Assembly: GCA_027485815.1 (NCBI GenBank) | Contig: JAIXQE010000176.1 | Coordinates: 1 to 64,000 of the forward strand | Source: Opitutaceae bacterium | Lineage (GTDB): Bacteria; Verrucomicrobiota; Verrucomicrobiia; Opitutales; Opitutaceae | Reading direction: 5' to 3' | DNA: 64,000 nucleotides | In this document: positions 1 through 64,000 of the stretch, piece by piece | Layout of the letters: the number at the start of each line of letters is the position of its first letter | How positions within the stretch are numbered: the stretch's first letter is position 1 | Program-made: the position numbers and the translations under genes | Notes under the pieces: generated by a model | Database searches by the model: none | What the model saw: the letters and a program-made list of their open reading frames with translations, nothing else | Told to the model about the DNA's origin: nothing

Positions 1-617
1 AGGATCTCCGGCGCGTTGTTGGGCTCCTCCCGGTCCCCGCCCTCGGTGTGCGCGATGGGCACGATGCCATCGAGCTCCGGGTGCACGCGTGAGAGCGGTC
101 GCAGGCGGTCCGCGAGGAGGCGCACGTAGCTGGCGGCCCGCGACGAGGTGCCGACGATCGCGATCACGTTCCGCGTGCCGACGCCGCGCTTCCCCTGACG
201 CCGGTAGCCGGAAAAGGTGCGGGGCGCCGCCGCGGGCGGCACGGGCGCCCCGGGGCGAAAGGCCGCCTCCTCGAACTGGTACGGCGCCAGCACGTCGGCA
301 AAGTTCGCCCGCTCCGGCAGCCGCGCCCCCGCCACCTGCCGGACCCGGAGGGCCTCCAGCATGGAGGCGTTGGCGACGTAGTCCCCGGGCGCGATCGGCG
401 CGAGGGCCCGCCCGAACGGATGCCCCCAGGAGAGCAGCGATGCATCGGCCACGATCGGTGCGACTGCGAACCGATGACCCTCCAGCACGGTGTGCGGCAG
501 CGCCCGGTCGCCCCCCGCGAACGCCAGCACCTCGCCCGCCTCCAGCCGGCGCACGGCGATGGCGACGTTGTCCCCCGGCGCGGGGAGACGGGAGACGGCG
601 GCGAGCGGCAGGCTCAC
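1..617 (-). CDS. UxaA-family sugar-acid dehydratase, C-terminus cut by window edge
   Basis: This reading frame starts at a GTG and is open to the window edge (205 codons visible). The first 75 or so residues look like the SAF domain of altronate/galactarate dehydratases. A linker leads to the characteristic start of the catalytic domain (GYRRQGKRGVGTRNV), and later HTEGG followed by PNN replaces the usual HGSGCG-type motif. UxaA/GarD enzymes dehydrate sugar acids such as altronate to 2-keto-3-deoxy acids in the cytoplasm. The GTG overlaps the TGA of the Nudix gene upstream (GTGA), so translation is probably coupled. The neighbouring sugar-isomerase-like gene supports a sugar-acid role, but the substrate cannot be read from the fragment. 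Confidence 0.75.
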   Translation of the reverse strand, partial: MSLPLAAVSRLPAPGDNVAIAVRRLEAGEVLAFAGGDRALPHTVLEGHRFAVAPIVADASLLSWGHPFGRALAPIAPGDYVANASMLEALRVRQVAGARLPERANFADVLAPYQFEEAAFRPGAPVPPAAAPRTFSGYRRQGKRGVGTRNVIAIVGTSSRAASYVRLLADRLRPLSRVHPELDGIVPIAHTEGGDREEPNNAPEI

Positions 618-1033
618 GGACGGGGGCGGGCGGCGGCCTGCAGCAGCGGGATCAGGGGCAGGTCGGCCGGGGCCAGGTCCCACTTTCCGAGGTCCTCCGG
701 CCGGACCCACGCGAGGCCCACGTGCTCGAGCGTGTAGGGCGCGGGGCTCCCGGGCGCGAGGTGGCAGGTGAAAGGATGCATCTCGACGGTCACCTTCTCG
801 TAATCGTGCAGGTACACCGGCCAGGCCTTACCGGGGATCACCTGGATGCCCAGCTCCTCCTTGAGCTCGCGCGCGAGGGCCTCGAGGGGAGTTTCCCCCG
901 CCTCGATCTTGCCCCCGGGGAACTCCCATTTCATCGGGAGCGCCTTGGTGGGCGGGCGCCGCCCCAGCAGGAAGTAGCCGTCGACGTCCTCCAGCAGCGC
1001 CGCGACGACCGGGATTGGCACCCGCGGGTTCAT
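614..1033 (-). CDS. Nudix hydrolase, MutT-like (139 aa)
   Basis: A full Nudix box lies at residues 41-63, with the G-x5-E-x7-RELxEE-x-GI pattern intact, so the Mg-binding glutamates are present. The size and the N-terminal VVAALLE and LLGRRP segments match small (d)NTP pyrophosphohydrolases of the MutT/8-oxo-dGTP diphosphatase group, which clean oxidised nucleotides from the pool. The start ATG overlaps the stop of the upstream isomerase-like gene by 4 bases (ATGA), and the stop overlaps the GTG of the UxaA gene, so the three genes form one tightly coupled unit. Substrate specificity within the Nudix superfamily cannot be assigned from sequence alone. Confidence 0.88.
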   Translation of the reverse strand: MNPRVPIPVVAALLEDVDGYFLLGRRPPTKALPMKWEFPGGKIEAGETPLEALARELKEELGIQVIPGKAWPVYLHDYEKVTVEMHPFTCHLAPGSPAPYTLEHVGLAWVRPEDLGKWDLAPADLPLIPLLQAAARPRP

Positions 1034-2079
1034 CGCGCGCCCACCCCCAGCAAGTGCCGCAGGGTGTAGCGCTCGAGCGCCTCGTAGTCCTGCGCCGCCC
1101 GGTACTGCTCGACGAGCGTCCGGTCGTAGGTGCGGACCTTGTCGACGAGGTGCAGGAACAGCTCGCGGCTGGTCCGCAGGTGGTCGACCACCGGGCTGCC
1201 GGCCTGGGTGCGCATCGCCTTCACGTCGAGGCCCACGAATTCCCCGCGCCGCCCGTAGCCGCCCTCCTCGAGCACCCGCACCTGATTGAAGGCCGCCCGC
1301 AGGTTCGCCGCCCCGAAGTTCTTGTCCTGATCGTACTTGAGGCCGTTCTGGTCGTTCAGGTGGACGCTCCCCAGCTTGTCGTGGGCGAGGCAGAACGCCA
1401 TCTCGTCGCTCGGGTCCAGGTTCGCCAGCAGGGCGTGCGCGCTCTCGATCACGACCTTCACGCGCCGGGGATCGGCGGAGGCGTAGCCCAAGGCGACCGC
1501 GTGGCCGGCCGTGGGCACGTACGCCAGGTCGGTCGGCTCATTCGGCTTGGGCTCGATCCAGATTTCGACCTCCCGGTCGTACGCCAGCACCTGGTTCACG
1601 GTCTCCAGCAGCCGCTGGTAGGCCAGGCGCGCGTCCTTGGCCTCGCGCACGTAGGTGCCTTCGCGGGCCAGCCAGAGCACGATCGCCCGGCAACCAATGG
1701 CCCGGGCGATGTCGACGCACTTCCGCGTCCGCTCCGCCGCATAGGCCCGGTCCTCGGCCCGGTTCGCGGTGTAGGCGCCGTCTACCGTCTGGGCCGCGAA
1801 CCAGAGCCGCGGGGCCACGAACTCGGGCGTCAGGCCCTCGTCCCGCAGCATCCGCGCCACCTCCGCCGCCCGCGCCGCGATTTGCGGGGCCGTCATCGCG
1901 TCGAGGTCCGGGACGACGTCGTCATCGTGGAACTGCACGCCCTCGAACCCCAATTGGCGGTAGAGCGCGAACTTGCGGTCGTGCGGGTAGGGCGCGCGGA
2001 CGTCGGGGCCGAAGGGATCGGCGCCCTCGCTGATGTTCCAGGGACCAAAGGAGAAGCGGTAGACGGTGGGGGTGGACAT
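1030..2079 (-). CDS. Xylose-isomerase-like TIM-barrel protein (349 aa)
   Basis: The protein resembles the short (class I, actinobacterial) xylose isomerases of about 390 residues but is shorter. Visible equivalents of the catalytic set are FHDDD (H51), VLWLAREG, EPKPNEP (E176, K178), E212 and H215 in IESAH, the KYDQD pair (D250, D252) and D285. The position of metal ligand D245 in the Streptomyces enzyme aligns with H240 (SVHLND), a clear deviation. It is probably a metal-dependent ketose/aldose isomerase of the xylose isomerase superfamily, cytoplasmic, of unknown substrate. It lies 18 bases downstream of the methyltransferase gene and overlaps the Nudix gene. A canonical long XylA is encoded elsewhere in the window, so this is not the only candidate xylose isomerase. 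Confidence 0.8.
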   Translation of the reverse strand: MSTPTVYRFSFGPWNISEGADPFGPDVRAPYPHDRKFALYRQLGFEGVQFHDDDVVPDLDAMTAPQIAARAAEVARMLRDEGLTPEFVAPRLWFAAQTVDGAYTANRAEDRAYAAERTRKCVDIARAIGCRAIVLWLAREGTYVREAKDARLAYQRLLETVNQVLAYDREVEIWIEPKPNEPTDLAYVPTAGHAVALGYASADPRRVKVVIESAHALLANLDPSDEMAFCLAHDKLGSVHLNDQNGLKYDQDKNFGAANLRAAFNQVRVLEEGGYGRRGEFVGLDVKAMRTQAGSPVVDHLRTSRELFLHLVDKVRTYDRTLVEQYRAAQDYEALERYTLRHLLGVGAR

Positions 2080-2097
2080 GGGAGAAAGGATGGGGGC

Positions 2098-3018
2098 TCA
2101 GGCCTGCCAGCGCCCGTAGATGCCGCAGGGCAGGACCTTGCCGTCGCGCTGGATGGGCAGGCCGACCTCGCCCGCGGTGATCGTGCCGCCGCGGCCGGCG
2201 AGGAGCTCGGCGAGAAGGTTGGCGACCACGGTGGGGGACAGGCGCGCGGTGTAGGCGTTGATCAGGACGAACAGCGGCCGCGGCCCCAGCAGCCGCCCGC
2301 ATTCCACCAGCAGCTCCCAGAGGTGGTCCTCCAGCCGCCACATTTCCCCGGCCTGCCCGCGGCCGTAGGTCGGCGGGTCCATGATGATGGCGTCGTAGGT
2401 GCGGCCGCGCCGGACCTCGCGGCGGACGAACTTCAGGCAATCGTCGACCAGGTAGCGGATCGGGGCCTCGCCGAGCCCGCTCAGGGCGGCGTTCTCGCGG
2501 CACCACTTGACCATCCCCTCGGCGGCGTCGACGTGGCACACGGCCGCCCCCGCGCGCGCCGCCGCGACCGTCGCGGCCCCAGTATAGCCGAAGAGGTTGA
2601 GCACCTGCACCGGCTCCGCTTGCGTCGCCCGCCGCTCGCGGATCCGTGCCGCGCACCACTCCCAGTTCACCGCCTGCTCCGGGAACAGCCCCGTGTGCTT
2701 GAACGAGGTCGGGTGGATGCGTAAGGTCAGGTCCAGCGGCTCGTAGCGCAGGCGCCACGCGTCGGGCAACGTCCGGCGGAACTCCCAGCGTCCGCCCCCC
2801 TGTTCGCTCCGGTGATAAAAGCCGTCCCATTCCTCCCAAGGGGCGCCGCGCTCCCGCCCGTGCCGCGGCCACAGGATCTGCGGATCCGGGCGCACCAGCG
2901 TGTACTCGCCCCAGCGCTCCTGTTTCAGGCCATCCCCGCAGTCCAGCAGCGCGTAATCCCGCCACTGGTCGGCGACCAGCAGGGCGGGGCGGGCGGGAGC
3001 GGTGGGGGCGGCGGGCAT
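2098..3018 (-). CDS. Class I SAM-dependent methyltransferase, RlmI/COG1092-like (306 aa)
   Basis: The C-terminal two thirds carry a Rossmann methyltransferase fold: motif I NLFGYTGAATVAAA, an acidic HVDAAEGMVKW strand, VDDCLKF, and the catalytic-loop motif IMDPPTYGRG. The N-terminal segment (DYALLDCGDGLKQERWG) is typical of COG1092-like proteins related to the 23S rRNA m5C1962 methyltransferase RlmI. The ATG at 3018 was chosen because the residues upstream in frame are low-complexity and run toward the divergent DUF481 gene. It is the first gene of the minus-strand run. The likely target is rRNA, but this is inferred from the family. Confidence 0.8.
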   Translation of the reverse strand: MPAAPTAPARPALLVADQWRDYALLDCGDGLKQERWGEYTLVRPDPQILWPRHGRERGAPWEEWDGFYHRSEQGGGRWEFRRTLPDAWRLRYEPLDLTLRIHPTSFKHTGLFPEQAVNWEWCAARIRERRATQAEPVQVLNLFGYTGAATVAAARAGAAVCHVDAAEGMVKWCRENAALSGLGEAPIRYLVDDCLKFVRREVRRGRTYDAIIMDPPTYGRGQAGEMWRLEDHLWELLVECGRLLGPRPLFVLINAYTARLSPTVVANLLAELLAGRGGTITAGEVGLPIQRDGKVLPCGIYGRWQA

Positions 3019-3163
3019 CGGGCGAGGGCGGCAAGGCAACCGCCCGCGCTCCCCGCTGTCGAGCCGCCGGTGGCCCCGCCGTGACCCGGAAATCCGGGGT
3101 AAACGTTGACGCCTCTGGCGGCCGGAGCACGTTGCTGTGTTCAGCGCTAAACCCTTCCCAGCA

Positions 3164-4210
3164 ATGCAATCCTCCCGAACCCTCCCTCTCCCCGCCGTCC
3201 TCCTCACGGCGTTCCTCCTCCTTCCGTCCCTCCTCTCGGCCGACGTGGTCGAGCTCCGCGGGGGCTCCCGCCTGGTGGGCAAGATCACCCGCATCGACGG
3301 CGGGAACGTCGTCCTCGCCACCGACTTCGCCGGGACCGTCACCCTCAAGCAGTCCGAGGTGACCGCGATCTCCACCGATGCCCCGGTGGCGGTGCGTTTC
3401 GCCAACGGCACGCGCGTGGACGGCGTGGTTTCCAGCCCCGGGGCGGGTCGCGTGCGCGTGGCCAACGCCGAGGGGGAATTTACCTCGGACGTGGGCAAGG
3501 TGGCGGCCTCCTGGGCCGCGGGTGGCAAGGATCCCGCCGTCGCCGCCCTCGAGCGCGGTTGGACCTACGAGGCCAGCACCGACATCAACGGCAAGAACGG
3601 CAACAAGGACCAGCTTGGCACCTCCGCCAGCGTGCGCGCGGTCCTCAAGGGCGCTACCGACACGCTCCAGTTCTTCACCGCCTATGACCGGCAGGTGACG
3701 GACGACGAGAAGTCGGCCGACCAGTTCAAGGCGGGCGTGGATTACCAGATCAACTTCACGGGCAAGTTCTCGTGGTACGTCCGCGATGAGGGCGGGTTTG
3801 ACCGGATCAAGGACATCGACCTCTACAACGTCGCCGCTACCGGCATGGGCTATGACATGATCAAGGCACCGAAGCACCTGCTCACGGGCCGCTTCGGTCT
3901 CTCCTTCCGCTACGAGGGTTACCGTAATCCCGCGACGATCGACGTGAAGAGCGCCGGTCTCGACTTCGGCTTCTCGCACCGCCTGGAGCTGGCGAACTCG
4001 GTCCTCGTGAACCGCCTGACCGTGGTGCCGACCTTCGAGGACTTCTCCAACTACCGGGCGATGCACGAGAGCTTCTACGAGCTGCCGCTGGCTAACCCGA
4101 ACTGGAAGCTGCGCCTGGGCCTCGCCAACGACTACAACAGCGAGCCCGGACTCGGCGTGCAGAAGATGGACACCTCCTACTTCACGCGGCTGGTGCTGAA
4201 CTGGCGTTGA
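3164..4210 (+). CDS. DUF481 (YdiY-like) outer-membrane protein (348 aa)
   Basis: A signal peptide is evident (MQSSRTLPLPAVLL, with cleavage near LLSA-DVV). Residues 20-100 form a beta-rich segment beginning VELRGGSRLVGKI, common in verrucomicrobial and planctomycetal exported proteins. The rest matches DUF481 beta-barrels: alternating aromatic strands such as QFFTAYDRQVT and SWYVRDEGGFDRI, ending in the outer-membrane-type terminus TRLVLNWR. DUF481 proteins (E. coli YdiY) are salt- or acid-induced outer-membrane proteins of unknown function. The gene stands alone, divergent from the methyltransferase run. An in-frame upstream start nine codons earlier is less likely because it spoils the signal peptide. 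Confidence 0.82.
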   Translation: MQSSRTLPLPAVLLTAFLLLPSLLSADVVELRGGSRLVGKITRIDGGNVVLATDFAGTVTLKQSEVTAISTDAPVAVRFANGTRVDGVVSSPGAGRVRVANAEGEFTSDVGKVAASWAAGGKDPAVAALERGWTYEASTDINGKNGNKDQLGTSASVRAVLKGATDTLQFFTAYDRQVTDDEKSADQFKAGVDYQINFTGKFSWYVRDEGGFDRIKDIDLYNVAATGMGYDMIKAPKHLLTGRFGLSFRYEGYRNPATIDVKSAGLDFGFSHRLELANSVLVNRLTVVPTFEDFSNYRAMHESFYELPLANPNWKLRLGLANDYNSEPGLGVQKMDTSYFTRLVLNWR

Positions 4211-4257
4211 GGCCGGCGGGTTCCGTGCCGAGGGCGTCCCGCCCAACGGCCTGTTTC

Positions 4258-4537
4258 CGGCTCAGGGGGTGAGCCACAAAAAGCGCAAAGGGGTTCCACG
4301 CGCGGTCGAGGCCGTGCGTGGCGTCCATAGACGCCGCGAGACTCAGGTACGGGAGCCACCGGGGCGGGAATGCGAACCGAGGTGCTTCCGTCGCGCGGGC
4401 GTGAAGACCTTGCGGCCGTGGTCTGGAGGCCTCCCTTCCGAGCGCTCGCCCTGAAACCTCCGCGGCGTCTATGGACGCCATCTTCAGTCCGGTCCGCGCC
4501 CAGCGCCCTTTGAGCCTTTTGTGGCCATCCTGAGCCG
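4258..4537 (-). repeat. MITE-like element, copy 1 (reverse orientation)
   Basis: This 280-base non-coding element fills the gap between the DUF481 and TPR genes. It is the reverse complement, at roughly 90 percent identity by eye, of the element at 25087-25361. The ends are imperfect inverted repeats of about 30 bases: CGGCTCAGG near the left end and CCTGAGCCG at the right, then GCCACAAAAAGCGCAAAGGG against CCCTTTGAGCCTTTTGTGGC. Inside sit two 16-base sub-terminal sites, GGCGTCCATAGACGCC at 4320 and GGCGTCTATGGACGCC at 4464, which are exact reverse complements of each other. No coding potential is credible. Confidence 0.85.
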
Positions 4538-4549
4538 CTTGGCCGGGCC

Positions 4550-5422
4550 TCAACGCAGCCGCCGCAGCGCCTCCGCGGCCGGTTTGAAGCCGGGTTCCAG
4601 CCGCAGCGCCGCCTCGAGGGCCGCGCGCGCTCCCTCCCGGTCACCCTGCCGTTCCCGCACCTGGCCCAGGCGCCAGTGGCCGGAGGCGTGTCCGGGCGCC
4701 TGCGGGAGCATCACCTCCGGCAACTCCAGGTAGCGGCCCAGGGCAGCGGCGCCGCGGTCCAGTTCCGCTCCCGTCAACGCCGCCAGTCGTCCGAGTTGAT
4801 AGAGCGCGACGACGTCGTCTGGCTGGGCCTGCAGGGCCGCCGCGAACTCCGCGAAGGCCTCGGTGGTGCGTTTCTCTCCCGCGAGCAGCGTGGCGGCGGC
4901 GATGCGGCCGCGGACGGGATCGAGCGCGCGGATCGCGTCCACCTGCGCCTGGGCCTTGGCGGTGCCGCCGCCGACGAGGGCCGGGGCGAGCCGGTAGAAT
5001 TCGAGGAGGCTGAGCCGGAACTCGACGTTGGCCGGCTCGAGGGCGACGGCGCGCTCGTAGGCCGCGACGCATTTCCGGGCGAGGCCCAGCCCGCCGAAGA
5101 TCCCGGCGCGTTCGGCTTGGCGGCCATAGGCGTCGCCCAGGCCCTGCTGGTGGCGTCCCGCGTGGGGTTCGGCGGTGGCCGCGGCGGTGAAATAGGGGAT
5201 CGCCTGCGCGGGGTCGCCGCGGCGGTTGGCGAGTTGGCCGAGCGTGTGGTTGACCTCGGCGTTGGCCGGGTCGGCGGCGTGGAGGCGTTCGAACGCGGCC
5301 TGCGCCTCGGCCGGTCGCCGTGCGGCTAGGAGGGCCCGGGCGGCGGTCAGGTCCGCCTCCGCGCCGCGGCTAGGCAGGTGCAGGAGCGCGAGCGCGAAGC
5401 CCAAGAGGAAGCGGCGGGGCAT
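4550..5422 (-). CDS. Exported tetratricopeptide-repeat protein (290 aa)
   Basis: The start is placed at MPRRFLLGFALALLHL, a clear signal peptide. At least five TPR-like helical pairs follow, for example ADPANAEVNHTLGQLANRRGD, YERAVALEPANVEF, AAALQAQPDDVVALYQLGRL and ARAALEAALRLEPGFKPA. Such proteins are periplasmic or membrane-attached scaffolds; no enzymatic motif is present. A sigma70-like promoter (5491-5518) lies upstream, and a perfect array of seven ACGGTGG heptamers separates it from the start codon. A TTG at 5476 would extend the frame through the array by 18 residues (STVHRPP repeats). That start is less likely, but it would make expression sensitive to repeat number. Confidence 0.8.
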   Translation of the reverse strand: MPRRFLLGFALALLHLPSRGAEADLTAARALLAARRPAEAQAAFERLHAADPANAEVNHTLGQLANRRGDPAQAIPYFTAAATAEPHAGRHQQGLGDAYGRQAERAGIFGGLGLARKCVAAYERAVALEPANVEFRLSLLEFYRLAPALVGGGTAKAQAQVDAIRALDPVRGRIAAATLLAGEKRTTEAFAEFAAALQAQPDDVVALYQLGRLAALTGAELDRGAAALGRYLELPEVMLPQAPGHASGHWRLGQVRERQGDREGARAALEAALRLEPGFKPAAEALRRLR

Positions 5423-5423
5423 G

Positions 5424-5474
5424 ACGGTGGACGGTGGACGGTGGACGGTGGACGGTGGACGGTGGACGGTGGAC
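5424..5474. repeat. Perfect heptamer tandem array (ACGGTGG)7
   Basis: Seven perfect copies of ACGGTGG plus two more bases run from 5424 to 5474, ending one base before the ATG of the TPR gene, which is read on the minus strand. The array occupies the whole predicted 5-prime untranslated region downstream of the promoter at 5491-5518. The unit length is not a multiple of three, so gain or loss of a unit would shift any translation starting upstream of it. Perfection of all copies suggests recent expansion or active homogenisation. Confidence 0.97.
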
Positions 5475-5490
5475 AAAGAATTGTGGGTTA

Positions 5491-5518
5491 ACTATATACG
5501 AAATTATAATAGTGTCAA
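5491..5518 (-). promoter_or_regulatory. Sigma70-type promoter for the TPR gene
   Basis: Read on the minus strand, a perfect -35 box TTGACA (5518-5513) is followed after 16 bases by TATAGT (5496-5491), one mismatch from TATAAT. The surrounding stretch is conspicuously AT-rich in an otherwise GC-rich window. It lies about 70 bases upstream of the TPR start codon, with the heptamer array in between. Confidence 0.7.
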
Positions 5519-5528
5519 ACGCCCACTG

Positions 5529-5563
5529 CCCGCCGATCACCGATTACCGACTGCCGTCTACCG
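5529..5563. repeat. Degenerate heptad repeats (NNNNCCG)5
   Basis: Five successive 7-base units end in CCG: CCCGCCG, ATCACCG, ATTACCG, ACTGCCG and TCTACCG. They lie just upstream of the TPR promoter. The 7-base periodicity matches the perfect array at 5424 and degenerate arrays at 27504 and 55563, but here the units have diverged. Confidence 0.6.
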
Positions 5564-5589
5564 CTTCCCCGGCCTTACTTCCTGCCTTT

Positions 5590-5656
5590 ATCCTTCGGTT
5601 ATTACTGGGCGAAGCAGCTTAATTACCTCTGACAGACCGAGGAATAACCGAAGGAT
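5590..5656. repeat. 14-base inverted repeat with AT-rich centre
   Basis: ATCCTTCGGTTATT at 5590-5603 is the exact reverse complement of AATAACCGAAGGAT at 5643-5656. Outside the arms CTGC and GCAG continue the symmetry imperfectly. The 39-base centre is AT-rich and non-coding. It could be the relic of a very small inverted-repeat element or a regulatory palindrome; nothing in the sequence decides between these. Confidence 0.7.
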
Positions 5657-6282
5657 GCAGGGAGTATCGTGGTACGGATCTGGTTCGGGGTCTGGTGTAG
5701 CCGGGGCATCCTGCCCCGGTTGTGCGTTCGGCACTGCCTACTTGCGGAGCCATCGTGGTGCGGCGCAGGCCCAACGACGCCATGGAATGAGCTTTCGTCC
5801 CTTTGGCCGGGGAAGGATTCCCCGGCTACACCAATCCGCCTGGTTGCGGCAGGGGTGGGGCGGACCCGCGGAGTGGGCTAAGTTTTAGCGCCCGAAACCA
5901 AAGGGGGTCAGGCCGTGGTTTGCTGTCCCTAACGGGCACCCGCCTGAGATTGCGGATGGCTGGTCCCCTTGGGCTCTGTGCCGCAGCATTGCTGCTCAGT
6001 CGGTCGGGGCCCGTGAGGGAAGGCCACGGCAGCGAACAACGGCCTGACCCCTTTGCGGTCGTCCCGACTCCCCCAGCCACCATGCGGCGGACGGCCCGAG
6101 GTGCGCTCCGCCATGCGTTCGTCGCAAACGTTACGCGGAGCCGACGGGCGGGTGAAGACCGGGTGTCAGTCGGGCCTGTGCCTTGACGCTCGGGGTCCAT
6201 CTCCGGCGCGGTGGTCCGTGCGTCCGTCATCGACCGGGTTCCCTCGAGCCCGCCGGCCGGACCGCTCCTCCCACCAAATCCC
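5657..6282. other. Repeat-rich non-coding gap upstream of a TonB receptor
   Basis: No convincing gene is visible. The gap holds two hairpin repeats of the GTGTAGCCGGGG family, at 5694-5719 (stem CCGGGGCA/TGCCCCGG, loop TCC) and, inverted, at 5807-5825 (CCGGGGAA/TTCCCCGG, loop GGA). From 5834 the tail GGCGGACCCGCGGAGT is shared with copies near 17.3 and 19.2 kb. A further block at 5892-5925 (CGAAACCAAAGGGGGTCAGG and following) recurs at 17.3 kb, and its inverse recurs at 6030-6055 as AACGGCCTGACCCC. No clear promoter was found for the downstream receptor. Confidence 0.7.
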
Positions 6283-8682
6283 ATGCACCGCCACCTCCTC
6301 TTGCGTCTGCTGCCGGCCTGCGCCGGTGCGACCGTTCTCCTCGGCCAAGGCGCGCCCGCGCCCAAGCCCGCGGACACCCCCGTCTCGCTCGATCGCTTCG
6401 TCGTCCAATCCGTCCCGGCTCCCGTGGCGAACCACCTCGCCGGCCGCGAACAGATCGCGCTCCAGTCGGCGGCGACCAGCGTGATCAACGTCATCAAGTT
6501 CCTCCCCGGCGTGAGCCTCTCCCAAGGGGACGGCATCGGCGGTGACGACTGGTCCACCCGGATCAACATCCGCGGCTTCACCGAGGGGCAGCTCGGCTTC
6601 TCCTTCGATGGGGTGACGACCGGCTACACGGCCTACGGCGGCGGCGCCAAGCCGAACCGTTACGTGGACGTGGAGAACCTGGCCGCCGTGGTGGTCTCGC
6701 AGGGTGCGGCGGAGATTTCCTCCGCTTCCGCGCAGGCGCTGGGCGGGACGCTCGCCTACACTTCGGTCGCCCCCGCGGAGCAGGCCGGCGTGCAGGCCCG
6801 CTTCACCGCCGGGTCCTTCGGCCTGCAGCGCGGCTCCGTCCGGGTCGACACCGGCAAGCTGGCGGGCGGCCTCCGGGGCTACGTGAGCCTTTCCAACCTG
6901 CAGTACGACAACTGGGTGCGGGACTACGTCGGGGGCGACGCCGCCCTGAGCAAGCGGATCCACGCCGACGCGAAGGCGATCGCCGACCTCGGCTCGACCA
7001 AGCTCACCTTCTGGGCCTCCCTCGACAACGTTGCGCCCGAGATCAACTTCCAGGGCGTCTCCCTCCGCCAGTTCGCCCAGAGCCCGCGGGATGACCGTCT
7101 GACCTTCACCTTCACCGGGCGGCCGAACACGGATCAGAATTACGCCCCGACCTGGACCACGATCCGCACCAACACCCTGACCTACCTGAAGGCCGAGACC
7201 CGGCTCTCGGACGGCCTGAGCTTCAGCGTGCAGCCGTACTGGGGCTACCAGAACGGCAAGGGCCAGTTCCTGCCCCCCTTCCAGGTGCGCCGGTTCGATC
7301 TGAGCGGCAACCTCTCCGCGGCGAGCAATTACGTGCCGGCCAACCGCGCGGGCACCGTCTTCTTCGCGGATGCCTCCGGCCGCGACATCGTGCCGGTCCA
7401 TCCGACGACCGGTGCCGCGCCGGCGGATCCATTCAGCATCGCCACCTACACCTGGCTCACGCCCGCCCAGCAGGCGGCCGCCAAGCCGCTGTCTTCGGCC
7501 CGCTTCAGCCGTTACCTGAACAACCGCTTTGGGGTGAACGCCGGGTCCGAGGTCCAGGTGGCCCCGGGCAACCGCCTGCGGTTCGGCCTGTGGCACGAGA
7601 CCCAGCGCCGCGAGCGGTACCGCACCTGGCATGCGGTCCTCGACCCGACCCAGAGCCCGGTGTACAACGAGGGCGCCTACTTGAAGTCCTTCCACTGGGA
7701 TTACCGCACGGCGACCAACATGCTCTACGCGGAGGACCAGGCGGTCTTCGGCCCGGTCACCGTCAACGTCGGCCTGAAGTACTTCCAGATCGACTTCCGC
7801 GGCCGCCAGCGGCTCCTGCAGTCGGACGGCTCCTTCTACGGGAAGGATCTCTCGAGCAACTCGAAGCCGCTCCCGAGCGCCGGCGTCGTGTACAAGCTTG
7901 ATGCCGCCTCCGAGTTCTTCGCGGGCGCCTCCCGTAATTTCTCCGCGGTCAAGGACACCATCTTCACCGACAACGTCACCGCCACCGGGACGGACTACTC
8001 GCGGGTGAAGCCTGAGTACGCGCTGAACCTGGACGCCGGCTATCGCTATGCCGGGCCCGACCTCGCCTTCTCCGCGACGGTCTATTCGATCCGCTACACC
8101 GACAAGATCGTGAACCTGAGCGGTTCCTTCGCCAAGGACTACACCAACACGGGGGCCGGCAGCGTGCTGGTCAACGTGGGCGGGCTCGACGCGATGGGCG
8201 CCGAGGTCGCGGCGAGCTACCGCCTGGGTGGCGGCTTCAACCTGCTGGGCTCCTTCAGCCGGACGCGGGCGATCTACACCGAGAACACGCCGGACGGCAC
8301 GATCCTCAAGGACAAGAAGGTCGTCGATACGCCGGAGCAGATCGCCTCCCTCGGGCTGGTTTACTCCAAGGGCGGCCTCTCCTTCGGCCTGGTCGGCAAG
8401 AACACCGGCCGGATCTACGGTACCTATTCGAACGATGGGTCCATCCCCGCGGTGACCGTCTATGACCTCAACCTCGGCTACACCCGCACGTTCTCCGGCC
8501 GCGAATTCATCCGCAGCCTCGGGTTCGAACTGAACGTGATGAACCTCCTGGACCGCAATTACCTCGGAGGCATCTCCATCAACGACCAGGGCTACGTGAA
8601 GAACGACGCCGCCGGCTCCACGATGCTGTACAACATCGGGGCTCCCCGCACGGTCGCCTTCTCGGTCACCCTCGGTTTCTGA
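6283..8682 (+). CDS. TonB-dependent outer-membrane receptor (799 aa), phosphonate-type locus
   Basis: A signal peptide (MHRHLLLRLLPACAGATVLL) precedes a TonB-box-like VSLDRFVVQS and a plug domain with the landmarks VIKFLPGVSLSQGD, INIRGF, FSFDGV and a VVVSQGAAEISSAS strand. The C-terminal 22-strand barrel ends with the outer-membrane signature TVAFSVTLGF. Such receptors import a bound substrate across the outer membrane using the TonB-ExbBD system. The gene opens a plus-strand set followed by a secreted phosphoesterase, an organophosphate-type importer and phnX, so a phosphonate or phosphonate ester is the likely ligand. A strong terminator follows at 8700. The ATG at 6283 begins the signal peptide; the 24 in-frame codons upstream look non-coding. 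Confidence 0.9.
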   Translation: MHRHLLLRLLPACAGATVLLGQGAPAPKPADTPVSLDRFVVQSVPAPVANHLAGREQIALQSAATSVINVIKFLPGVSLSQGDGIGGDDWSTRINIRGFTEGQLGFSFDGVTTGYTAYGGGAKPNRYVDVENLAAVVVSQGAAEISSASAQALGGTLAYTSVAPAEQAGVQARFTAGSFGLQRGSVRVDTGKLAGGLRGYVSLSNLQYDNWVRDYVGGDAALSKRIHADAKAIADLGSTKLTFWASLDNVAPEINFQGVSLRQFAQSPRDDRLTFTFTGRPNTDQNYAPTWTTIRTNTLTYLKAETRLSDGLSFSVQPYWGYQNGKGQFLPPFQVRRFDLSGNLSAASNYVPANRAGTVFFADASGRDIVPVHPTTGAAPADPFSIATYTWLTPAQQAAAKPLSSARFSRYLNNRFGVNAGSEVQVAPGNRLRFGLWHETQRRERYRTWHAVLDPTQSPVYNEGAYLKSFHWDYRTATNMLYAEDQAVFGPVTVNVGLKYFQIDFRGRQRLLQSDGSFYGKDLSSNSKPLPSAGVVYKLDAASEFFAGASRNFSAVKDTIFTDNVTATGTDYSRVKPEYALNLDAGYRYAGPDLAFSATVYSIRYTDKIVNLSGSFAKDYTNTGAGSVLVNVGGLDAMGAEVAASYRLGGGFNLLGSFSRTRAIYTENTPDGTILKDKKVVDTPEQIASLGLVYSKGGLSFGLVGKNTGRIYGTYSNDGSIPAVTVYDLNLGYTRTFSGREFIRSLGFELNVMNLLDRNYLGGISINDQGYVKNDAAGSTMLYNIGAPRTVAFSVTLGF

Positions 8683-8699
8683 TCCGCGTTCCTCGTCTC

Positions 8700-8739
8700 C
8701 GCCGGGCCACGCGGATCGCCGCGCGGCCCGGCGCTTTTT
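8700..8739 (+). terminator. Intrinsic terminator after the TonB receptor
   Basis: A 9-base perfect outer stem (CGCCGGGCC with GGCCCGGCG), an A-C mismatch and a 5-base inner stem (CGCGG/CCGCG) close an ATCG loop. CTTTTTG follows, with five T at 8735-8739. The T-run ends only six bases before the ATG of the metallophosphoesterase gene, so it may act as an attenuator within the locus rather than a full stop. Confidence 0.85.
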
Positions 8740-8745
8740 GCTTCC

Positions 8746-9696
8746 ATGCTGCGCCGCGACTTCCTCCTCGCCTCCGCCCTGACGCCCCTCGCCGCCCCGG
8801 CGGCGCCCGTGGCGCCGGCCCGCCGGTCGGGCCGCCGGGCCCTCCGGCTCGCCCACCTCACCGATGTCCACGTGCTGCCGGTCCGCGAGGGCTTGCAGGA
8901 CCCCCCGGGCGGGTTCGCCGCGGCGATCCGCCACGCCCAGGCGCTGCCCGACCGCCCCGACCTGATGTTCTTCGGCGGCGATCTGATCATGGACGGCCTC
9001 AAGGTGGAGCGGGACGAGACGGTCGCCCAGTGGGACGTCTGGGATTCCGTGCTGCGCCGCGAGCTCCAGGTGCCCGCCCGCTTCGCGCTGGGCAACCACG
9101 ACATCTGGGGCTGGGGGATCCGCGGCCGGCCCGGCCTCGAGCGGGAGAAGGGTTACGGCAAGGCGCTCGCCCTCGAACGGCTGGCGCTCCCCGACCGCTA
9201 TTATTCCTTCGACCAGAACGGCTGGCACTTCGTCGTGCTCGACAGCATGCAGCCGGACTTCGCGAACAAGCACAACTACACCGCGAGCCTCGACGAGGCC
9301 CAGTTCGCGTGGCTGGCGCGGGATTTGGCGGCGGTTCCGCCGACCACGCCGATCGCGATCCTCTCCCACATCCCCATCCTCAGCGCCTGCGTCTTCTTCG
9401 ATAACGAGCTGGAGGCGACCGGCAGCTGGGTGGTGCCGGGTGCCTGGACCCACATCGACGCCCGCCGGCTCAAGGACCTGTTCCGGCGCCATCCCAACGT
9501 GAAGGTCTGCCTCAGCGGGCACGTCCATCTGGTGGACGATGTGACCTACCTCGGGGTCCGCTACCTCTGCAACGGGGCGGTGAGCGGCGGGTGGTGGAAG
9601 GGCGATTACCAGGAGTTCCCGCCGGCCTACGCGATCGTGGACTTCTACGAGGACGGCACGGTCGAGCGGCAGCTGATGCCCTACCGCTCGCGGTGA
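8746..9696 (+). CDS. Secreted calcineurin-like metallophosphoesterase (316 aa)
   Basis: All five metal-binding blocks of the calcineurin-like superfamily are visible: LTDVHVL, FFGGDL, ALGNHDIWGWG, ILSHIPIL and LSGHVHLVDD. The N-terminus MLRRDFLLASALTPLAAPAA has a twin arginine and a hydrophobic stretch, suggesting Tat-dependent export to the periplasm. The closest general type is the CpdA/Icc phosphodiesterase group. Placed between a TonB receptor and an organophosphate-type permease, it probably cleaves phosphoester bonds in imported phosphonate esters or similar compounds. Its start lies directly behind the intrinsic terminator. The TGA overlaps a possible GTG start of the permease gene (GTGA). 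Confidence 0.88.
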   Translation: MLRRDFLLASALTPLAAPAAPVAPARRSGRRALRLAHLTDVHVLPVREGLQDPPGGFAAAIRHAQALPDRPDLMFFGGDLIMDGLKVERDETVAQWDVWDSVLRRELQVPARFALGNHDIWGWGIRGRPGLEREKGYGKALALERLALPDRYYSFDQNGWHFVVLDSMQPDFANKHNYTASLDEAQFAWLARDLAAVPPTTPIAILSHIPILSACVFFDNELEATGSWVVPGAWTHIDARRLKDLFRRHPNVKVCLSGHVHLVDDVTYLGVRYLCNGAVSGGWWKGDYQEFPPAYAIVDFYEDGTVERQLMPYRSR

Positions 9697-9713
9697 GCGC
9701 CGGCGCCGGCTCC

Positions 9714-10997
9714 ATGGCCGGGGACGGCGGACCCGGCGCGACGGCGGCGGGTCCGGCCGGTGCCCCGCGGCCGGATTCCCCGCGCGCGTGGGGCCTGCTC
9801 GGGCTGCTGGTGGCGGGCTACATCGGCGTCTACCTGTGCCGGAAGAACCTGGCGGTGGCGGTGCCCCTGCTGGTCGATGACTTCGGGGCCACCCGCGAGG
9901 AGGTCGGCCGGATCGCCAGCGTGGGCACTTTGGCCTACGCCGCCGGCAAGCTGCTGCTGGCGCCGTTGGTGGACCGCTGGGGCGGGCGCGATTCGTTCCT
10001 CGGTGCCCTGCTCGCCGTGGTGGGCTGCGGCGCCCTGTCCGCCTTTTCGCCCACGCTCGGCATGCTGGGCCTGGCCTATGCCTGCAACCGCCTGGGCGCT
10101 TCGCCCGCGTGGGCGGCGATGGTCAAGCAAGCCTCGCCCTGGTTCGGTCAACGGAGTCAGGCCTTCGCCCTGGGCGTGCTCAGCCTGAGTTACGTCTTCG
10201 GGGGCGCCGCGTCGGTCGCGCTCGCCGGTTGGGTGGCGGCGTCCAGCGGCGGCAGTTGGCAGGCGATCCTGCTCGTGCCCTCCGGGGTGCTCGCGCTCCT
10301 CGCGGTGGCGGCGTGGCGCCTGCTCCCGCGGGACGCGCCGTCGCGCCGGGGCGACGGGTCCGGTCCCCGCCCCGCCCCCGCGCGGATCCCCTGGGCGGGA
10401 TTGCTCCGGGACCGTGGCTTCCAGGTGCTGTGCGCCCTGAGCTTCCTCCTCACGCTGGTCCGGGAGACCTTCAACGACTGGACGGTCGATTTCATCAAAT
10501 CCACGGGCGGCCCCGGCATGTCGCTGCAGGTGGCGTCCTTCCTCTCGCTCCCCTTCGACCTGTGCGGGGCGGCGGGCATTTTGGTGACCGGCGTGCTGCT
10601 GGGGCGCGGCTCGCCCGCGCGCCAGCGGTGGGTCCTGGCCGTGAATCTGACGCTCCTGGCCGGTAGCCTGTTCCTCCTCTCGCGTCCGTCGGCGCTGGCC
10701 TTCCCGTGGCTGGTCGCCCTCGTGGGGGTCGTCGGCTTTTGCGGCCTCGGGCCCTACAGCCTGCTCGCCGGCTACTTCTCGGTGCGCCTGCGGGGACCGG
10801 CCCTGGCCGGCACCATCTCCGGCCTGATTGACTCGGTCGGCTACCTCGCGGGCGTGCTCGCGGGATCCGGATTCGGGTGGATCCTCGACCGCTGGGGCTA
10901 CGGCACCGGCTTCGGCCTGCTGGCCGTCGGGGCCGCCGCCGCCGCGGGACTCGCCTGGCTGCTGCCCAGCCCCGCTCCCCCTTCGGAACATGCCTAA
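9714..10997 (+). CDS. MFS transporter, organophosphate:phosphate antiporter type (427 aa)
   Basis: About twelve hydrophobic segments are present. The first carries GYIGVYLCRKNLAVAVPLL, matching the OPA-family signature in which the arginine (R45 in GlpT) contacts the substrate phosphate. The second half contains LVRETFNDW, equivalent to the second substrate arginine (R269 region of GlpT). Both basic sites therefore support a phosphate- or phosphonate-bearing substrate carried across the inner membrane. The 3-prime end overlaps phnX by 8 bases, so the two are translationally linked. The start may alternatively be the GTG at 9693, which overlaps the phosphoesterase stop; neither has a good ribosome site. 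The usual phosphonate ABC transporter is not seen. Confidence 0.87.
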   Translation: MAGDGGPGATAAGPAGAPRPDSPRAWGLLGLLVAGYIGVYLCRKNLAVAVPLLVDDFGATREEVGRIASVGTLAYAAGKLLLAPLVDRWGGRDSFLGALLAVVGCGALSAFSPTLGMLGLAYACNRLGASPAWAAMVKQASPWFGQRSQAFALGVLSLSYVFGGAASVALAGWVAASSGGSWQAILLVPSGVLALLAVAAWRLLPRDAPSRRGDGSGPRPAPARIPWAGLLRDRGFQVLCALSFLLTLVRETFNDWTVDFIKSTGGPGMSLQVASFLSLPFDLCGAAGILVTGVLLGRGSPARQRWVLAVNLTLLAGSLFLLSRPSALAFPWLVALVGVVGFCGLGPYSLLAGYFSVRLRGPALAGTISGLIDSVGYLAGVLAGSGFGWILDRWGYGTGFGLLAVGAAAAAGLAWLLPSPAPPSEHA

Positions 10998-11766
10998 ACT
11001 CTCCGCCTCCCTTCCCGCCGTCGTCCTCGACTGGGCCGGGACCACCATCGATCAAGGGTGCATGGCGCCCGTCTTCGCCCTGCAGGCCGTGCTGCGGCGC
11101 GAGGGCATCCCCACGTCGATCGAGGAACTGCGCCTCGAGATGGGCCTGCCAAAACGGGACCACCTCCGCTCCATCCTCTCGCACCACGGGATGACCGAGT
11201 TGACCGACCGGCTCTATCCCGAACTGGAGCGCGAGATGCTCGTCCAGGTGGCGGCACGCACCGACCTCATTCCCGGGGTGGCCGCGGCGGTGGCCTGGCT
11301 CCGCGCCGAGGGCATCGCCATCGGCACCACCACGGGCTATTCCCGGGTCATGCTGGAACGGGTTCTCCCCGCCGCCGCCGCCCAGGGCTATGCGCCGGAT
11401 GCGGTCGTCACCCCGGATGACGTCCCCGCCGGCCGCCCGGCGCCGTTCATGATGTACGCCAATGCGCTGCGGCTGGGGGTCTGGCCGCTCAGCCGCTTCG
11501 TGAAGGTCGGGGACACCCCGAGCGACATCGCGGAGGGCCGCAACGCCGGGGCGTGGACGATCGGGGTCGCGCTCACCGGCAACGCCCTGGGCCTCACGGA
11601 GCCGGAGATCCAGGCGCTTTCCGCCGGCGACCGTTCGGCCTGCTTTTCCGCCGCGCGCTCCGCGCTCCTCACCGCGGGGGCCCACGAGGTCATCGATGGA
11701 CTCGAGGAATTGCCCCAGGCCCTCACGCGGCTGGCTCGGCACGTGGCCGACGGGCGGCGGCCCTGA
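10990..11766 (+). CDS. phnX: Phosphonoacetaldehyde hydrolase (phosphonatase, 258 aa)
   Basis: This HAD-superfamily protein opens with the PhnX-type motif LDWAGTTID, with nucleophile D14 and an alanine where most HAD phosphatases have the second aspartate. The Schiff-base lysine is K55 in MGLPKRDHL, the hallmark that separates phosphonatases from other HAD enzymes. GTTTGY and VKVGDTPSDI supply the remaining HAD motifs. The enzyme converts phosphonoacetaldehyde to acetaldehyde and phosphate, the last step of 2-aminoethylphosphonate breakdown. Length is normal for the family. The partner transaminase gene phnW is not nearby; an FAD oxidoreductase converging from the other strand, 6 bases away, may take that role. 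Confidence 0.93.
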   Translation: MPKLSASLPAVVLDWAGTTIDQGCMAPVFALQAVLRREGIPTSIEELRLEMGLPKRDHLRSILSHHGMTELTDRLYPELEREMLVQVAARTDLIPGVAAAVAWLRAEGIAIGTTTGYSRVMLERVLPAAAAQGYAPDAVVTPDDVPAGRPAPFMMYANALRLGVWPLSRFVKVGDTPSDIAEGRNAGAWTIGVALTGNALGLTEPEIQALSAGDRSACFSAARSALLTAGAHEVIDGLEELPQALTRLARHVADGRRP

Positions 11767-11772
11767 GCCGCT

Positions 11773-12897
11773 TCAAGGAAGGGCCGCGACCACTTCCTCC
11801 GCGAGGCCGAAGGACAGGGTCATGCCGGCGCCGCCGAGGCCGTTGACGAGGGTGACCCCCGGCTCGGGCGAGAACACCCATTCGCTGCCCCCGTTCGTCA
11901 GCTTCGGGTAGACCCCGTGCCAGCGCTCCGCAATGGCGAGCGAGGGGGCCTGGAGGAACGTGCCCAGGTAGCCGAGGATCGCCGCGTTGATGTCCTCGCG
12001 ATCGAACGGATCGACGGTCAGCCCGTAGGCGTGCGAATCGCCGAGGGTCAGTTCGCGGCGGCCAGTCTCGGACACGAGGACGTGGATGCCGTGCGCGGTG
12101 TGGAAGGGCAGGTTGGCGCGCAGGCGCTCGCGGAGGGCCGGGAGCGACGGGCACGTCTGGAAGGAATCGTAGTGGGCGAGGGTAAGCCCCGCGCACAAGG
12201 CCGGACCCAGGGTCCACGCCGGGGGCTGGGGCCCGGTCCGCAGCATCTGCAGCTTGCAACGGGTGAGCGCCGCCGCGCGAAATTGTTCCGGGTACAGGGT
12301 CTCAAAGTCCGCCCCGCTGCAGACGATGACCCGGTCCGCCTGCAACTCCCCCCGGCTGGTCCGCACGCGGGGCAGGCGGATTTCCTGCACCGTCTCCCCG
12401 AACCGCAGCTCGACCCCGTGGTGTTCCTGCAGCCAGGCCGGGAGGCGGCCGATCGCCTCCCGCGGATCCACGGTGGCCTCGGTCGGACTCCAGAGCGCCC
12501 CGACCAAGCCCGCCGGACGGACGGCCGGGAAACGCGCCGCCACCTCCGGAGCCTCCAGCAAACTCCGGCCGTGGCCCGCGCCCGGGCCCGCGACAAATTC
12601 CCGGAGCACCTGCCATTCGTCCGCCTGATAGGCGAGGTGGAGGGAGCCTTCCGGCGCGAAGTGGATCCCGGTCTCCCGGGCGATCTCCGCCCACACGTCG
12701 CGGCTCCGCAGGGCCCGCGCGTGGCGCGGACCCTCGGGCTGGCCGATGGGCCACAGGAGCCCGAAGTTCCGGACCGAGGCCCCGACGGCCCGCTCCGTGC
12801 GCTCCACCAGGGCCACGCGGAGGCCGCGGCGCGCCGCCGCCCGCGCGTGCGCCAGCCCCACGATCCCCGCGCCCACCACCAGCAGATCGACCTTCAC
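11773..12897 (-). CDS. FAD-dependent oxidoreductase resembling phosphonate-linked (TIGR03364-like) enzymes (374 aa)
   Basis: The N-terminal dinucleotide-binding motif VVGAGIVGLAHARAAA and the following ERTERAVGASVRNFG place it in the DAO/glycine-oxidase superfamily, which oxidises amines and amino acids with FAD. The NFGLLWPIGQPEG segment and overall length resemble the TIGR03364 group, which is found beside phosphonatase genes. Members studied biochemically oxidise 2-aminoethylphosphonate or its N-methyl derivative to phosphonoacetaldehyde, the PhnX substrate. Here the gene converges on phnX with a 6-base gap and lies 105 bases downstream of a second TonB receptor on the same strand. Family placement is by memory of motifs; the exact amine substrate is inferred. 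Confidence 0.8.
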   Translation of the reverse strand: MKVDLLVVGAGIVGLAHARAAARRGLRVALVERTERAVGASVRNFGLLWPIGQPEGPRHARALRSRDVWAEIARETGIHFAPEGSLHLAYQADEWQVLREFVAGPGAGHGRSLLEAPEVAARFPAVRPAGLVGALWSPTEATVDPREAIGRLPAWLQEHHGVELRFGETVQEIRLPRVRTSRGELQADRVIVCSGADFETLYPEQFRAAALTRCKLQMLRTGPQPPAWTLGPALCAGLTLAHYDSFQTCPSLPALRERLRANLPFHTAHGIHVLVSETGRRELTLGDSHAYGLTVDPFDREDINAAILGYLGTFLQAPSLAIAERWHGVYPKLTNGGSEWVFSPEPGVTLVNGLGGAGMTLSFGLAEEVVAALP

Positions 12898-13002
12898 GGC
12901 TGCGCCCTCCGCGGCCGGACCGCTGGACGGCGGGTCCTCATCCCCCGCTGCCGTCCGCGGAAAGCGATAACCTCCAAGGCAGTCATCCGCGCGGATCTCC
13001 GT

Positions 13003-15303
13003 TCAGAAGCGCCGGGTGAGGCGAACGCCATAGGTGCGCGGGTCGCCGGCGACAAAGGTCGGGATGCCGAAGGCGCCGCCGGTGTTCCCGGCGTCGATGA
13101 TGTACTGCTGGTCGCGCAGGTTGTCCGCGTAGCCGGTCACTTCCCAACGTTGGTCGGCCGAGACGAAGGCGATCCGCAGCGCGAGGAGTCCGTAGCCATC
13201 CTGCCGCAGCAGCCCGCCCGCGTTGGCGTTGTTGTCGTCGAAGAAGTGCTTCGACTTGTACTGGTAACTGGGCGTCAGGCGGAAGGTGCCCGCCCCGGCC
13301 CACGGGAGGGAGAGGGTGGCCCCGAGGGAGTAGGTGCGCCGGGAGGTCAGGCGGAACGTGTTGCCGGCGAGCTGCTGGCGCTGGCCGCGATCATTCACCG
13401 CGTCGAAGGTCGCATCGGTGTAACCGAAGGTGGCGAAGGGGCTCAGGTTCGGGGTCAGGGCACCCTGGAGCGTGGCCTCGAAGCCCTTGCCCGTGGCGTT
13501 GCCGGCGTCGACCGTCGTCGTCAGGGGCGGCGGATTCGGATTCACCGCGGTGCTCTGGAAGTTCTGGTAGTCATAGCGGAACACCGAGGCGCTCCAGGTG
13601 ACGCGCCGGCCGAGCAGCGCGCCCTTCAGGCCGACCTCGTAGCTCCAGACGATCTCCTCCTGCAGCTCCACCGGGACATAGCGCCCGCCGACAAAGGAGA
13701 TGAGCAGCGTGTCCGGCCGGCGGCCGCGGGCGGCGCTGGCGAAGGCGCTCAGGCCGGGACTGAACTTGTAGCGGCCGACCAGCCGGGAGACCCACGAGCG
13801 GTAGTCCCGGCTCGCCTCGACCAGGCCGTTGGTCGGCGCGAAGAGCGCATTGGGGAAATTCGCCGCCGCGGTGGGAAAGCCGGCCGGCGTCAGCGCGTTG
13901 ACGACCTGATAGCCCGAGGTGACATCCTCGAAGGTCGCGCGCAGCCCTGCCGAAATCTCCAGCTGCGGGGTCAGGTTGAAGGTGCCATCGACGAAGACAT
14001 CATAGGCCTCGGTCGCGCCCGTCTGGGTGTATTCCTCCCGGTTGTAGGGGCGCAGCGGGCCGCCGGTCAGGGGATTGACGGCCAGAAGGGTATTGGGGCT
14101 CCCGTCGGGCAGGAACACGGGCACGCCGTTGCCCCGCAGGAGGAAGGCGGCGAACTGCCGCTCATCGGTGTAGAAGGGCACCCGGGCGGAGCCGCGCTCG
14201 TCAAAGAAGCTCAGGCCCGCGAAACCGCGGAAGCGCCCCCCGGCATCGTAGCTCAGCCGGAGCTCCTGGCTGAATTGGTCGCCCTGGTAATCCTCCGCGA
14301 ACTCGAGGATGTTCAGCCGGGTGCCGTCGGCGTCGAACGCCTCGAAGGAATCGAAGTCCCGGTACCCGGTGATGCTCGTCAGCGTGAAGGCGTCGTCGAA
14401 GTCGTGGGTGACGATCGCGGTCACGCCGGCGACGGTCCGATCGATGCGCAGCTCGGACCCGCGGTTCAGCTCGGCGGTGTCGAACGGACGGGTGTCGCCC
14501 CCGCGCGGCGCGAAGGTCCCGCTCTTGAACGAGGTGCCCGGCGGCTGGTCACGCTGGTAATTGAGGATCAGGTCCGCGGTGGTCGCGGAGGTCGGCTGCC
14601 AGCGCAGGCTGGTGCGGACCGCGAGGGTGTTCTTGCCGTTCAGATCCGACCCGTCCGCGACGTTCCGGATCGAGCCGTCGCGGTCCACATAGGTGAACGC
14701 CACGCGCGCGAAGACCTGGTTCGGCTGGAGCACGGTGTTGAAGGTGCCCGCCGCCTCCACCCGTCCGTAGTTCCCAAAGCCCGCCGTCAGCTGGCCCGCG
14801 TTGGTGTTCTGCGCCTTGTTCTGGATGATCGAGATCGCCCCGATCTGGGCACCCCGGCCAAACAGCGTCCCCTGCGGTCCCTTCAGCACCTCCACCCGCT
14901 CGAGGTCGAAGAGCTCCACCACGCTGCCCCGGGAACGGCTGATCGAGACGCCATCCTGGAAGATTGACACCCGCGTCTCCTGCCGGGGGTCGCCGCTGTC
15001 GGTGGTCACGCCCCGCACGTTGATGCCGGGATTGTTCGGCGACTGCTCCTGGATGAACAGGCCGGGGACGAACGGTGCCAGGTCCTTGAAGGAGCCGACG
15101 CCCATGCCCTGCAGGAAGGTCCCGGTGTAGGCGGTCACCGCGATCGGCACATTCTCGATCGCCTCGGTCCGCTTCTGGGAGGTGACCTCGAACTTGTCCA
15201 ACGCGACGACCTCGGTACCCGCCGGGGGCGGGACCGCGGCCCCGAGCGGGGACAGGGTGAAGAGGGCGGTCAGGACAAGGGGCGCGCGGGGAGGCTTGGT
15301 CAT
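13003..15303 (-). CDS. TonB-dependent receptor (766 aa)
   Basis: A signal peptide (MTKPPRAPLVLTALFTL) is followed by VVALDKFEVTSQKR, a typical TonB-box region, then the plug with VPIAVTAYTG, GINVRGV, FQDGVSISRSRGS, ERVEVLKGPQGTLFGRG and ISIIQNKA. The barrel ends RTYGVRLTRRF with a terminal phenylalanine. It resembles the large group of receptors for organic nutrients more than ferric-siderophore receptors. It precedes the FAD oxidoreductase gene on the same strand, so it may supply a phosphonate-type substrate. A site with two TCACCGGAG repeats 11 bases apart lies about 50 bases upstream of the ATG. Confidence 0.9.
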   Translation of the reverse strand: MTKPPRAPLVLTALFTLSPLGAAVPPPAGTEVVALDKFEVTSQKRTEAIENVPIAVTAYTGTFLQGMGVGSFKDLAPFVPGLFIQEQSPNNPGINVRGVTTDSGDPRQETRVSIFQDGVSISRSRGSVVELFDLERVEVLKGPQGTLFGRGAQIGAISIIQNKAQNTNAGQLTAGFGNYGRVEAAGTFNTVLQPNQVFARVAFTYVDRDGSIRNVADGSDLNGKNTLAVRTSLRWQPTSATTADLILNYQRDQPPGTSFKSGTFAPRGGDTRPFDTAELNRGSELRIDRTVAGVTAIVTHDFDDAFTLTSITGYRDFDSFEAFDADGTRLNILEFAEDYQGDQFSQELRLSYDAGGRFRGFAGLSFFDERGSARVPFYTDERQFAAFLLRGNGVPVFLPDGSPNTLLAVNPLTGGPLRPYNREEYTQTGATEAYDVFVDGTFNLTPQLEISAGLRATFEDVTSGYQVVNALTPAGFPTAAANFPNALFAPTNGLVEASRDYRSWVSRLVGRYKFSPGLSAFASAARGRRPDTLLISFVGGRYVPVELQEEIVWSYEVGLKGALLGRRVTWSASVFRYDYQNFQSTAVNPNPPPLTTTVDAGNATGKGFEATLQGALTPNLSPFATFGYTDATFDAVNDRGQRQQLAGNTFRLTSRRTYSLGATLSLPWAGAGTFRLTPSYQYKSKHFFDDNNANAGGLLRQDGYGLLALRIAFVSADQRWEVTGYADNLRDQQYIIDAGNTGGAFGIPTFVAGDPRTYGVRLTRRF

Positions 15304-15354
15304 TCCCGCGAGCGAGGAGCACCGCTGCCGCGCGTCAACCCGCTGCCGGTCTCG

Positions 15355-15393
15355 TCACCGGAGGTTCACCGGAGCGTGACCGGATGGTCACGC
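15355..15393. promoter_or_regulatory. Direct-repeat operator candidate plus hairpin upstream of a TonB receptor
   Basis: TCACCGGAG occurs at 15355-15363 and again at 15366-15374, an 11-base period, i.e. one helical turn. A perfect 8-base stem follows, GCGTGACC (15374) with GGTCACGC (15386) around GGAT. Direct repeats at 11-base spacing are typical of OmpR/PhoB-family sites. The hairpin could alternatively end transcription of the upstream hydrolase gene, but it lacks a T-run. Confidence 0.45.
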
Positions 15394-15415
15394 AAGGGCG
15401 CGGCCTCGGCCGGCC

Positions 15416-16819
15416 TCAGTGGTGCAGCTCGAGCAGGACGACCCGGTTCTCCGCGGCCGGCCAGACGCGGCCGGTCAGCTGCTCCGCGAGGGCCCCGGAG
15501 CGGAAGGCCGCCGCCACGGGCCGGGCGGTCGCGTCGGCCAGCTCCAGGCGCGAGACGGACACCCCCGCCACTCCCGGCGGGATCCCCGGCGGCGGGCTCT
15601 TGCCGTCGAGGATGACCTCGTCCCGCGGCAGCCCGAAATAGCCCCGGGGCCGGCTCAGGAGCACGACCGCCCCCGGCCGGTTCTCGGCAGGCAGCGGACG
15701 TTCCACCCGGAGGTGGACCAGCTGGCTGGAACGAAGGAACGGACCGCGGTAGAAATGCGTGATGGCGTGATCCGGGGCCGTGACCACGAACTCCAAGGTG
15801 GTTTGGGCGTCGGTCGCCAGCGGCCCCCAGTGGCCATCCTCGCTGACGGTGGCCCGGTAACGCGCGCCGCCGCGCCGCGCCCCGGTCGCCGGGTCGGTGG
15901 CGAAGATCTCCACCGTCGCTCCCGGGATGGGCAGGTTGGTGGGGCCGCCCGGACCGAAGCCGGTGACCTTGCCCGCCAGCCGGACTTCCGCCTCGGGCCG
16001 GATCTCGAGGGTGGTCGGAGCGCGTCCCGTCACGAAGCGGAAGGTCTCGGCGAACGCCTCGGCGTGGTAACTCACCTCCCGGTGATCGCGGCCCGGGAGG
16101 ACCACATTGGTGGCCCCGGCCAGGGCCGGTCCGTCGTAACTCACGCCCGTCGGCACGCCCTTGGCGCCGATCCACGCGCCATCCGGTTGGGCAAATTTAT
16201 CGTTTCGATCCGATCGCAGCGTCAGCCAACGCACCCCGGGCGTCACCTCTTCGCCCGGAGCCGCACCGGGAGGCGCATTGAGGGCGGTCAAGAAGGGCCC
16301 GGCGCCGTTGAACTCGCTGCCCGGCCGGAGCGCCGGGTTGGCCCAGACGCCGTGGTTCGGGGTCCCGCCGAGGATCGCCTGCGCGACCAGGGCCGCGCCG
16401 CCGTGGCGGGCGATGTAATTGCGGATCGCGAGGCCACCCCGGGAGTTCCCCACCAGAATGACCTTGCCGCCCCCGTGCGCCCGCGCGACGCGCGCCACCT
16501 CGGTCCCGAGGTGCCGAGCCAGGTCGTCCGCCGAGGTGCGTCCGGGCTGCTCCACCTGGTCGTCGTCGCGCGCCAGCGGGAGGGGCAGGTCCAGCGCGTG
16601 CAGCCGCTCCCGCGGCCAGCCGTTGCTCTCAAAGCGCCAGACGGTGGTGAGCCACAGCGCGGCGGAATCGCCGTTGCCGTGGACGAAGACCACCGGGGGC
16701 AGGGGCTCGGCCGCCGCGTGGACGCGGAGCCCGCAGGGCACCAGGAGCGACGCCAACAGGACGGTGCGGGCGAGGCCCAGGCGGACAAAGCAACGCCGGG
16801 AAAGCAGGGTAAGGGACAT
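15416..16819 (-). CDS. Secreted alpha/beta hydrolase, lipase/esterase-like (467 aa)
   Basis: The N-terminus MSLTLLSRRCFVRLGLARTV has a twin arginine and hydrophobic core, indicating export. The alpha/beta-hydrolase core shows the oxyanion-loop segment VVFVHGNGDS, the nucleophile elbow VGNSRGG (S126) and a candidate histidine in GRDHREVSYH. The last 190 or so residues form a beta-rich accessory domain beginning after TLEIRPEAEV. The family hydrolyses esters or lipids, but the substrate cannot be assigned. It lies upstream of the 13-15 kb receptor on the same strand and could belong to that transcription unit. In-frame codons before the ATG at 16819 look non-coding. Confidence 0.82.
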   Translation of the reverse strand: MSLTLLSRRCFVRLGLARTVLLASLLVPCGLRVHAAAEPLPPVVFVHGNGDSAALWLTTVWRFESNGWPRERLHALDLPLPLARDDDQVEQPGRTSADDLARHLGTEVARVARAHGGGKVILVGNSRGGLAIRNYIARHGGAALVAQAILGGTPNHGVWANPALRPGSEFNGAGPFLTALNAPPGAAPGEEVTPGVRWLTLRSDRNDKFAQPDGAWIGAKGVPTGVSYDGPALAGATNVVLPGRDHREVSYHAEAFAETFRFVTGRAPTTLEIRPEAEVRLAGKVTGFGPGGPTNLPIPGATVEIFATDPATGARRGGARYRATVSEDGHWGPLATDAQTTLEFVVTAPDHAITHFYRGPFLRSSQLVHLRVERPLPAENRPGAVVLLSRPRGYFGLPRDEVILDGKSPPPGIPPGVAGVSVSRLELADATARPVAAAFRSGALAEQLTGRVWPAAENRVVLLELHH

Positions 16820-17643
16820 CGGGGGGAGGAACGGAACGATGAAGTGGGGGGACGCGGCGGGGATTGCGGCCAAGTGCGGCCGGAGTTCAACCGCGTCCGT
16901 GTGACAATTCCGGGTCGCGCCGGGGCCGGAAGGATGGGGTGGCCAAACGGGGGGTGGCCGTTGCGCGTTGCAGCCGAGGCTAAAGGCGCCGGTAGCTCCG
17001 CGAACAGGTGGCCCCGCCTTACGCCTGGCTGGCTTGCGTCCGTTGGCTAGGTCTATCTGCCACGCTGCGCCCCGGCATCGGGAGCCACCGCGATGCGCAA
17101 CGCGCAAAGGCCTGACCCCGTCCCTTCGCCTTGCAGTCGGGGTGGCATACGTGCGGACCCAAGCGGAGTACCTTTCGTTCGAGGACGTTTCGGGTAGGCG
17201 CTTTCGTCCCGTCGGCCAGGGTAGGATACCCCGGCTACATCAATCCCCTTGGTTTCGGCACGAGCGGGGCGGACCCGCGGAGCCAAAGCAGCCCGAGGCC
17301 AGCCGAAACCAAGCGGGGCAGGCCGTGGTTCGCGGCCAAAGCCCCCCCCTTTCGGCTCCGATCGTCGAGGGGGCCCGCCGATACCGACGCGAAGCGAACG
17401 ATTTGATCCGCAATTCTTCCGGGGGCGCCAAGAGGCCGGCGGCGTAACTGATCTCGCCCGGAGGCAATCCCGCGGTTCGGCCCTTGGTCTGCTGGTCGCC
17501 ACAGCGACCTGGCTCGATTTCAGCTCGGCTGTCTTTTGGTCTCTTAGCCTCCCGGTCCCTCGCCCCTTTCACTTTCCAACTTTTCCGCTTTTAGACCTTT
17601 TACCGCTCATTCGCTTGGTGTCTGATCCCGCACCCCCCCCGAA
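16820..17643. other. Long non-coding gap with dispersed repeats
   Basis: No gene is credible in these 824 bases. TTGCGCGTTGC at 16961 and GCAACGCGCAA at 17097 form an 11-base inverted repeat. A copy of the dispersed hairpin repeat occupies 17157-17340. From 17400 to the MFS start the sequence is less GC-rich and shows no repeat, hairpin terminator or convincing promoter. Confidence 0.7.
17157..17340 (+). repeat. Dispersed hairpin repeat, copy at 17.2 kb
   Basis: The unit reads ACCTTTCGTTCGAGGACG, then TTTCGGGTAGGCGCTTTCG, then a hairpin at 17216-17234 (CCAGGGTA/TACCCCGG, loop GGA, one mismatch). GGCTACATCAATCC and GGGGCGGACCCGCGGAG follow, and finally AACCAAGCGGGGCAGGCCG. The same order of blocks recurs at 19147-19314 and in parts at 5.7-5.9 kb and 20.2-20.3 kb. 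Confidence 0.8.
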
Positions 17644-18897
17644 ATGGACTCCGCGCATCAACCAACTCCCGCAGCAGCTGCGCCCTCCGCGCTGCCGAGG
17701 GCGCGGATAATCCTGCTGCTCGCCGTGGTCGTTTGCGTCCCTGCCTTGATGATGATGATCGCGGCGGCGATCGGCGCGGCGGCTCCGGACCTCAAGGTCG
17801 TGATGAAGCTCACCCAGCCGCAGGTCGGGCTTCTCGCCGGGACATTCTTCGTCGCGGCGGGTCTCTCCTTGCCCTTGGCGGGTCGATCGGTCGATCGCTT
17901 TGGCCCGACCACTTGCGTGCTCGCGGGGCTGGCCATCGCCGCCACGGGCGCGGGAATCTTCGCCTTGGCGCATGGTCCCGCGCTGGCCATCGCAGGCTAC
18001 GCGCTCATCGGCGTCTCGTATGCGGTGGGACCTCCGGCTTACGGACTGCTCGCCGCGCGCACGCTCCCGCCGCGCGTGCTGCCCCTGGGCATGGCCGCGT
18101 TGTCCTTCTCGATCGGCGTCGCCGTTTCGCTCGGCTCCGCGGTCGGCCAAGCCCTGCCGGACGACGGCGGCTGGCGCATTTCGCTCCTCGCCCTCGCGGT
18201 CGCCGCGCCCGTGCTCGCCCTCATCATCTGGACGCTGCGTGGTCAGATCTCGGCCGCTTGCGGGCCGTTGGTCGCAATGTCCGGACCGGACGCCGCGGGA
18301 AAACTCTCGATCGTCAGCATCCTCGGCATCCGCGAGGTGCGGATCTGCTGCTTCGTCGCCTTCGTGATGGGTGGGACGCTCTACTCGGTGGGTTCGTTGT
18401 GGAGCGAGTTCATCTCGCGCGTGGTCTGGGAGCTCGCGGACGACCAGCGTGCCTTTATCGTGAGCTTGTATTGGGTCGCCACCATGCTCGGCGCGCCGAC
18501 GGCAGCGCTCATCGCGCTGAGGGCGAGTCCGTTTTTGCTCCTCCGGGTGATGACGGCGCTGGCGTGCCTTGCCGTCTCGGCCTGGGTGCTTGGTCCGCGC
18601 GTGATGGGGACAGCCCCGGCAACGCCGATCGTGATCTTCCTGGGTCTCGCTATCTCCGCGCTTCCCTTGGCGATGGCGTGCGCGGTGCGCAGCGGCCCGA
18701 AGCAGCGAGCCGGCACCTGCGTTGGCTTGGTGCAGTCCAGCAGCCTGATCGGGTCCTTCGCTCTGCTCTGGCTTCCTTCGCTGACGGTGCTGATCCCCGG
18801 AAGCACGGCGAGCGGGCGTGCTTTGGTGGGCGGCGCGGTCTTCGTGCTGCTCCTCGGGATCGCTCACGTCCTGACCTGGCGCCTGCGCGCCTTATGA
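17644..18897 (+). CDS. Major facilitator superfamily transporter (417 aa)
   Basis: Twelve hydrophobic segments are recognisable. The MFS loop 2-3 signature appears as LAGRSVDRFGP, and the central cytoplasmic loop is short (WTLRGQISAACG). Substrate-defining motifs are lacking; it could export drugs or import small organic compounds. It stands alone between two copies of the dispersed hairpin repeat and next to a toxin-antitoxin pair, with long non-coding flanks. This suggests an acquired segment. The start at 17644 precedes a short hydrophilic leader (MDSAHQPTPAA). Confidence 0.8.
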   Translation: MDSAHQPTPAAAAPSALPRARIILLLAVVVCVPALMMMIAAAIGAAAPDLKVVMKLTQPQVGLLAGTFFVAAGLSLPLAGRSVDRFGPTTCVLAGLAIAATGAGIFALAHGPALAIAGYALIGVSYAVGPPAYGLLAARTLPPRVLPLGMAALSFSIGVAVSLGSAVGQALPDDGGWRISLLALAVAAPVLALIIWTLRGQISAACGPLVAMSGPDAAGKLSIVSILGIREVRICCFVAFVMGGTLYSVGSLWSEFISRVVWELADDQRAFIVSLYWVATMLGAPTAALIALRASPFLLLRVMTALACLAVSAWVLGPRVMGTAPATPIVIFLGLAISALPLAMACAVRSGPKQRAGTCVGLVQSSSLIGSFALLWLPSLTVLIPGSTASGRALVGGAVFVLLLGIAHVLTWRLRAL

Positions 18898-19358
18898 TCC
18901 GCACGCCGACGGCCGCGAAGTCCTCACCGCACGCGAAACCCTCCCGGATCCGATCCCCCTGAAAATCCAGTTTCCGGTCGGTAAATCCAATGAGCTCGTT
19001 GTGCCGACCTTGGGTGAAATTGATGGGTGAATCCAAGCCGCAACCGGCTCTTGCGACATAAGGTCGCGGGTGCCCGCAGTAACGGAGTTCCAGCCCGAAA
19101 CCAAGGGGGGCAGGCTAGGGCAAGCCCAGGCGGCGCCAAGCAGAGTGCCTTTCGTTCGGGGACGTTTCGGGTAGGCGCTTTCGTCTGCGTGGACCGGGGT
19201 AGGATACCCCGGCTACACCGATCCGCGTGGTTGCGGCAGGGGTGGGGCGTCCCCGCGGAGTCGGCTAAATTTTGGCGTGCGGCGGTCCGGTGTAGCCGGG
19301 GCATCCTGCCCCGGTCCTTCGCGACGACCGCGCAGGGCGCCCCGCCGCCGCGGTACGA
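18898..19358. other. Non-coding gap with dispersed hairpin repeats
   Basis: Bases 18898-19075 show nothing recognisable. A block at 19096 (CGAAACCAAGGGGGGCAGG) matches those at 5.9 and 17.3 kb. A near-complete repeat unit with hairpin CCGGGGTA/TACCCCGG is at 19147-19280. A second hairpin in the opposite orientation, CCGGGGCA/TGCCCCGG, is at 19296-19314. The pair is thus inverted, about 80 bases apart. Confidence 0.75.
19147..19314 (+). repeat. Dispersed hairpin repeat, inverted pair at 19.2 kb
   Basis: The unit begins GCCTTTCGTTCGGGGACG and contains the hairpin at 19194-19212 (loop GGA) followed by GGCTACACCGATCC and TCCCCGCGGAGTCGGCTAA. An oppositely oriented hairpin with GGTGTAG in front lies at 19289-19314. 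The stem base pair next to the loop differs among copies (A-T, T-A, C-G) but pairing is always kept. Confidence 0.82.
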
Positions 19359-19733
19359 TCAGCGAATCAGCGTCGCGCCGGGGATCGCGGTGTCGAAGGT
19401 GGCGAGGGTGAGCCCGGCCGCCGTGGCGACTTGGACCAGGTACGCGTCGGAAGTTTGGCTGGGTTTGCTGCCCCACGCCGGGAATTTCGGCGAAGGGGCG
19501 CCCGCCACGAACCCGCCGGCCTGACGCTTGATCTCGGCGAGTGCCGTCTGGGCCTCCGCCAGGGAGAGGTTGAACACCTGCATCGAGACCCGGAGGAAGC
19601 CGAGTTCCGTTTGGGCGCACGTGCCGAGCGCCTTGAACCCCGCCGCCTTCGCCCAAGCATGAAATGCGTCGTGGCCGTGCGCGTTCGCGTGCCGCCACGC
19701 GAGCAAGGCGTTCACATCCAGGAGATAGTTCAT
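19359..19733 (-). CDS. vapC: PIN-domain toxin of a VapBC module (124 aa)
   Basis: The four acidic residues of PIN-domain ribonucleases are present: D6 (YLLDVNALLA), E43 (QTELGFLRVS), D96 (TSDAYLVQVA) and D114 (ATFDTAIPG). VapC toxins cut RNA, often initiator tRNA or rRNA, and are held inactive by the paired antitoxin. The ATG overlaps the antitoxin stop by 4 bases (ATGA). Length is typical. The module sits between repeat-filled non-coding regions, in keeping with a mobile or accessory origin. Confidence 0.92.
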   Translation of the reverse strand: MNYLLDVNALLAWRHANAHGHDAFHAWAKAAGFKALGTCAQTELGFLRVSMQVFNLSLAEAQTALAEIKRQAGGFVAGAPSPKFPAWGSKPSQTSDAYLVQVATAAGLTLATFDTAIPGATLIR

Positions 19734-19975
19734 GGGAAGTCGGCGAGCGCGGCGCGGATCTGCTCGGGCGTCACGACGGGGCCGCCCGCGTCCGTCGCAT
19801 CGTAAAGCAGGCCGGAAACCGGATGCCGCTTGATGACGCGGCGGCGGGCCGGTGCCGGTTTGGCGTCGAGCACCCGCGTGCGCAGGAAGGCGGACACCGT
19901 GGACTTCTCCGCGCGCGCCTTGGCGCGGATCACGCGCGCCTCTTCCGGCGAAACCTTGAAGGTGAGGGTCGGCAT
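19730..19975 (-). CDS. vapB: Antitoxin of the VapBC module, ribbon-helix-helix type (81 aa)
   Basis: The N-terminus TLTFKVSPEEARVIRAKARA and the following KSTVSAFLRTRVL read as a beta strand and two helices of a ribbon-helix-helix DNA-binding domain. The C-terminal part (LYDATDAGGPVVTPEQIRAAL) would wrap the toxin. It is the first gene of the pair. A palindrome with 9-base arms sits immediately upstream of its ATG, fitting autorepression by the toxin-antitoxin complex. Confidence 0.88.
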   Translation of the reverse strand: MPTLTFKVSPEEARVIRAKARAEKSTVSAFLRTRVLDAKPAPARRRVIKRHPVSGLLYDATDAGGPVVTPEQIRAALADFP

Positions 19976-19994
19976 GCGTATTACCGTAATACGC
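19976..19994. promoter_or_regulatory. Palindromic operator of the VapBC pair
   Basis: GCGTATTAC and GTAATACGC flank a single central C, a perfect inverted repeat with 9-base arms. It directly abuts the antitoxin start codon (19973-19975 on the minus strand). The AT-rich arms contain TAATAC, which could also be part of the promoter. Such a position suggests a leaderless or nearly leaderless transcript controlled by the antitoxin complex. Confidence 0.75.
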
Positions 19995-20195
19995 GCGTGG
20001 GGGCGGTCAAGGGGCCGGCTGGTCCGCTCAGGATGGAATCGTGCTGCCGGGCCGCCGTGGCGGGCGGACGGGTTTTCGTGGGGTCGGAGCGGGCCGGCGG
20101 CCGCCGTTTGGGCGGGCGGCGGCCGCGCTCCGCCGGGCGGACCAAATTGGGGGTGACGCCGCGGGGAGGGGTTTGAGGACCCGGGGCGGCGGCTC

Positions 20196-20340
20196 GGTGT
20201 AGCCGGGGCATCCTGCCCCGGTCCCTGCCGTCGGGAAAGCAGTCGGGCGGAGCCAGGCAGAGCGCCTTTCGTTCGGGGACGTTTCGGGTGGGCGCTCGGT
20301 GCCGTCGGCCGGGGAAAGCGTCCCTTGTACGTTCCGCGGC
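20196..20340 (+). repeat. Dispersed hairpin repeat, copy at 20.2 kb
   Basis: GGTGTAG and the hairpin CCGGGGCA/TGCCCCGG (20203-20221, loop TCC) are followed by a unit starting GCGCCTTTCGTTCGGGGACG. The unit ends in a decayed hairpin at 20312-20325 (CCGGGGAAAGCGTCCC). It lies in the 400-base non-coding gap between the VapBC operator and the cytochrome-type gene. The rest of the gap (19995-20195) is plain GC-rich sequence with nothing recognisable. Confidence 0.75.
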
Positions 20341-20394
20341 ACCCTTCCCGGGCTTGAGAAAACGGGGGCCGGCGTTTCGCTTCCGTTGCTCGCG

Positions 20395-23300
20395 ATGCCC
20401 CGCCCTGCCTCCCCTCTGCTGCTCGCCCTGGTTCCGCTCGCCCTTGCCGTTGCCCGCGCGGCCGACCCGGCTCCCGCGGCGGCGCCCCTGCCCGAGGTCG
20501 TCTCCTTCAACCAGCACATCCGCCCGATCCTGGCGGACGCGTGCTTCCACTGCCACGGGTTCGACGCCCAGACGCGCAAGGCCCGGCTCCGGCTCGACGT
20601 CCGCGAGGAGGCGCTCCGGCCCGCCAAAAGCGGCGCGATCCCGATCGTCCCCGGGCGCCCCGACCAGAGCGAACTCCTCCTCCGCATCGCCGACCCGGTC
20701 GACCCGATGCCGCCGGCGGACCACCACAAGGCGCTCACCGCCCAGCAGCAGGCCCTCCTGCGCCGCTGGATCGAGCAGGGCGCCCGCTACGAGACGCACT
20801 GGGCCTACGCGGCCCTCGAGCGGCCCGCCGTTCCCTCGGTTCCGGGTGCCGCGCACCCGATCGACGCCTTCATCCGCGCCCGCCTCGCCACGCAGTCGCT
20901 CCCGCCCGCCCCCGAGGCGGACCGGGCGCGGCTGCTCCGCCGCTTGGCGCTCGACCTGACCGGCCTGCCGCCCACGCCCGCGGAGACGGCCGCCTTCCTG
21001 AGCGATACCGCGCCGGGGGCCTATGAGCGCCAGGTGGAGCGCCTGCTCGCCTCGCCGCGCCACGGGGAGCGCCTCGCCGTGTGGTGGCTGGACCTCGCCC
21101 GCTACGCGGACACGGTGGGGTTCCACGGCGACCAGAACCAGCGGATCTTCCCGTACCGCGACTGGGTGATCAACGCCTTCAACGCCAACCAGCGCTTCGA
21201 CGCCTTCACCCTGGAGCAGCTGGCCGGCGACCTGTTGCCGAACCCGACTCCGGCCCAGCGCGTCGCCACCGGCTACAATCGCCTCAACATGATGACCCGC
21301 GAGGGCGGGGCGCAGCCGGCGGAGTACTTGGCCAAGTACGGGGCGGAACGGGTCCGTTCGGTCTCCGCGGCGTGGTTCGGCAGCACCTTCGGCTGCGCGG
21401 AGTGCCACGACCACAAGTTCGATCCGATTTTGGCGAAGGACTTTTACCAGCTGCAGGCCTTCTTCGCCGATGTGAAGCAGTGGGGCGTGTACGCGGATTA
21501 CGGCTACACCCGGAACGCCGACCTCGCGGGCTTCAACAACGACTATCCGTTCCCCCCGGAGATCGAGGTCGAGAGCGCCTACCTGCGGACGCGGCACCGC
21601 CGGGCCGAGGAACGCCTGCGCGCGCACGCCGCCGAGCTGCAGCGGACCGCGCCCGCCGCGGCGGTGGCAGCGTGGGCCGGCACCGCCGCGGCCTTCCTCG
21701 AACGCCATCCGGACGGCTGGCAGACCCCCGGGCCGGCGGCGGCGATCCTCCGCGCCAACAAGCCGCTCGCCAACGCGGCGGTGCGGATCGGGGACGATGG
21801 CTTCGCCTTCCCGGAAAAGCCCCTCGCGCGCAACGACACCCTCCAGCTCACGCTGACCCCCGGTCCCGGTACCGTCGCCGCGGTGCGGGTGGAGGTCACC
21901 GCCGGGAGCGGGGGCGCGTTCGCCGGCACCGCCGCCAAGAATCGCGGGACGTTCCGGCTCACGCTCAGCCGGCGGGATGCCGCCGGCGCGACGCGCCGCC
22001 TCCCGGTCGTCCACGCCGAGGCCGCGGCGAAGGACCGGCGCTACAAGGATGGCGAGGAGGTCATCGGGGTGACCACGGGCTGGAAGCTGCCCGCCCTCGC
22101 GGAGGGGCAGACGGTGGCCGCGGTCTGGCTGCTCGAAACGCCGGTGGCGCTGGCGGAGGGCGAGGCCCTGGTCGCGGTGTTGGCGGGGGATGTCGCCCTG
22201 CCGGTGCGGCTTGCCATCAGTCCCTTCGGGGCCGGGGAACCCTTGGCGGCGGCGGCGCCGGCGGTGCTGGCCGCGGTGCGGCGGCCGGACACGGAGCGCA
22301 CGGCGGACGAGCGGGCGGTGCTGGCGGAGGCGTGGCAGTTCAGCGCGGCGACCGACCGGGAACCGGTGGCGCGGTACCACGAGCTGGCCGCGGCGTGGCG
22401 CGAGACCCGCGGGGGACGCGCGTGGTCGCTCGTCACCGAGGCCGTGGAACCGCTGCCCGTCCGCGTGCTGCCGCGGGGTAACTGGCTCGACCAGAGCGGT
22501 CCACTGGTCCTGCCGGCGACGCCGTCCTTCCTGCCAGGCCGGCGGGAAAGCACGCCCGAGCGGCGCCTGACGCGCCTCGACCTGGCGCAATGGATCGTGT
22601 CGCGGGACAACCCGCTGACCGCGCGGGCGGTGGTGAATCGCCTCTGGGCGATGTATTTCGACACCGGCCTGAGCGCGGTGGTCGACGACTTGGGCTCGCA
22701 GGGGGAGCCGCCGTCGCACCCGGAGTTGCTCGACTGGCTGGCGACGGAGTTCCGCGATGGAGGGTGGGACCTGCGGCAGCTGATCCGGCTGATCGTGACG
22801 AGCGCGACCTACCGCCAGAGCAGCGTGGTGCGGCCGGAGCTGCGCGAGGCCGACCCGGCGAACCGCCTGCTCGCGGCCCAGCAGCCGCGGCGCCTGGAGG
22901 CGGAGTTCGTGCGCGATAATGCCCTGTTCATTGCCGGCGTGCTGAATCTGGCCGAGGTGGGCGGTCCCAGCGTGCGGCCGTACCAGCCGGCCGGGCACTA
23001 CGCCCAGCTGCAGTTCCCGGATCGCGACTATGCTGCGAGCCGGGATGAGGAGCAGTGGCGCCGCGGCGTGTACATGCACTGGCAGCGCACGTTCCTGCAC
23101 CCGATGCTGGCGAACTTCGACGCCCCGGCGCGCGATGAGTGCGCGGCGCAGCGCGTGGTGAGCAACACCCCGCAGCAGGCGCTGACGCTCCTGAACGATC
23201 CGACCTTCGTCGAGGCGGCGCCGCTGTTCGCGGTGCGGCTGCTGGGCGAGCCGGCCGCGGGCGACGACGCGCGGTTGGCGCGGGCGTTCCAGCTGGCGGT

Positions 23301-23511
23301 CGCGCGGGACCCGCGGGAGGCCGAGCGCGGCGGCCTGCGGACGCTCCTCGCGGCGCAACGCGAGCATTACCGGGGGCAACCGGAGGAGGCGCGCAAGCTG
23401 CTTGGGGTGGGCTTCGCGCCCACGCCGACGAGCGATGCCGCCGAGCACGCGGCCTGGACGCAGGTCGCGCGGGTGATCCTGAACCTGCAGGAGACCATCA
23501 CCCGTTACTGA
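20395..23511 (+). CDS. PSCyt/DUF1549/DUF1553 (planctomycete-type cytochrome) protein (1038 aa)
   Basis: A signal peptide (MPRPASPLLLALVPLALAVA) precedes a single-heme PSCyt1 domain with CFHCHG (C50, C53, H54) and MPPADHHKALT. The DUF1549 domain follows around residues 150-370, containing CAECHDHKFDPI, a second CxxCH. An insertion of about 200 residues then has no obvious homology. DUF1553 fills the C-terminus (ARAVVNRLWAMYFDTGL, GWDLRQLIRLIVTSATYRQ, NTPQQALTLLNDPTFVEAA). These proteins abound in Planctomycetota and Verrucomicrobiota beside DUF1501 proteins and are thought to act in periplasmic polymer breakdown; no reaction is established. The DUF1501 partner starts 36 bases downstream. Confidence 0.9.
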   Translation: MPRPASPLLLALVPLALAVARAADPAPAAAPLPEVVSFNQHIRPILADACFHCHGFDAQTRKARLRLDVREEALRPAKSGAIPIVPGRPDQSELLLRIADPVDPMPPADHHKALTAQQQALLRRWIEQGARYETHWAYAALERPAVPSVPGAAHPIDAFIRARLATQSLPPAPEADRARLLRRLALDLTGLPPTPAETAAFLSDTAPGAYERQVERLLASPRHGERLAVWWLDLARYADTVGFHGDQNQRIFPYRDWVINAFNANQRFDAFTLEQLAGDLLPNPTPAQRVATGYNRLNMMTREGGAQPAEYLAKYGAERVRSVSAAWFGSTFGCAECHDHKFDPILAKDFYQLQAFFADVKQWGVYADYGYTRNADLAGFNNDYPFPPEIEVESAYLRTRHRRAEERLRAHAAELQRTAPAAAVAAWAGTAAAFLERHPDGWQTPGPAAAILRANKPLANAAVRIGDDGFAFPEKPLARNDTLQLTLTPGPGTVAAVRVEVTAGSGGAFAGTAAKNRGTFRLTLSRRDAAGATRRLPVVHAEAAAKDRRYKDGEEVIGVTTGWKLPALAEGQTVAAVWLLETPVALAEGEALVAVLAGDVALPVRLAISPFGAGEPLAAAAPAVLAAVRRPDTERTADERAVLAEAWQFSAATDREPVARYHELAAAWRETRGGRAWSLVTEAVEPLPVRVLPRGNWLDQSGPLVLPATPSFLPGRRESTPERRLTRLDLAQWIVSRDNPLTARAVVNRLWAMYFDTGLSAVVDDLGSQGEPPSHPELLDWLATEFRDGGWDLRQLIRLIVTSATYRQSSVVRPELREADPANRLLAAQQPRRLEAEFVRDNALFIAGVLNLAEVGGPSVRPYQPAGHYAQLQFPDRDYAASRDEEQWRRGVYMHWQRTFLHPMLANFDAPARDECAAQRVVSNTPQQALTLLNDPTFVEAAPLFAVRLLGEPAAGDDARLARAFQLAVARDPREAERGGLRTLLAAQREHYRGQPEEARKLLGVGFAPTPTSDAAEHAAWTQVARVILNLQETITRY

Positions 23512-23547
23512 AGCCGACGCGTCCCGCCTCACCCTCCTTCCCTTCCG

Positions 23548-24987
<1,440 letters not shown>

Positions 24988-25086
24988 GAGGCTCGCGCGG
25001 GTGGCGAGGTGGTCATCCAACGTCGAGGTAGAACGGGGATATTGCCGTGAGTCTGGCCCCCGGGGCGAGCGGCTTGCGGTTCGGCT

Positions 25087-25361
25087 CCGGAGGATGGCCA
25101 CAAAAGGCACAAGGGGCGCTGGGCGCGGACCGGACCGAAGATGGCGTCCATAGACGCCGCGGAGATTTCAGGGCGAGCGCGCGGAAGGGAGGGCTCTGGA
25201 CCATGGCCGCAAGGTCTTCACGCCCGCGCGGCAGAAGCACCTCGGATCGTACTCCCGCCTCGGTAGCTCCCGTGCCTGAGCCCCGCGGCGTCTATGGACG
25301 CCACGCACGGCCTCGACCGCGGATTCGACCCTTTGCGCCTTTTGCGGCCAACCTGCTCCGG
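25087..25361 (+). repeat. MITE-like element, copy 2
   Basis: The left end has CCGGAGGATGG followed by GGCCACAAAAGGCACAAGGG (25096). The right end, CCCTTTGCGCCTTTTGCGG (from 25329) then CCTGCTCCGG, is its imperfect inverse over about 33 bases. The sub-terminal sites GGCGTCCATAGACGCC (25143) and GGCGTCTATGGACGCC (25287) are inverse to one another. The interior is non-coding. Together with copy 3 it fills most of the 721-base gap after the DUF1501 gene. Confidence 0.87.
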
Positions 25362-25370
25362 CCGATCGCT

Positions 25371-25655
25371 CCGGAGGATGGCCACAAAAGGCACAAGGGG
25401 CGCTGGGCGCGGACCGGACTGGTGGTGGCGTCCATAGACGCCGCGGAGGTTTCAGGGCGAGCGCTCGGAAGGGAGAGCTCCAAACCAAGGCCGCGAGGCC
25501 TGCGTGCCTGCGCGCCGGTGCGGTTGGAAACGCCGCGGCTCGAACCTCCTCCGGGGGCTTGCCCGTAACTGAGCCCCGCAGCGTCCATGGACGCGACGCA
25601 CGGCCTCGACCACTCGTGGAACCCCTTTGCGCCTTTTGCGGCCAGCCTGATCCGG
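25371..25655 (+). repeat. MITE-like element, copy 3 (tandem)
   Basis: It has the same ends and left half as copy 2, starting only 9 bases after it. The left sub-terminal site GGCGTCCATAGACGCC is at 25427. The right site has changed to GCGTCCATGGACGC (25580-25593), still a perfect palindrome. The central third, around 25500-25560, diverges from copies 1 and 2. Bases 25656-25708 beyond it hold no recognisable signal. Confidence 0.85.
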
Positions 25656-25708
25656 ACCTTCGAGAGGCTCAGCTCAGGGGTCGTGCCGTCGACAGACTCA
25701 GGCCTGAG

Positions 25709-26131
25709 TCACGGCTTGAAGAGCGGCTCCAGCAGGCCGCGCACGACCTCCTCGGGCGGCTTTGGCCATAGCGAGGGCTGGTAGCGACGGGCGTCCGCCA
25801 GCTTCTTCGGCGGCGAGACCGTGTGGAACTCCACGTTCAACTCGATCAGGTAGTTCCGGAAATCCCACGTCCACCGCGCGTCGTAGGTCACGACCACCTC
25901 CGTGCCCGGCGGCATCATCGTCCGCGGCCCGGCCTCCGCGACCCGGCCCTGCCGGCGCAGCGCCGCCACGATGGCCTCGTCGAGCCGGTGGTTCTCGTTC
26001 AGCCGGGTCACGACGAAGAAGCTCTGGAACCGCGAAAGGTCCACGACCTTGCGCGTCGACACGGAGGTGCAGCCCCCGGTGCCGAGGGCAAGCAGGACCA
26101 GCAGGAAGACCGGCCGGAGGCTCCGGAACAT
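25709..26131 (-). CDS. Small lipoprotein of unknown function (140 aa)
   Basis: The signal sequence MFRSLRPVFLLVLLALGTGGC ends in a lipobox (TGGC, acylated C21), so the mature protein is anchored in a membrane facing the periplasm. The rest (VVDLSRFQSFFVVTRLNENH, EVVVTYDARWTWDF) suggests a small alpha/beta domain somewhat like DUF4136 lipoproteins, but the match is not firm. It lies 28 bases downstream of xylA on the same strand and may share its transcript. Confidence 0.75.
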   Translation of the reverse strand: MFRSLRPVFLLVLLALGTGGCTSVSTRKVVDLSRFQSFFVVTRLNENHRLDEAIVAALRRQGRVAEAGPRTMMPPGTEVVVTYDARWTWDFRNYLIELNVEFHTVSPPKKLADARRYQPSLWPKPPEEVVRGLLEPLFKP

Positions 26132-26159
26132 CGGGGGCGATCCGGCGGGGCCGGGAGGG

Positions 26160-27488
<1,329 letters not shown>

Positions 27489-27503
27489 CGGGGGAAATGG
27501 GAG

Positions 27504-27524
27504 GGACGGTGGACGGGGGACGGA
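27504..27524. repeat. Three degenerate heptads upstream of xylA
   Basis: GGACGGT, GGACGGG and GGACGGA follow one another without gaps. They use almost the same unit as the perfect (ACGGTGG)7 array at 5424, and like it they sit just upstream of a minus-strand start codon, here xylA. Confidence 0.65.
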
Positions 27525-27580
27525 GCGGGGATCAAACACCCGGGGCGCGCGGGGAATCCACTCCTTTCTGCGGACCGGGC

Positions 27581-29767
27581 TCAGAACTCGATCGCGGCGC
27601 CGAGGTACCCGTGGCGGCGCGGCGCGGGATCGATGCCGTCCGCCCGCACCCGGCTGTAATAGTCCTCGTCGAGGAGGTTGTTCACGCCTCCGATCAAGCG
27701 GAGCGCCGTGCCCGGCACCGCCCATTCCGCGGTGAGGTCCCAGACGGCGTGCGCCGGCACCCGCCGCTGGTCGGTATTGGTGTCATCCGCGTGGCTGGCC
27801 CCGACGAAGGTGCCCGAGAGGCCGGCCTTCAAGCCCGGGCCGCGGGAGAACTGGAGGCCGGTGCGGACGAGGTGGCGCGGGGCGTACTGGGGGCGGCGGC
27901 CGGCGAAGGCGCCCTCGCGAAAGGCGGCATCGAGCAGCAGGGCGTTGGCGTAGAGCTGGAGCGAGGCGCTCCCGCCCGCGCGCGGCCGCAGCAGTTCCTG
28001 CCGTCCCGCCGCCTCCACGCCGCGATGCACGGAGCGGCCGACGTTGACGAGGCTGGAGCGTCCGCCGGGGAGGGCCGCGGTGCCGACCTGGTCGGAAAAC
28101 TCGAGGTGAAACACGCTCGCATCCAGCACGAGGCCGGAGGCCGTCTGGGTGCGGTAGCCGAGTTCCAGCTGGCGGGCGCGGGCCGGGGCGAGGTCCGCGT
28201 TCACGACCTGCGTCGCGCCGTTGGGCACCGCCTGAGTGAAGATCACGGGGCGGAAGCTCTCCGCGGCGTTGAGGTAGGCCTGGGCGCCGCGGGCCGGTTC
28301 CCAGGTCGCGGCGAGACCGAAGAGCGGCTCCGTGTCGGTGTCCGTGCGCTCCGCGAGCGGGTTGCCGGCCGCGGCCTTGGCCAGGTTGACCTCTTCGCGG
28401 ACGGATTGGCGGACTTGTTCCAGGCGAACGCCCGGGGTGAGGGAAAACGCGCCCCAGCGGAAGAGGTTCTCCGCGTAGACCGGGGCGTAGAACACCTCGC
28501 GGCGCGACTGGTTCTGCACGGTCCCGGTGGTGGCCGTGGCCGAGGTGCCGCGGCGGTCGGTGCGCGGGGAGGTGCTGCCGTAAAGCTGGGCGCCGGTGCT
28601 GAGGACGTGGCGCGCGCCCGGGCCCCAATCGAACCGGAGGCGGGCTTCGGTGCCGAGGGTGCGGAACCGCTGGTGCTCCTGCGTGTTGGTCTGCGCCGCG
28701 GGGCCGGTGGGCAGCGTGCCGAAGCCGCCGCCGCCCTGCCGGCGGGAGGCGCGGGTGTAGTCGATCGCCCAGGTGCGCCAAGCGAAGGTGCCCGCGGCGA
28801 GGTCGTGCTCCCAGATCAGCGACGCGGCGTCCCGCTCGAGGTTGAAGCGGTCGTGCTGGCGCGAGGGCGCCCGCCGGTCGGTGAGGTAGTTCACCGCGCC
28901 GGGGCCGGAGGCGAAGGTGAGGCCGCCGGGTTCGCCGTGCTCCTCCGCGTAGGTCTCCAGGGTGAGCAGCCAGCGGGAGGCGCTCGTGGCGTCGAGCGCG
29001 AGCCGGCCCAGCCAGGAGGTCAGGCGGTAGTCGCCGTTGGCGGAACGGATGCCCTCGGACTGCCGGTGGTTGAGGTAACCGTAATAGCCAACGCGGCCGA
29101 CGGTGCCGTCGAGATGGCTGAAGGTGGAGTAGTAGCCGTCGGATCCGACCGTGTGCAGCGAGGAGCCGGAGAAGCCGCGGTCCGTCCGCGGCCGGTGGGT
29201 CACGTAGTTCAGGGCGCCGCCGGGCTGCGGGCCATAAAGGAGGGCGGCGCCGCCGCGGATGAATTCGATGCGATCGACCGTGTCCAGCGGGGGCGTGTAG
29301 TACGCCTCGGGGTAGCCGAACTGGTCGGCGTGGATCGGGATGCCGTCCTTGAGCACCTGGGTGAACTGCGCGCGGTGGGGCTCCAGCCCGCGGTAGCCGA
29401 TGCTGACCAGCGGCGACGTCTCCTCGCTCAGAATGAGCCCGGGCGCCTCGGCGAGCGCCTGGCGGTAGTTGTTGCCGTTGATCCGGGGCTGGCCGTCAAA
29501 GTCGAGGATCGTGGTCTTCTTGCCGGCGTTGATCTTGGCGCCTTGGACGTCCGGCAAAAACGGCCCCTGGATCACGTGGTCGAACTCGGCCTCGGCCTCG
29601 ACTTGGAAGCGGGGTAACTGGACCGGCGGCGCCGGGGGCGCGGAGGCGGCGGACAGCGGTGCGGCGAGCCAAAGCCAAGCCAGCAGCGAGCGGCTCCGCA
29701 GGCGCGGTCCGCGACAGGGCCGGAAATAGCTAAGAATTTGCAGCACAGGGATTAAAGTTTGCCTCAA
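27581..29767 (-). CDS. FecA-like TonB-dependent receptor (728 aa)
   Basis: The plug domain shows the FecA/siderophore-receptor pattern: [38 protein letters not shown], then [20 protein letters not shown] and [10 protein letters not shown]. The barrel ends [12 protein letters not shown] with a terminal phenylalanine. The likely role is uptake of ferric citrate, a siderophore or a similar chelate. The frame opens with TTG at 29767; a GTG at 29746 gives a shorter leader. Either precedes the hydrophobic signal [14 protein letters not shown], so the exact start is uncertain. Two operator-like palindromes occur just upstream, in keeping with iron control. Confidence 0.87.
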
Positions 29768-29776
29768 GCCGCTACT

Positions 29777-29824
29777 GAGAGTCAGTCGCTTTAATTGAGA
29801 GGGCTGTTAATGAGACTTAGTCGC
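29777..29824. promoter_or_regulatory. Twin operator-like palindromes between the FecA-like receptor and aroB
   Basis: GAGAGTCAGTCGC (29777-29789) and GAGACTTAGTCGC (29812-29824) are direct copies 35 bases apart, each an imperfect version of the palindrome GAGACT-N-AGTCTC. They lie in an AT-rich stretch that stands out against the GC-rich surroundings. Position upstream of an iron-type receptor suggests a Fur-like repressor site; the exact regulator is inferred. Confidence 0.55.
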
Positions 29825-29947
29825 TCTTGGTCAAGGGTGGAGTTTACGGAAGGGCGGTGGCGGGAAGGGAACGTGATCGGGGGCGGCGAGGGTCGGCGGG
29901 CCAAGGTTCCGCTCGACGCGTCGGGTGGCCGGGCCTTAATCCGCCTC

Positions 29948-31033
29948 ATGGTCGCTCCCCTCACGGTCCAGTTGGGCGCACGCGCGTATCCGATCCACTT
30001 CGGGGCGCAGCTGGCGCCGGCGTTGCGGGAGGAGGTCGCGCGGCTGTCGGCCGCGGGCCGGCGCGTGGCGGTGGTGACGGATGAGGCGGTGCGGACGGCG
30101 CAGGGGCCGTTTCTGGCGGAGGTCTTCGGGGCGGCGCCGGTGCTCGCGCTGCCGCCCGGGGAGGGCGCGAAATCGCTGGCCGGGCTCGAGCGGGTGCTGG
30201 GGTTTCTGGCGGCGGAGCGGTTGGATCGCGGTGGGGTGGTGGTGGCGTGTGGCGGCGGCGTGATCGGCGATCTCGCGGGGTTCGCGGCGGCCGCGTGGCT
30301 GCGGGGGGTGGATTTCCTGCAGGTCCCGACGACCCTCCTCGCGATGGTCGACAGCTCCGTCGGAGGGAAGACGGGCATCAACGTGCCGGCGGGGAAGAAC
30401 CTGGTGGGCGCCTTCCATCAGCCGCGGGCGGTGTACATCGACACGGCGTTGCTGGCGACTTTGCCGCCCCGCGAGTTTGCGGCGGGGATGGCGGAGGTCG
30501 TGAAGTACGGCCTGCTCGGGGACGAGGCCCTGTTCGCGCGGTTGGAGGCGGGGACGGTCGACCGGGCCAGCGCGGACCTGCCGGACCTGATCCGGCGGTG
30601 CTGCGCGTTGAAGGCGCGGATCGTGGAGGCGGATGAGCGGGAGCTGGCGGCGGACGGCGGGCGGGCGCTGCTGAACCTCGGCCACACCTTTGGGCACGCG
30701 ATCGAGAACGTCGCGGGCTACGGCGAGTACCTGCACGGGGAGGCGGTGGCGATCGGCCTCGGCGCGGCGGCGCGGCTTTCCGCGGGCCTCGGGCTCGTGC
30801 CGGCGGAAACCGTGGGGAGGGTGGAGCGGGTGCTGGCGGCCCACGCGTTGCCGGTGCGGCTGGCGCGGCCCCTGCCGTGGCCGGACCTGCGGGCCGCGAT
30901 GCAGCGGGACAAGAAGGTGCGCGCGGGGGGGCTGCGGTTCGTGGTCCTCACTGCGGTGGGAACGGCGGCGACGCGGGGCGGGATTCCCCTCGCGGAGGTC
31001 GAGGCCGCGTTCCGCGCGGTGGGCGCGGGCTAG
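29948..31033 (+). CDS. aroB: 3-dehydroquinate synthase (361 aa)
   Basis: This is the second enzyme of the shikimate pathway, making 3-dehydroquinate from DAHP with NAD and a divalent metal. The NAD site reads VVVACGGGVIGDLAGFAAA, followed by QVPTTLLAMVDSSVGGKTGIN and FHQPRAVYID. The metal ligands are in GMAEVVKYGL, LNLGHTFGHAIE (histidine) and YLHGEAVAIG. Length matches the family (about 360). The ATG at 29948 begins MVAPLTVQLGARAYPI, the normal N-terminus. It opens a plus-strand run with an unknown gene, lpxA and pdxA. Confidence 0.96.
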   Translation: MVAPLTVQLGARAYPIHFGAQLAPALREEVARLSAAGRRVAVVTDEAVRTAQGPFLAEVFGAAPVLALPPGEGAKSLAGLERVLGFLAAERLDRGGVVVACGGGVIGDLAGFAAAAWLRGVDFLQVPTTLLAMVDSSVGGKTGINVPAGKNLVGAFHQPRAVYIDTALLATLPPREFAAGMAEVVKYGLLGDEALFARLEAGTVDRASADLPDLIRRCCALKARIVEADERELAADGGRALLNLGHTFGHAIENVAGYGEYLHGEAVAIGLGAAARLSAGLGLVPAETVGRVERVLAAHALPVRLARPLPWPDLRAAMQRDKKVRAGGLRFVVLTAVGTAATRGGIPLAEVEAAFRAVGAG

Positions 31034-31090
31034 GCGGGGGCGGGAAACGGCATTGCGCTGTCCGGCGGCGCGTGCTGCGCTGCGGGGAGC

Positions 31091-31714
31091 ATGTCCGCCA
31101 TCGACGAAGGCATCGTCCGCGAGTACTTCGAGCAGAACGGCTTTCTCGTCCGGCAGGCGCGCAAGTACCAGGTCCAGTCGCGGCGCAAGGCGGCGGAGGA
31201 GGAGATCGACCTGATCGTGTTCAATCCGGCGTGGCAGCCGGAGGCGCGGCGCCCGGAGTTCTTCCTGTTCTCCTCCGAGCTGCCGCACATCCACCGGGCG
31301 ATCGTCGCGGTGAAGGGCTGGCACACCAACGTGTTCACGCCCACGATGCTCAAGAGCAGCCCGGAGATCTTCAATTTCCTGCAGCAGGGCGTGCTCCGGG
31401 AGGCTGCCCGGCTCTTCCCCTCGGATCTCCCCGGCGCGGACGCCCAGGGGCTGACGAAGATTCTGGTCCTGCCGAGCCTCCCGACCTCCGAGCCGTTCCG
31501 CTCCCAGAGCGTGGAGATGTTGAAGGCGGCGGGGGTGGACGCGATCCTCTCGTTCCGCGCGATGCTCCTCGACCTGCTCGACAAGATCGAAATCAACCAG
31601 AACTACAGCAAGAGCGACACCCTCCAGGTGATGCGGCTGCTGAAGAACTACGACCTGTTGAAGGATCCCCAGCTGGACCTGCCGTCCGGCGGGCTGCGGC
31701 GGACCCGGGCCTGA
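31091..31714 (+). CDS. Conserved-looking protein of unknown function with nuclease-like motif order (207 aa)
   Basis: I do not recognise the family. The N-terminal half (IVREYFEQNGFLVRQARKYQ, then EEEIDLIVFNP with D40, then HRAIVAVKGWHTN with K75) has the helix, acidic strand and lysine strand order of PD-(D/E)XK nucleases such as Mrr or archaeal resolvases. However, the acidic residue two before the lysine is alanine (A73), so it may be inactive. The C-terminal half contains KILVLPSLPTSEPFRSQSVE and a helical end. It is soluble, without a signal peptide. One base separates it from lpxA, so the two are probably co-expressed. Confidence 0.75.
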   Translation: MSAIDEGIVREYFEQNGFLVRQARKYQVQSRRKAAEEEIDLIVFNPAWQPEARRPEFFLFSSELPHIHRAIVAVKGWHTNVFTPTMLKSSPEIFNFLQQGVLREAARLFPSDLPGADAQGLTKILVLPSLPTSEPFRSQSVEMLKAAGVDAILSFRAMLLDLLDKIEINQNYSKSDTLQVMRLLKNYDLLKDPQLDLPSGGLRRTRA

Positions 31715-31715
31715 G

Positions 31716-32471
31716 ATGAGCGCCTCCCTTCATCCCACCGCCCTGATCGAGCCCGGCGCGCGTCTGGGCGCGGGCTGCACCGTGATGGCGCACGCCGTGA
31801 TCACCCGCCACGCCGAGCTGGGGGACGGGGTGGTCGTCCATCCCTTCGCGGTCGTCGGCGGCGATCCGCAGTACCTGAAGTTCGACCCCGCCACGGCCAG
31901 CGGCGTGCGGGTGGGCGCCGGGGCGGTGATCCGGGAGCACGTGACCGTGAACCGCTCGATCCACGCAGGCGGGTGGACGACGGTCGGCGCGGGGGCCTTC
32001 CTGATGGCGGCGAGCCACGTGGGCCACGACTGCGCGGTGGGGGACCACGTGGTGCTGGCGAACGCGGCCCTGCTGGCCGGCCACGTGGCGGTGGGGGCGC
32101 ACACCTTCCTCGGGGGCGGCGCCGCGGTGCACCAGTTTTGCCGGATCGGGGAGGGCGCGATGGTCGCGGGGCACGCGTCGCTGACGCGGGACGTGCCGCC
32201 CTTCGCGCTGGTGGCGGAGCGGGACGCGGTGATCGGCCTGAACCTCGTGGGCCTGCGGCGGCGCGGGGTGGGGCGGGCGGCGTTGGCGGAGCTCAAGCGC
32301 GCGTTCCAGGAGGTTTACTTCACGCCGGGCAACATCCGGGAGGTGGCAGCGGCGCGGCTGGCGGGCGGGGAGTTCGCGACGGCGGAAGCGCGGCGGTTCC
32401 TGGAATTCTTCGCGGGCGGGCGCCGGAGTTTCGCCCGGGCGCGGCGGGCGGAACAGGAGGAGGCCGAGTGA
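31716..32471 (+). CDS. lpxA: UDP-N-acetylglucosamine acyltransferase (251 aa)
   Basis: The left-handed beta-helix hexapeptide pattern runs from residue 6 to about 180 (IEPGARLGAGCTVMAHAVI, VGAGAVIREHVTVNRS). HPFAVVGGDPQYLKF and ASHVGHDCAVGD (catalytic histidine) are LpxA landmarks. The helical C-terminus begins near LVGLRRRGVGRAAL. The enzyme performs the first step of lipid A synthesis, so the organism makes lipopolysaccharide. The TGA overlaps the GTG of pdxA (GTGA). Confidence 0.94.
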   Translation: MSASLHPTALIEPGARLGAGCTVMAHAVITRHAELGDGVVVHPFAVVGGDPQYLKFDPATASGVRVGAGAVIREHVTVNRSIHAGGWTTVGAGAFLMAASHVGHDCAVGDHVVLANAALLAGHVAVGAHTFLGGGAAVHQFCRIGEGAMVAGHASLTRDVPPFALVAERDAVIGLNLVGLRRRGVGRAALAELKRAFQEVYFTPGNIREVAAARLAGGEFATAEARRFLEFFAGGRRSFARARRAEQEEAE

Positions 32472-33406
32472 GCGCGGGCGCGCCGCTGGCCTTCACCTGC
32501 GGGGATCCCGCGGGCGTGGGCCCGGAAATCATCGCCCGGTGGCTGGCGGAGCATCCCGCCGAGGCGGCGGGGGTCGCGGTGGTCGGGCCGGCGCGCTGGC
32601 TCGCGACGCTGCCGCCGGGGGGCCGACGCGTGCCCGTCGGGCTGGAGGAATTCGCGGCGGTGCCGGGCCGGCCGACGGGGGAGGGCGCGCTGGTGGCGTG
32701 GGCCGCGATGGAGCGGGCCGCGGCGGGTTGCCGCGAGGGTGAATTCGCCGGCGTCGTGACCGGTCCGGTGAGCAAGGCGGAGCTCGCGCGCATCGGCTAC
32801 GCGTACCCGGGGCAGACGGAGTTCTTCGCGGCCCGGTGGGGCGGCGAACCCGTGATGGCGTTTTGCGGGGGCAAGCTGCGCGTGGTCCTCGCGACTTGGC
32901 ATATTCCGTTGCACGAGGTGCCGCGGAGCCTGGGGCCCCACCTGTTGCGTCGCGCCGCCGCGGCCGCGGACACGCTGTGCCGCGCCGAGGGGATCGCCGC
33001 GCCCCGGATCGGCGTGTGCGGCCTCAATCCCCACGCCGGGGAGGAGGGCCTGCTCGGCCACGAGGAACGCGACCTGATCGACCCGGCCCTCGACCACCTC
33101 CGCGCCGAGTTCCCGGGGCTCTCGCGCTGCCAGCCCGGCGACACGCTCTTCGCCCGGGCCCTGCGGGGGGAGTTCGACGCGGTGATCGCCCTCTACCACG
33201 ACCAGGGCCTCGCCCCGCTGAAGCTGATCGATTTCGACGAGGCGGTGAACGTCACCCTGGGCCTGCCGCACGTGCGCACCAGCCCGGACCACGGCACCGC
33301 GTTCGGGATCGCGGGGCAGGGGCGCGCCCGCAGCACCAGCTTCACCAACGCGGTGACCGTCGCCCGGCGGTTGCTCGCGGCGCGCGCCGTGGGCGGTGGC
33401 GGTTGA
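32468..33406 (+). CDS. pdxA: 4-hydroxythreonine-4-phosphate dehydrogenase (312 aa)
   Basis: PdxA oxidises 4-hydroxythreonine-4-phosphate in the DXP-dependent pyridoxal phosphate pathway. Family blocks are CGDPAGVGPEI, VTGPVSKAEL, CGLNPHAGEEGLLGHEE and ALYHDQGLAPLKLIDF, then VNVTLGLPHVRTSPDHGTAF. The metal-binding histidines lie in the latter blocks. The GTG start at 32468 overlaps the lpxA stop and gives the normal N-terminus; longer in-frame extensions inside lpxA are not credible. Length is typical (about 310-330). Confidence 0.94.
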   Translation: MSAGAPLAFTCGDPAGVGPEIIARWLAEHPAEAAGVAVVGPARWLATLPPGGRRVPVGLEEFAAVPGRPTGEGALVAWAAMERAAAGCREGEFAGVVTGPVSKAELARIGYAYPGQTEFFAARWGGEPVMAFCGGKLRVVLATWHIPLHEVPRSLGPHLLRRAAAAADTLCRAEGIAAPRIGVCGLNPHAGEEGLLGHEERDLIDPALDHLRAEFPGLSRCQPGDTLFARALRGEFDAVIALYHDQGLAPLKLIDFDEAVNVTLGLPHVRTSPDHGTAFGIAGQGRARSTSFTNAVTVARRLLAARAVGGGG

Positions 33407-33503
33407 GCCACCTGTGCAGGAATTGTGAAAAACGGCGGCCGGCGGGTTTCCGCTGGAGGCGCCCGCGGGTCCGGGAAGGGTGGGCGACATAACGCCTCCG
33501 CCG

Positions 33504-33686
33504 ATGACCCTTTTCCTCGTCGCCCTCCTCCTGCTGTCCGTCGCCGCCGTGCTGCTCACCTGCCGGGCCGTGGCGGATGCGCCCGAGGGCTTTGAGGACG
33601 CCACTGGGTTCCATGCCCTGGTGCCGGAGTCGCCCCGCGGCGAGACGGCCCTGCCGGCCGCCGCGTACGCGGACCGCACGGCCTGA
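33504..33686 (+). CDS. Tiny membrane protein with EDxxGFHA motif, paralogue 1 (60 aa)
   Basis: One transmembrane helix (MTLFLVALLLLSVAAVLLTC) is followed by a short hydrophilic tail with AVADAPEGFEDATGFHALVP. The tail motif E-D-x-x-GFHA recurs in the next small gene, and both have the same topology (N-terminal helix, about 40-residue tail). This makes a gene more likely than chance. No family is known to me. A bounding function such as a membrane-bound accessory peptide is possible but not supported further. Confidence 0.55.
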   Translation: MTLFLVALLLLSVAAVLLTCRAVADAPEGFEDATGFHALVPESPRGETALPAAAYADRTA

Positions 33687-33824
33687 GCGGGACCGGATGA
33701 CGGGGCGGGGCGCCGTCGGGCAATCGCAATTGTTTAGAAACTGTCAAAGGGCGTCCGCGGTGCGATCCCGCTGGCGGCTGCGCCGGGCGCGCACATTCAG
33801 GGGGAAGTTCAACCGCTTCTACCC

Positions 33825-34025
33825 ATGACAACGCTCATCTCCTCCCTGCTGGTCCTCGCGGCCGCCGCCGCGGTGGTGACGTACTTCGCGGTCACCCGCG
33901 CGCGGGACGGTCACGAGGACGGCAACGGCTTCCACGCCGGTCCCCGTCCCCGCCGCCGCGCCGGCTCCCGGCCGCATCCCCGGGCCTCCCGTTCCCGCCG
34001 CCACCGCTTGCCGGCGGCGGCCTGA
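33825..34025 (+). CDS. Tiny membrane protein with EDxxGFHA motif, paralogue 2 (66 aa)
   Basis: The layout matches the preceding gene: a single helix (LISSLLVLAAAAAVVTYFAV) and then ARDGHEDGNGFHAGP followed by a strongly basic Arg/Pro-rich tail of about 27 residues. A purine-rich GGGGGAAG about 20 bases upstream could serve as a ribosome site. The gene lies 138 bases after paralogue 1 and ends just before a hairpin shared with the convergent sensor kinase gene. Confidence 0.55.
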   Translation: MTTLISSLLVLAAAAAVVTYFAVTRARDGHEDGNGFHAGPRPRRRAGSRPHPRASRSRRHRLPAAA

Positions 34026-34031
34026 ACCGGT

Positions 34032-34066
34032 AGGTCGCACGGCGTGGTCCACGCGCGCGGCGACCT
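34032..34066. terminator. Bidirectional hairpin between convergent genes
   Basis: AGGTCGC (34032) pairs with GCGACCT (34060), enclosing a second stem GCGTGG-T-CCACGC. It lies between the end of the small membrane gene and the end of the convergent kinase gene. There is no T-run, so termination strength is uncertain. Confidence 0.5.
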
Positions 34067-34099
34067 GATCTAGCCGCGCGCATTCGCGTTCCCCGCGGT

Positions 34100-36538
34100 C
34101 TATCCGGTCCGTGCCGGGCCGGGTGCGGAAGGCCGGGGGCTCTGGGGGCGCGGCTCGTGCGGGATCCAGAAGCTGAACCGCGAGCCGCGGCCGACCTCGC
34201 TCTCGAGGGTGAGGTCGCCGCCCATCGCCTGCACCAGCCGGCGGCAGATGCTGAGGCCGAGGCCCGTGCCCGCCTGCGACATCACCTGGTTGGTCTCCAG
34301 CTGCACGAAGGGCTCGAAGATTGCCTCCCGCCGGTCCGCGGGGATGCCCGGGCCCTGGTCGGTGACGTGGAACCAGAGGCGCGCCGTGTCCCCCGTGAAC
34401 GCCACCTGGCTGGCGATCTCGACCGCGGGGCCGTTGGTGAACTTCACCGCGTTGCCGGCGAGGTTGAGCAGCACCTGGCGCAGGCGCGGCACGTCGCCGT
34501 TCCATTCCAGCTCCGGCGCGTGCCCGGGGTTGACCCGCAGCTCGAGATTGGCCTTGCGCGCCGCCGGCTCCAGGATCGCGCTCACGTCCCCCAGGATGTC
34601 CGCGGGCCGGAACCGCGTCACCTCGACGTGGATCACGCCCGCTTCGAGCTTGGAGTAGTCCAGCACATCGGAGACCACGCTCATCAGCACCTGACTGGAT
34701 TTTTCGAGGGTGGAAAGCGTGCGGTCCACGAGGTCGTTGCGATCCTTCCAGCCCATGCGGAGCAGGCGGGTGCCGGTGATGATCGAGGTGAGCGGGGTGC
34801 GGAGCTCGTGGGTGACCGTCGCGAGGAAGGCGCCCTTGGCGCGGTCCGCGGATTTGGCCGCCAGCAGCGCCTGCTCCAGCTCGCGGGTCCGCTCCTGCAC
34901 CCGGGACTCGAGTTGGTGGAGGAGTTCCTCGCGCTGGCGGGTCTCGGAATCCAGCCGGCGGGCCATCTCCGCGAGGCGGCGCATCACGTCCCGGAACTCC
35001 AGCGGCAGGCGCCGCAGCCGGGACGACTCCTCCAGGAGCTCGCCGTGGCCGGAGGGGGCGAGGGAGAACTGGATCAGGGCCTGCCAGCCGGTGAGGAGAT
35101 CGCGGACGGACCATGTCGCCGCGAGGGAGGCGATCAGCGCGGTGGCCAGCGCGACGAGAATGATCCAGCCGTAGACGTTGACCACGGGCCGGATCACCTC
35201 GCGCCATTCCCGCTGGACCGTCAGCGTCCAGTCCACGCCGGGCACCGCCAAGGACATCGAGAGATAGGTCACGGGTCGGGCGAGCGAGTCGTCGTTGAAG
35301 CGACTGGGGCTGGGGGCTTGCGCGGTGATGCGGCGGCCCAGCGCCAGGGGGGCAAGGTTCTCGAGCGGTCGATACGGGAACCCGCGCCCCGTGATGACTT
35401 GGACGCGGCGGTCGGTCAGCAGGAGCCGGGTCCCGGTGTTCTCCGAATGGCGCTGCAGCACGGCGAGGATTGAATCGACGGTCATCGAGCCCTCGATGAC
35501 GCCGAGCGGTTCCCCGGAGCGGGAGATCACGGGCGCGCTGACTGCGATCAGGAGATCGCGGCCGAAGCCGCGGCCGCGGAAGACGCCTGAGACGTGGCTG
35601 CGGCTCGTGGCCATCGGCTCGCGGAAGTAGTCGCGGTCGGCCACGTTGGGGTCCCGGTCTGCGGCGTTGGCGGGCAGTGTCCCGGTGGCGGAGCTGCTGG
35701 CGACGACGTTCCCCTTGGCGTCGATGGCGATGAGACTGAGGAAGGAGTCCGAGGAGGCGCGGGCGGCCGCGAGTTCCGCGTTGAGGCCGGCGCGGTCCGT
35801 GAACCAATTCTCATCGTCGTGGCGCGCTGCGAGGCGCTCGAGCAGGCCCAGCCCTTCGGCCACGTGGCGGGCGACCTGGGCCGCGAGGTTGCGGGTGGTC
35901 GCATCGAGGCTGGCCTGCGCCTCGGACAGGGCTCGTTCCTCGAAGGTGCGCGCGGCGAGCAGCCCGCCGACCAGCACGGGCAGCGTGCCGAAGATCAGGT
36001 ACCGTCGCAGCAGCACCGAGCGGAAGGTGCCCGCCGATTCCGGCCGCTCCCACCCGGGGGCCGCCGGCAGCTGCTCGATCACAAGATAGGCCAGCCAGAC
36101 GGCGATGAGGCCGTTCGCCGGCTGCAGCACCAGTGCCTGGGTGAAGGAGGGGTCCGGGATGACCGTCGCGTGGCGGTAGAGGAACCACGAGAGGGGGGTG
36201 CCCAGCACGATCCAGTAGGTCAGGTCGGCGAGGAGGGGGTTGATCCGCCGGCGCCACGCGCCCGACACGACAAGGCCCTCGAGGGCCAGCAGCAGGGCCG
36301 AGAAGGGCTGCTGCCACTTGGCGGTGAGGGTGACCGTGCCCGCCGCCAGCACGGCCAAGGCGGCGTACGGGCCCACCAGCCGGACGCCAACGAGGTAGAA
36401 AAGCATCCCGAGCACCAGCGAATGCCCGAAGAAAACCCCCGGCGCGAACCAGTCGGCGTAGGCGGCAGTGCCGCAGAGCACCGCCGTCAGCGTCAGGTCA
36501 CGTCCCCACGTCCAGCCTTGGGTCTGCCGTGCGCTCAT
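34100..36538 (-). CDS. Membrane sensor histidine kinase with extracytoplasmic Cache-like domain (812 aa)
   Basis: Several transmembrane helices occupy residues 10-160. After another helix near 190 comes a periplasmic Cache/PDC-like domain (about 210-430, with LSLIAIDAKGNVVASS and DRDYFREPMATSRSHVSGVF). A helix near 450 leads to a coiled coil (SRVQERTRELEQALLAAKSA). The kinase core has the H-box THELRTPLTSI, N-box LNLAGNAVKF, G1 DQGPGIP and G2 GTGLGLSICRRL, so it should be active. It lies 16 bases downstream of a response-regulator gene and divergent from an RND efflux operon, which it may control. The ligand is unknown. Confidence 0.9.
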   Translation of the reverse strand: MSARQTQGWTWGRDLTLTAVLCGTAAYADWFAPGVFFGHSLVLGMLFYLVGVRLVGPYAALAVLAAGTVTLTAKWQQPFSALLLALEGLVVSGAWRRRINPLLADLTYWIVLGTPLSWFLYRHATVIPDPSFTQALVLQPANGLIAVWLAYLVIEQLPAAPGWERPESAGTFRSVLLRRYLIFGTLPVLVGGLLAARTFEERALSEAQASLDATTRNLAAQVARHVAEGLGLLERLAARHDDENWFTDRAGLNAELAAARASSDSFLSLIAIDAKGNVVASSSATGTLPANAADRDPNVADRDYFREPMATSRSHVSGVFRGRGFGRDLLIAVSAPVISRSGEPLGVIEGSMTVDSILAVLQRHSENTGTRLLLTDRRVQVITGRGFPYRPLENLAPLALGRRITAQAPSPSRFNDDSLARPVTYLSMSLAVPGVDWTLTVQREWREVIRPVVNVYGWIILVALATALIASLAATWSVRDLLTGWQALIQFSLAPSGHGELLEESSRLRRLPLEFRDVMRRLAEMARRLDSETRQREELLHQLESRVQERTRELEQALLAAKSADRAKGAFLATVTHELRTPLTSIITGTRLLRMGWKDRNDLVDRTLSTLEKSSQVLMSVVSDVLDYSKLEAGVIHVEVTRFRPADILGDVSAILEPAARKANLELRVNPGHAPELEWNGDVPRLRQVLLNLAGNAVKFTNGPAVEIASQVAFTGDTARLWFHVTDQGPGIPADRREAIFEPFVQLETNQVMSQAGTGLGLSICRRLVQAMGGDLTLESEVGRGSRFSFWIPHEPRPQSPRPSAPGPARTG

Positions 36539-36554
36539 CCGGGGGACGGCCCGT

Positions 36555-36971
36555 TCAGGCCGGGCGGGCGCCGCGCCGGGCCCGGCCCTGGTCCACCCAG
36601 TAGGCCACGGTCTCCAGCAGGCGTTCCGGATCGAAGGGTTTCGTCAGATAGGCGTCCGCCCCGTTCCGCAGGCCGTCGGCCACCTGGCTTTCGTCGGCGC
36701 GGGCCGAGACGACGAGCACCGGCAGGTCGCCCAGGCCCGCCGTGCCGCGCACCTGCTGCAGGAGCCAGGGGCCGTCGCCGCCTGGCATGATCATATCGGT
36801 CAGCAGCAGGTCCGCACCGTGGTGCGCGAGGTGGTCGAGCGCCTCCCGGCCGCTGGCGAAGGCCGCCACGGAGTGACCGCCCAAGGTCAGCAGGTCGATC
36901 GTGGTCGCGCTCACGTCGGGGTCGTCCTCCGCGAGGACGATGCGCGCGGGCGCCGGGGTAGCGGGCGTCAT
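36555..36971 (-). CDS. Stand-alone response regulator receiver domain (138 aa)
   Basis: The protein is a single REC domain: acidic pocket EDD at 15-17, phosphorylation site D59 in LLLTDMIMPGGDG, the switch serine in VLVVSARAD and the lysine in AYLTKPFDP. There is no DNA-binding output domain, so it signals by protein contact in the manner of CheY/Spo0F. It is the first gene of the pair with the histidine kinase and is divergent from the RND efflux genes. The 165 bases to mdtA show no certain promoter. Confidence 0.92.
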   Translation of the reverse strand: MTPATPAPARIVLAEDDPDVSATTIDLLTLGGHSVAAFASGREALDHLAHHGADLLLTDMIMPGGDGPWLLQQVRGTAGLGDLPVLVVSARADESQVADGLRNGADAYLTKPFDPERLLETVAYWVDQGRARRGARPA

Positions 36972-37136
36972 GGACTGAGCTTCGGGCGGGCAGCGGGGGC
37001 AAGTAAAGCTCCAGTTGCCGACGCCCGGGTGGCGGGCGCGCCGGTTTTCACCTCGAAATTTCTAGCAACGGGCGCGGCTCCGTGGTCGTCTGGCGCCCCG
37101 CCGGGACCGCCTCCGCGCCCCGCTCCCTTCCCCCGC

Positions 37137-38429
37137 ATGTCCTCCGCCCCCTCCCCCCGTCGTCCCTGGCTCCTTTACGGCGCCGTCACCCTCGTGTTCG
37201 CCGCCGGGGTCTGGTACTTCGGGTTCCGCACCGATCCCGCCGCGGCCGGAGCCGGCCGGATGTCCTTCCGCTCCCGCAGCGGATCGACCGCCACGCCCGT
37301 GCGGGTCGAACCCGTCCAGCGCCGCGACCTCGCGGTCCACCTCCGCGCCATCGGCACGGTCACGCCCCGCAACACGGTCACGGTCCGCAGCCGCGTGGAA
37401 GGCCAGCTCCTCAAGGTTCACTTTCAGGAGGGCCAGCAGGTCACCGCCGGCCAACTGCTGGCCGAGATTGATCCGCTGCCCTACGAGATCCGGCTCGCCC
37501 AGGCGGAGGCCCGCCTCCGGCAGAACCGCGCCCAGCTGCTCACCGCCAAGGCCGACCTCGAGCGCGTCCGCCAACTGCACGCCCAGACCCTGATGTCCCA
37601 GCAGCAGCTGGAGGCGGCGCAGGCCCTCGTGGCGGACCGCGAGGGCGCGGTCGCGGCCGACCAGGCGAATGTCGACGATGCCCGCCGCCAGCTCGCCTAC
37701 ACCCGCATCGAGGCCCCGCTCGCGGGCCGCCTCGGCCTCCGCCAGGTCGACGCGGGCAACCTCATCCGCCCGGGCGACGCCGGCGGGATCGTGGTCATCA
37801 CCCAGACGCGCCCGATCAACGTCCTCTTCACCGTGCCGGAACAGGACCTGCCCAAGGTCCTCGAGCCCCTCCGCGCCGGTCAGGGCCTCCCGGTCGAGGC
37901 CTGGGACCGCGCCGAGCAGCAGCGCCTCGCCGCCGGCCTGCTCAACACCGTGGACAACCAGATCGACCTCGCCACCGGCACCGTGCGCCTCAAGGCCGAG
38001 TTCCCCAACGAGGACGAAAAGCTCTTCCCCAATCAGTTCGTCAACGTGCGCCTCCGCGTCCGCACCTTCAAGGACGCCGTGGTCGTCCCGGTCGCCGCCG
38101 TGCAGTACGGCTCGCGCGGCACCTACGTCTACCTCGTCACCGCCGAGGGCCTCGCCGCCGTCCGCGACGTGGTCCTCGGGCCCTCCGAGGAGGGCCTGCA
38201 GGCCGTGCTGCAGGGCCTGTCCGGCGGCGAGCGCGTGGTGCTGGAGGGGATCGACCGGCTGCGCGAGGGCCGGCCGGTGACCATCGTCGCGGCCGACGGC
38301 ACCGTCACCCCCCCGCCGGCGGGCAAGGGCGACAAGGGGGGCAAGGGCGGTAAAGGCGAGAAGTCCGATGGCGGGGGCAAGGGTGGCAAGGGCGAGAAGT
38401 CCGACGGCGCGCGCAAGAAGGCCGCATGA
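37137..38429 (+). CDS. mdtA: RND efflux periplasmic adaptor, MdtA-like (430 aa)
   Basis: A membrane anchor ([19 protein letters not shown]) is followed by the lipoyl half-motif [20 protein letters not shown], an alpha-hairpin ([20 protein letters not shown]), the second lipoyl half [19 protein letters not shown], and beta-barrel and membrane-proximal domains. Such adaptors link the inner-membrane RND pump to an outer-membrane channel. The C-terminus has an unusual lysine/glycine tail with two copies of [11 protein letters not shown]. The stop overlaps the ATG of the first pump gene (ATGA). Two successive pump genes follow as in E. coli mdtABC; no TolC-type channel gene is adjacent. Confidence 0.9.
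38340..38411 (+). repeat. 36-base tandem repeat coding for the MdtA tail
   Basis: Two in-frame 36-base units (38340-38375 and 38376-38411) encode [12 protein letters not shown] and [13 protein letters not shown] partial preceding unit encodes GKGDKG. Third-position differences show they are not a very recent duplication. Confidence 0.9.
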
Positions 38430-41400
38430 GCCCCTCCCGGCCCTTCATCCTCCGCCCGGTCGCGACCAGTCTCCTGATGGTCGCGCTCTTCCTGTCCGGC
38501 ATCCTCGCGTACCGGCTGCTGCCGGTCGCCGCGCTGCCGCAGGTCGACTTCCCGATCATCCAGATCTTCACCTTCTACCCGGGCGCGAGCCCGGCGGTGA
38601 CCGCCAGCGCCATCACCGCCCCCCTCGAGCGCCGCTTCGGGCAGATCCCCGGACTGAACCAGATGTCCTCGACCAGCTCGAGCGGCGCCTCGGTCATCAC
38701 GCTCCAGTTCTCGCTCGAGGTCTCCCTCGGCGTGGCCGAACAGGAGGTCCAGGCCGCGATCAACGCGGCGAACAACCTCCTCCCCAACGACCTCCCGGCC
38801 CCGCCCATCTACCGCAAGGTCAACCCGGCCGACACCCCGATCATGACCCTGGCCGTCACCTCGGCCAGCCTGCCGTTGCCGCAGGTGCACGACCTGGTGG
38901 ACACCCGCATCGCCCAGAAGCTGGCCCAGATCCCGGGCGTGGGGATGGTCAGCCTCGCCGGCGGCCAGCGCCCCGCGATCCGCGTCCAGGTCCACCCCGG
39001 CGAACTCGCCCAGCGCGGGCTGAACCTCAGCGACGTCCGCGCCGCCATCGCGGCGGCGAGCGTCAACCAGCCCAAGGGCAGCTTCGACGGTCCCACCCGC
39101 ACCATCCTGATGGACGCCAACGACCAGCTGCGGTCGGTGGAGGAGTTCCGCCAGCTGATCATCGCCTGGCGGGACGGTGCCCCGTTGCGCCTCGGTGACG
39201 TCGCGCGGATCGAGAACGCCGCGGAGGACCGCCGCCTCGGCGCCTGGGCGGACCGCCTCCCGGCCGTGCTGGTGAACATCCAGCGCCAGCCCGGCGCGAA
39301 CGTGATCGAGGTGGTCGACCGGGTGCAGGCCCTGCTCCCGCAGCTCTCCGCCACCCTGCCGGCGGCGGCCGAGCTGGCCGTCCTCTCCGACCGCACCCAG
39401 AGCATCCGCGCCTCGGTTCGCGCGGTGCAGCATGAGCTCATCTTCGCCATCCTCCTGGTCGTGCTCGTGACGTTCCTTTTCCTGCGCAACTTCGCGGCGA
39501 CGATCATCCCCAGCATCGCCGTGCCGCTTTCCCTGGTCGGCACGTTCGGGGTGATGCACCTGGCGGGCTACTCGCTCAACATCCTCACGCTGATGTCGCT
39601 CACCATCGCCACGGGCTTCGTGGTGGATGACGCGATCGTGATGCTGGAGAACGTCGCCCGGTACCGGGAGCAGGGCGAGCCGCCGCTGTCCGCCGCACTG
39701 AAGGGCGCCGCCCAGATCGGCTTCACCCTCGTCTCGCTCACCATCTCGCTCATCGCGGTGCTGATCCCGTTGCTCTTCATGGGCGACGTCGTCGGACGCC
39801 TCTTCCACGAGTTCGCGATCACCCTCGCCGTCGCGATCCTGATCTCGCTGCTGGTCTCCCTCTCGCTCACGCCGATGATGTGCGCCCGGATGCTGCCCGC
39901 GCCGGACCACGGGGCGGCCGCGCCCGGCTTCCTCGACGCCGTGATCGCCCGCTACGGCCGCTGGCTCGACTGGGTGCTGGAGCGCCAGCCGCTCACGCTC
40001 GCGGTCACGGTCGGCACCCTCGTCCTCACCGTGCTCCTCTGGATCGTGGTCCCGAAGGGCTTCTTCCCCGTGCAGGACAACGCCGCCCTGCAGGCGGTCA
40101 CGGAGGCGCCGCAGTCCGTCTCCTTCACCACGATGGCCGAGCGCCAGCAGGCCCTCGCCGCGCTCATCCTCCGGGATCCCGCGGTCCGCAGCCTCTCCAG
40201 CTTCATCGGCGTCGACGGCACCAACACCACCCTCAACAGCGGGCGGATGCTGATCAACCTGCATCCCCACGGCGAGCGGCGGGACAACGCGGCCGAGGTG
40301 ATCGAGCGGCTGCGCGCCGCCGCCCTCGCCGTGCCCGGCATCTCCCTCTACCTGCAGCCGATCCAGGAGCTGACGATCGAGGACCGGGTCAGCCGCACCC
40401 AGTTCCAATTCACCCTGACGTGCCCCGACGAGAACCTCCTCGAGGAGTGGGTGGCCGGCTTCGTCCCGCACCTGCAGCAGCTGCCCGAGCTGGCCGACGT
40501 CGCCAGCGACCTCCAGAACCGCGGCCTGCAGGCCTACGTCGAGATCGACCGGGACACGGCCAGCCGGCTCGGAGTGAGCGTGGCCGACATCGACGACGCG
40601 CTCTACAGCGCGTTCGGCCAGCGGCAGATCTCGACCCTCTTCACCCACACCAGCCAGTACCGGGTGGTGTTGGAGGTGGATCCGCGCCTGCTGCAGGGGC
40701 CGGAGGCGCTCGCGGGCATCTTCGTCCGGACGCGCTCCGGCCGGCCGGTCCCGCTCGCCAGCGTGGCGCGCGTGACCGAGCGGCCCACCCGCCTGCTGAT
40801 CAGCCACGTGGGGCAGTTCCCGGCCGTCACGATCTCCTTCAACCTCGGGGCCGGCGCCTCCCTCGGCGATGCCGTCCAGGCGATCGAGCGCGCCGCGGTC
40901 GAGCGGGAGCTGCCGCCCGCGGTGGAGATGCGCTTCCAGGGGGCCGCCCAGGCGTTTCGGGCCTCGCTGTCGAGCACGCTCCTGCTGGTGCTGGCGGCGG
41001 TGGTGACGATGTACATCGTCCTCGGCATCCTCTACGAGAGCAGCATCCATCCGATCACGATCCTCTCCACGCTGCCGTCCGCGACGGTGGGCGCGCTGCT
41101 GGCGCTGTGGGTGACGGGCCGGCCCTTGGACATGATCGCGATCATCGGGATCATTTTGCTGATCGGCCTGGTGAAGAAAAACGGCATCATGATGGTGGAT
41201 TTCGCGCTGGAGGCCACGCGGCGGGACGGCCTGGGTCCGCGGGAGGCGATCCGGCAGGCGGCGCTGCTGCGGTTCCGGCCGATCCTGATGACCACGCTCG
41301 CGGCGCTCTTCGGCGCGCTGCCGCTGATGTTGTCGACGGGTTCGGGCGCCGAGCTCCGGCAGCCGCTGGGCATCACGATGGTGGGCGGCCTGCTGGCCAG

Positions 41401-41527
41401 CCAGGTGCTGACCCTCTTCACCACGCCGGTGGTGTACCTCTACTTCGACCGCCTGGGCCGCCGGTTCGCGGCGCGGCGGGCGGCGGCGGCGCCGGCCGGG
41501 GCCCGGCCCGCGGGGGCGCGTTCCTGA
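38426..41527 (+). CDS. mdtB: RND efflux pump subunit, MdtB-like (1033 aa)
   Basis: This is an inner-membrane proton-driven pump of the HAE1 type. [20 protein letters not shown] is the first helix, and the porter domains begin with [20 protein letters not shown]. The conserved TM4 motif [17 protein letters not shown] provides the proton-relay aspartates, and the late helices contain [17 protein letters not shown]. Length is normal. MdtB and MdtC form a heterotrimer in E. coli, exporting bile salts, novobiocin and other compounds. The C-terminal [19 protein letters not shown] is a low-complexity tail. It overlaps mdtA by 4 bases. Confidence 0.93.
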
Positions 41528-41546
41528 ACCGCGCGGAGGCTTCCGG

Positions 41547-44500
41547 ATGAACCTTTCCCGACCCTTTGTCCGGCGCCCGGTGGCGAGCAGCCTGATGGCG
41601 GTGGCCCTGGTCCTCGCGGGCGCGCTGGCCTACGGGCTGCTGCCCGTCTCGCCGCTGCCGCAGGTGGATTTCCCGAGCATCCGCATCAGCGCATCCCTGC
41701 CGGGCGCCAGCCCCGAGACGATGGCGGCGAACGTGTCCGCCCCGCTCGAGCGGGCCCTGGGGAGCATCTCGGGGGTGACGGGGATCTATTCGGACAGCCG
41801 GCAGGGCAACGCGTCGATCATGCTCGAGTTCGCGCTCGGGCGGAACCTGGACTCGGCGGCGCGCGACGTGCAGGCGGCGATCAACGCGGCGCGGGGCCAG
41901 TTGCCGGCGGGAATGCCGGGCAGCCCCACCTTCCGGAAGTCGAATCCCGCGCAGGCGCCCATCCTCGCCCTCGCCCTGAGCTCGCCCAACCTCGCGCCGG
42001 GCCGGTTGTACGACCTCGCCTCGACCATCCTCGCCCAGAAGATCGCGCAGATCGCCGGGGTGGGGGAGGTCACGATCGGCGGCAGCTCCCTCCCGGCGGT
42101 GCGGGTGCAGCTCAATCCGCACCAGCTGGCCCACCACGGCATCGCCCTCGACGAGGTCCGGCGGGCGATCGGGGCGACCAATTCCCTCCGTCCCCGCGGC
42201 GCCATCGACGACGGCGAACGCCAGTGGGAGGTCCACGTCAGCAGCCAGCTCCGCCGGGCCGACGAGTACCTTGACCTGGTCGTCCGCTACCGGGACGGGG
42301 CCCCGGTGCGCCTCGGGGATGTGGCGACGGTGACCGACTCGGTGGAGGACGTGCGGGCGAGCGGCTTCCACAACGACCGGCCCGCGGTGATCCTGAATGT
42401 CAGTCGCCAGCCCGGGGCGAACATCATCGCCACGATCGACGCGATCACCGCCCAGTTGCCTGCCCTGCGGGCCCTGTTGCCCGCCGACGCCAACCTGGCG
42501 GTGGTGATGGACCGCTCCCCCGGCATCCGGGCCACCCTCCACGAATCGCAGCGCACGCTGCTGCTGGCCGCGGGCCTGGTCATGCTGGTGGTGTTCCTGT
42601 TCCTCGGCAGCGCCCGCGCCGCCCTCATCCCGTGCCTCGCGATCCCGGTCTCCGTCGTCGGCACCTTCGGGATCATGTACCTGCAGGGCTTCTCCCTGAA
42701 CAATCTTTCGCTGATGGCGCTGATCGTCGCGGCGGGGCTGGTGGTGGACGACGCGATCGTCGTGCTCGAGAACATCACCCGGCACATGGAGCGCGGCCTC
42801 TCGCCCTTCCGCGCCGCGATGCGCGGCTCGGGCGAGGTCGGCTTCACGCTGCTGGCGATGAACGTCTCCCTGGTCGCCGTCTTCGTCTCGATCCTCTTCA
42901 TGGGCGGCATCGTCGAGCGCCTGTTCCGGGAGTTCTCGCTCACGCTCGCCGCCGCGATCCTCGTCTCCCTCGCCGTCTCCCTCACGCTCACCCCCAGCCT
43001 GTGCTCGCGTCTGCTGCGCCGCCGCGGGGCCGAGGCGCCGTCCCGGTTCCACGCCGCCACCGACCGCTGGTTCGACGCGGTCAAGCGCGGCTACGACACC
43101 TCGCTCGCGTGGGTGCTCCGCCACCCGGCGCTGGTGCTCATCACGCTGGTGGGCACGATCGCCCTCAACGTGGCGGTCTACGTCCGCCTGCCCAAGGGGT
43201 TCCTGCCTGCGCAGGACACCGGCACGCTCTTCGGGTTCGTGCGCGGTGACGACGCGTTCTCGTACGAGATCATGCAGCCGAAGATCGAGGCCTTCCGGCG
43301 GCACGTGCTCGCGGATCCCGCGGTGCAGGACGTCATCGGCTTCTCCGGCGGCACCAGCGGCATCAGCAACTCGCGGTTCACGGTCCGCCTGAAGCCGATG
43401 CGCGAGCGCCGGATCTCGGCCAACGACGTCGTCAACCGCCTGCGGCTGAGCGCGCCCATCGTGCCGGGCGGCCAGCTCTACCTCTACGGGGCGCAGGATC
43501 TGGACGGCCCGCGGATGACGGACGGCTCCTCGCAGGAGGTGAACCTGATGGCCGCCGACCTCGGGCTGCTCCGGCAGTGGGTGCCGCGCATCTCCAATGC
43601 GTTCCGCGACCTGCCGGAACTGGTCGACATCGAGGCGCCGTCCGACGGCGGCACGCAGCAGGTGTCGCTCCACATCGACCGTGAGGCGGCCCGGCGGCTC
43701 GGGGTCGACATGCAGATGATTTCCCAGGTGCTGAACAATTCCTTCAGCCAGCGGCAGATCGCCACGCTCTACGATCGGATGAACCAGTACCGGGTGGTGA
43801 TGGAGCTGGAGCCGCGGTACACGGCGGACCCGGAGGTGCTCGACCAGGTGCAGGTGATCGCCGCGAACGGCTCGCGGGTCCCGCTCTCCGCGTTCGCCCG
43901 CTACGATTATTCGCTGGTCGATGACCGCGTGCGCCACCGCAACCAGTTCGCCGCCGAGCGGATCGGCTTCGGCCTCGCCCCGGATGTCTCCCTCGAGGAG
44001 GGCCTCGCCGCGATCGACCGCGCCATGGGCGAGCTCATGCTGCCGACGGACATCCAGGTGGTGGTCGGAGGCTCCGGCCAGAACTTCCAACGCGCTCTCC
44101 AGAGCCAGCCGCTGCTGATCCTCGGCGTGCTCCTCGCGGTCTACCTGGTGCTGGGCATCCTGTACGAGAGCCTGATCCATCCGTTGACCATCCTCTCGAC
44201 GCTCCCCTCGGCCGGGTTGGGCGCGTTGCTCGCGCTTCGCTTCACCGGCACTGAATTCTCCCTCATCGCGCTGCTCGGCCTCTTCCTGCTCATCGGGATC
44301 GTGATGAAGAACGCGATCCTGATGATCGACTTCGCCCTGGGGATCGAGCGGCGGGAGGGGCTTTCCCCGCGCGAGGCCATCTTCGCCGCCGCCCGGCTGC
44401 GCCTGCGGCCGATCCTGATGACCAATGTCGCCGCCCTGTTGGGCGCGTTGCCGCTGGTGTTTGCCGCCGGGGAGGGCGTCGAGATGCGGCAGCCGCTGGG

Positions 44501-44642
44501 GCTGACCATCGTGGGCGGCCTCTTCGTGAGCCAGCTGCTCACGCTCTACACGGTCCCGGTGGTCTACCTCACGCTCGACCGGCTGCGGGGGCGATTTGGC
44601 GGGGCGCGCAGCGCGGCCGCCGGGGTGCCCGCCTCCGCCTGA
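41547..44642 (+). CDS. mdtC: RND efflux pump subunit, MdtC-like (1031 aa)
   Basis: This is the second pump subunit, paralogous to the preceding gene: FVRRPVASSLMAVALVLAGA, PLPQVDFPSIRISASLPGAS, TM4 motif GLVVDDAIVVLENITRH and GIVMKNAILMIDFALGI. Two different adjacent HAE1 subunits after one adaptor are the MdtABC arrangement, so a heteromeric pump is likely. The gene starts 19 bases after mdtB and ends 9 bases before a convergent transporter gene. No separate outer-membrane factor gene follows. Confidence 0.93.
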   Translation: MNLSRPFVRRPVASSLMAVALVLAGALAYGLLPVSPLPQVDFPSIRISASLPGASPETMAANVSAPLERALGSISGVTGIYSDSRQGNASIMLEFALGRNLDSAARDVQAAINAARGQLPAGMPGSPTFRKSNPAQAPILALALSSPNLAPGRLYDLASTILAQKIAQIAGVGEVTIGGSSLPAVRVQLNPHQLAHHGIALDEVRRAIGATNSLRPRGAIDDGERQWEVHVSSQLRRADEYLDLVVRYRDGAPVRLGDVATVTDSVEDVRASGFHNDRPAVILNVSRQPGANIIATIDAITAQLPALRALLPADANLAVVMDRSPGIRATLHESQRTLLLAAGLVMLVVFLFLGSARAALIPCLAIPVSVVGTFGIMYLQGFSLNNLSLMALIVAAGLVVDDAIVVLENITRHMERGLSPFRAAMRGSGEVGFTLLAMNVSLVAVFVSILFMGGIVERLFREFSLTLAAAILVSLAVSLTLTPSLCSRLLRRRGAEAPSRFHAATDRWFDAVKRGYDTSLAWVLRHPALVLITLVGTIALNVAVYVRLPKGFLPAQDTGTLFGFVRGDDAFSYEIMQPKIEAFRRHVLADPAVQDVIGFSGGTSGISNSRFTVRLKPMRERRISANDVVNRLRLSAPIVPGGQLYLYGAQDLDGPRMTDGSSQEVNLMAADLGLLRQWVPRISNAFRDLPELVDIEAPSDGGTQQVSLHIDREAARRLGVDMQMISQVLNNSFSQRQIATLYDRMNQYRVVMELEPRYTADPEVLDQVQVIAANGSRVPLSAFARYDYSLVDDRVRHRNQFAAERIGFGLAPDVSLEEGLAAIDRAMGELMLPTDIQVVVGGSGQNFQRALQSQPLLILGVLLAVYLVLGILYESLIHPLTILSTLPSAGLGALLALRFTGTEFSLIALLGLFLLIGIVMKNAILMIDFALGIERREGLSPREAIFAAARLRLRPILMTNVAALLGALPLVFAAGEGVEMRQPLGLTIVGGLFVSQLLTLYTVPVVYLTLDRLRGRFGGARSAAAGVPASA

Positions 44643-44651
44643 ACCGGCCCG

Positions 44652-45554
44652 TCAGCGGCCCGCTTCGTTCCGGGGCGCGGCCGCGCGGCTGGCGCGGTGG
44701 AGCTGCCAGGAGTTCCACAGGTTGTGCCAGATCACGTAGAAGGTCGGTCCGAGCGCGACCAGCGGGCCGGCGTGGGCGAGGGCCAGGTACAGGGTGAAGG
44801 TCGTGTTCTTCTGCCCAAGCGCCTGGCTGGCCTCCCGCGCATGCCCCCGGCCGCCGAGGAGGCGCCCGAGCGCAAAGTTCAGCGCACACACGGCGAGGGA
44901 CGCGCCCGCCAACTGCAGGATCAGGGCCCCCGGGGCCGTGGTCTGCTCGCGGATGAAGTGGGAGGCGCTCGCGGTGATGAGGAAGATGGAGACGTTCCAG
45001 AGGCCGAAGGAGAGGTTGCGCCAGCGGGCCGGCCAGGCCGCCGCCGCCGGATGCAGGGTCCGCAGGAACCAGGCGGCCACGAACGGCGCAAACACGACGA
45101 GGGCCACGCTCCCGGTCACCTGCGCGAACGCCTCCGGCGTCGGCCGGCCGAGCACGAACGGCAGCAACCCCGGCAGCAGGGCGGCGACGGCAAGGTTGGT
45201 CAGGAGGAACGACCCGACCACGAAGGCCACGTCCCCGCCGAGAAAGCTGATGATCACGGGGGCGGCGATCGCCGTCGGCGCGATCCCGCAGAAAAAGGCG
45301 GCCTGCGCCACCTCGGGGGCCGCCACGAGGCGGCCGGCGCCCCAGGCGGCGAGGCCCACGAGAAGGTTCGCGGCCAGCAGGGCGAGGTGACGCGGGGTCA
45401 GCGCGCTCCGGCCGAGCCGGGTCTCCAGGAAGACCAAAAACAGCATCGTCGGCACGAGCCAGCCGACGAGCCACACCCCTCCCCGCGCCCCGGGCAGCAG
45501 GGCGCCGAGGAGCATCGCGGAGAGCAGGGCTGCGGTGCGGCTGAATCCGTTCAC
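44652..45554 (-). CDS. BASS-family (bile acid:sodium symporter-like) transporter (300 aa)
   Basis: Nine to ten hydrophobic segments are present. AFFCGIAPTAIAAPVIISFLGGDVAF resembles the conserved unwound-helix region of BASS/ACR3 carriers, and QALGQKNTTFTLYLAL resembles their second crossover. Family members import organic anions with sodium; the substrate is unknown. The GTG at 45554 puts the start just before the first helix (MNGFSRTAALLSAML); another GTG at 45575 would add seven residues. It lies downstream of, and on the same strand as, the M3 peptidase gene. Confidence 0.78.
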   Translation of the reverse strand: MNGFSRTAALLSAMLLGALLPGARGGVWLVGWLVPTMLFLVFLETRLGRSALTPRHLALLAANLLVGLAAWGAGRLVAAPEVAQAAFFCGIAPTAIAAPVIISFLGGDVAFVVGSFLLTNLAVAALLPGLLPFVLGRPTPEAFAQVTGSVALVVFAPFVAAWFLRTLHPAAAAWPARWRNLSFGLWNVSIFLITASASHFIREQTTAPGALILQLAGASLAVCALNFALGRLLGGRGHAREASQALGQKNTTFTLYLALAHAGPLVALGPTFYVIWHNLWNSWQLHRASRAAAPRNEAGR

Positions 45555-45617
45555 GGGAAGGTCAGCCGCACCCAAGGCGACGGCCCGGGCCGAGGCAACG
45601 TCCGAACCGAGACGAAC

Positions 45618-47747
45618 TCAGCGGGCGGGTTCCGCGCGCGGCTCGAGGCCGCGGCGCTGCAGCAGGGGCCGGAGTTCCGGGTCGGCGCCGCGGAAGTCCC
45701 GGTAGAGCTGCCGCGCGTCCGCGCTGCCGCCGCGCGCCAGCACGGTCCGCCGCAGCCGGTCCCCGTTGGCCCGGGTGAGGCCGCCGTTCGCGCGGAACCA
45801 CTCCACCGCGTCGGCATCGAGCACCTCCGCCCAGAGGTAGGAGTAGTAGCCTGCCGAGTAGCCGCTGGAGAACACGTGCGAGAAGTAGGGCGTCCGGTAC
45901 CGCGGCGGCACCGGTGCGAAATCGAGGCCCGCCCGGCGCAGCACGGCCGCCTCGAAGGCGAGGACGCCCTCCGGCCCCGGCACCTCCTCCGGCGCCAGCT
46001 GGTGCCAGGCTTGGTCGAGCACCGCCGCCGCGAGGTACTCGGTCGTGCGGTAGCCCTGGTGGAACTTGCCCGCCGCGATCACCTTGCCGAACAGCGCCTC
46101 GGGAATCGGTTCGCCCGTGCGGTGGTGGCGCGCGTAATTCCGCAGCACCTCCGGCCACGTCGCCCACATCTCGTAGACCTGCGACGGGAACTCCACGAAG
46201 TCCCGCGGCACCCGGGTCCCGCTGAACCGCGGGTACTCGACCGACGAGAACAGGCCGTGCAGGGCGTGACCGAACTCATGGAAGAGGGTCACGACCTGAT
46301 CAAAGGTGAGCAGCGTCGGTTCACCTGCGACGGGCCGGCTCACGTTGAGGTGGTTGCCGACCACCGGCCGCGAGCCGAGCAGGCGCGACTGGTCGACGTA
46401 GGAGTTCATCCACGCGCCGCCCCGCTTCGAGGGCCGCGCGTAGAGGTCCAGGAGGAACGCCGCGAGGGGGCGCCCGTCGGCGTCGAGGATCTCGTACGCC
46501 CGCACGGTTTCCTCGTAGACCGGCAGGTCCGGCCGGGCGCGGAAGGTGAGGCCGAAGAGTTTTTCCGCCGCGAAGAACACGCCGTCGCGCAGGACCCGCT
46601 CCGCCTCGAGGTAGGGCTTGAGCTCCGCCTCGTCGAAGGCGAACCGCTCGCGCCGTTCCTTTTCGCCGTAGAAAGGCCAGTCCCAGGCGCTAAGGGTGAA
46701 GCCGCCGCCCTCGCGGTCGATGATCGCCTGCATTGCCGCCGCCTCGCGCCGCGCGTTCGCCACCGCCGCCGGCGCGAGGTCCGCGAGCAAGCGGTTCACC
46801 GCCTGCGGAGTCTGGGCGGTCTGGTCCTCCAGGACGTAGGTGGCGTGGTTCGGATAACCCAGGAGCCGCGCCCGCTCGGCCCGCAGCCGCGCCAGGCGTG
46901 AGACCACCGCGAGGTTGTCGAACTCGCCCCCGCGGCTGCCCCGCGCCAGCGAGGCCTGGTGGATCCGCTCGCGCAGGGCGCGGTTCCGGAGCGAGGCCAG
47001 CACCGGCTGACCGCTGGTGTTGAGCAGGCGCAGCGCCCAGGCCCCCGGGCGCCCCTCGGCGCGGGCCAGTTCCGCCGCCGCCGCGATCTCCGCGGGCGTA
47101 AGGCCTTCCAGCTCCTCTGCGCGATCGACCCAGACCAAGGAGGCGTTGACCTCCTTGAGCACGTTCTGGGTGAAGGTGGTCTGCAGGCTGGAGATCTCCG
47201 CGTTCAGGGCCCGCAGACGCGCCTTTTCGGGCTCGGCCAGCCGCGCGCCCGCGCGGACGAGGTCGGCGTGGCTCTTTTCCAGCAGTCGCAGCGATTCCGG
47301 ATCGAGCCCGAGCCGCGCGCGGTCCGTGAACAGGCGGTCCACCCGCGCGAACAGCCGCGGATCCAGGCGGATCGCATCCGCGTGGGCGGCCAGCTTCGGC
47401 GCCAGCTGCCGCTCGAGGGCCCGGGTGCGGTCGTTGCCGTGTGCCCCCGCGAGGTTGAAGAACACGCTGCGCGCGCGGGCGAGGGTCTCCCCGCTCCGCT
47501 CGAGGGCCACGAGGGTGTTCGCGAAGGTCGGCTCCGCGGTTTGGGCCAGCAGTGCCTCCACCTGCCGCCGCTGCTCGGCCATCCCCTGCTCGAAGGCCGC
47601 CGCGTAATGCTCGTCCTGGATCCGGTCGAACGGCGGGTAGGCATAGTCCAGCGGACTCGGCGCGAGGAGCGGATTCTCAGGCGGGGCGGAGGCGGCCGGG
47701 GCGATCACGGGAAGCAACAGGGCGGTGAGGAACGGTGCGCGGAGCAT
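45618..47747 (-). CDS. dcp: M3-family zinc dipeptidyl carboxypeptidase, Dcp-like, exported (709 aa)
   Basis: The zinc motif is FHEFGHALHGLFSSVEYPRFS, in which HEFGH and the downstream glutamate are those of thimet/Dcp metallopeptidases. The substrate-side segment FSSGYSAGYYSYLWAEVLDA near the C-terminus is also diagnostic. A signal peptide (MLRAPFLTALLLPVIAPAASA) indicates a periplasmic location, where it would trim dipeptides from imported oligopeptides. Length fits Dcp (about 680-720). The ATG at 47747 was chosen because it begins the signal; the 39 in-frame codons before it look non-coding. Confidence 0.92.
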   Translation of the reverse strand: MLRAPFLTALLLPVIAPAASAPPENPLLAPSPLDYAYPPFDRIQDEHYAAAFEQGMAEQRRQVEALLAQTAEPTFANTLVALERSGETLARARSVFFNLAGAHGNDRTRALERQLAPKLAAHADAIRLDPRLFARVDRLFTDRARLGLDPESLRLLEKSHADLVRAGARLAEPEKARLRALNAEISSLQTTFTQNVLKEVNASLVWVDRAEELEGLTPAEIAAAAELARAEGRPGAWALRLLNTSGQPVLASLRNRALRERIHQASLARGSRGGEFDNLAVVSRLARLRAERARLLGYPNHATYVLEDQTAQTPQAVNRLLADLAPAAVANARREAAAMQAIIDREGGGFTLSAWDWPFYGEKERRERFAFDEAELKPYLEAERVLRDGVFFAAEKLFGLTFRARPDLPVYEETVRAYEILDADGRPLAAFLLDLYARPSKRGGAWMNSYVDQSRLLGSRPVVGNHLNVSRPVAGEPTLLTFDQVVTLFHEFGHALHGLFSSVEYPRFSGTRVPRDFVEFPSQVYEMWATWPEVLRNYARHHRTGEPIPEALFGKVIAAGKFHQGYRTTEYLAAAVLDQAWHQLAPEEVPGPEGVLAFEAAVLRRAGLDFAPVPPRYRTPYFSHVFSSGYSAGYYSYLWAEVLDADAVEWFRANGGLTRANGDRLRRTVLARGGSADARQLYRDFRGADPELRPLLQRRGLEPRAEPAR

Positions 47748-47923
47748 CGGGGATGAAACGCGCGACTCAAGGCCGGGGGCGCATTTTTTCCCACCGATCA
47801 TGCGCCTGGCCCCCGCCCGCCGCGTGACCGGAGAGTACGCACCCGGGCTAGGCAAAAACCGCAAAATGGGTGATTCGCCCTAGGCGGCCATTGACGAATG
47901 TTACGTAGAACGCGGAGGAAGCT

Positions 47924-47954
47924 TTGACAGAAGTTCCACTTGCCGGCGTAGGTC
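47924..47954 (+). promoter_or_regulatory. Possible promoter of the cytochrome cluster
   Basis: A perfect TTGACA (47924-47929) is followed after 19 bases by TAGGTC, a poor -10. It lies about 80 bases upstream of the first cytochrome gene in a moderately AT-rich gap of 282 bases between divergent genes. Another TTGACG at 47891 is an alternative. Confidence 0.3.
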
Positions 47955-48029
47955 TACCCGCGTTCGGAACGGTCCGGTCCGTCAGATCCTTTCTGCCGTG
48001 GTCGGCTTTCCGGGCCAAATCTACCCCCG

Positions 48030-48371
48030 ATGCTCCGCTGCCACGCTCCTTTTCTTCTGCTCTCGCTGTTGACCGTCGCCACCGCCTTTGCGGCTGCGGC
48101 GCCAACCGCCGCCCAGAATTACGAGAAGCACTGCGCCGGCTGCCACGGCACCGACGGCAAGGGCCAGACGCGCCTCGGTCGGAAGTCGGGGGCGAAGAAC
48201 CTCACGGACAAGGCCGGGGCCGGCAAACTCACCGACGCCGAGCTCTTCCGCACCATCCAGGCCGGCCGTCGCGATGACCAAGGCCGCGAGCGGATGGAGG
48301 GCTTCGGCAACGACCTTTCCGCCGCCGAAATCACCGACCTCGTCGCCTACGTCCGCCGCTTCACCAAGTAA
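48030..48371 (+). CDS. Small class I c-type cytochrome (113 aa)
   Basis: A signal peptide (PFLLLSLLTVATAFAAAA) precedes one heme site, CAGCHG (C35, C38, H39). A probable axial methionine lies in RERMEGFGNDLSAAE, in the usual position before the C-terminal helix ITDLVAYVRRF. Such monoheme proteins shuttle electrons in the periplasm. It is the first gene of a three-gene set with an octaheme lipoprotein and a porin, so it may be the soluble electron donor to that complex. Confidence 0.93.
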   Translation: MLRCHAPFLLLSLLTVATAFAAAAPTAAQNYEKHCAGCHGTDGKGQTRLGRKSGAKNLTDKAGAGKLTDAELFRTIQAGRRDDQGRERMEGFGNDLSAAEITDLVAYVRRFTK

Positions 48372-48390
48372 CCTGCCGCCGCCTTCCCCC

Positions 48391-49179
48391 ATGGCCTTCC
48401 GCTTCCGCCCCCCCTCCAACGCGCTGCTCTTCGGCCTCGTCGCCGGGTGGTCCGCGCTGCTCGTTTCCTGCGTCATCACCCAGCGCTCGATCCTGATGCC
48501 GCCCCAGATCGCGGGCGCCACGTTCGTCGGCTCCGACAGCTGCGTGAAGTGCCACGCCAACATCACCTCGGGCTTCCACGACGCCACGCACGCCCGGCTC
48601 GAGCTGAAGGGCGACGACGGGAAACCGAAGAACGTCTCCTGCGAGTCTTGCCACGGCGGCGGCAGCCTCCACGTGCGCGCTGGCACCCGCGAGACGATCC
48701 TCAACCCGAAGGTCTCCCCAGACACCTGCCTGCAGTGCCACCCGAACACCCGGGCGGAGTTCAACCTGCCGCACACCCACCCGGTGCTGTCCGGCAAGAT
48801 CGCCTGCACGCACTGCCACGACCCGCACCAGGGCGAGGCGCTGAAGGACGGCGGGGCGCGCGCCCTGGTCGCCCAGACCAATGCCACCTGCGCGAAGTGC
48901 CACCCGGCGCAGTCGGGCCACCACACGTTCGCCCACGAGGCGATGCGGGAAGGCTGCGTCAGCTGCCATTCGCCGCACGGCTCGGTGAACGACAAGATGC
49001 TCAAGGCGCGCGGCAACGCCCTCTGCTACCAGTGCCACTTCCAGAACCAGACCGCGGACACCGCCATCATCCACGGCGGCGTCAACCACGCCGGCAACGT
49101 CATCCGCGGCACTTGCTGGTCGGCGGGCTGCCACGAGGCCGTCCACGGTTCCAACGTCAACTCGTCCCTCCGCTACTGA
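48391..49179 (+). CDS. Octaheme c-type cytochrome lipoprotein, DmsE/MtrA-like (262 aa)
   Basis: Seven CxxCH heme sites (CVKCH, CESCH, CLQCH, CTHCH, CAKCH, CVSCH, CYQCH) and one CX4CH variant (CWSAGCHEAVHGSN) give eight predicted hemes in about 230 residues. This suits a linear electron wire; DmsE and MtrA have ten. The signal ends in a lipobox (LLVSC, C27), so it is membrane-anchored. The terminal RGTCWSAGCHEAVHGSN is a DmsE-family hallmark. The gene overlaps the porin gene by one base (TGATG), a strong sign that the two products act together across the outer membrane. Confidence 0.92.
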   Translation: MAFRFRPPSNALLFGLVAGWSALLVSCVITQRSILMPPQIAGATFVGSDSCVKCHANITSGFHDATHARLELKGDDGKPKNVSCESCHGGGSLHVRAGTRETILNPKVSPDTCLQCHPNTRAEFNLPHTHPVLSGKIACTHCHDPHQGEALKDGGARALVAQTNATCAKCHPAQSGHHTFAHEAMREGCVSCHSPHGSVNDKMLKARGNALCYQCHFQNQTADTAIIHGGVNHAGNVIRGTCWSAGCHEAVHGSNVNSSLRY

Positions 49180-51254
49180 TGCACTCCCCAGCCTTCTCCT
49201 TCCGCGGGGAGCGCGCCCGCCTCGCCCGGCGTCTCACGGCCGCGCTCGCCCTGCTGGCGGCCGCGACCGCGGCCTCGGCCCAGACCACCACCTCGGGTTC
49301 CATCAGTGTCGGGGGCGGCGGTGCCGCCTCGGTCGACGGCAACGCCGCGACCTTCCAGCAGCGCGTGCGCCAGAGCGAGAGCGGCTACGGCGGGCTCGAG
49401 CAGTACACGCTCACCCGCACCGACGACGCGTCGCTCTTCCGCTTCGAGGCCCGCGCGATGCCGGGCGACGGCGACTACCGCCTGCTCGGCCGCTTCGAGA
49501 AGTACGATGCGTTCTACCTCGAGGCGAACTTCCGCCAGTTCCGCATCTTCTACGACGGCTCCGGCGGGAGCCTCGTGCCCCGCAACCTCTCGTTCTCGTG
49601 GTTCGACGAGGCCCTCGAACTGGACCGCAGCTACCTGTCCATCGAGCTCGGCACGCTCGGGGAAAACCGCCCGCAGTTCCGCCTCCGCTACGACCGCAAC
49701 ACCCGCGAGGGCGCCAAGAACTCGATCCGCTGGGGCGACTCCAGTTTCGCCGGCGCCCCGTTCTCGCCCCGCGCCTTCATCCCGTCCTACCTGCTGGTGG
49801 ACGAGGTCCGCGACATCGTCACCGCGGAGGTCAGCCGCCGCACGGATCAGGAGGCCTGGAAGGTCGCCGGCCGCTACGAGCGGAGCCGGGTCAACAACCG
49901 CCACGTCGGCCGCCGCCGCATCCAGGAACCGCAGGACCGCACCGTCACCACCTACGAGGGCTCCGACAGCGAGCTCTTCTCCGGTCACGCCACGTATGAG
50001 CGGGTGCTGGACGAGCAGCTGCGCCTCGCCGCGGGCGGCATGTCCACGACCATCGATACCAACCTGAGCGGCAGCAAAATCTACGGGGCCGGGCCCGACG
50101 CCACGTACTCCCCCACCTTCGCCGCCCGGCAGCAGGGCGATGTCGGGTACTACGGGCTGATCGGCGATACCCGCCTCCGCCAGTACGTGGGGAACCTCAA
50201 CCTCGTCTACACCCCGGACAAGTACTGGACGATCCTGCCGGCCGTGCGCTACGAGCACCTCCGGGTCGAGGCGGGTGAGAGCCATACGGACACCAATTTC
50301 GCCGGCGCCGCGCTCGCGGCCACGCAGAACCTGATCGAGGCCAGCAGCCGCGACGCGTGGAACGAAGTCACGGAGGACATCGAGTTCCGCTACCGCCGCT
50401 CCGCCGACTGGAACTTCAGCGCGCGCGCCCAGTGGAACCAGGGCGAAGGCAGCCTGCTCGAGCAGAGCATTCTGCTCCCCGCCGCCTCCCCGGTCATCGA
50501 CCGCGACTCCGATTACGAGCGCCGGGGCGCCCGCTACACCGCCGCCGTCTCGTGGTATCCCCGGCCCGGACTCACCTTCGGCGCCCAGTACAATTACCGG
50601 CTGAAGCTCGCCGATTACCGCGCCCGCCGCGACCGCACCTCCAACGCGACGACCGCGAACGACCGTTACCCGCACTTCATCGTCGACCAGGACATCGCCA
50701 GCCAGGACGTCAGCCTCCGCGCCTCCTGGCGGCCCACGACCAGCCTCAGCCTGGTCTCCCGCTACGCGCACCAGCGGGCCACGATCACGTCCACCTTCGA
50801 CAACCTCCCCGAGATCCGCGGCGGCCGCCTCGTGCGCCACGTTGTCACCCAGACCGCGACCTGGAACGCCTCCACGCGGCTCTACCTCACGGGTGCGTTC
50901 AACGTCACCTACGACCAGCTCTGGGTGCCGGCCAACCGCTACCTGGTGATCGCGGACAACAACCACACCAGCGCCTCCCTCGGCGCGGGCTACGTGCTGG
51001 GCAAGGTGACCGACTTGTTCATCGACACCTCGTATTTCCGGGCCGACAATTACACGGACAACCCGGACTTCACGCTCCCGCTCAACGCCGGGCACCTGAT
51101 GCAGTCGTCGTACGTCACCTGGGTCCGGCGTCACACCGACCGCCTGATCTACACCCTGCGCTATGGCTATGTGACCAATCGCGACGGGACCTTCGCCGGT
51201 TTGAAGGACTTCGACGCGCACGTGGTCTACGGCCGCGTGCAGTACAAGTTCTGA
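49179..51254 (+). CDS. Outer-membrane porin of MtrB/PioB type (691 aa)
   Basis: A signal peptide (LARRLTAALALLAAATAASA) is followed by a long succession of amphipathic strands with alternating Tyr/Arg residues. The protein ends in YGRVQYKF, with the terminal phenylalanine of outer-membrane barrels. Length and pattern (about 26 strands) match MtrB/PioB porins, which sheath a multiheme cytochrome so that electrons cross the outer membrane. Unlike Shewanella MtrB, no CxxC near the N-terminus is visible. It directly follows the octaheme gene. An outer-face cytochrome (MtrC/OmcA) is not encoded next to it. Confidence 0.82.
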   Translation: MHSPAFSFRGERARLARRLTAALALLAAATAASAQTTTSGSISVGGGGAASVDGNAATFQQRVRQSESGYGGLEQYTLTRTDDASLFRFEARAMPGDGDYRLLGRFEKYDAFYLEANFRQFRIFYDGSGGSLVPRNLSFSWFDEALELDRSYLSIELGTLGENRPQFRLRYDRNTREGAKNSIRWGDSSFAGAPFSPRAFIPSYLLVDEVRDIVTAEVSRRTDQEAWKVAGRYERSRVNNRHVGRRRIQEPQDRTVTTYEGSDSELFSGHATYERVLDEQLRLAAGGMSTTIDTNLSGSKIYGAGPDATYSPTFAARQQGDVGYYGLIGDTRLRQYVGNLNLVYTPDKYWTILPAVRYEHLRVEAGESHTDTNFAGAALAATQNLIEASSRDAWNEVTEDIEFRYRRSADWNFSARAQWNQGEGSLLEQSILLPAASPVIDRDSDYERRGARYTAAVSWYPRPGLTFGAQYNYRLKLADYRARRDRTSNATTANDRYPHFIVDQDIASQDVSLRASWRPTTSLSLVSRYAHQRATITSTFDNLPEIRGGRLVRHVVTQTATWNASTRLYLTGAFNVTYDQLWVPANRYLVIADNNHTSASLGAGYVLGKVTDLFIDTSYFRADNYTDNPDFTLPLNAGHLMQSSYVTWVRRHTDRLIYTLRYGYVTNRDGTFAGLKDFDAHVVYGRVQYKF

Positions 51255-51299
51255 CGTCCTCCGCCCGCCAGGTCCGCCGGGCCGGCGGGTAATTCCAGC

Positions 51300-52397
51300 T
51301 CAGCGGCCGGGGCCGTCTGCGGGTTCCGTGCCGCCACCGCTGCGGGTGAACTCGATCTCCCAGCGCGAGATTCCCTTCAGGTAGAAGCGGGCGAACTTGC
51401 CCGCCTCGGTGTCGGTGCCGCGCGCGCCGTACCCGAGCACCTGCGGGTAGAAATCCGTCCAACTGGGGATATCCTCGGTCGCGAGCAGCACCTTCGGCTG
51501 CTTCCACGCCTCCGGCCGGCTCAGGTCGCGGGAGTAGGAGATGTAGACCCCGTGCTGGGACCAGCCGGGTTCGCCCTGCGCGTGATTAAGGAGCATCACG
51601 AACGCGTTGAGGTAGGTGTTCCAATGGACGGCTGGGCCCCAGAAGCAGTCCGGGTCGCGGTTCACCCAGCCGCGGCGGGCCGGGAAGATCGGCGTGACGC
51701 GTCCGCCGATCCCGGGCTCGGTCCATTCCCCAGCGTGGTACTTGAAGACCTTGCCCTCCGGATTGAAGCGGTCCGCGTACGCCATCCGCGCCACGCAGAC
51801 GCCGTGGGTCTCCTCCGGGCCCGCGTAATTGGTGAAAAAAAAGTAGAAGTGGCTCCGCTCCGGATCGAGCACGACGGAGAAGTCCCCGTGACCCCCGATG
51901 AAAAAGCCATTCGCGGCCAAGGGGTCCGGCGGATCCCCCGCGTCGAGGATCAGGCCGAGATCATGCACGCTGCGGCCCTGATCAACCGACAGGAGGGCTC
52001 CGATCTTGGGTGCGGTGAGCGTGGAACCCTCGATCATCCCGGCCGGCTCGTGGTGGTACCAGCCGAGCAGAATGCCGTCGGGATCCATCCACGCCCCCTC
52101 CACCCAGATCGGATGATGGCGCATGCCGGTCGTATCGACGTCGATGGTCGTCGCCGGGTAAAATTGGCTCCCACTGCGGCTCAGCTTCAGCGGCCAGCCG
52201 ATCGACGTGAAGAGGTGCAACTGACCGTCCCACCAGAAAGCCGGACTGTTGCCATCCGCCTGCGCCGGCAGCTTCACGTCGTCTACCCAGTGTAATTTGG
52301 CCTCCTGGCCGGCCAGCGGCGTCGCGATCGCGAGCGCCAAACCCAGCCCGTAGGGGGCGCAAAGGCGGGAGAGGGAGATGACAGGGCGGTCAGGCAC
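51300..52397 (-). CDS. Secreted protein, possible GH43-like beta-propeller (365 aa)
   Basis: A signal peptide (YGLGLALAIATPLAGQEA) is followed by repeated blocks typical of five-bladed propellers of the GH43/GH32/GH62 clans: NSPAFWWDGQLHLFTS, GDFSVVLDPERSHFYFFFTN, RDPDCFWGPAVHWNTYLNAF and VYISYSRDLSRPEAW. A carbohydrate-active or carbohydrate-binding role is plausible. The catalytic acid triad cannot be fixed by eye. The only start that keeps the signal is GTG at 52397. It is divergent from a large TonB receptor, reminiscent of a small polysaccharide-use locus. Confidence 0.6.
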   Translation of the reverse strand: MPDRPVISLSRLCAPYGLGLALAIATPLAGQEAKLHWVDDVKLPAQADGNSPAFWWDGQLHLFTSIGWPLKLSRSGSQFYPATTIDVDTTGMRHHPIWVEGAWMDPDGILLGWYHHEPAGMIEGSTLTAPKIGALLSVDQGRSVHDLGLILDAGDPPDPLAANGFFIGGHGDFSVVLDPERSHFYFFFTNYAGPEETHGVCVARMAYADRFNPEGKVFKYHAGEWTEPGIGGRVTPIFPARRGWVNRDPDCFWGPAVHWNTYLNAFVMLLNHAQGEPGWSQHGVYISYSRDLSRPEAWKQPKVLLATEDIPSWTDFYPQVLGYGARGTDTEAGKFARFYLKGISRWEIEFTRSGGGTEPADGPGR

Positions 52398-52583
52398 GCG
52401 TCGCTGTCAGAAATGTCAGGATTCGGGCTGTCGCAAATTAATTTTCTTAAATCTGCCATCCAATGTCGTCCAGGGAACTCAGGCCGGCAGTTTGCGTCTC
52501 CCGCGTGCCCGCGGCGGGCGGGAATGCGGGCCCGGGATGAGGCTTTTCTCCCCGCGCGACGCCGCCCAACCTGCGTCACCCCG

Positions 52584-55559
52584 ATGAAGCCCCCCGTCGC
52601 CCTCCGGCTGTTGGCCGCCCTTTGCCTGCTTCCCCTGTTCTCCGCGGCCGCGCCCGCGCCGGTCGGGAGCATTTCCGGCCGCGTCTTCCACCCCGCGCGG
52701 GGCGAGTACATCGCCAGCGCTGAGGTGCGCGTGGAGGGCGCCGACCTTCTGGCGGTCACGGAGCAGGACGGCTCCTACCGGCTCTCCGCCGTCCCCGCCG
52801 GCTCGCGCACGCTGGTGGTGTCCTACACCGGGCTCCCGCCGGCCCGCGCCACCGTCGAGGTCCCGGCGGGCGGCGTGGTCACGCGCGACTTCGAACTGGT
52901 GCCCGCTGGCGCCGCCGCGGGGAGCGTGCAGCGGATGGACGCCCTGGTCGTGCGTTCGGAACGCGAGGGCAACGCCAAGGCCATCATGGAGCAGCGCCGC
53001 TCGATGAACCTCACCAACAGCCTCTCCTCGGATTTCTTCGGGGACGTCGCCGAGGGCAGCGTGGGCGAGTTCCTCAAGAATGTCCCCGGGGTCGACGTTG
53101 ACTACGTGGGGCCGGACGCCCGCGGGCCCCGCCTCCGGGGCCTCGATCCGCAGTACGTGGGCGTCAGCGTCGACGGGATGCGGATGGCGAGCGCCGACGG
53201 CTCCCAAGGCACGGGCGGCGGCGCGCGCTCCTTCAGCTTCGACCAGGTCTCGGTGAACAGCGTCGACCGGATCGAGATCAACTACACCACGAGCGCGGAC
53301 CAGGATGCGGACGCCCCGGCGGGCACGATCAACCTGAAGACCAAGCGCGCGTTTGAGCGCCGCGGTCGCCGGATCGCGTGGCAGGTGCACCTGATGGCCA
53401 ACGGCGACCACTTCACGCCCGCCCGCGACTACGGCCCCGGCGACACCCGCACGCACAAGTTCCGCCCGGGCGGGATCCTCGAGTATTCGGACGTCCTCCT
53501 CGGCGGCCGCCTCGGCTTCGTCCTCAACGTCAGCGAATCCAGCCAGTACGTGGTCCAGAGCCGCGTCGACCACACCTACAGCGCCGCCGCCACCGCCGCT
53601 GATCCCCGCCCGCGGGTCATCACCGGGCTCACCTTCACCAGCAACCCGCGCTTCACCGAGCGCTTCACCCCCTCGCTCACCCTCGACCTGAAGGCCGCCC
53701 CGGGCCTCGTCCTGTCGCTCAGCGCGATGTACAACCACTTCGACGCGTACATCGACGCCCGCGTCCTCACCTTCACCACGGCGGGGCGCGCGGTCGTGAC
53801 GGGCGATGGCCTGAATCATTTCAGCGTGATCAATGGCGGCGCGACGCTGGGCCTGAGCACGAACCACGCGCACAAGTTCGCCCGCACCCGCACGGTGACG
53901 CCGCGGTTCGAGCTCCGGCGCGGCCCGTGGCTGGTGGACGGCAGCCTGCACTACAGCATCTCGACGAACCAGTACGTGGCCCTGCCCCGGGTCGGTCCGC
54001 AGACCCTGCCGGTCGCCAACCTCACCGGCCTCTCGCTCGACCTCCGCCGCTCCTCGGTCCGCGACATCGACTGGCAGGTGACGCAGACGGGCGGGCGCGA
54101 CTTCGCGGATCCCGCGAACTTCATCAATCCCCGGATCGGCGACGACATGCGCTTCGCGGAAGGGGAGATCCAGCAGGCGAACCTCAATGCCCGCTGGACC
54201 CCGGCGGGTTCGCTCCCGGCCTGGTTCAAGGTGGGGCTGAAGGCGACCGAGCAGTACCACCGTTTCCGCAACCCCAACTCCTTCCTCACCTGGCGCTACG
54301 ACGGCCCGGGCGGCGGCCCGACCGGCAGCTTCGCGCCCTTGGCGTATCCGCAGAACGCGTGGCAGCTCGAGAACGGCGTCCGCATCCAGTCGCTTTCGGG
54401 CGGCGTCCCCGTGTTCGCGGATCGCATGGAGCTGGGCCGTCGCTTCCGCGAATCGCCCGAGCAGTTCACGCCGCTCGCGACCCCGGCGAACTTCTACACC
54501 GCCTACATCGACACGCCCAGCTACGTGAAGGAGTCCCTGCGCGCCGCCTACGCGCTCGCCCACGCGCGGATCCGCGGGCTCCAGCTGCAGGCCGGCCTGC
54601 GCGGCGAGGACACCGGCTTCGCCAGCCGCGAATTCGACGCCCGCACCGCCGCCGAGGTGCGCGCCGCCGGCTTCACCGTCACCCCCGCCAACGGCCGCGC
54701 GACGACCGTCCCCGGCCTCACGTATCAGTACATGAGCCGGCCGAAGGTCACGCGCCGCAGCGGTTACACGAACCTCTTCCCCTCGGCCTCCGCCAAGTAC
54801 TCCTTCACCGAGAACCTGCAGGCCCACCTCGGCTACAGTGCGACCATCTCACGCCCGGCGATCGGCAACCTCGGCGGCGTCTGGGTGTTCAACGAGACCA
54901 ACGAGACCGTCAGCGTCCCCAATCCCGACCTCCGCCCGGAACGGTCCCGCAACCTCTCCGGCCGCCTCGCCACCTATTTCGAGCCGGTCGGCAGCGCCGC
55001 CCTGACCCTGTTCCAGAACGACATCACCGACAGCGTGACGACGGCCGAATTCCCCGCTTCCGCCTTCGGCTACGAGGACGATCCCGCCTACGGCTCCTAC
55101 CGGTTCCTCTCGGTGGGCAACCGCCCGGGGAAGACGCGGGTGCGGGGGATGACGTGGGAGTACAGCCAGGCGCTGTCGTTTCTGCCCGGAGCGTGGGCCG
55201 GCCTGAACGTGGCCGCCAACTACACCCGCACCTACGCGTCCGTCACCCGCGCCGCGATGGTGCCGCATATGGCCGGGACGACGCTGAGCTACCGCTGGCG
55301 GCGGCTCGCGTTCGGCGCCAGCGCCAAGTGGACCGACCACACGCCGATGACGTCCGCGGGCACCATCACCTATCGCAAGCAGCGCACGATGATCGACCTC
55401 AACGGCAGCTGGCAGGCCGGCGCGCGGCTGGGCCTGTTCTTCCAGGTCCGGAACCTGTTCAACGTCCCGGAATACCGCTACCAAGTGGACCCCTCCTACG
55501 TGCTCTCGAACATGGTGGTCGGGACGTTTTATACCTTCGGGGTGAAGGGGACGTTTTGA
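52584..55559 (+). CDS. Large TonB-dependent receptor with N-terminal carboxypeptidase-regulatory-like domain (991 aa)
   Basis: A signal peptide (MKPPVALRLLAALCLLPLFS) leads into a domain of about 80 residues (GSISGRVFHPARGEYIASAE, DGSYRLSAVPAGSRTLVVSY) of the CarboxypepD-regulatory type found in SusC-like and other nutrient receptors. The plug (FLKNVPGVDVDYVGPDARGP, VSVDGMRMASADG, then DRIEINYTTSADQDADAPAG) and a long barrel follow. The end FYTFGVKGTF is a normal barrel terminus. The D-A-D-A-P-A-G plug segment is common in TonB receptors for oligosaccharides. The divergent propeller protein gene may share regulation. Upstream, TGTCAGAAA and TGTCAGGAT form a 9-base-spaced direct repeat at about 52407. 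Confidence 0.88.
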   Translation: MKPPVALRLLAALCLLPLFSAAAPAPVGSISGRVFHPARGEYIASAEVRVEGADLLAVTEQDGSYRLSAVPAGSRTLVVSYTGLPPARATVEVPAGGVVTRDFELVPAGAAAGSVQRMDALVVRSEREGNAKAIMEQRRSMNLTNSLSSDFFGDVAEGSVGEFLKNVPGVDVDYVGPDARGPRLRGLDPQYVGVSVDGMRMASADGSQGTGGGARSFSFDQVSVNSVDRIEINYTTSADQDADAPAGTINLKTKRAFERRGRRIAWQVHLMANGDHFTPARDYGPGDTRTHKFRPGGILEYSDVLLGGRLGFVLNVSESSQYVVQSRVDHTYSAAATAADPRPRVITGLTFTSNPRFTERFTPSLTLDLKAAPGLVLSLSAMYNHFDAYIDARVLTFTTAGRAVVTGDGLNHFSVINGGATLGLSTNHAHKFARTRTVTPRFELRRGPWLVDGSLHYSISTNQYVALPRVGPQTLPVANLTGLSLDLRRSSVRDIDWQVTQTGGRDFADPANFINPRIGDDMRFAEGEIQQANLNARWTPAGSLPAWFKVGLKATEQYHRFRNPNSFLTWRYDGPGGGPTGSFAPLAYPQNAWQLENGVRIQSLSGGVPVFADRMELGRRFRESPEQFTPLATPANFYTAYIDTPSYVKESLRAAYALAHARIRGLQLQAGLRGEDTGFASREFDARTAAEVRAAGFTVTPANGRATTVPGLTYQYMSRPKVTRRSGYTNLFPSASAKYSFTENLQAHLGYSATISRPAIGNLGGVWVFNETNETVSVPNPDLRPERSRNLSGRLATYFEPVGSAALTLFQNDITDSVTTAEFPASAFGYEDDPAYGSYRFLSVGNRPGKTRVRGMTWEYSQALSFLPGAWAGLNVAANYTRTYASVTRAAMVPHMAGTTLSYRWRRLAFGASAKWTDHTPMTSAGTITYRKQRTMIDLNGSWQAGARLGLFFQVRNLFNVPEYRYQVDPSYVLSNMVVGTFYTFGVKGTF

Positions 55560-55562
55560 GGA

Positions 55563-55597
55563 AGTAGCGAGTGGTGAGTAGTGAGTAGCGGGAAGTG
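55563..55597. repeat. Degenerate heptads after the large TonB receptor
   Basis: Five successive 7-base units occur directly after the receptor stop codon: AGTAGCG, AGTGGTG, AGTAGTG, AGTAGCG and GGAAGTG. They differ in sequence from the ACGGTGG family but share the period of seven. They lie between convergent genes. Confidence 0.7.
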
Positions 55598-55644
55598 GGG
55601 GTGTGATCAGGACAAGGTGCCAGCGTCGTACCGCCCCAGCCCCG

Positions 55645-57099
55645 TCAGGCAAACAGCTCCCGCACGGGGCGGCCCTTGCCGTCTTCCGTCACGTAGAACG
55701 GCCGGCCCTCGATGCTGAACTCGGTCTGCGGGCTGATGCCCATCGCCGCCATGATGGTCGCGTGCAGGTCCCGCACGGTCACCGGGTCCTTGATCGCCAA
55801 CAGCGGCCGCTCGTCGGCCGTCCGACCGTGGACGTACCCGCGCTTGGTGCCCCCACCAAAGAAGACCACACTGGTGCCACCGGTGAAGTGCCGGTGGAGG
55901 CCGTAGTGCGCCATCTCCCCCAAGGTATCGACCTTGAAGGTCGCCTGGTCGTTGGCGGTGGATCCCGGGCGGCCCTCCATCATCGCATCGCGGCTGAACT
56001 CGCTCGCCACGATGACGAGGGTCCGCTCCAGCAGCCCGCGCGCCTCCAGATCCCGCACGAGGGTCGCGATGGGCCGGTCGATCTCCCGGTGCAGGCGCGC
56101 GACGGTCTCGTGGCCGTCCTTATGGGTGTCCCAATGGAGGAAGGGCACGTACTCGGTGGTCACCTCAACGAAGCGCGCCCCGGCCTCGACGAGCCGGCGG
56201 GCGAGCAGGCAGCCACGTCCGAACCGGCCGGTGTCGTACTGGGCCTGCACCTCCGGGGACTCCCGGGTCAGGTCGAACGCCTCCCGCTCCTTGCTGCTGA
56301 GCAGGCGGTAGGCGTTGTCCATGCTGCGCAAAAGGGACTGCCGCTGGTAATCGCTCATCCGGTCGCGGTCGGGATTGGCGTCCACGAGCTGGCGGAACAG
56401 GCGGTCGCGGTTGGCGAAGCGCCCGGCGTCCATCCCCGGCGGCGGGCGCACGGAGACGGCGGCCTCCTCGGGAAACGGGAGGTTCAAGGGGCCGAACTCG
56501 GCGCCGAAGAATCCCGCGGTGGTGAAGGCCTTCAGCTCCTCGCTCTCGCCGACGCCCTCGAGCCGCTGGCCGATGTTGATGAAGGCGGGCATCACCGGGT
56601 TGCGCGGGCCGAGCACCTTGGCCATCCAGGCGCCGAGGTGAGGGCAGGCGACGGTCTGGGGCGGCACGTAGCCGGTGTGCCAATGGTATTGATGCCGCGA
56701 GTGCAGGATGCTGCCCAGATCCGGCTGCACGGCGCTGCGGAGGAGGGTGGCGCGGTCCATCACCTGCGCGATCTGCTCCAATCCCTGGCAGATCTTCAGT
56801 CCATCCACCGCGGTGTCGATCGCCGGGAAGGTGCTGAGCATCCGCGCGACCTCGAGGCCCTTTTCGAACGGCAGGTAACGCTTGGGATCAAAGGTGTCCG
56901 GCGCGGCCATCCCGCCGGCCATCCAGAGCAGGATGCAGGCGTCCGCCTTTGCCGGCGGGTGCGCCACCGGGGCGCTGTTCGCCCGGACGGCCTGCGGCAC
57001 CCCGGTGGACCACGCGGCCGCGCTGGCGGCGGCCAGCTGCTTGAGGAAATCGCGGCGGACGATCGCGGGCGGGGCCTGGGGATCGAGCAAGGGATACAT
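55645..57099 (-). CDS. DUF1501 sulfatase-like exported protein, second copy (484 aa)
   Basis: A Tat motif (VRRDFLKQLAAASAAAW) is followed by DUF1501 blocks: ACILLWMAGGMAAPDTFDPK, FVEVTTEYVPFLHWDTHKDG, LVIVASEFSRDAMMEG, YGLHRHFTGGTSVVFFGGG and RDLHATIMAAMGISPQTEF. It differs substantially from the copy at 23.5 kb, so it is not a recent duplicate. It lies 20 bases downstream of the PSCyt/DUF1553 gene on the same strand. The ATG at 57099 gives a short leader before the Tat motif; 21 extra in-frame codons upstream overlap the neighbour and are unlikely. Confidence 0.91.
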   Translation of the reverse strand: MYPLLDPQAPPAIVRRDFLKQLAAASAAAWSTGVPQAVRANSAPVAHPPAKADACILLWMAGGMAAPDTFDPKRYLPFEKGLEVARMLSTFPAIDTAVDGLKICQGLEQIAQVMDRATLLRSAVQPDLGSILHSRHQYHWHTGYVPPQTVACPHLGAWMAKVLGPRNPVMPAFINIGQRLEGVGESEELKAFTTAGFFGAEFGPLNLPFPEEAAVSVRPPPGMDAGRFANRDRLFRQLVDANPDRDRMSDYQRQSLLRSMDNAYRLLSSKEREAFDLTRESPEVQAQYDTGRFGRGCLLARRLVEAGARFVEVTTEYVPFLHWDTHKDGHETVARLHREIDRPIATLVRDLEARGLLERTLVIVASEFSRDAMMEGRPGSTANDQATFKVDTLGEMAHYGLHRHFTGGTSVVFFGGGTKRGYVHGRTADERPLLAIKDPVTVRDLHATIMAAMGISPQTEFSIEGRPFYVTEDGKGRPVRELFA

Positions 57100-57119
57100 C
57101 GGGGAAACGAAGGACAGAC

Positions 57120-59531
57120 TTAATGAACGTAAACGAACTCGGGCTGCATCAGGAGGGCCCACAGCAGGTCCGCGATGGCGGGCGCGGTCGGCTGCGGCCC
57201 GAGGAGTTCCGCCGCGGCGCGTCGTTCGCTGGGCTCCGGCGGGCGAGCCAAGGTGCGCGTGTACAGGTGGTTGATGAGGGCGGCGGGATCGGGCCAGGGC
57301 TGGGCGGCGAGCCGGGCGGCCCCCTGCTCCAGCGCGCGGGTGAGCGTCTGGCCGTTGGCAAGATCGAGGGCCTCGAGGGTGGTCAATTCCTCGGGCCGCA
57401 TGGAGACGATCTGATCGCGGTTGGGCCGGCCGAGGGGGCGCATCAGGAAGTCACTCTTCACGAGCGAGGCGCGGACCATCCGGCCGGCGGGGCCGCGGCC
57501 CTGGGCCAGCAGGGGCGGCCCCTGGCGCGCCAGGGCTTCGGCCCGCGCGGGCGAGGCCGCGACTACGGAAGCGGGCTGGACGTTCTTCGGCAAGGCCCCG
57601 AGCCGGCCTTCCCGGCCCGCGTTGCCGCCAGGGCTGAATTGCCACGCCGCATCGCTGTGGAGCGTGGCCACCGTGCCGTCGGCGAGGCGGACCTCGGCCT
57701 GGAAATAAACCCCGGCCCCGGGGCCCGGGCCGGCGTGCCGGGCGATCACCACGACCTGATTGCTGCCGGCCTTCAGCTTGTCGTGCAGCGGGACCGCGGC
57801 GACGTGCTCCCCGCGGTCGCTACCGGTGATTCTCCGGCCGTTCAGATAGAGGGTGAAGCCGTCCCCGCCCGTCACGATCGCGGCGCCGCTGACGGGTTCC
57901 GCAGCGAGTTTCCAGTCGGTGCGCAGGAGGCCGTTCTCGCCGTCGGGCTTCGCCTGGGCGGAGGGAGCCGGCGGGCCCCAGATCCATTGGCCGGTGAGGG
58001 GGAGGCTGGCGGCGGCCGCGGCGTCGGGCAGGCGGCGAAACACCGGGGCGTCCATCTTCTGCGGGGCGGTGCCGGTGAGCTGCCAGACGGCGTCCACAAA
58101 CTGTTCCGCGGTGAGGCGCTTGGCGCGGGGGCCCGCGAAGACCGGCGCGTTCGCGTCCCCGCGGAGGACCTCGCTGCGCGCCTGGTAGATCTGCGAGGTG
58201 GCGAGGTGGGCGAGGGTCCGCTTCACGTCGTAGCCCGTCTGCTGGAAGTGGTTGGCGAGGGCGTCGAGCAGGTCGGCGCTCCATGGCTCGCTCTGCATCG
58301 CGTCGAGCGGATGGACGATCCCGCGCCCCATCAGGCGGTGCCAGAGGCGGTTGACGAGGGTGCGCGGGAAGCGGCCGTTCTCCGGATGAGTCATCAGGGC
58401 GGCGAGCTGGCGGAGGCGCTCGGCGCGCGGGGCCTCCGGGTCGACGTTGCCCAGTTCCGGGAAGAGCCAGGCCGGCCGGGCGGTGCGGCCCAGCGGCTGG
58501 TCGCAGCGATTCACCTCGAGCGGCTTTTCCGCGTAGATGGCGGCCAGGCCGTAGGCCTCATCGAGCTTCCAGCGGTCGACGAAGCTGTCGTGGCAGGAGG
58601 CGCACTTCAGGTTGAGGCCGAGGAACGACTGCCCGACGCTCTGGGCGAACTGGATCTCGACCGTCTGGCCGGCGCTGACTTCGCCGCGCCACTTGATCCC
58701 GTCGCTGAAGCCGCGGCTCTCGTCGCCCGGCGGGGCGATCAGTTCGCGGGCGAACTGGTCGAAGGGCTTGTTGGTCAGGAGCGCCTCGTGCAGCCACTGG
58801 CTGATTTGCCGGCGGCCGCCCGTGATGAACCCGGTGCCGCCATAGTCGTTCCGGAGCAGGTCATTCCAGAAGGTGAGCCAGTGCTCGGCGTAGTCCGTGT
58901 CGCGCGCGAGCAGGGCGTGCACGAGGCGCGTGCGTTTGTCGGGGGCGGGATCCTGCACGAAGGCCGCGACCTCCTCGGGGCTGGGCAGCAGGCCGATCAG
59001 GTCGAGGTGGGCGCGACGGAGAAAGGTGGCGTCGCTCGCGGGCGGGGGCCGCGGCAGGTTATGCTTCGCCAGGTAGGCATCGACGAGGCGGTCGACCGGA
59101 TGGTCGCGGCCGGCGACGGGCGGCGGCAGGGGCACGGCGCGGGGCTTCAGCGGCGGCTCGTAGGCCGGGGCCTGGAAGGCGAAGCCGGGTTCCCACGGCA
59201 GGCCTTCGGCGATCCATTGCCGGAGCAGCGAGACTTCCGCCGCGGACAGGCCATCGCCCTTGGGGGGCATCCGCTCGTCGCGATCCGTGCTGGCGACCAG
59301 CTGGAGCAGGAGGCTCTGCTCCGGTTTCCCGGGGGCGACGACGGGGCCGTTTTCGCTGCCGTGGAGGAGGGCGGAGCGGTCGTTCAGCGAGAAGCCGCCC
59401 TTGAGTTTATCCCCGGTGTGGCACTCGCCGCAGTGCTTGCGGAGGAGGGGCACGATCTGGTGGTTGAAGTCGACCGCGGCGGAAAGCGGAGCGACCCAAC
59501 CGAGGAGAAGGAGACGAAGGGAAAGCTTCAC
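57120..59531 (-). CDS. PSCyt/DUF1549/DUF1553 protein, second copy (803 aa)
   Basis: A signal peptide (VKLSLRLLLLGWVAPLSAA, GTG start) precedes a heme-binding PSCyt1 domain with CGECHTGDKLKGG and ERMPPKGDGLSAAE. DUF1549 follows (FLRRAHLDLIGLLPSPEEV, LKCASCHDSFVDRWKL). DUF1553 (NRLWHRLMGRGIVHPLDAMQ) comes next, then a lectin-like insertion around residues 520-650 (DGFTLYLNGRRITGSDRGEH) and a final helical part. No other start keeps the signal peptide, so GTG at 59531 is favoured. It is the upstream partner of the DUF1501 gene. The inserted beta-sandwich suggests binding to a polymer. Confidence 0.88.
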   Translation of the reverse strand: MKLSLRLLLLGWVAPLSAAVDFNHQIVPLLRKHCGECHTGDKLKGGFSLNDRSALLHGSENGPVVAPGKPEQSLLLQLVASTDRDERMPPKGDGLSAAEVSLLRQWIAEGLPWEPGFAFQAPAYEPPLKPRAVPLPPPVAGRDHPVDRLVDAYLAKHNLPRPPPASDATFLRRAHLDLIGLLPSPEEVAAFVQDPAPDKRTRLVHALLARDTDYAEHWLTFWNDLLRNDYGGTGFITGGRRQISQWLHEALLTNKPFDQFARELIAPPGDESRGFSDGIKWRGEVSAGQTVEIQFAQSVGQSFLGLNLKCASCHDSFVDRWKLDEAYGLAAIYAEKPLEVNRCDQPLGRTARPAWLFPELGNVDPEAPRAERLRQLAALMTHPENGRFPRTLVNRLWHRLMGRGIVHPLDAMQSEPWSADLLDALANHFQQTGYDVKRTLAHLATSQIYQARSEVLRGDANAPVFAGPRAKRLTAEQFVDAVWQLTGTAPQKMDAPVFRRLPDAAAAASLPLTGQWIWGPPAPSAQAKPDGENGLLRTDWKLAAEPVSGAAIVTGGDGFTLYLNGRRITGSDRGEHVAAVPLHDKLKAGSNQVVVIARHAGPGPGAGVYFQAEVRLADGTVATLHSDAAWQFSPGGNAGREGRLGALPKNVQPASVVAASPARAEALARQGPPLLAQGRGPAGRMVRASLVKSDFLMRPLGRPNRDQIVSMRPEELTTLEALDLANGQTLTRALEQGAARLAAQPWPDPAALINHLYTRTLARPPEPSERRAAAELLGPQPTAPAIADLLWALLMQPEFVYVH

Positions 59532-59668
59532 GGGAGACGTCGGCAGGGGAGCGCGGAGTGCAGGGAACTTCCTGAGCGAGGCCGGCGGGCAGGGCAATCG
59601 CGGCGAAGCGGAAGTGGAAGGGAGCGCGTAACTTTCCGGCGGCGCTCCCGGAGGTGGCGCGGAGGGGC

Positions 59669-60901
59669 TTATGGCCGCTCTTGGTATTCGGAGCTGAGAG
59701 TCAGGTCGCCGTGGCGGGCGTTGAGGAACCACGCAGTGGTGCCGGCGGGCAGCGGGGCGGTGGCGGTCCAGGTCGCGCCGTTCCGCGCCAGCGTCGCGGG
59801 GGTCTCCTGCCAGGTGCGCCGGCCGGTGAAGCCGCGGTCGGTGGTGCTCACGAGCACCGCCCGCTCGAGGGGATGAGCGGAGCGGAACTCCACGCTCGCC
59901 CGTCCACCCTCCTCCCGGGCCGCGACCTGGCCGCCCCACGGCCGGCCGGCGCGGACGACGGATTCGGCGAACGCGTACCCATCGGGCGCGTTCCAGCCGG
60001 GCGGATGGCCGTGGCGCAGGCCCGGGATCAGGCTGATCATCCGCGGCCCGGGCGCCGCCCGGTAAGACGCGGCGTGGCAATCGAGCGGGAAATGGGTGTC
60101 GCCGGGCCACGACAGCCACAGCACCGGCAGCTTGGCGCGGTCCAGCCGCACCATCGGATCCCACGCCTCGCGGTAAAGCCGCAGGCCCCCGAGCGCGGCC
60201 CCCCACTGGTTGTCCGCATCATGCAGGTGGCCGCAGCCGTAGATCGGGATCGCGAAGGCGAACCGCGGGTCGATCCCGATCACAGTCGCGGTGATGACGC
60301 CACCCCACGAGATGCCCGAGACGCCGATCCGCGCCGGATCCACCCCCGGCTGTGCGCCGAGCAGCGTCCGGGCCCGGATCGTGGCGCCGACCGCGTGGTA
60401 CATGAATTGGTCCTCGAGGGGCTCCGCGGCGTCGCCGTAGATGCCGCTGCGCGCCGGCCCGCCCTGCGGGTGACGACGCCACGCCGAGGCCCCCTTGGGC
60501 GCGTCCGGGACCCGCTCGTCCGTCTGCCCCTCGACCGCGATGGAGAGGGCCGCGAAGCCCCGTTCGTTCCACTTGGCGACCCATTCGCGGAATGCGGTGC
60601 CGCCGCCCCCGTGGACCAGCACCACGCCGGGCACCGGCCGGGGAGCATTCTCCGGTACGCCCAGCCAGGCGTAGACCCGCGTCTCGCGCCCGCGCCACGG
60701 CAGGCCGGCGAAGGTGATGGCCCGGCGCGGTCCGTCCACCGGTGCGCCCTCCACCGGCGCCATCGCCGGGGGGACGGCCAGGTCCGCCAGCGCGAGGATG
60801 CGGGGGCGGGCTTCCGCCGGCTCAACCGCCGCGGGCGCGGGCCGCAGCAGGCAGGCGAACACGAGCAGGCCAAGGGTGGAGGAACGGAGCGCGGGCGACA
60901 T
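59669..60901 (-). CDS. Secreted acetyl-xylan-esterase-like alpha/beta hydrolase (410 aa)
   Basis: A signal peptide (STLGLLVFACLLRPAPAA) is followed by an alpha/beta-hydrolase fold: VPGVVLVHGGGGTAFREWVA (oxyanion loop), RIGVSGISWGGVITA (nucleophile serine), VLWLSWPGDTHFPLD (acid) and PGLRHGHPPGW (histidine). The arrangement fits the dienelactone-hydrolase/carbohydrate-esterase 7 or 15 relatives common in polysaccharide-degrading bacteria. A C-terminal beta domain follows. It lies 137 bases upstream of the PSCyt/DUF1553-DUF1501 pair on the same strand, which suggests joint action on an acylated polymer. Confidence 0.8.
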   Translation of the reverse strand: MSPALRSSTLGLLVFACLLRPAPAAVEPAEARPRILALADLAVPPAMAPVEGAPVDGPRRAITFAGLPWRGRETRVYAWLGVPENAPRPVPGVVLVHGGGGTAFREWVAKWNERGFAALSIAVEGQTDERVPDAPKGASAWRRHPQGGPARSGIYGDAAEPLEDQFMYHAVGATIRARTLLGAQPGVDPARIGVSGISWGGVITATVIGIDPRFAFAIPIYGCGHLHDADNQWGAALGGLRLYREAWDPMVRLDRAKLPVLWLSWPGDTHFPLDCHAASYRAAPGPRMISLIPGLRHGHPPGWNAPDGYAFAESVVRAGRPWGGQVAAREEGGRASVEFRSAHPLERAVLVSTTDRGFTGRRTWQETPATLARNGATWTATAPLPAGTTAWFLNARHGDLTLSSEYQERP

Positions 60902-61007
60902 CGGGGTACGCCGATCCTTCACCTGAGGTCGCCCGGGCGGCCAGTTCGGAATCGGCTTTGCGCCGGTTGACCCGGGCCCGGTCGGCCGCTTGGGTCGCGG
61001 CGCCCCG

Positions 61008-62546
61008 ATGGATTCCACCCCTGCGCATCCTCGCCGCTCCGCGTTCCTGCTCGATTGGATCGAGCGGGCCGGCAACCGCCTGCCGAATCCCCTCACGCTG
61101 TTCGTCCTCCTCGCGGGCGCCACCGTGCTCGCCTCCGCGCTGGCGGCCGGCCTTGGCTGGACGGCCACGCACCCGAAGGACGGGTCGACGGTCTCCGCGG
61201 TGAGCCTGCTCAACGCGGCCGGGATCCGCCGGATGTTCACCGAGGCGCTGCGCAACTTCACCGGGTTCGCGCCGCTGGGGCTGGTGCTGGTCTCGATGAT
61301 CGGCATCGGCGTGGCGGAGGCGACCGGCCTCGTGGGGGTGCTGCTGCGCGCCTTTGTCACCAGCCTGCCGCGCCGCTGGCTGACGGCGGCGGTCGTGTTC
61401 GCGGCGATCAACGCGAACCTCGCCGCCGATGCGGGCATCATTCTCCTGCCGCCGCTGGCGGGGTTGCTCTTCGCGGCCGCCGGCCGGCATCCCATCGCGG
61501 GCATCACCGCGGCGTTCGCGGCGGTGAGCGGCGGGTACAGCGCGAACCTGCTGCCCTCGACGATCGATGTCCTGCTCGCCGGGTTCACCCAGGAGGCGCT
61601 CGACGCCTCGCGCCTGCTGCCCGGCTATCGGGTGCAGCTGCTGGGCAACTGGTACTTCCTCGCCGTCTCCACGCCGCTGCTGACGCTCGCCGCGACGTGG
61701 GTCACGGAACGGATCGTCGAGCCGCGGCTGGGGCCGTGGCGGGGCGAGGCGGCCGCGGCGCCCGGGCCGCTGACGGCGGTTGAGCGGCGCGGGCTCATCT
61801 GGGCGGGGGTGGCGTTTCTGGCCACGGCGGCGCTGGCGCTGGCGCTTATCCTTCCGCCCGGGGCGCCGCTGCGGGACCCGGCGGCGGCCTCGGCGGTCGA
61901 GCGCCTGCGGCCGTTCCTCGACTCGATGGTGCTCTGGGTGCTGCTCGCCTTTTTGGGGCCGGGGCTCGCCTATGGCGCGGCGACGGGCAGCGTCCGCAAC
62001 GATCACGATGTCGCGCGGCTCACGGGCGACACCCTCGCGTCGATGGGTTCGTACATCGTCCTGGCCTTCGTGGCGGCGCAGTTCCTGAGCTATTTCGCCT
62101 GGTCCAACCTCGGGGCCCTGCTCGCGGTGACGGGGGCCGGGTTCCTGCGCGGCATCGGCCTGGAGGGCGCGCCGCTGCTGGCGGGCTTCGTGCTGCTCTC
62201 CGCATTCGTGAACCTGTTCATCAGCTCTGCCTCCGCCAAGTGGGCCCTGATGGCGCCGATCTTCGTGCCGATGTTCGTGCTGCTCGGCTATTCGCCGGAG
62301 GGGACGCAGGCGGTGTTCCGGGTCGGGGACTCCTGCACCAACATCATCACGCCGGTGTTCGTCTACCTGCCCTTCGTCCAGTCGTGCATCCAGCGCTATG
62401 ACCCGCGCATGGGGCTGGGCTCGGTGGTGTCGCTGATGGCGCCCTACACGCTGACCTTCCTGCCGCTCTGGACGCTGCTCCTGCTGGGTTTCCTCTGGGC
62501 GGGCTGGCCCATCGGTCCGGGCGTGGGCCTGACGCTCCCGCCTTGA
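61008..62546 (+). CDS. AbgT-family transporter (512 aa)
   Basis: About eleven hydrophobic segments carry AbgT-family landmarks: LLDWIERAGNRLPNPLTLFVLLA at the N-terminus, NLAADAGIILLPPLAGLLF, AVSGGYSANLLPSTIDVLLAG, LFISSASAKWALMAPIFVPM and RVGDSCTNIITPVFVYLP. E. coli AbgT imports p-aminobenzoyl-glutamate, while MtrF and YdaH export sulfonamides; either direction is possible here. The gene is divergent from the esterase gene, with a 106-base intergenic region, and precedes an ECF sigma factor gene. Confidence 0.9.
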   Translation: MDSTPAHPRRSAFLLDWIERAGNRLPNPLTLFVLLAGATVLASALAAGLGWTATHPKDGSTVSAVSLLNAAGIRRMFTEALRNFTGFAPLGLVLVSMIGIGVAEATGLVGVLLRAFVTSLPRRWLTAAVVFAAINANLAADAGIILLPPLAGLLFAAAGRHPIAGITAAFAAVSGGYSANLLPSTIDVLLAGFTQEALDASRLLPGYRVQLLGNWYFLAVSTPLLTLAATWVTERIVEPRLGPWRGEAAAAPGPLTAVERRGLIWAGVAFLATAALALALILPPGAPLRDPAAASAVERLRPFLDSMVLWVLLAFLGPGLAYGAATGSVRNDHDVARLTGDTLASMGSYIVLAFVAAQFLSYFAWSNLGALLAVTGAGFLRGIGLEGAPLLAGFVLLSAFVNLFISSASAKWALMAPIFVPMFVLLGYSPEGTQAVFRVGDSCTNIITPVFVYLPFVQSCIQRYDPRMGLGSVVSLMAPYTLTFLPLWTLLLLGFLWAGWPIGPGVGLTLPP

Positions 62547-62672
62547 GCGGTCGGCGCGAGCGGAGCGGACCGGGGCGACCTGGGACGAGTGGCGACCCGC
62601 CTTTACACGCCCTTAACAATTCCCCGGGCTTGCGCCCACAAAGGCCAAACACCCGCGCGGTACGCTCCGGGG

Positions 62673-63323
62673 ATGATCCAGCCCCATGGCGACACCCCCG
62701 CCGCCGCCTCCGCGCTGCCCGTCGGTTCCGACGCCCCGCCGGTTGACCTAGTGCGCCGCGCCCGCGCCGGTGACGCCTCGGCCCAGACGGAACTCGTCGC
62801 CCGCTACTCCCGCCGGATCGGGGGTTACCTCCGCAACCTCTGCCGGCGCGAGGAGGCGGTCGAGGACCTCACGCAGCTCACGTTCATCAAGATGTTCCGC
62901 CGCCTGCGCTGGCTCCGCGACCCCGCGGTCTTCGAACCCTGGCTCTTCCGCATCGCCCGCAACACGGCCTACGACGCCGGCCGCCGCCGCGCCTGCCGGC
63001 CCGCCACGGTCGCCCTCGACGCCGAGGCCCTGCGCATCCCCGATCCCGCACACGAGGAGGCCACGCGCGAGATCCTCAGCGCCCTCGAGCTCGCTCTTGC
63101 CCAACTGAAGCCCGTCGACCGCCAACTGGTCCGGATGGTCGTCGCCGGGGAAAGCTACGCCGAGGCCGCCCGCCGCTTCGGCCTCACCGTCGCGTCCGTC
63201 AAGGTGCGCCTCCATCGCGTCCGTCCGTTCCTGCGCGCCACCGTCGGCGGGCTCACCGACACCCGGTCCCCGGACACGCCGGGCTGGCGCTCCGCCTCTG
63301 CCGCGGTGCGCTGGGCGGCCTGA
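62673..63323 (+). CDS. ECF RNA polymerase sigma factor (216 aa)
   Basis: Sigma region 2 reads YSRRIGGYLRNLCRREEAVEDLTQLTFIKMF and WLFRIARNTAYDAGRRR. Region 4 reads LELALAQLKPVDRQLVRMV followed by the helix-turn-helix SYAEAARRFGLTVASVKVRLHRVR. Both DNA-binding regions are intact, so it should direct RNA polymerase to a dedicated promoter set. No anti-sigma factor gene is adjacent, so control may act otherwise or at a distance. The ATG at 62673, with GGGG close in front, gives a leader of about 25 residues before region 2; an earlier in-frame start adds 28 unsupported residues. Confidence 0.9.
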   Translation: MIQPHGDTPAAASALPVGSDAPPVDLVRRARAGDASAQTELVARYSRRIGGYLRNLCRREEAVEDLTQLTFIKMFRRLRWLRDPAVFEPWLFRIARNTAYDAGRRRACRPATVALDAEALRIPDPAHEEATREILSALELALAQLKPVDRQLVRMVVAGESYAEAARRFGLTVASVKVRLHRVRPFLRATVGGLTDTRSPDTPGWRSASAAVRWAA

Positions 63324-63331
63324 ACTGTCTT

Positions 63332-63349
63332 CCCGGCTTGGCCGCCGGG
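63332..63349. terminator. Short hairpin between convergent genes
   Basis: CCCGGC and GCCGGG flank TTGGCC and are followed by TTAA, between the ends of the sigma factor gene and the cyclase gene. The stem is only 6 base pairs and there is no true T-run, so it may be a weak shared terminator. Confidence 0.4.
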
Positions 63350-64000
63350 TTAATGCGCCGGCCCGGGCTCGCCGGCCTTCGGCGCGAGGGCGTCGATGCG
63401 GAAGAGCTCCCGGGCGCCCTTGCCCTTCAGGGGCACCGGGCCGAGCGGCCGGCCCCGGCACTGCGGCGCGACGCGGGCCCACGTCTCGGCGTCGACACAC
63501 ACGCTGCCCGGCGGCGCCGCCTGCTCCATCCGGGAGGCCGTGTTCACCGTGTCCCCCCAGAGGTCGAACTGGTACTTGTGCCGGCCCACGACGCCGGCGC
63601 TGACGGGACCCGCATGGACCCCGACCCGGAGGCGCCAGCCTTGGCCCGTGCGGGCGGCATGCCCGATCATTTCCAGCCCGCAGGCGACCGCGGCCAGCGC
63701 CGGGTCCCCGCCGCCGATACCGGTCAGGCCGGCCGTCGCCATGAAGGAGTCTCCGATGGTCTTGATCTTCTCCAGCCCGTGGCGGAGCGAGATTTCCTCA
63801 AAGCCCTCGACCAGGGCCTGCAGCTCCTCGTGGACCTCGGCTGGCGACCGGCCCGCGCACCATTGGGTGAAGCCGGCGAGGTCCGTGAAGAGCACGGCCA
63901 CGTCCGCCAGCGCCCGCGGCTTCACGCGCTGGGTGGCCGCCAGCTCGAGCACCACGTCCCGCGGCAGGATCACGTGCAGGAGCTCCTCGGCCCGGCGCTG
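63350..64000 (-). CDS. Class III adenylate/guanylate cyclase, N-terminus cut by window edge
   Basis: The visible 216 residues form a cyclase homology domain preceded by AEELLHVILPRDVVLELAAT, the usual linker. Catalytic residues are present: the metal aspartates in VLFTDLAGFTQWC and TIGDSFMA, the lysine in EKIKTIGDSF, and FDLWGDTVNTASRM with the aspartate, asparagine and arginine of class III cyclases. The domain should therefore be active, making cAMP (or cGMP) from the corresponding triphosphate. The C-terminus ends soon after the domain. Upstream sensory domains lie beyond the window and cannot be judged. Confidence 0.9.
   Translation of the reverse strand, partial: QRRAEELLHVILPRDVVLELAATQRVKPRALADVAVLFTDLAGFTQWCAGRSPAEVHEELQALVEGFEEISLRHGLEKIKTIGDSFMATAGLTGIGGGDPALAAVACGLEMIGHAARTGQGWRLRVGVHAGPVSAGVVGRHKYQFDLWGDTVNTASRMEQAAPPGSVCVDAETWARVAPQCRGRPLGPVPLKGKGARELFRIDALAPKAGEPGPAH

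Follow-up and report, generated by a model that had tools for sequence, protein, structure and literature searches.

The three genes at positions 48030–51254 of the window, the whole stretch of 64,000 nucleotides analysed here from an Opitutaceae bacterium, raise the question of whether they encode a conduit for electrons across the outer membrane, as the initial annotation proposed, and if so in which direction and with which partners it would work. The host is a relative of the lake-dwelling Opitutae. The genes are tightly packed; the first encodes a monohaem cytochrome of class I, the second an octahaem lipoprotein and the third an outer-membrane barrel of 691 aa (Table 1). The order had been annotated correctly, as had the overlap of the last two genes, a single base that ends the octahaem stop codon (TGA) and begins the porin start codon (ATG); 19 bp separate the monohaem gene from the octahaem gene. 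Purifying selection acts on these genes: in a comparison with one close relative the porin gives a dN/dS of 0.056 and the octahaem, over 120 codons, one of 0.025, and third positions hold 147 of the 177 differences in the porin gene. Long antisense ORFs (49173–51221 and others) are also present, as is to be expected since the DNA is GC-rich.

Table 1. Features of the locus, with positions in the window.
Feature	Position	Strand	Basis
Monohaem class I cytochrome c, 113 aa, one CXXCH, signal-like N-terminus	48030..48371	+	PF13442 and PF00034 above cut-off
Octahaem lipoprotein, 262 aa, MtrA-like	48391..49179	+	Haem motifs, alignments, MtrA homology
Putative lipobox cysteine C27 (LVSC)	48469..48471	+	Invariant in 22-sequence alignment of near relatives
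CX4CH motif (CWSAGCH), haem 8	49114..49134	+	CX4CH in 77/79 octahaems
MtrB-like outer-membrane barrel, 691 aa, 26 strands (predicted), C-terminal QYKF, no cysteine	49179..51254	+	

The octahaem carries seven CXXCH motifs, in the order CVKCH, CESCH, CLQCH, CTHCH, CAKCH, CVSCH and CYQCH, followed by CWSAGCH, which agrees with the eight haems first counted. All eight motifs and C27 are invariant in an alignment of 22 near relatives, and so are eight further histidines (H67, H94, H130, H146, H182, H196, H233 and H252), indicating that the pattern is not due to chance; motifs and histidines together would suit eight bis-His haems. H130, H233 and C27 show slight variation in a wider set of 26 sequences. 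The lipobox motif agrees with the acylation suggested earlier. In E. coli the residue after the lipobox cysteine decides outer-membrane sorting, and since this residue is Val the octahaem should by the same rule be sorted to the outer membrane. Motifs were counted in 79 octahaems, left from 82 distinct matches after two fragments and one decahaem had been set aside; 77 have a lipobox-like motif, in none of these 77 followed by Asp, and 77 have CX4CH as the last haem motif. A lipid anchor and a CX4CH last haem mark the octahaem family, with lipoboxes found by pattern also in some decahaem relatives. The ending had been called DmsE-type, a description that has to be given up because the decahaem-type relatives have CXXCH as their last motif in 44 of 45 cases, L145, an ORF of 1074 aa, being the exception.

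With the DmsE-family model TIGR03508 the octahaem scores 137.3 bits, which might point to a DmsEF-type conduit that supplies a surface reductase acting on a soluble acceptor, but the score lies below the cut-off of 192.2 and no DmsAB-like reductase is seen among the window genes, judged by N-terminal sequence only; we regard such a conduit as highly improbable. The top-scoring family is NF041028 (140.8 bits, cut-off 325). A phmmer comparison with chain A of structure 6r2q gave an E-value of 3.4e-27 and a profile 1.1e-44; we take this chain to be MtrA, the database label presumably being wrong. By sequence the octahaem is homologous to MtrA, and corresponds to MtrA without one two-haem unit, the equivalent of haems 3 and 4. 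In a tree of the cytochromes, from which L123, L132, L145 and L148 were left out, it falls within a 24-row clade (99/94) made up of verrucomicrobial MAGs and further relatives. The predicted fold of the octahaem is poor (pLDDT 45.7). The C-terminus of MtrA faces outwards in the Mtr structure, as described in PMC7198977, and by analogy haem 8 with its CX4CH motif is expected to be the extracellular exit haem.

The model of the porin (pLDDT 84.1) has 26 strands by count, and the best match among solved structures is MtrB (6r2q_B; Z 24.3, 572 residues, rmsd 3.8), the next having a Z of 18.3. A profile of the porin aligned by hhalign to Shewanella MtrB gave 98.2% (E 4.6e-14), against 0.9%, 0.2% and 0.1% for the controls. 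The comparison with a second profile ('dec') gave an E-value of 2.8e-32 but is rough, because for its porin-like rows the closest long ORFs were taken, with provisional start codons, and the same profile gave 69.5% (E 4.2e-5) with a TonB control. The predicted structure points to an MtrB fold, and a barrel too narrow for the cytochrome, which had been named as an argument against a conduit, is not what the 26 predicted strands indicate.

Family models do not recognize the window porin. It has no match to TIGR03509 or PF11854, and the latter (E up to 0.1) finds two of the 23 aligned porins, with 1.8e-7 as the best value. TIGR03509 itself works, giving 714.6 bits with a Shewanella porin and 250 bits with a same-genus MtrB; it finds nothing across the host genome, a result that is weak on its own because 14 control genomes gave nothing either. 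The sole family that matches the porin is NF041027, with 15 bits at a cut-off of 350, and a sequence search of the PDB, with the single sequence and with the profile, gave no match. The reported lack of a CxxC in the porin is confirmed, whereas one CXXC (CKGC, CKRC or CKNC) is found in seven of seven retrieved Shewanella porins (L160 gave no ORF). The window porin contains no CXXCH, and hence no fused monohaem domain.

The locus survey comprised 85 loci, from which six duplicates and two without an octahaem (L051 and L071) were removed, leaving 77; L056, which is among them, has an octahaem plus the decahaem set aside from the motif counts. The octahaem is paired with a porin in 73 of the 77 distinct loci, and three of the four misses are contig ends; octahaem and porin are a fixed pair. 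The pair is present also in the relative genome G029, and virus contigs gave one weak match. A homologue of the monohaem cytochrome was found within the retrieved sequence at 46 of the 77, and at some loci there are modules of a tetrahaem cytochrome, an FeS protein and NrfD, or CbcL-like ones. In one clade, represented by eight loci, the porin carries a fused monohaem domain (PSCyt1) and lies next to a separate gene for the octahaem; an HMM search found a separate monohaem gene in none of the eight, where the contigs of L106 and L107 are too short to show one. The failure of the family models and the poor octahaem model might suggest that the porin and the periplasmic octahaem form no complex and that the barrel is an ordinary large channel. 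MtrB is clearly ahead as structural match, however, and the constancy of the gene pair and the fusion of a haem domain to the porin also speak against this, so that we give it very little credence. The 26-strand model, MtrB as best solved match and the homology to MtrA together support well the porin-cytochrome conduit first suggested.

More of the pathway lies outside the locus. Elsewhere in the host genome are another octahaem-porin pair and, unlinked to the locus on contig C160, a gene for a hexahaem cytochrome of the NapC/NirT type, which is likely a quinol dehydrogenase. It is assigned to the NapC/NirT family and not called a CymA because CymA homologues were confined to Proteobacteria in one survey (PMC6295460). 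Of 95 relative genomes 31 have the hexahaem gene; every one of these also has the porin, which occurs in 43, and the 52 without a porin have no hexahaem gene either (counts that ignore shared ancestry). Twelve of the porin-bearing genomes lack the hexahaem gene; by genus, it occurs in 17, all inside the 20 porin-bearing genera of 67. An external cytochrome gene is, as annotated, lacking alongside the locus, and no other predicted gene of the window has more than two CXXCH motifs, as for instance a 12-haem outer cytochrome would. In the host genome no MtrC-type external cytochrome (PF22113) was found, and the sole proteins matched by PF09699 are the octahaem of each pair and a TPR protein with 8 haems (on C212). 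A CbcL-like module was not found there either, the sole match being the octahaem itself (5.9e-4). The only NrfD match of the genome lies within an apparent alternative complex III cluster, by gene order beside an oxidase, indicating that the host probably respires oxygen too.

The same conduit might instead take up electrons from Fe(II) or reduced humics and deliver them through the monohaem cytochrome either to an oxidase or to quinone, as in MtoAB and PioAB, which likewise have no external cytochrome as far as described in PMC6344600. A monohaem cytochrome of class I might donate to an oxidase, and one is present with the apparent alternative complex III. The associations with NapC-, NrfD- and CbcL-type proteins fit quinol oxidation at least equally well, although these modules are reversible (the CymA and CbcL families work in both directions; PMC6295460), and RuBisCO was not found in the 97%-complete genome, which argues against autotrophic Fe(II) oxidation by the RuBisCO route. 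We consider uptake unlikely, though it deserves to be kept in mind. The window neighbours, from their N-termini, are not obviously respiratory and might hint at a use in redox balancing or in supplying electrons to extracellular enzymes, but the tight association with the hexahaem cytochrome, a likely quinol dehydrogenase, and the quinone-type modules adjoining other octahaem loci make a non-respiratory role quite improbable.

The locus probably encodes a divergent MtrAB typical of the phylum, with a lipid-anchored octahaem in a 26-strand porin, that exports electrons. For the assembly of the complex, the direction of flow, the acceptor and the part played by the individual carriers we infer the following. 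Quinol would be oxidised at the inner membrane by the hexahaem NapC/NirT-type cytochrome, from which the electrons would be taken over by the monohaem cytochrome of class I, the proposed periplasmic carrier that feeds the wire, and delivered to the N-terminal haem of the octahaem, held by its lipid near the periplasmic face. Through the barrel they would reach the surface of the cell at the C-terminal haem (CX4CH), and this haem may reduce an external acceptor directly, e.g. humic quinones or Fe(III). More tentatively, and with some doubt on our side, the arrangement could be a self-contained wire used phylum-wide to respire humics, in which a lipid-tethered octahaem in an MtrB-type barrel is loaded from a dedicated hexahaem quinol dehydrogenase through a monohaem, separate in Opitutaceae and fused in the Limisphaerales-type clade; the CX4CH exit haem would then itself be the surface reductase, so that no outer cytochrome is needed.

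Widespread verrucomicrobial polymer degraders of lakes and soils are listed in PMC6344600 as 'not known for EET'. If the proposed export is real, humics or minerals could serve these polymer degraders as electron acceptors, giving them a route to respire humics, and estimates of carbon flow in anoxic water would change. Two natural variations, eight haems and a fused monohaem domain, are natural tests of the minimum length of such a wire and of how far it can work by itself.

Compared with known systems, the closest precedent is verrucomicrobial, and the initial annotation was right to refer to it. He et al. (2017) proposed porin-multihaem clusters for Verrucomicrobia including Opitutus terrae, with extracellular electron transfer to humics (PMC5615132). 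These clusters have a porin of at least 20 predicted strands and a cytochrome with eight haem sites, with an external cytochrome in some only; the present locus is alike in the clustering of porin and eight-haem-site cytochrome, in the strand number (26 on the model) and in its verrucomicrobial origin, shown by the 24-row clade. As far as the clusters are described there, it belongs to this published, unproven kind, and an experimental test of a verrucomicrobial conduit was not found in the literature. The words 'lipoprotein', 'NapC', 'monoheme', 'fused' and 'fusion' do not occur in the main text of PMC5615132. The relationship to MtrA was already known, since a 2013 survey (PMC3669403), where it treats Opitutus, aligned an 'MtrA' with seven to eight canonical haem sites, the eighth being 'TxxCH', as outgroup to the decahaem MtrA.

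A porin with a periplasmic eight-haem cytochrome is found also in the Geobacter Pcc (OmbB-OmaB-OmcB), which as described in PMC4245776 has in addition the 12-haem outer cytochrome that the locus lacks. The GSU2203/GSU2204-type pair of a decahaem and a barrel is represented by NF041028 and NF041027, the top family for the octahaem and the only one for the porin, although both scores are far under the cut-offs of 325 and 350 and the cytochrome is an octahaem. Cyc2, a fused cytochrome-porin, has a parallel in the one clade of relatives with a monohaem domain on the barrel, but there the fused domain is PSCyt1, the octahaem has a gene of its own next to it, and the window porin is unfused. With MtrAB, PioAB and MtoAB (TIGR03508 with TIGR03509, PF11854) the locus shares the homology to MtrA, the predicted MtrB fold and adjacent genes, and with Pio and Mto also the lack of an external partner gene. 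It differs in having eight haems and not ten, a CX4CH last haem and a lipid anchor, and from Shewanella MtrB also in its porin without CXXC. A true MtrAB as defined by the family models is ruled out by scores below both cut-offs. The clusters of He et al. were deemed to have no homology to the systems of Shewanella or Geobacter, and their cytochrome to be periplasmic, in the text of PMC5615132; the evidence from the present locus says, contrary to that view, that it is a divergent MtrAB, and a system published as unrelated to known ones is now tied to the MtrAB fold.

The three genes proposed in the initial annotation lie exactly at 48030–51254, and the one-base overlap of the last two is borne out, one base being common to the stop codon of gene 2 and to gene 3, while genes 1 and 2 are spaced by 19 bp. 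Compared with a close relative (genome G009, 95.8% protein identity), the porin has a dN/dS of 0.056 and the octahaem cytochrome one of 0.025 over 120 comparable codons, and with such low values both are maintained coding genes. At two other places in the window a large protein, each time bearing two CXXCH motifs, is paired with one of about 480 aa; by our reading these are probably planctomycete-type cytochrome pairs.

Features of the window and of related loci, with positions in the window or in the retrieved locus
Locus	Position	Feature	Characteristics
Window	20395–24987	Putative planctomycete-type cytochrome pair	Large two-CXXCH protein and adjoining ~480-aa protein
Window	48030–48371	Gene 1, class I monohaem cytochrome, 113 aa	PF13442 and PF00034, both over cut-off
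Window	48391–49179	Gene 2, octahaem cytochrome, 262 aa	Seven CXXCH, last motif CWSAGCH (CX4CH)
Window	49179–51254	Gene 3, porin, 691 aa	Signal-like start, no cysteine, C-terminal end QYKF
Window	55645–59531	Putative planctomycete-type cytochrome pair	Large two-CXXCH protein and adjoining ~480-aa protein
L007 (contig C30)	6818–9640	Second octahaem-porin pair	No monohaem gene by HMM in 17-kb stretch
L056 (G008, same genus)	11853–15616	Genuine MtrAB-type pair near octahaem-porin cluster	Above both cut-offs: TIGR03509 (250 bits), TIGR03508 (261 bits)
L079	11490–13235	NrfD membrane protein of quinone module adjoining conduit	Mid-protein insert, PF00027 cyclic-nucleotide-binding domain, residues 302–386
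L088	1869–3575	Insertion like that of L079	Seen by eye
L132 (Planctomycetota)	8825–10753	Single MtrA-like protein	22 haem motifs
L177 (contig C212)	6896–9139	Lipoprotein-like protein, 747 aa	Eight CXXCH, then TPR repeats
L106, L107, L109, L112, L114, L115, L120, L121		Fused porin ORFs	PSCyt1 (L107 by motif only)

By sequence the porin is barely recognizable: for the window porin nothing in Pfam exceeds the cut-off, a PDB sequence search gives no match, and NF041027 reaches 15 bits. Among 23 aligned porins NF041027 matches five (best 1.7e-4) and PF11854 (MtrB_PioB) two (best 1.8e-7). The structure model (pLDDT 84.1, pTM 0.79) has 26 strands by our count, with residues 589–593 merged with 596–606, and strands 2 to 4 are short, 10–12 residues. 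MtrB is described as having 22 longer strands preceded by four short ones, in a complex where the C-terminus of MtrA points outward (PMC7198977, in excerpt). Among solved structures 6r2q_B ranks first, with a Foldseek E of 4.6e-15 and a Z of 24.3 (572 residues, rmsd 3.8), and the second-ranked chain is a TonB-dependent transporter with Z 18.3. The porin profile scores 98.2% (E 4.6e-14) against that of Shewanella MtrB, and control profiles score 0.9% (TonB receptors), 0.2% and 0.1%. The structural match and the profile comparison together indicate that the porin is a remote MtrB rather than an unrelated channel.

Among solved structures the octahaem cytochrome is closest to 6r2q chain A (3.4e-27; 1.1e-44 with a profile), which comes from the Mtr complex; this chain is MtrA, its database label being wrong. 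Family cut-offs are not reached, with 137.3 against 192.2 bits for TIGR03508 and 140.8 against 325 bits for NF041028. The N-terminal part of the gene 2 protein carries the lipobox LVSC, the cysteine being followed by valine. An alignment of 22 near relatives has no variation in the eight haem motifs, in the lipobox cysteine or in a further set of exactly eight histidines, a number of histidines that would suit eight bis-histidine haems; in a wider set of 26 sequences six of these histidines are still invariant, and H130, H233 and the lipobox cysteine are conserved to at least 90%.

A monohaem homologue is found in 46 of 77 loci, counted on fetched stretches of unequal length. In eight loci, all within one 11-row clade of the tree, a CXXCH domain forms the N-terminus of the porin itself; this concerns 8 of the 88 ORFs that match the porin, a count that takes in fragments and duplicates. 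The domain is matched by PF07635 in 7 of the 7 fused porins scanned. This is PSCyt1, a planctomycete-type cytochrome domain, and the fused MtrB-like barrel is adjoined by a separate octahaem gene. L111 of the same clade has the same kind of domain followed by an interrupted barrel. A separate monohaem gene is detected by HMM in 0 of 8 fused loci against 46 of 69 others (p 3.7e-4), but a single clade stands for a single evolutionary event, and the contigs of L106 and L107 are short; in the fused locus L115 a different small ORF with CXXCH lies nearby. That porin and monohaem domain are fused speaks for the monohaem cytochrome being part of the conduit.

The best 80 of 304 relatives' loci from public genomes contain 34 octahaems with eight motifs, 32 of them verrucomicrobial by title, the others being L138 (Omnitrophota) and L112, titled "bacterium", with a near-copy, L113, from Limisphaerales. 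L123 is a fragment, and 42 of the other 45 have exactly ten motifs, the exceptions being L132 (22), L145 (11) and L148 (11); the porin profile matches none of these 45 decahaem-type loci. In the tree the octahaems group together, except that one long-branched decahaem, L124, falls among them, and a single change is seen in 16% of 200 bootstrap trees, so that a single origin is possible. Over all loci, 77 of 79 distinct eight-motif octahaems have the CX4CH ending and 77 a lipobox-like cysteine (missing in L138 and in L111, whose start is doubtful), never followed by Asp (0 of 77). Of 77 distinct loci, 73 have the porin together with the octahaem. In three of the remaining four the contig stops there, and L122 has, at the porin's place, a 731-aa ORF that is unrecognised and whose last residues are FQF. 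The octahaem is present at 1e-20 in 16 of 288 genomes of the phylum sample, the window's genome counted, so the distribution is patchy. The L056 decahaem groups with Thiorhodococcus and Azonexus, which suggests that its MtrAB-type pair may have been acquired by transfer.

The window's genome, which is 97% complete, carries the octahaem-porin pair twice, the second copy being 58% and 42% identical and located downstream of an 834-aa secreted protein, Ig-like by our reading. On contig C160 a second monohaem gene is followed by a 502-aa hexahaem protein of the NapC/NirT family (PF03264, 41.8 bits, cut-off 24.1). A hexahaem gene lies near the pair in 21 of 77 loci, and genome G029 has the row porin, octahaem, hexahaem, monohaem. 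Among 95 related genomes the hexahaem is present in 31, namely in 31 of 43 with the porin (12 are without it) and 0 of 52 without, and by genus it occurs in 17, each of them among the 20 porin-bearing genera out of 67 (Fisher 1.5e-15 for genomes and 3.4e-13 for genera, statistics that ignore shared ancestry). In other loci there is a set of tetrahaem, FeS protein and NrfD (11, 11 and 12 of 77), and 10 of 77 have a c/b-haem protein like CbcL; various quinone modules therefore seem to connect to the same conduit.

Electrons could also be taken up through it. Fe(III) reducers as well as Fe(II) oxidisers have members of the CymA and CbcL families (PMC6295460, in excerpt), MtoAB and PioAB likewise have no outer cytochrome (excerpts of PMC6344600), and there is an apparent ACIII-oxidase cluster in the window's genome. 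Uptake is nevertheless unlikely, and export is the preferred reading, because quinone modules are found at the loci and no RuBisCO was found in this genome.

The window cluster is a further member of the kind found by He et al. 2017 in six bog MAGs, O. terrae and others; the cytochromes of that kind have eight haems and the porins at least 20 strands, and electron transfer to humics was proposed for it (PMC5615132, in excerpt). An Opitutus "MtrA" had already been set against decahaem MtrA in an alignment four years before, in a paper on a peat metagenome that gave it 7–8 canonical haem sites with "TxxCH" as the eighth (PMC3669403, in excerpt); since the last motif in G029 is CWTAGCH, TxxCH looks like the tail of a CX4CH motif. 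Excerpts of later studies describe multihaem cytochrome expression in polymer-degrading Verrucomicrobiota of a digester in 2020 (PMC7382037) and, for a cave in 2026, porin-decahaem clusters linked with ImcH- or NapC/NirT-like cytochromes (PMC13264449). Added here are the predicted MtrB fold of the porin and its fusion with PSCyt1 in one clade, the lipid anchor and CX4CH reading of the octahaem, and the co-occurrence with the hexahaem, for which no earlier report was found in excerpts of open-licence PMC texts.

He et al. 2017 stated that their clusters share no homology with those of Shewanella or Geobacter, whereas the porin is here given an MtrB fold. Cyc2 and the PSCyt1-porin fusion are both fused cytochrome-porins, yet different from each other. 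The octahaem appears by alignment with decahaem relatives to have no counterpart of MtrA haems 3 and 4, which lie opposite a gap; as these pairs of haems look alike, the profile match is also compatible with another pairing.
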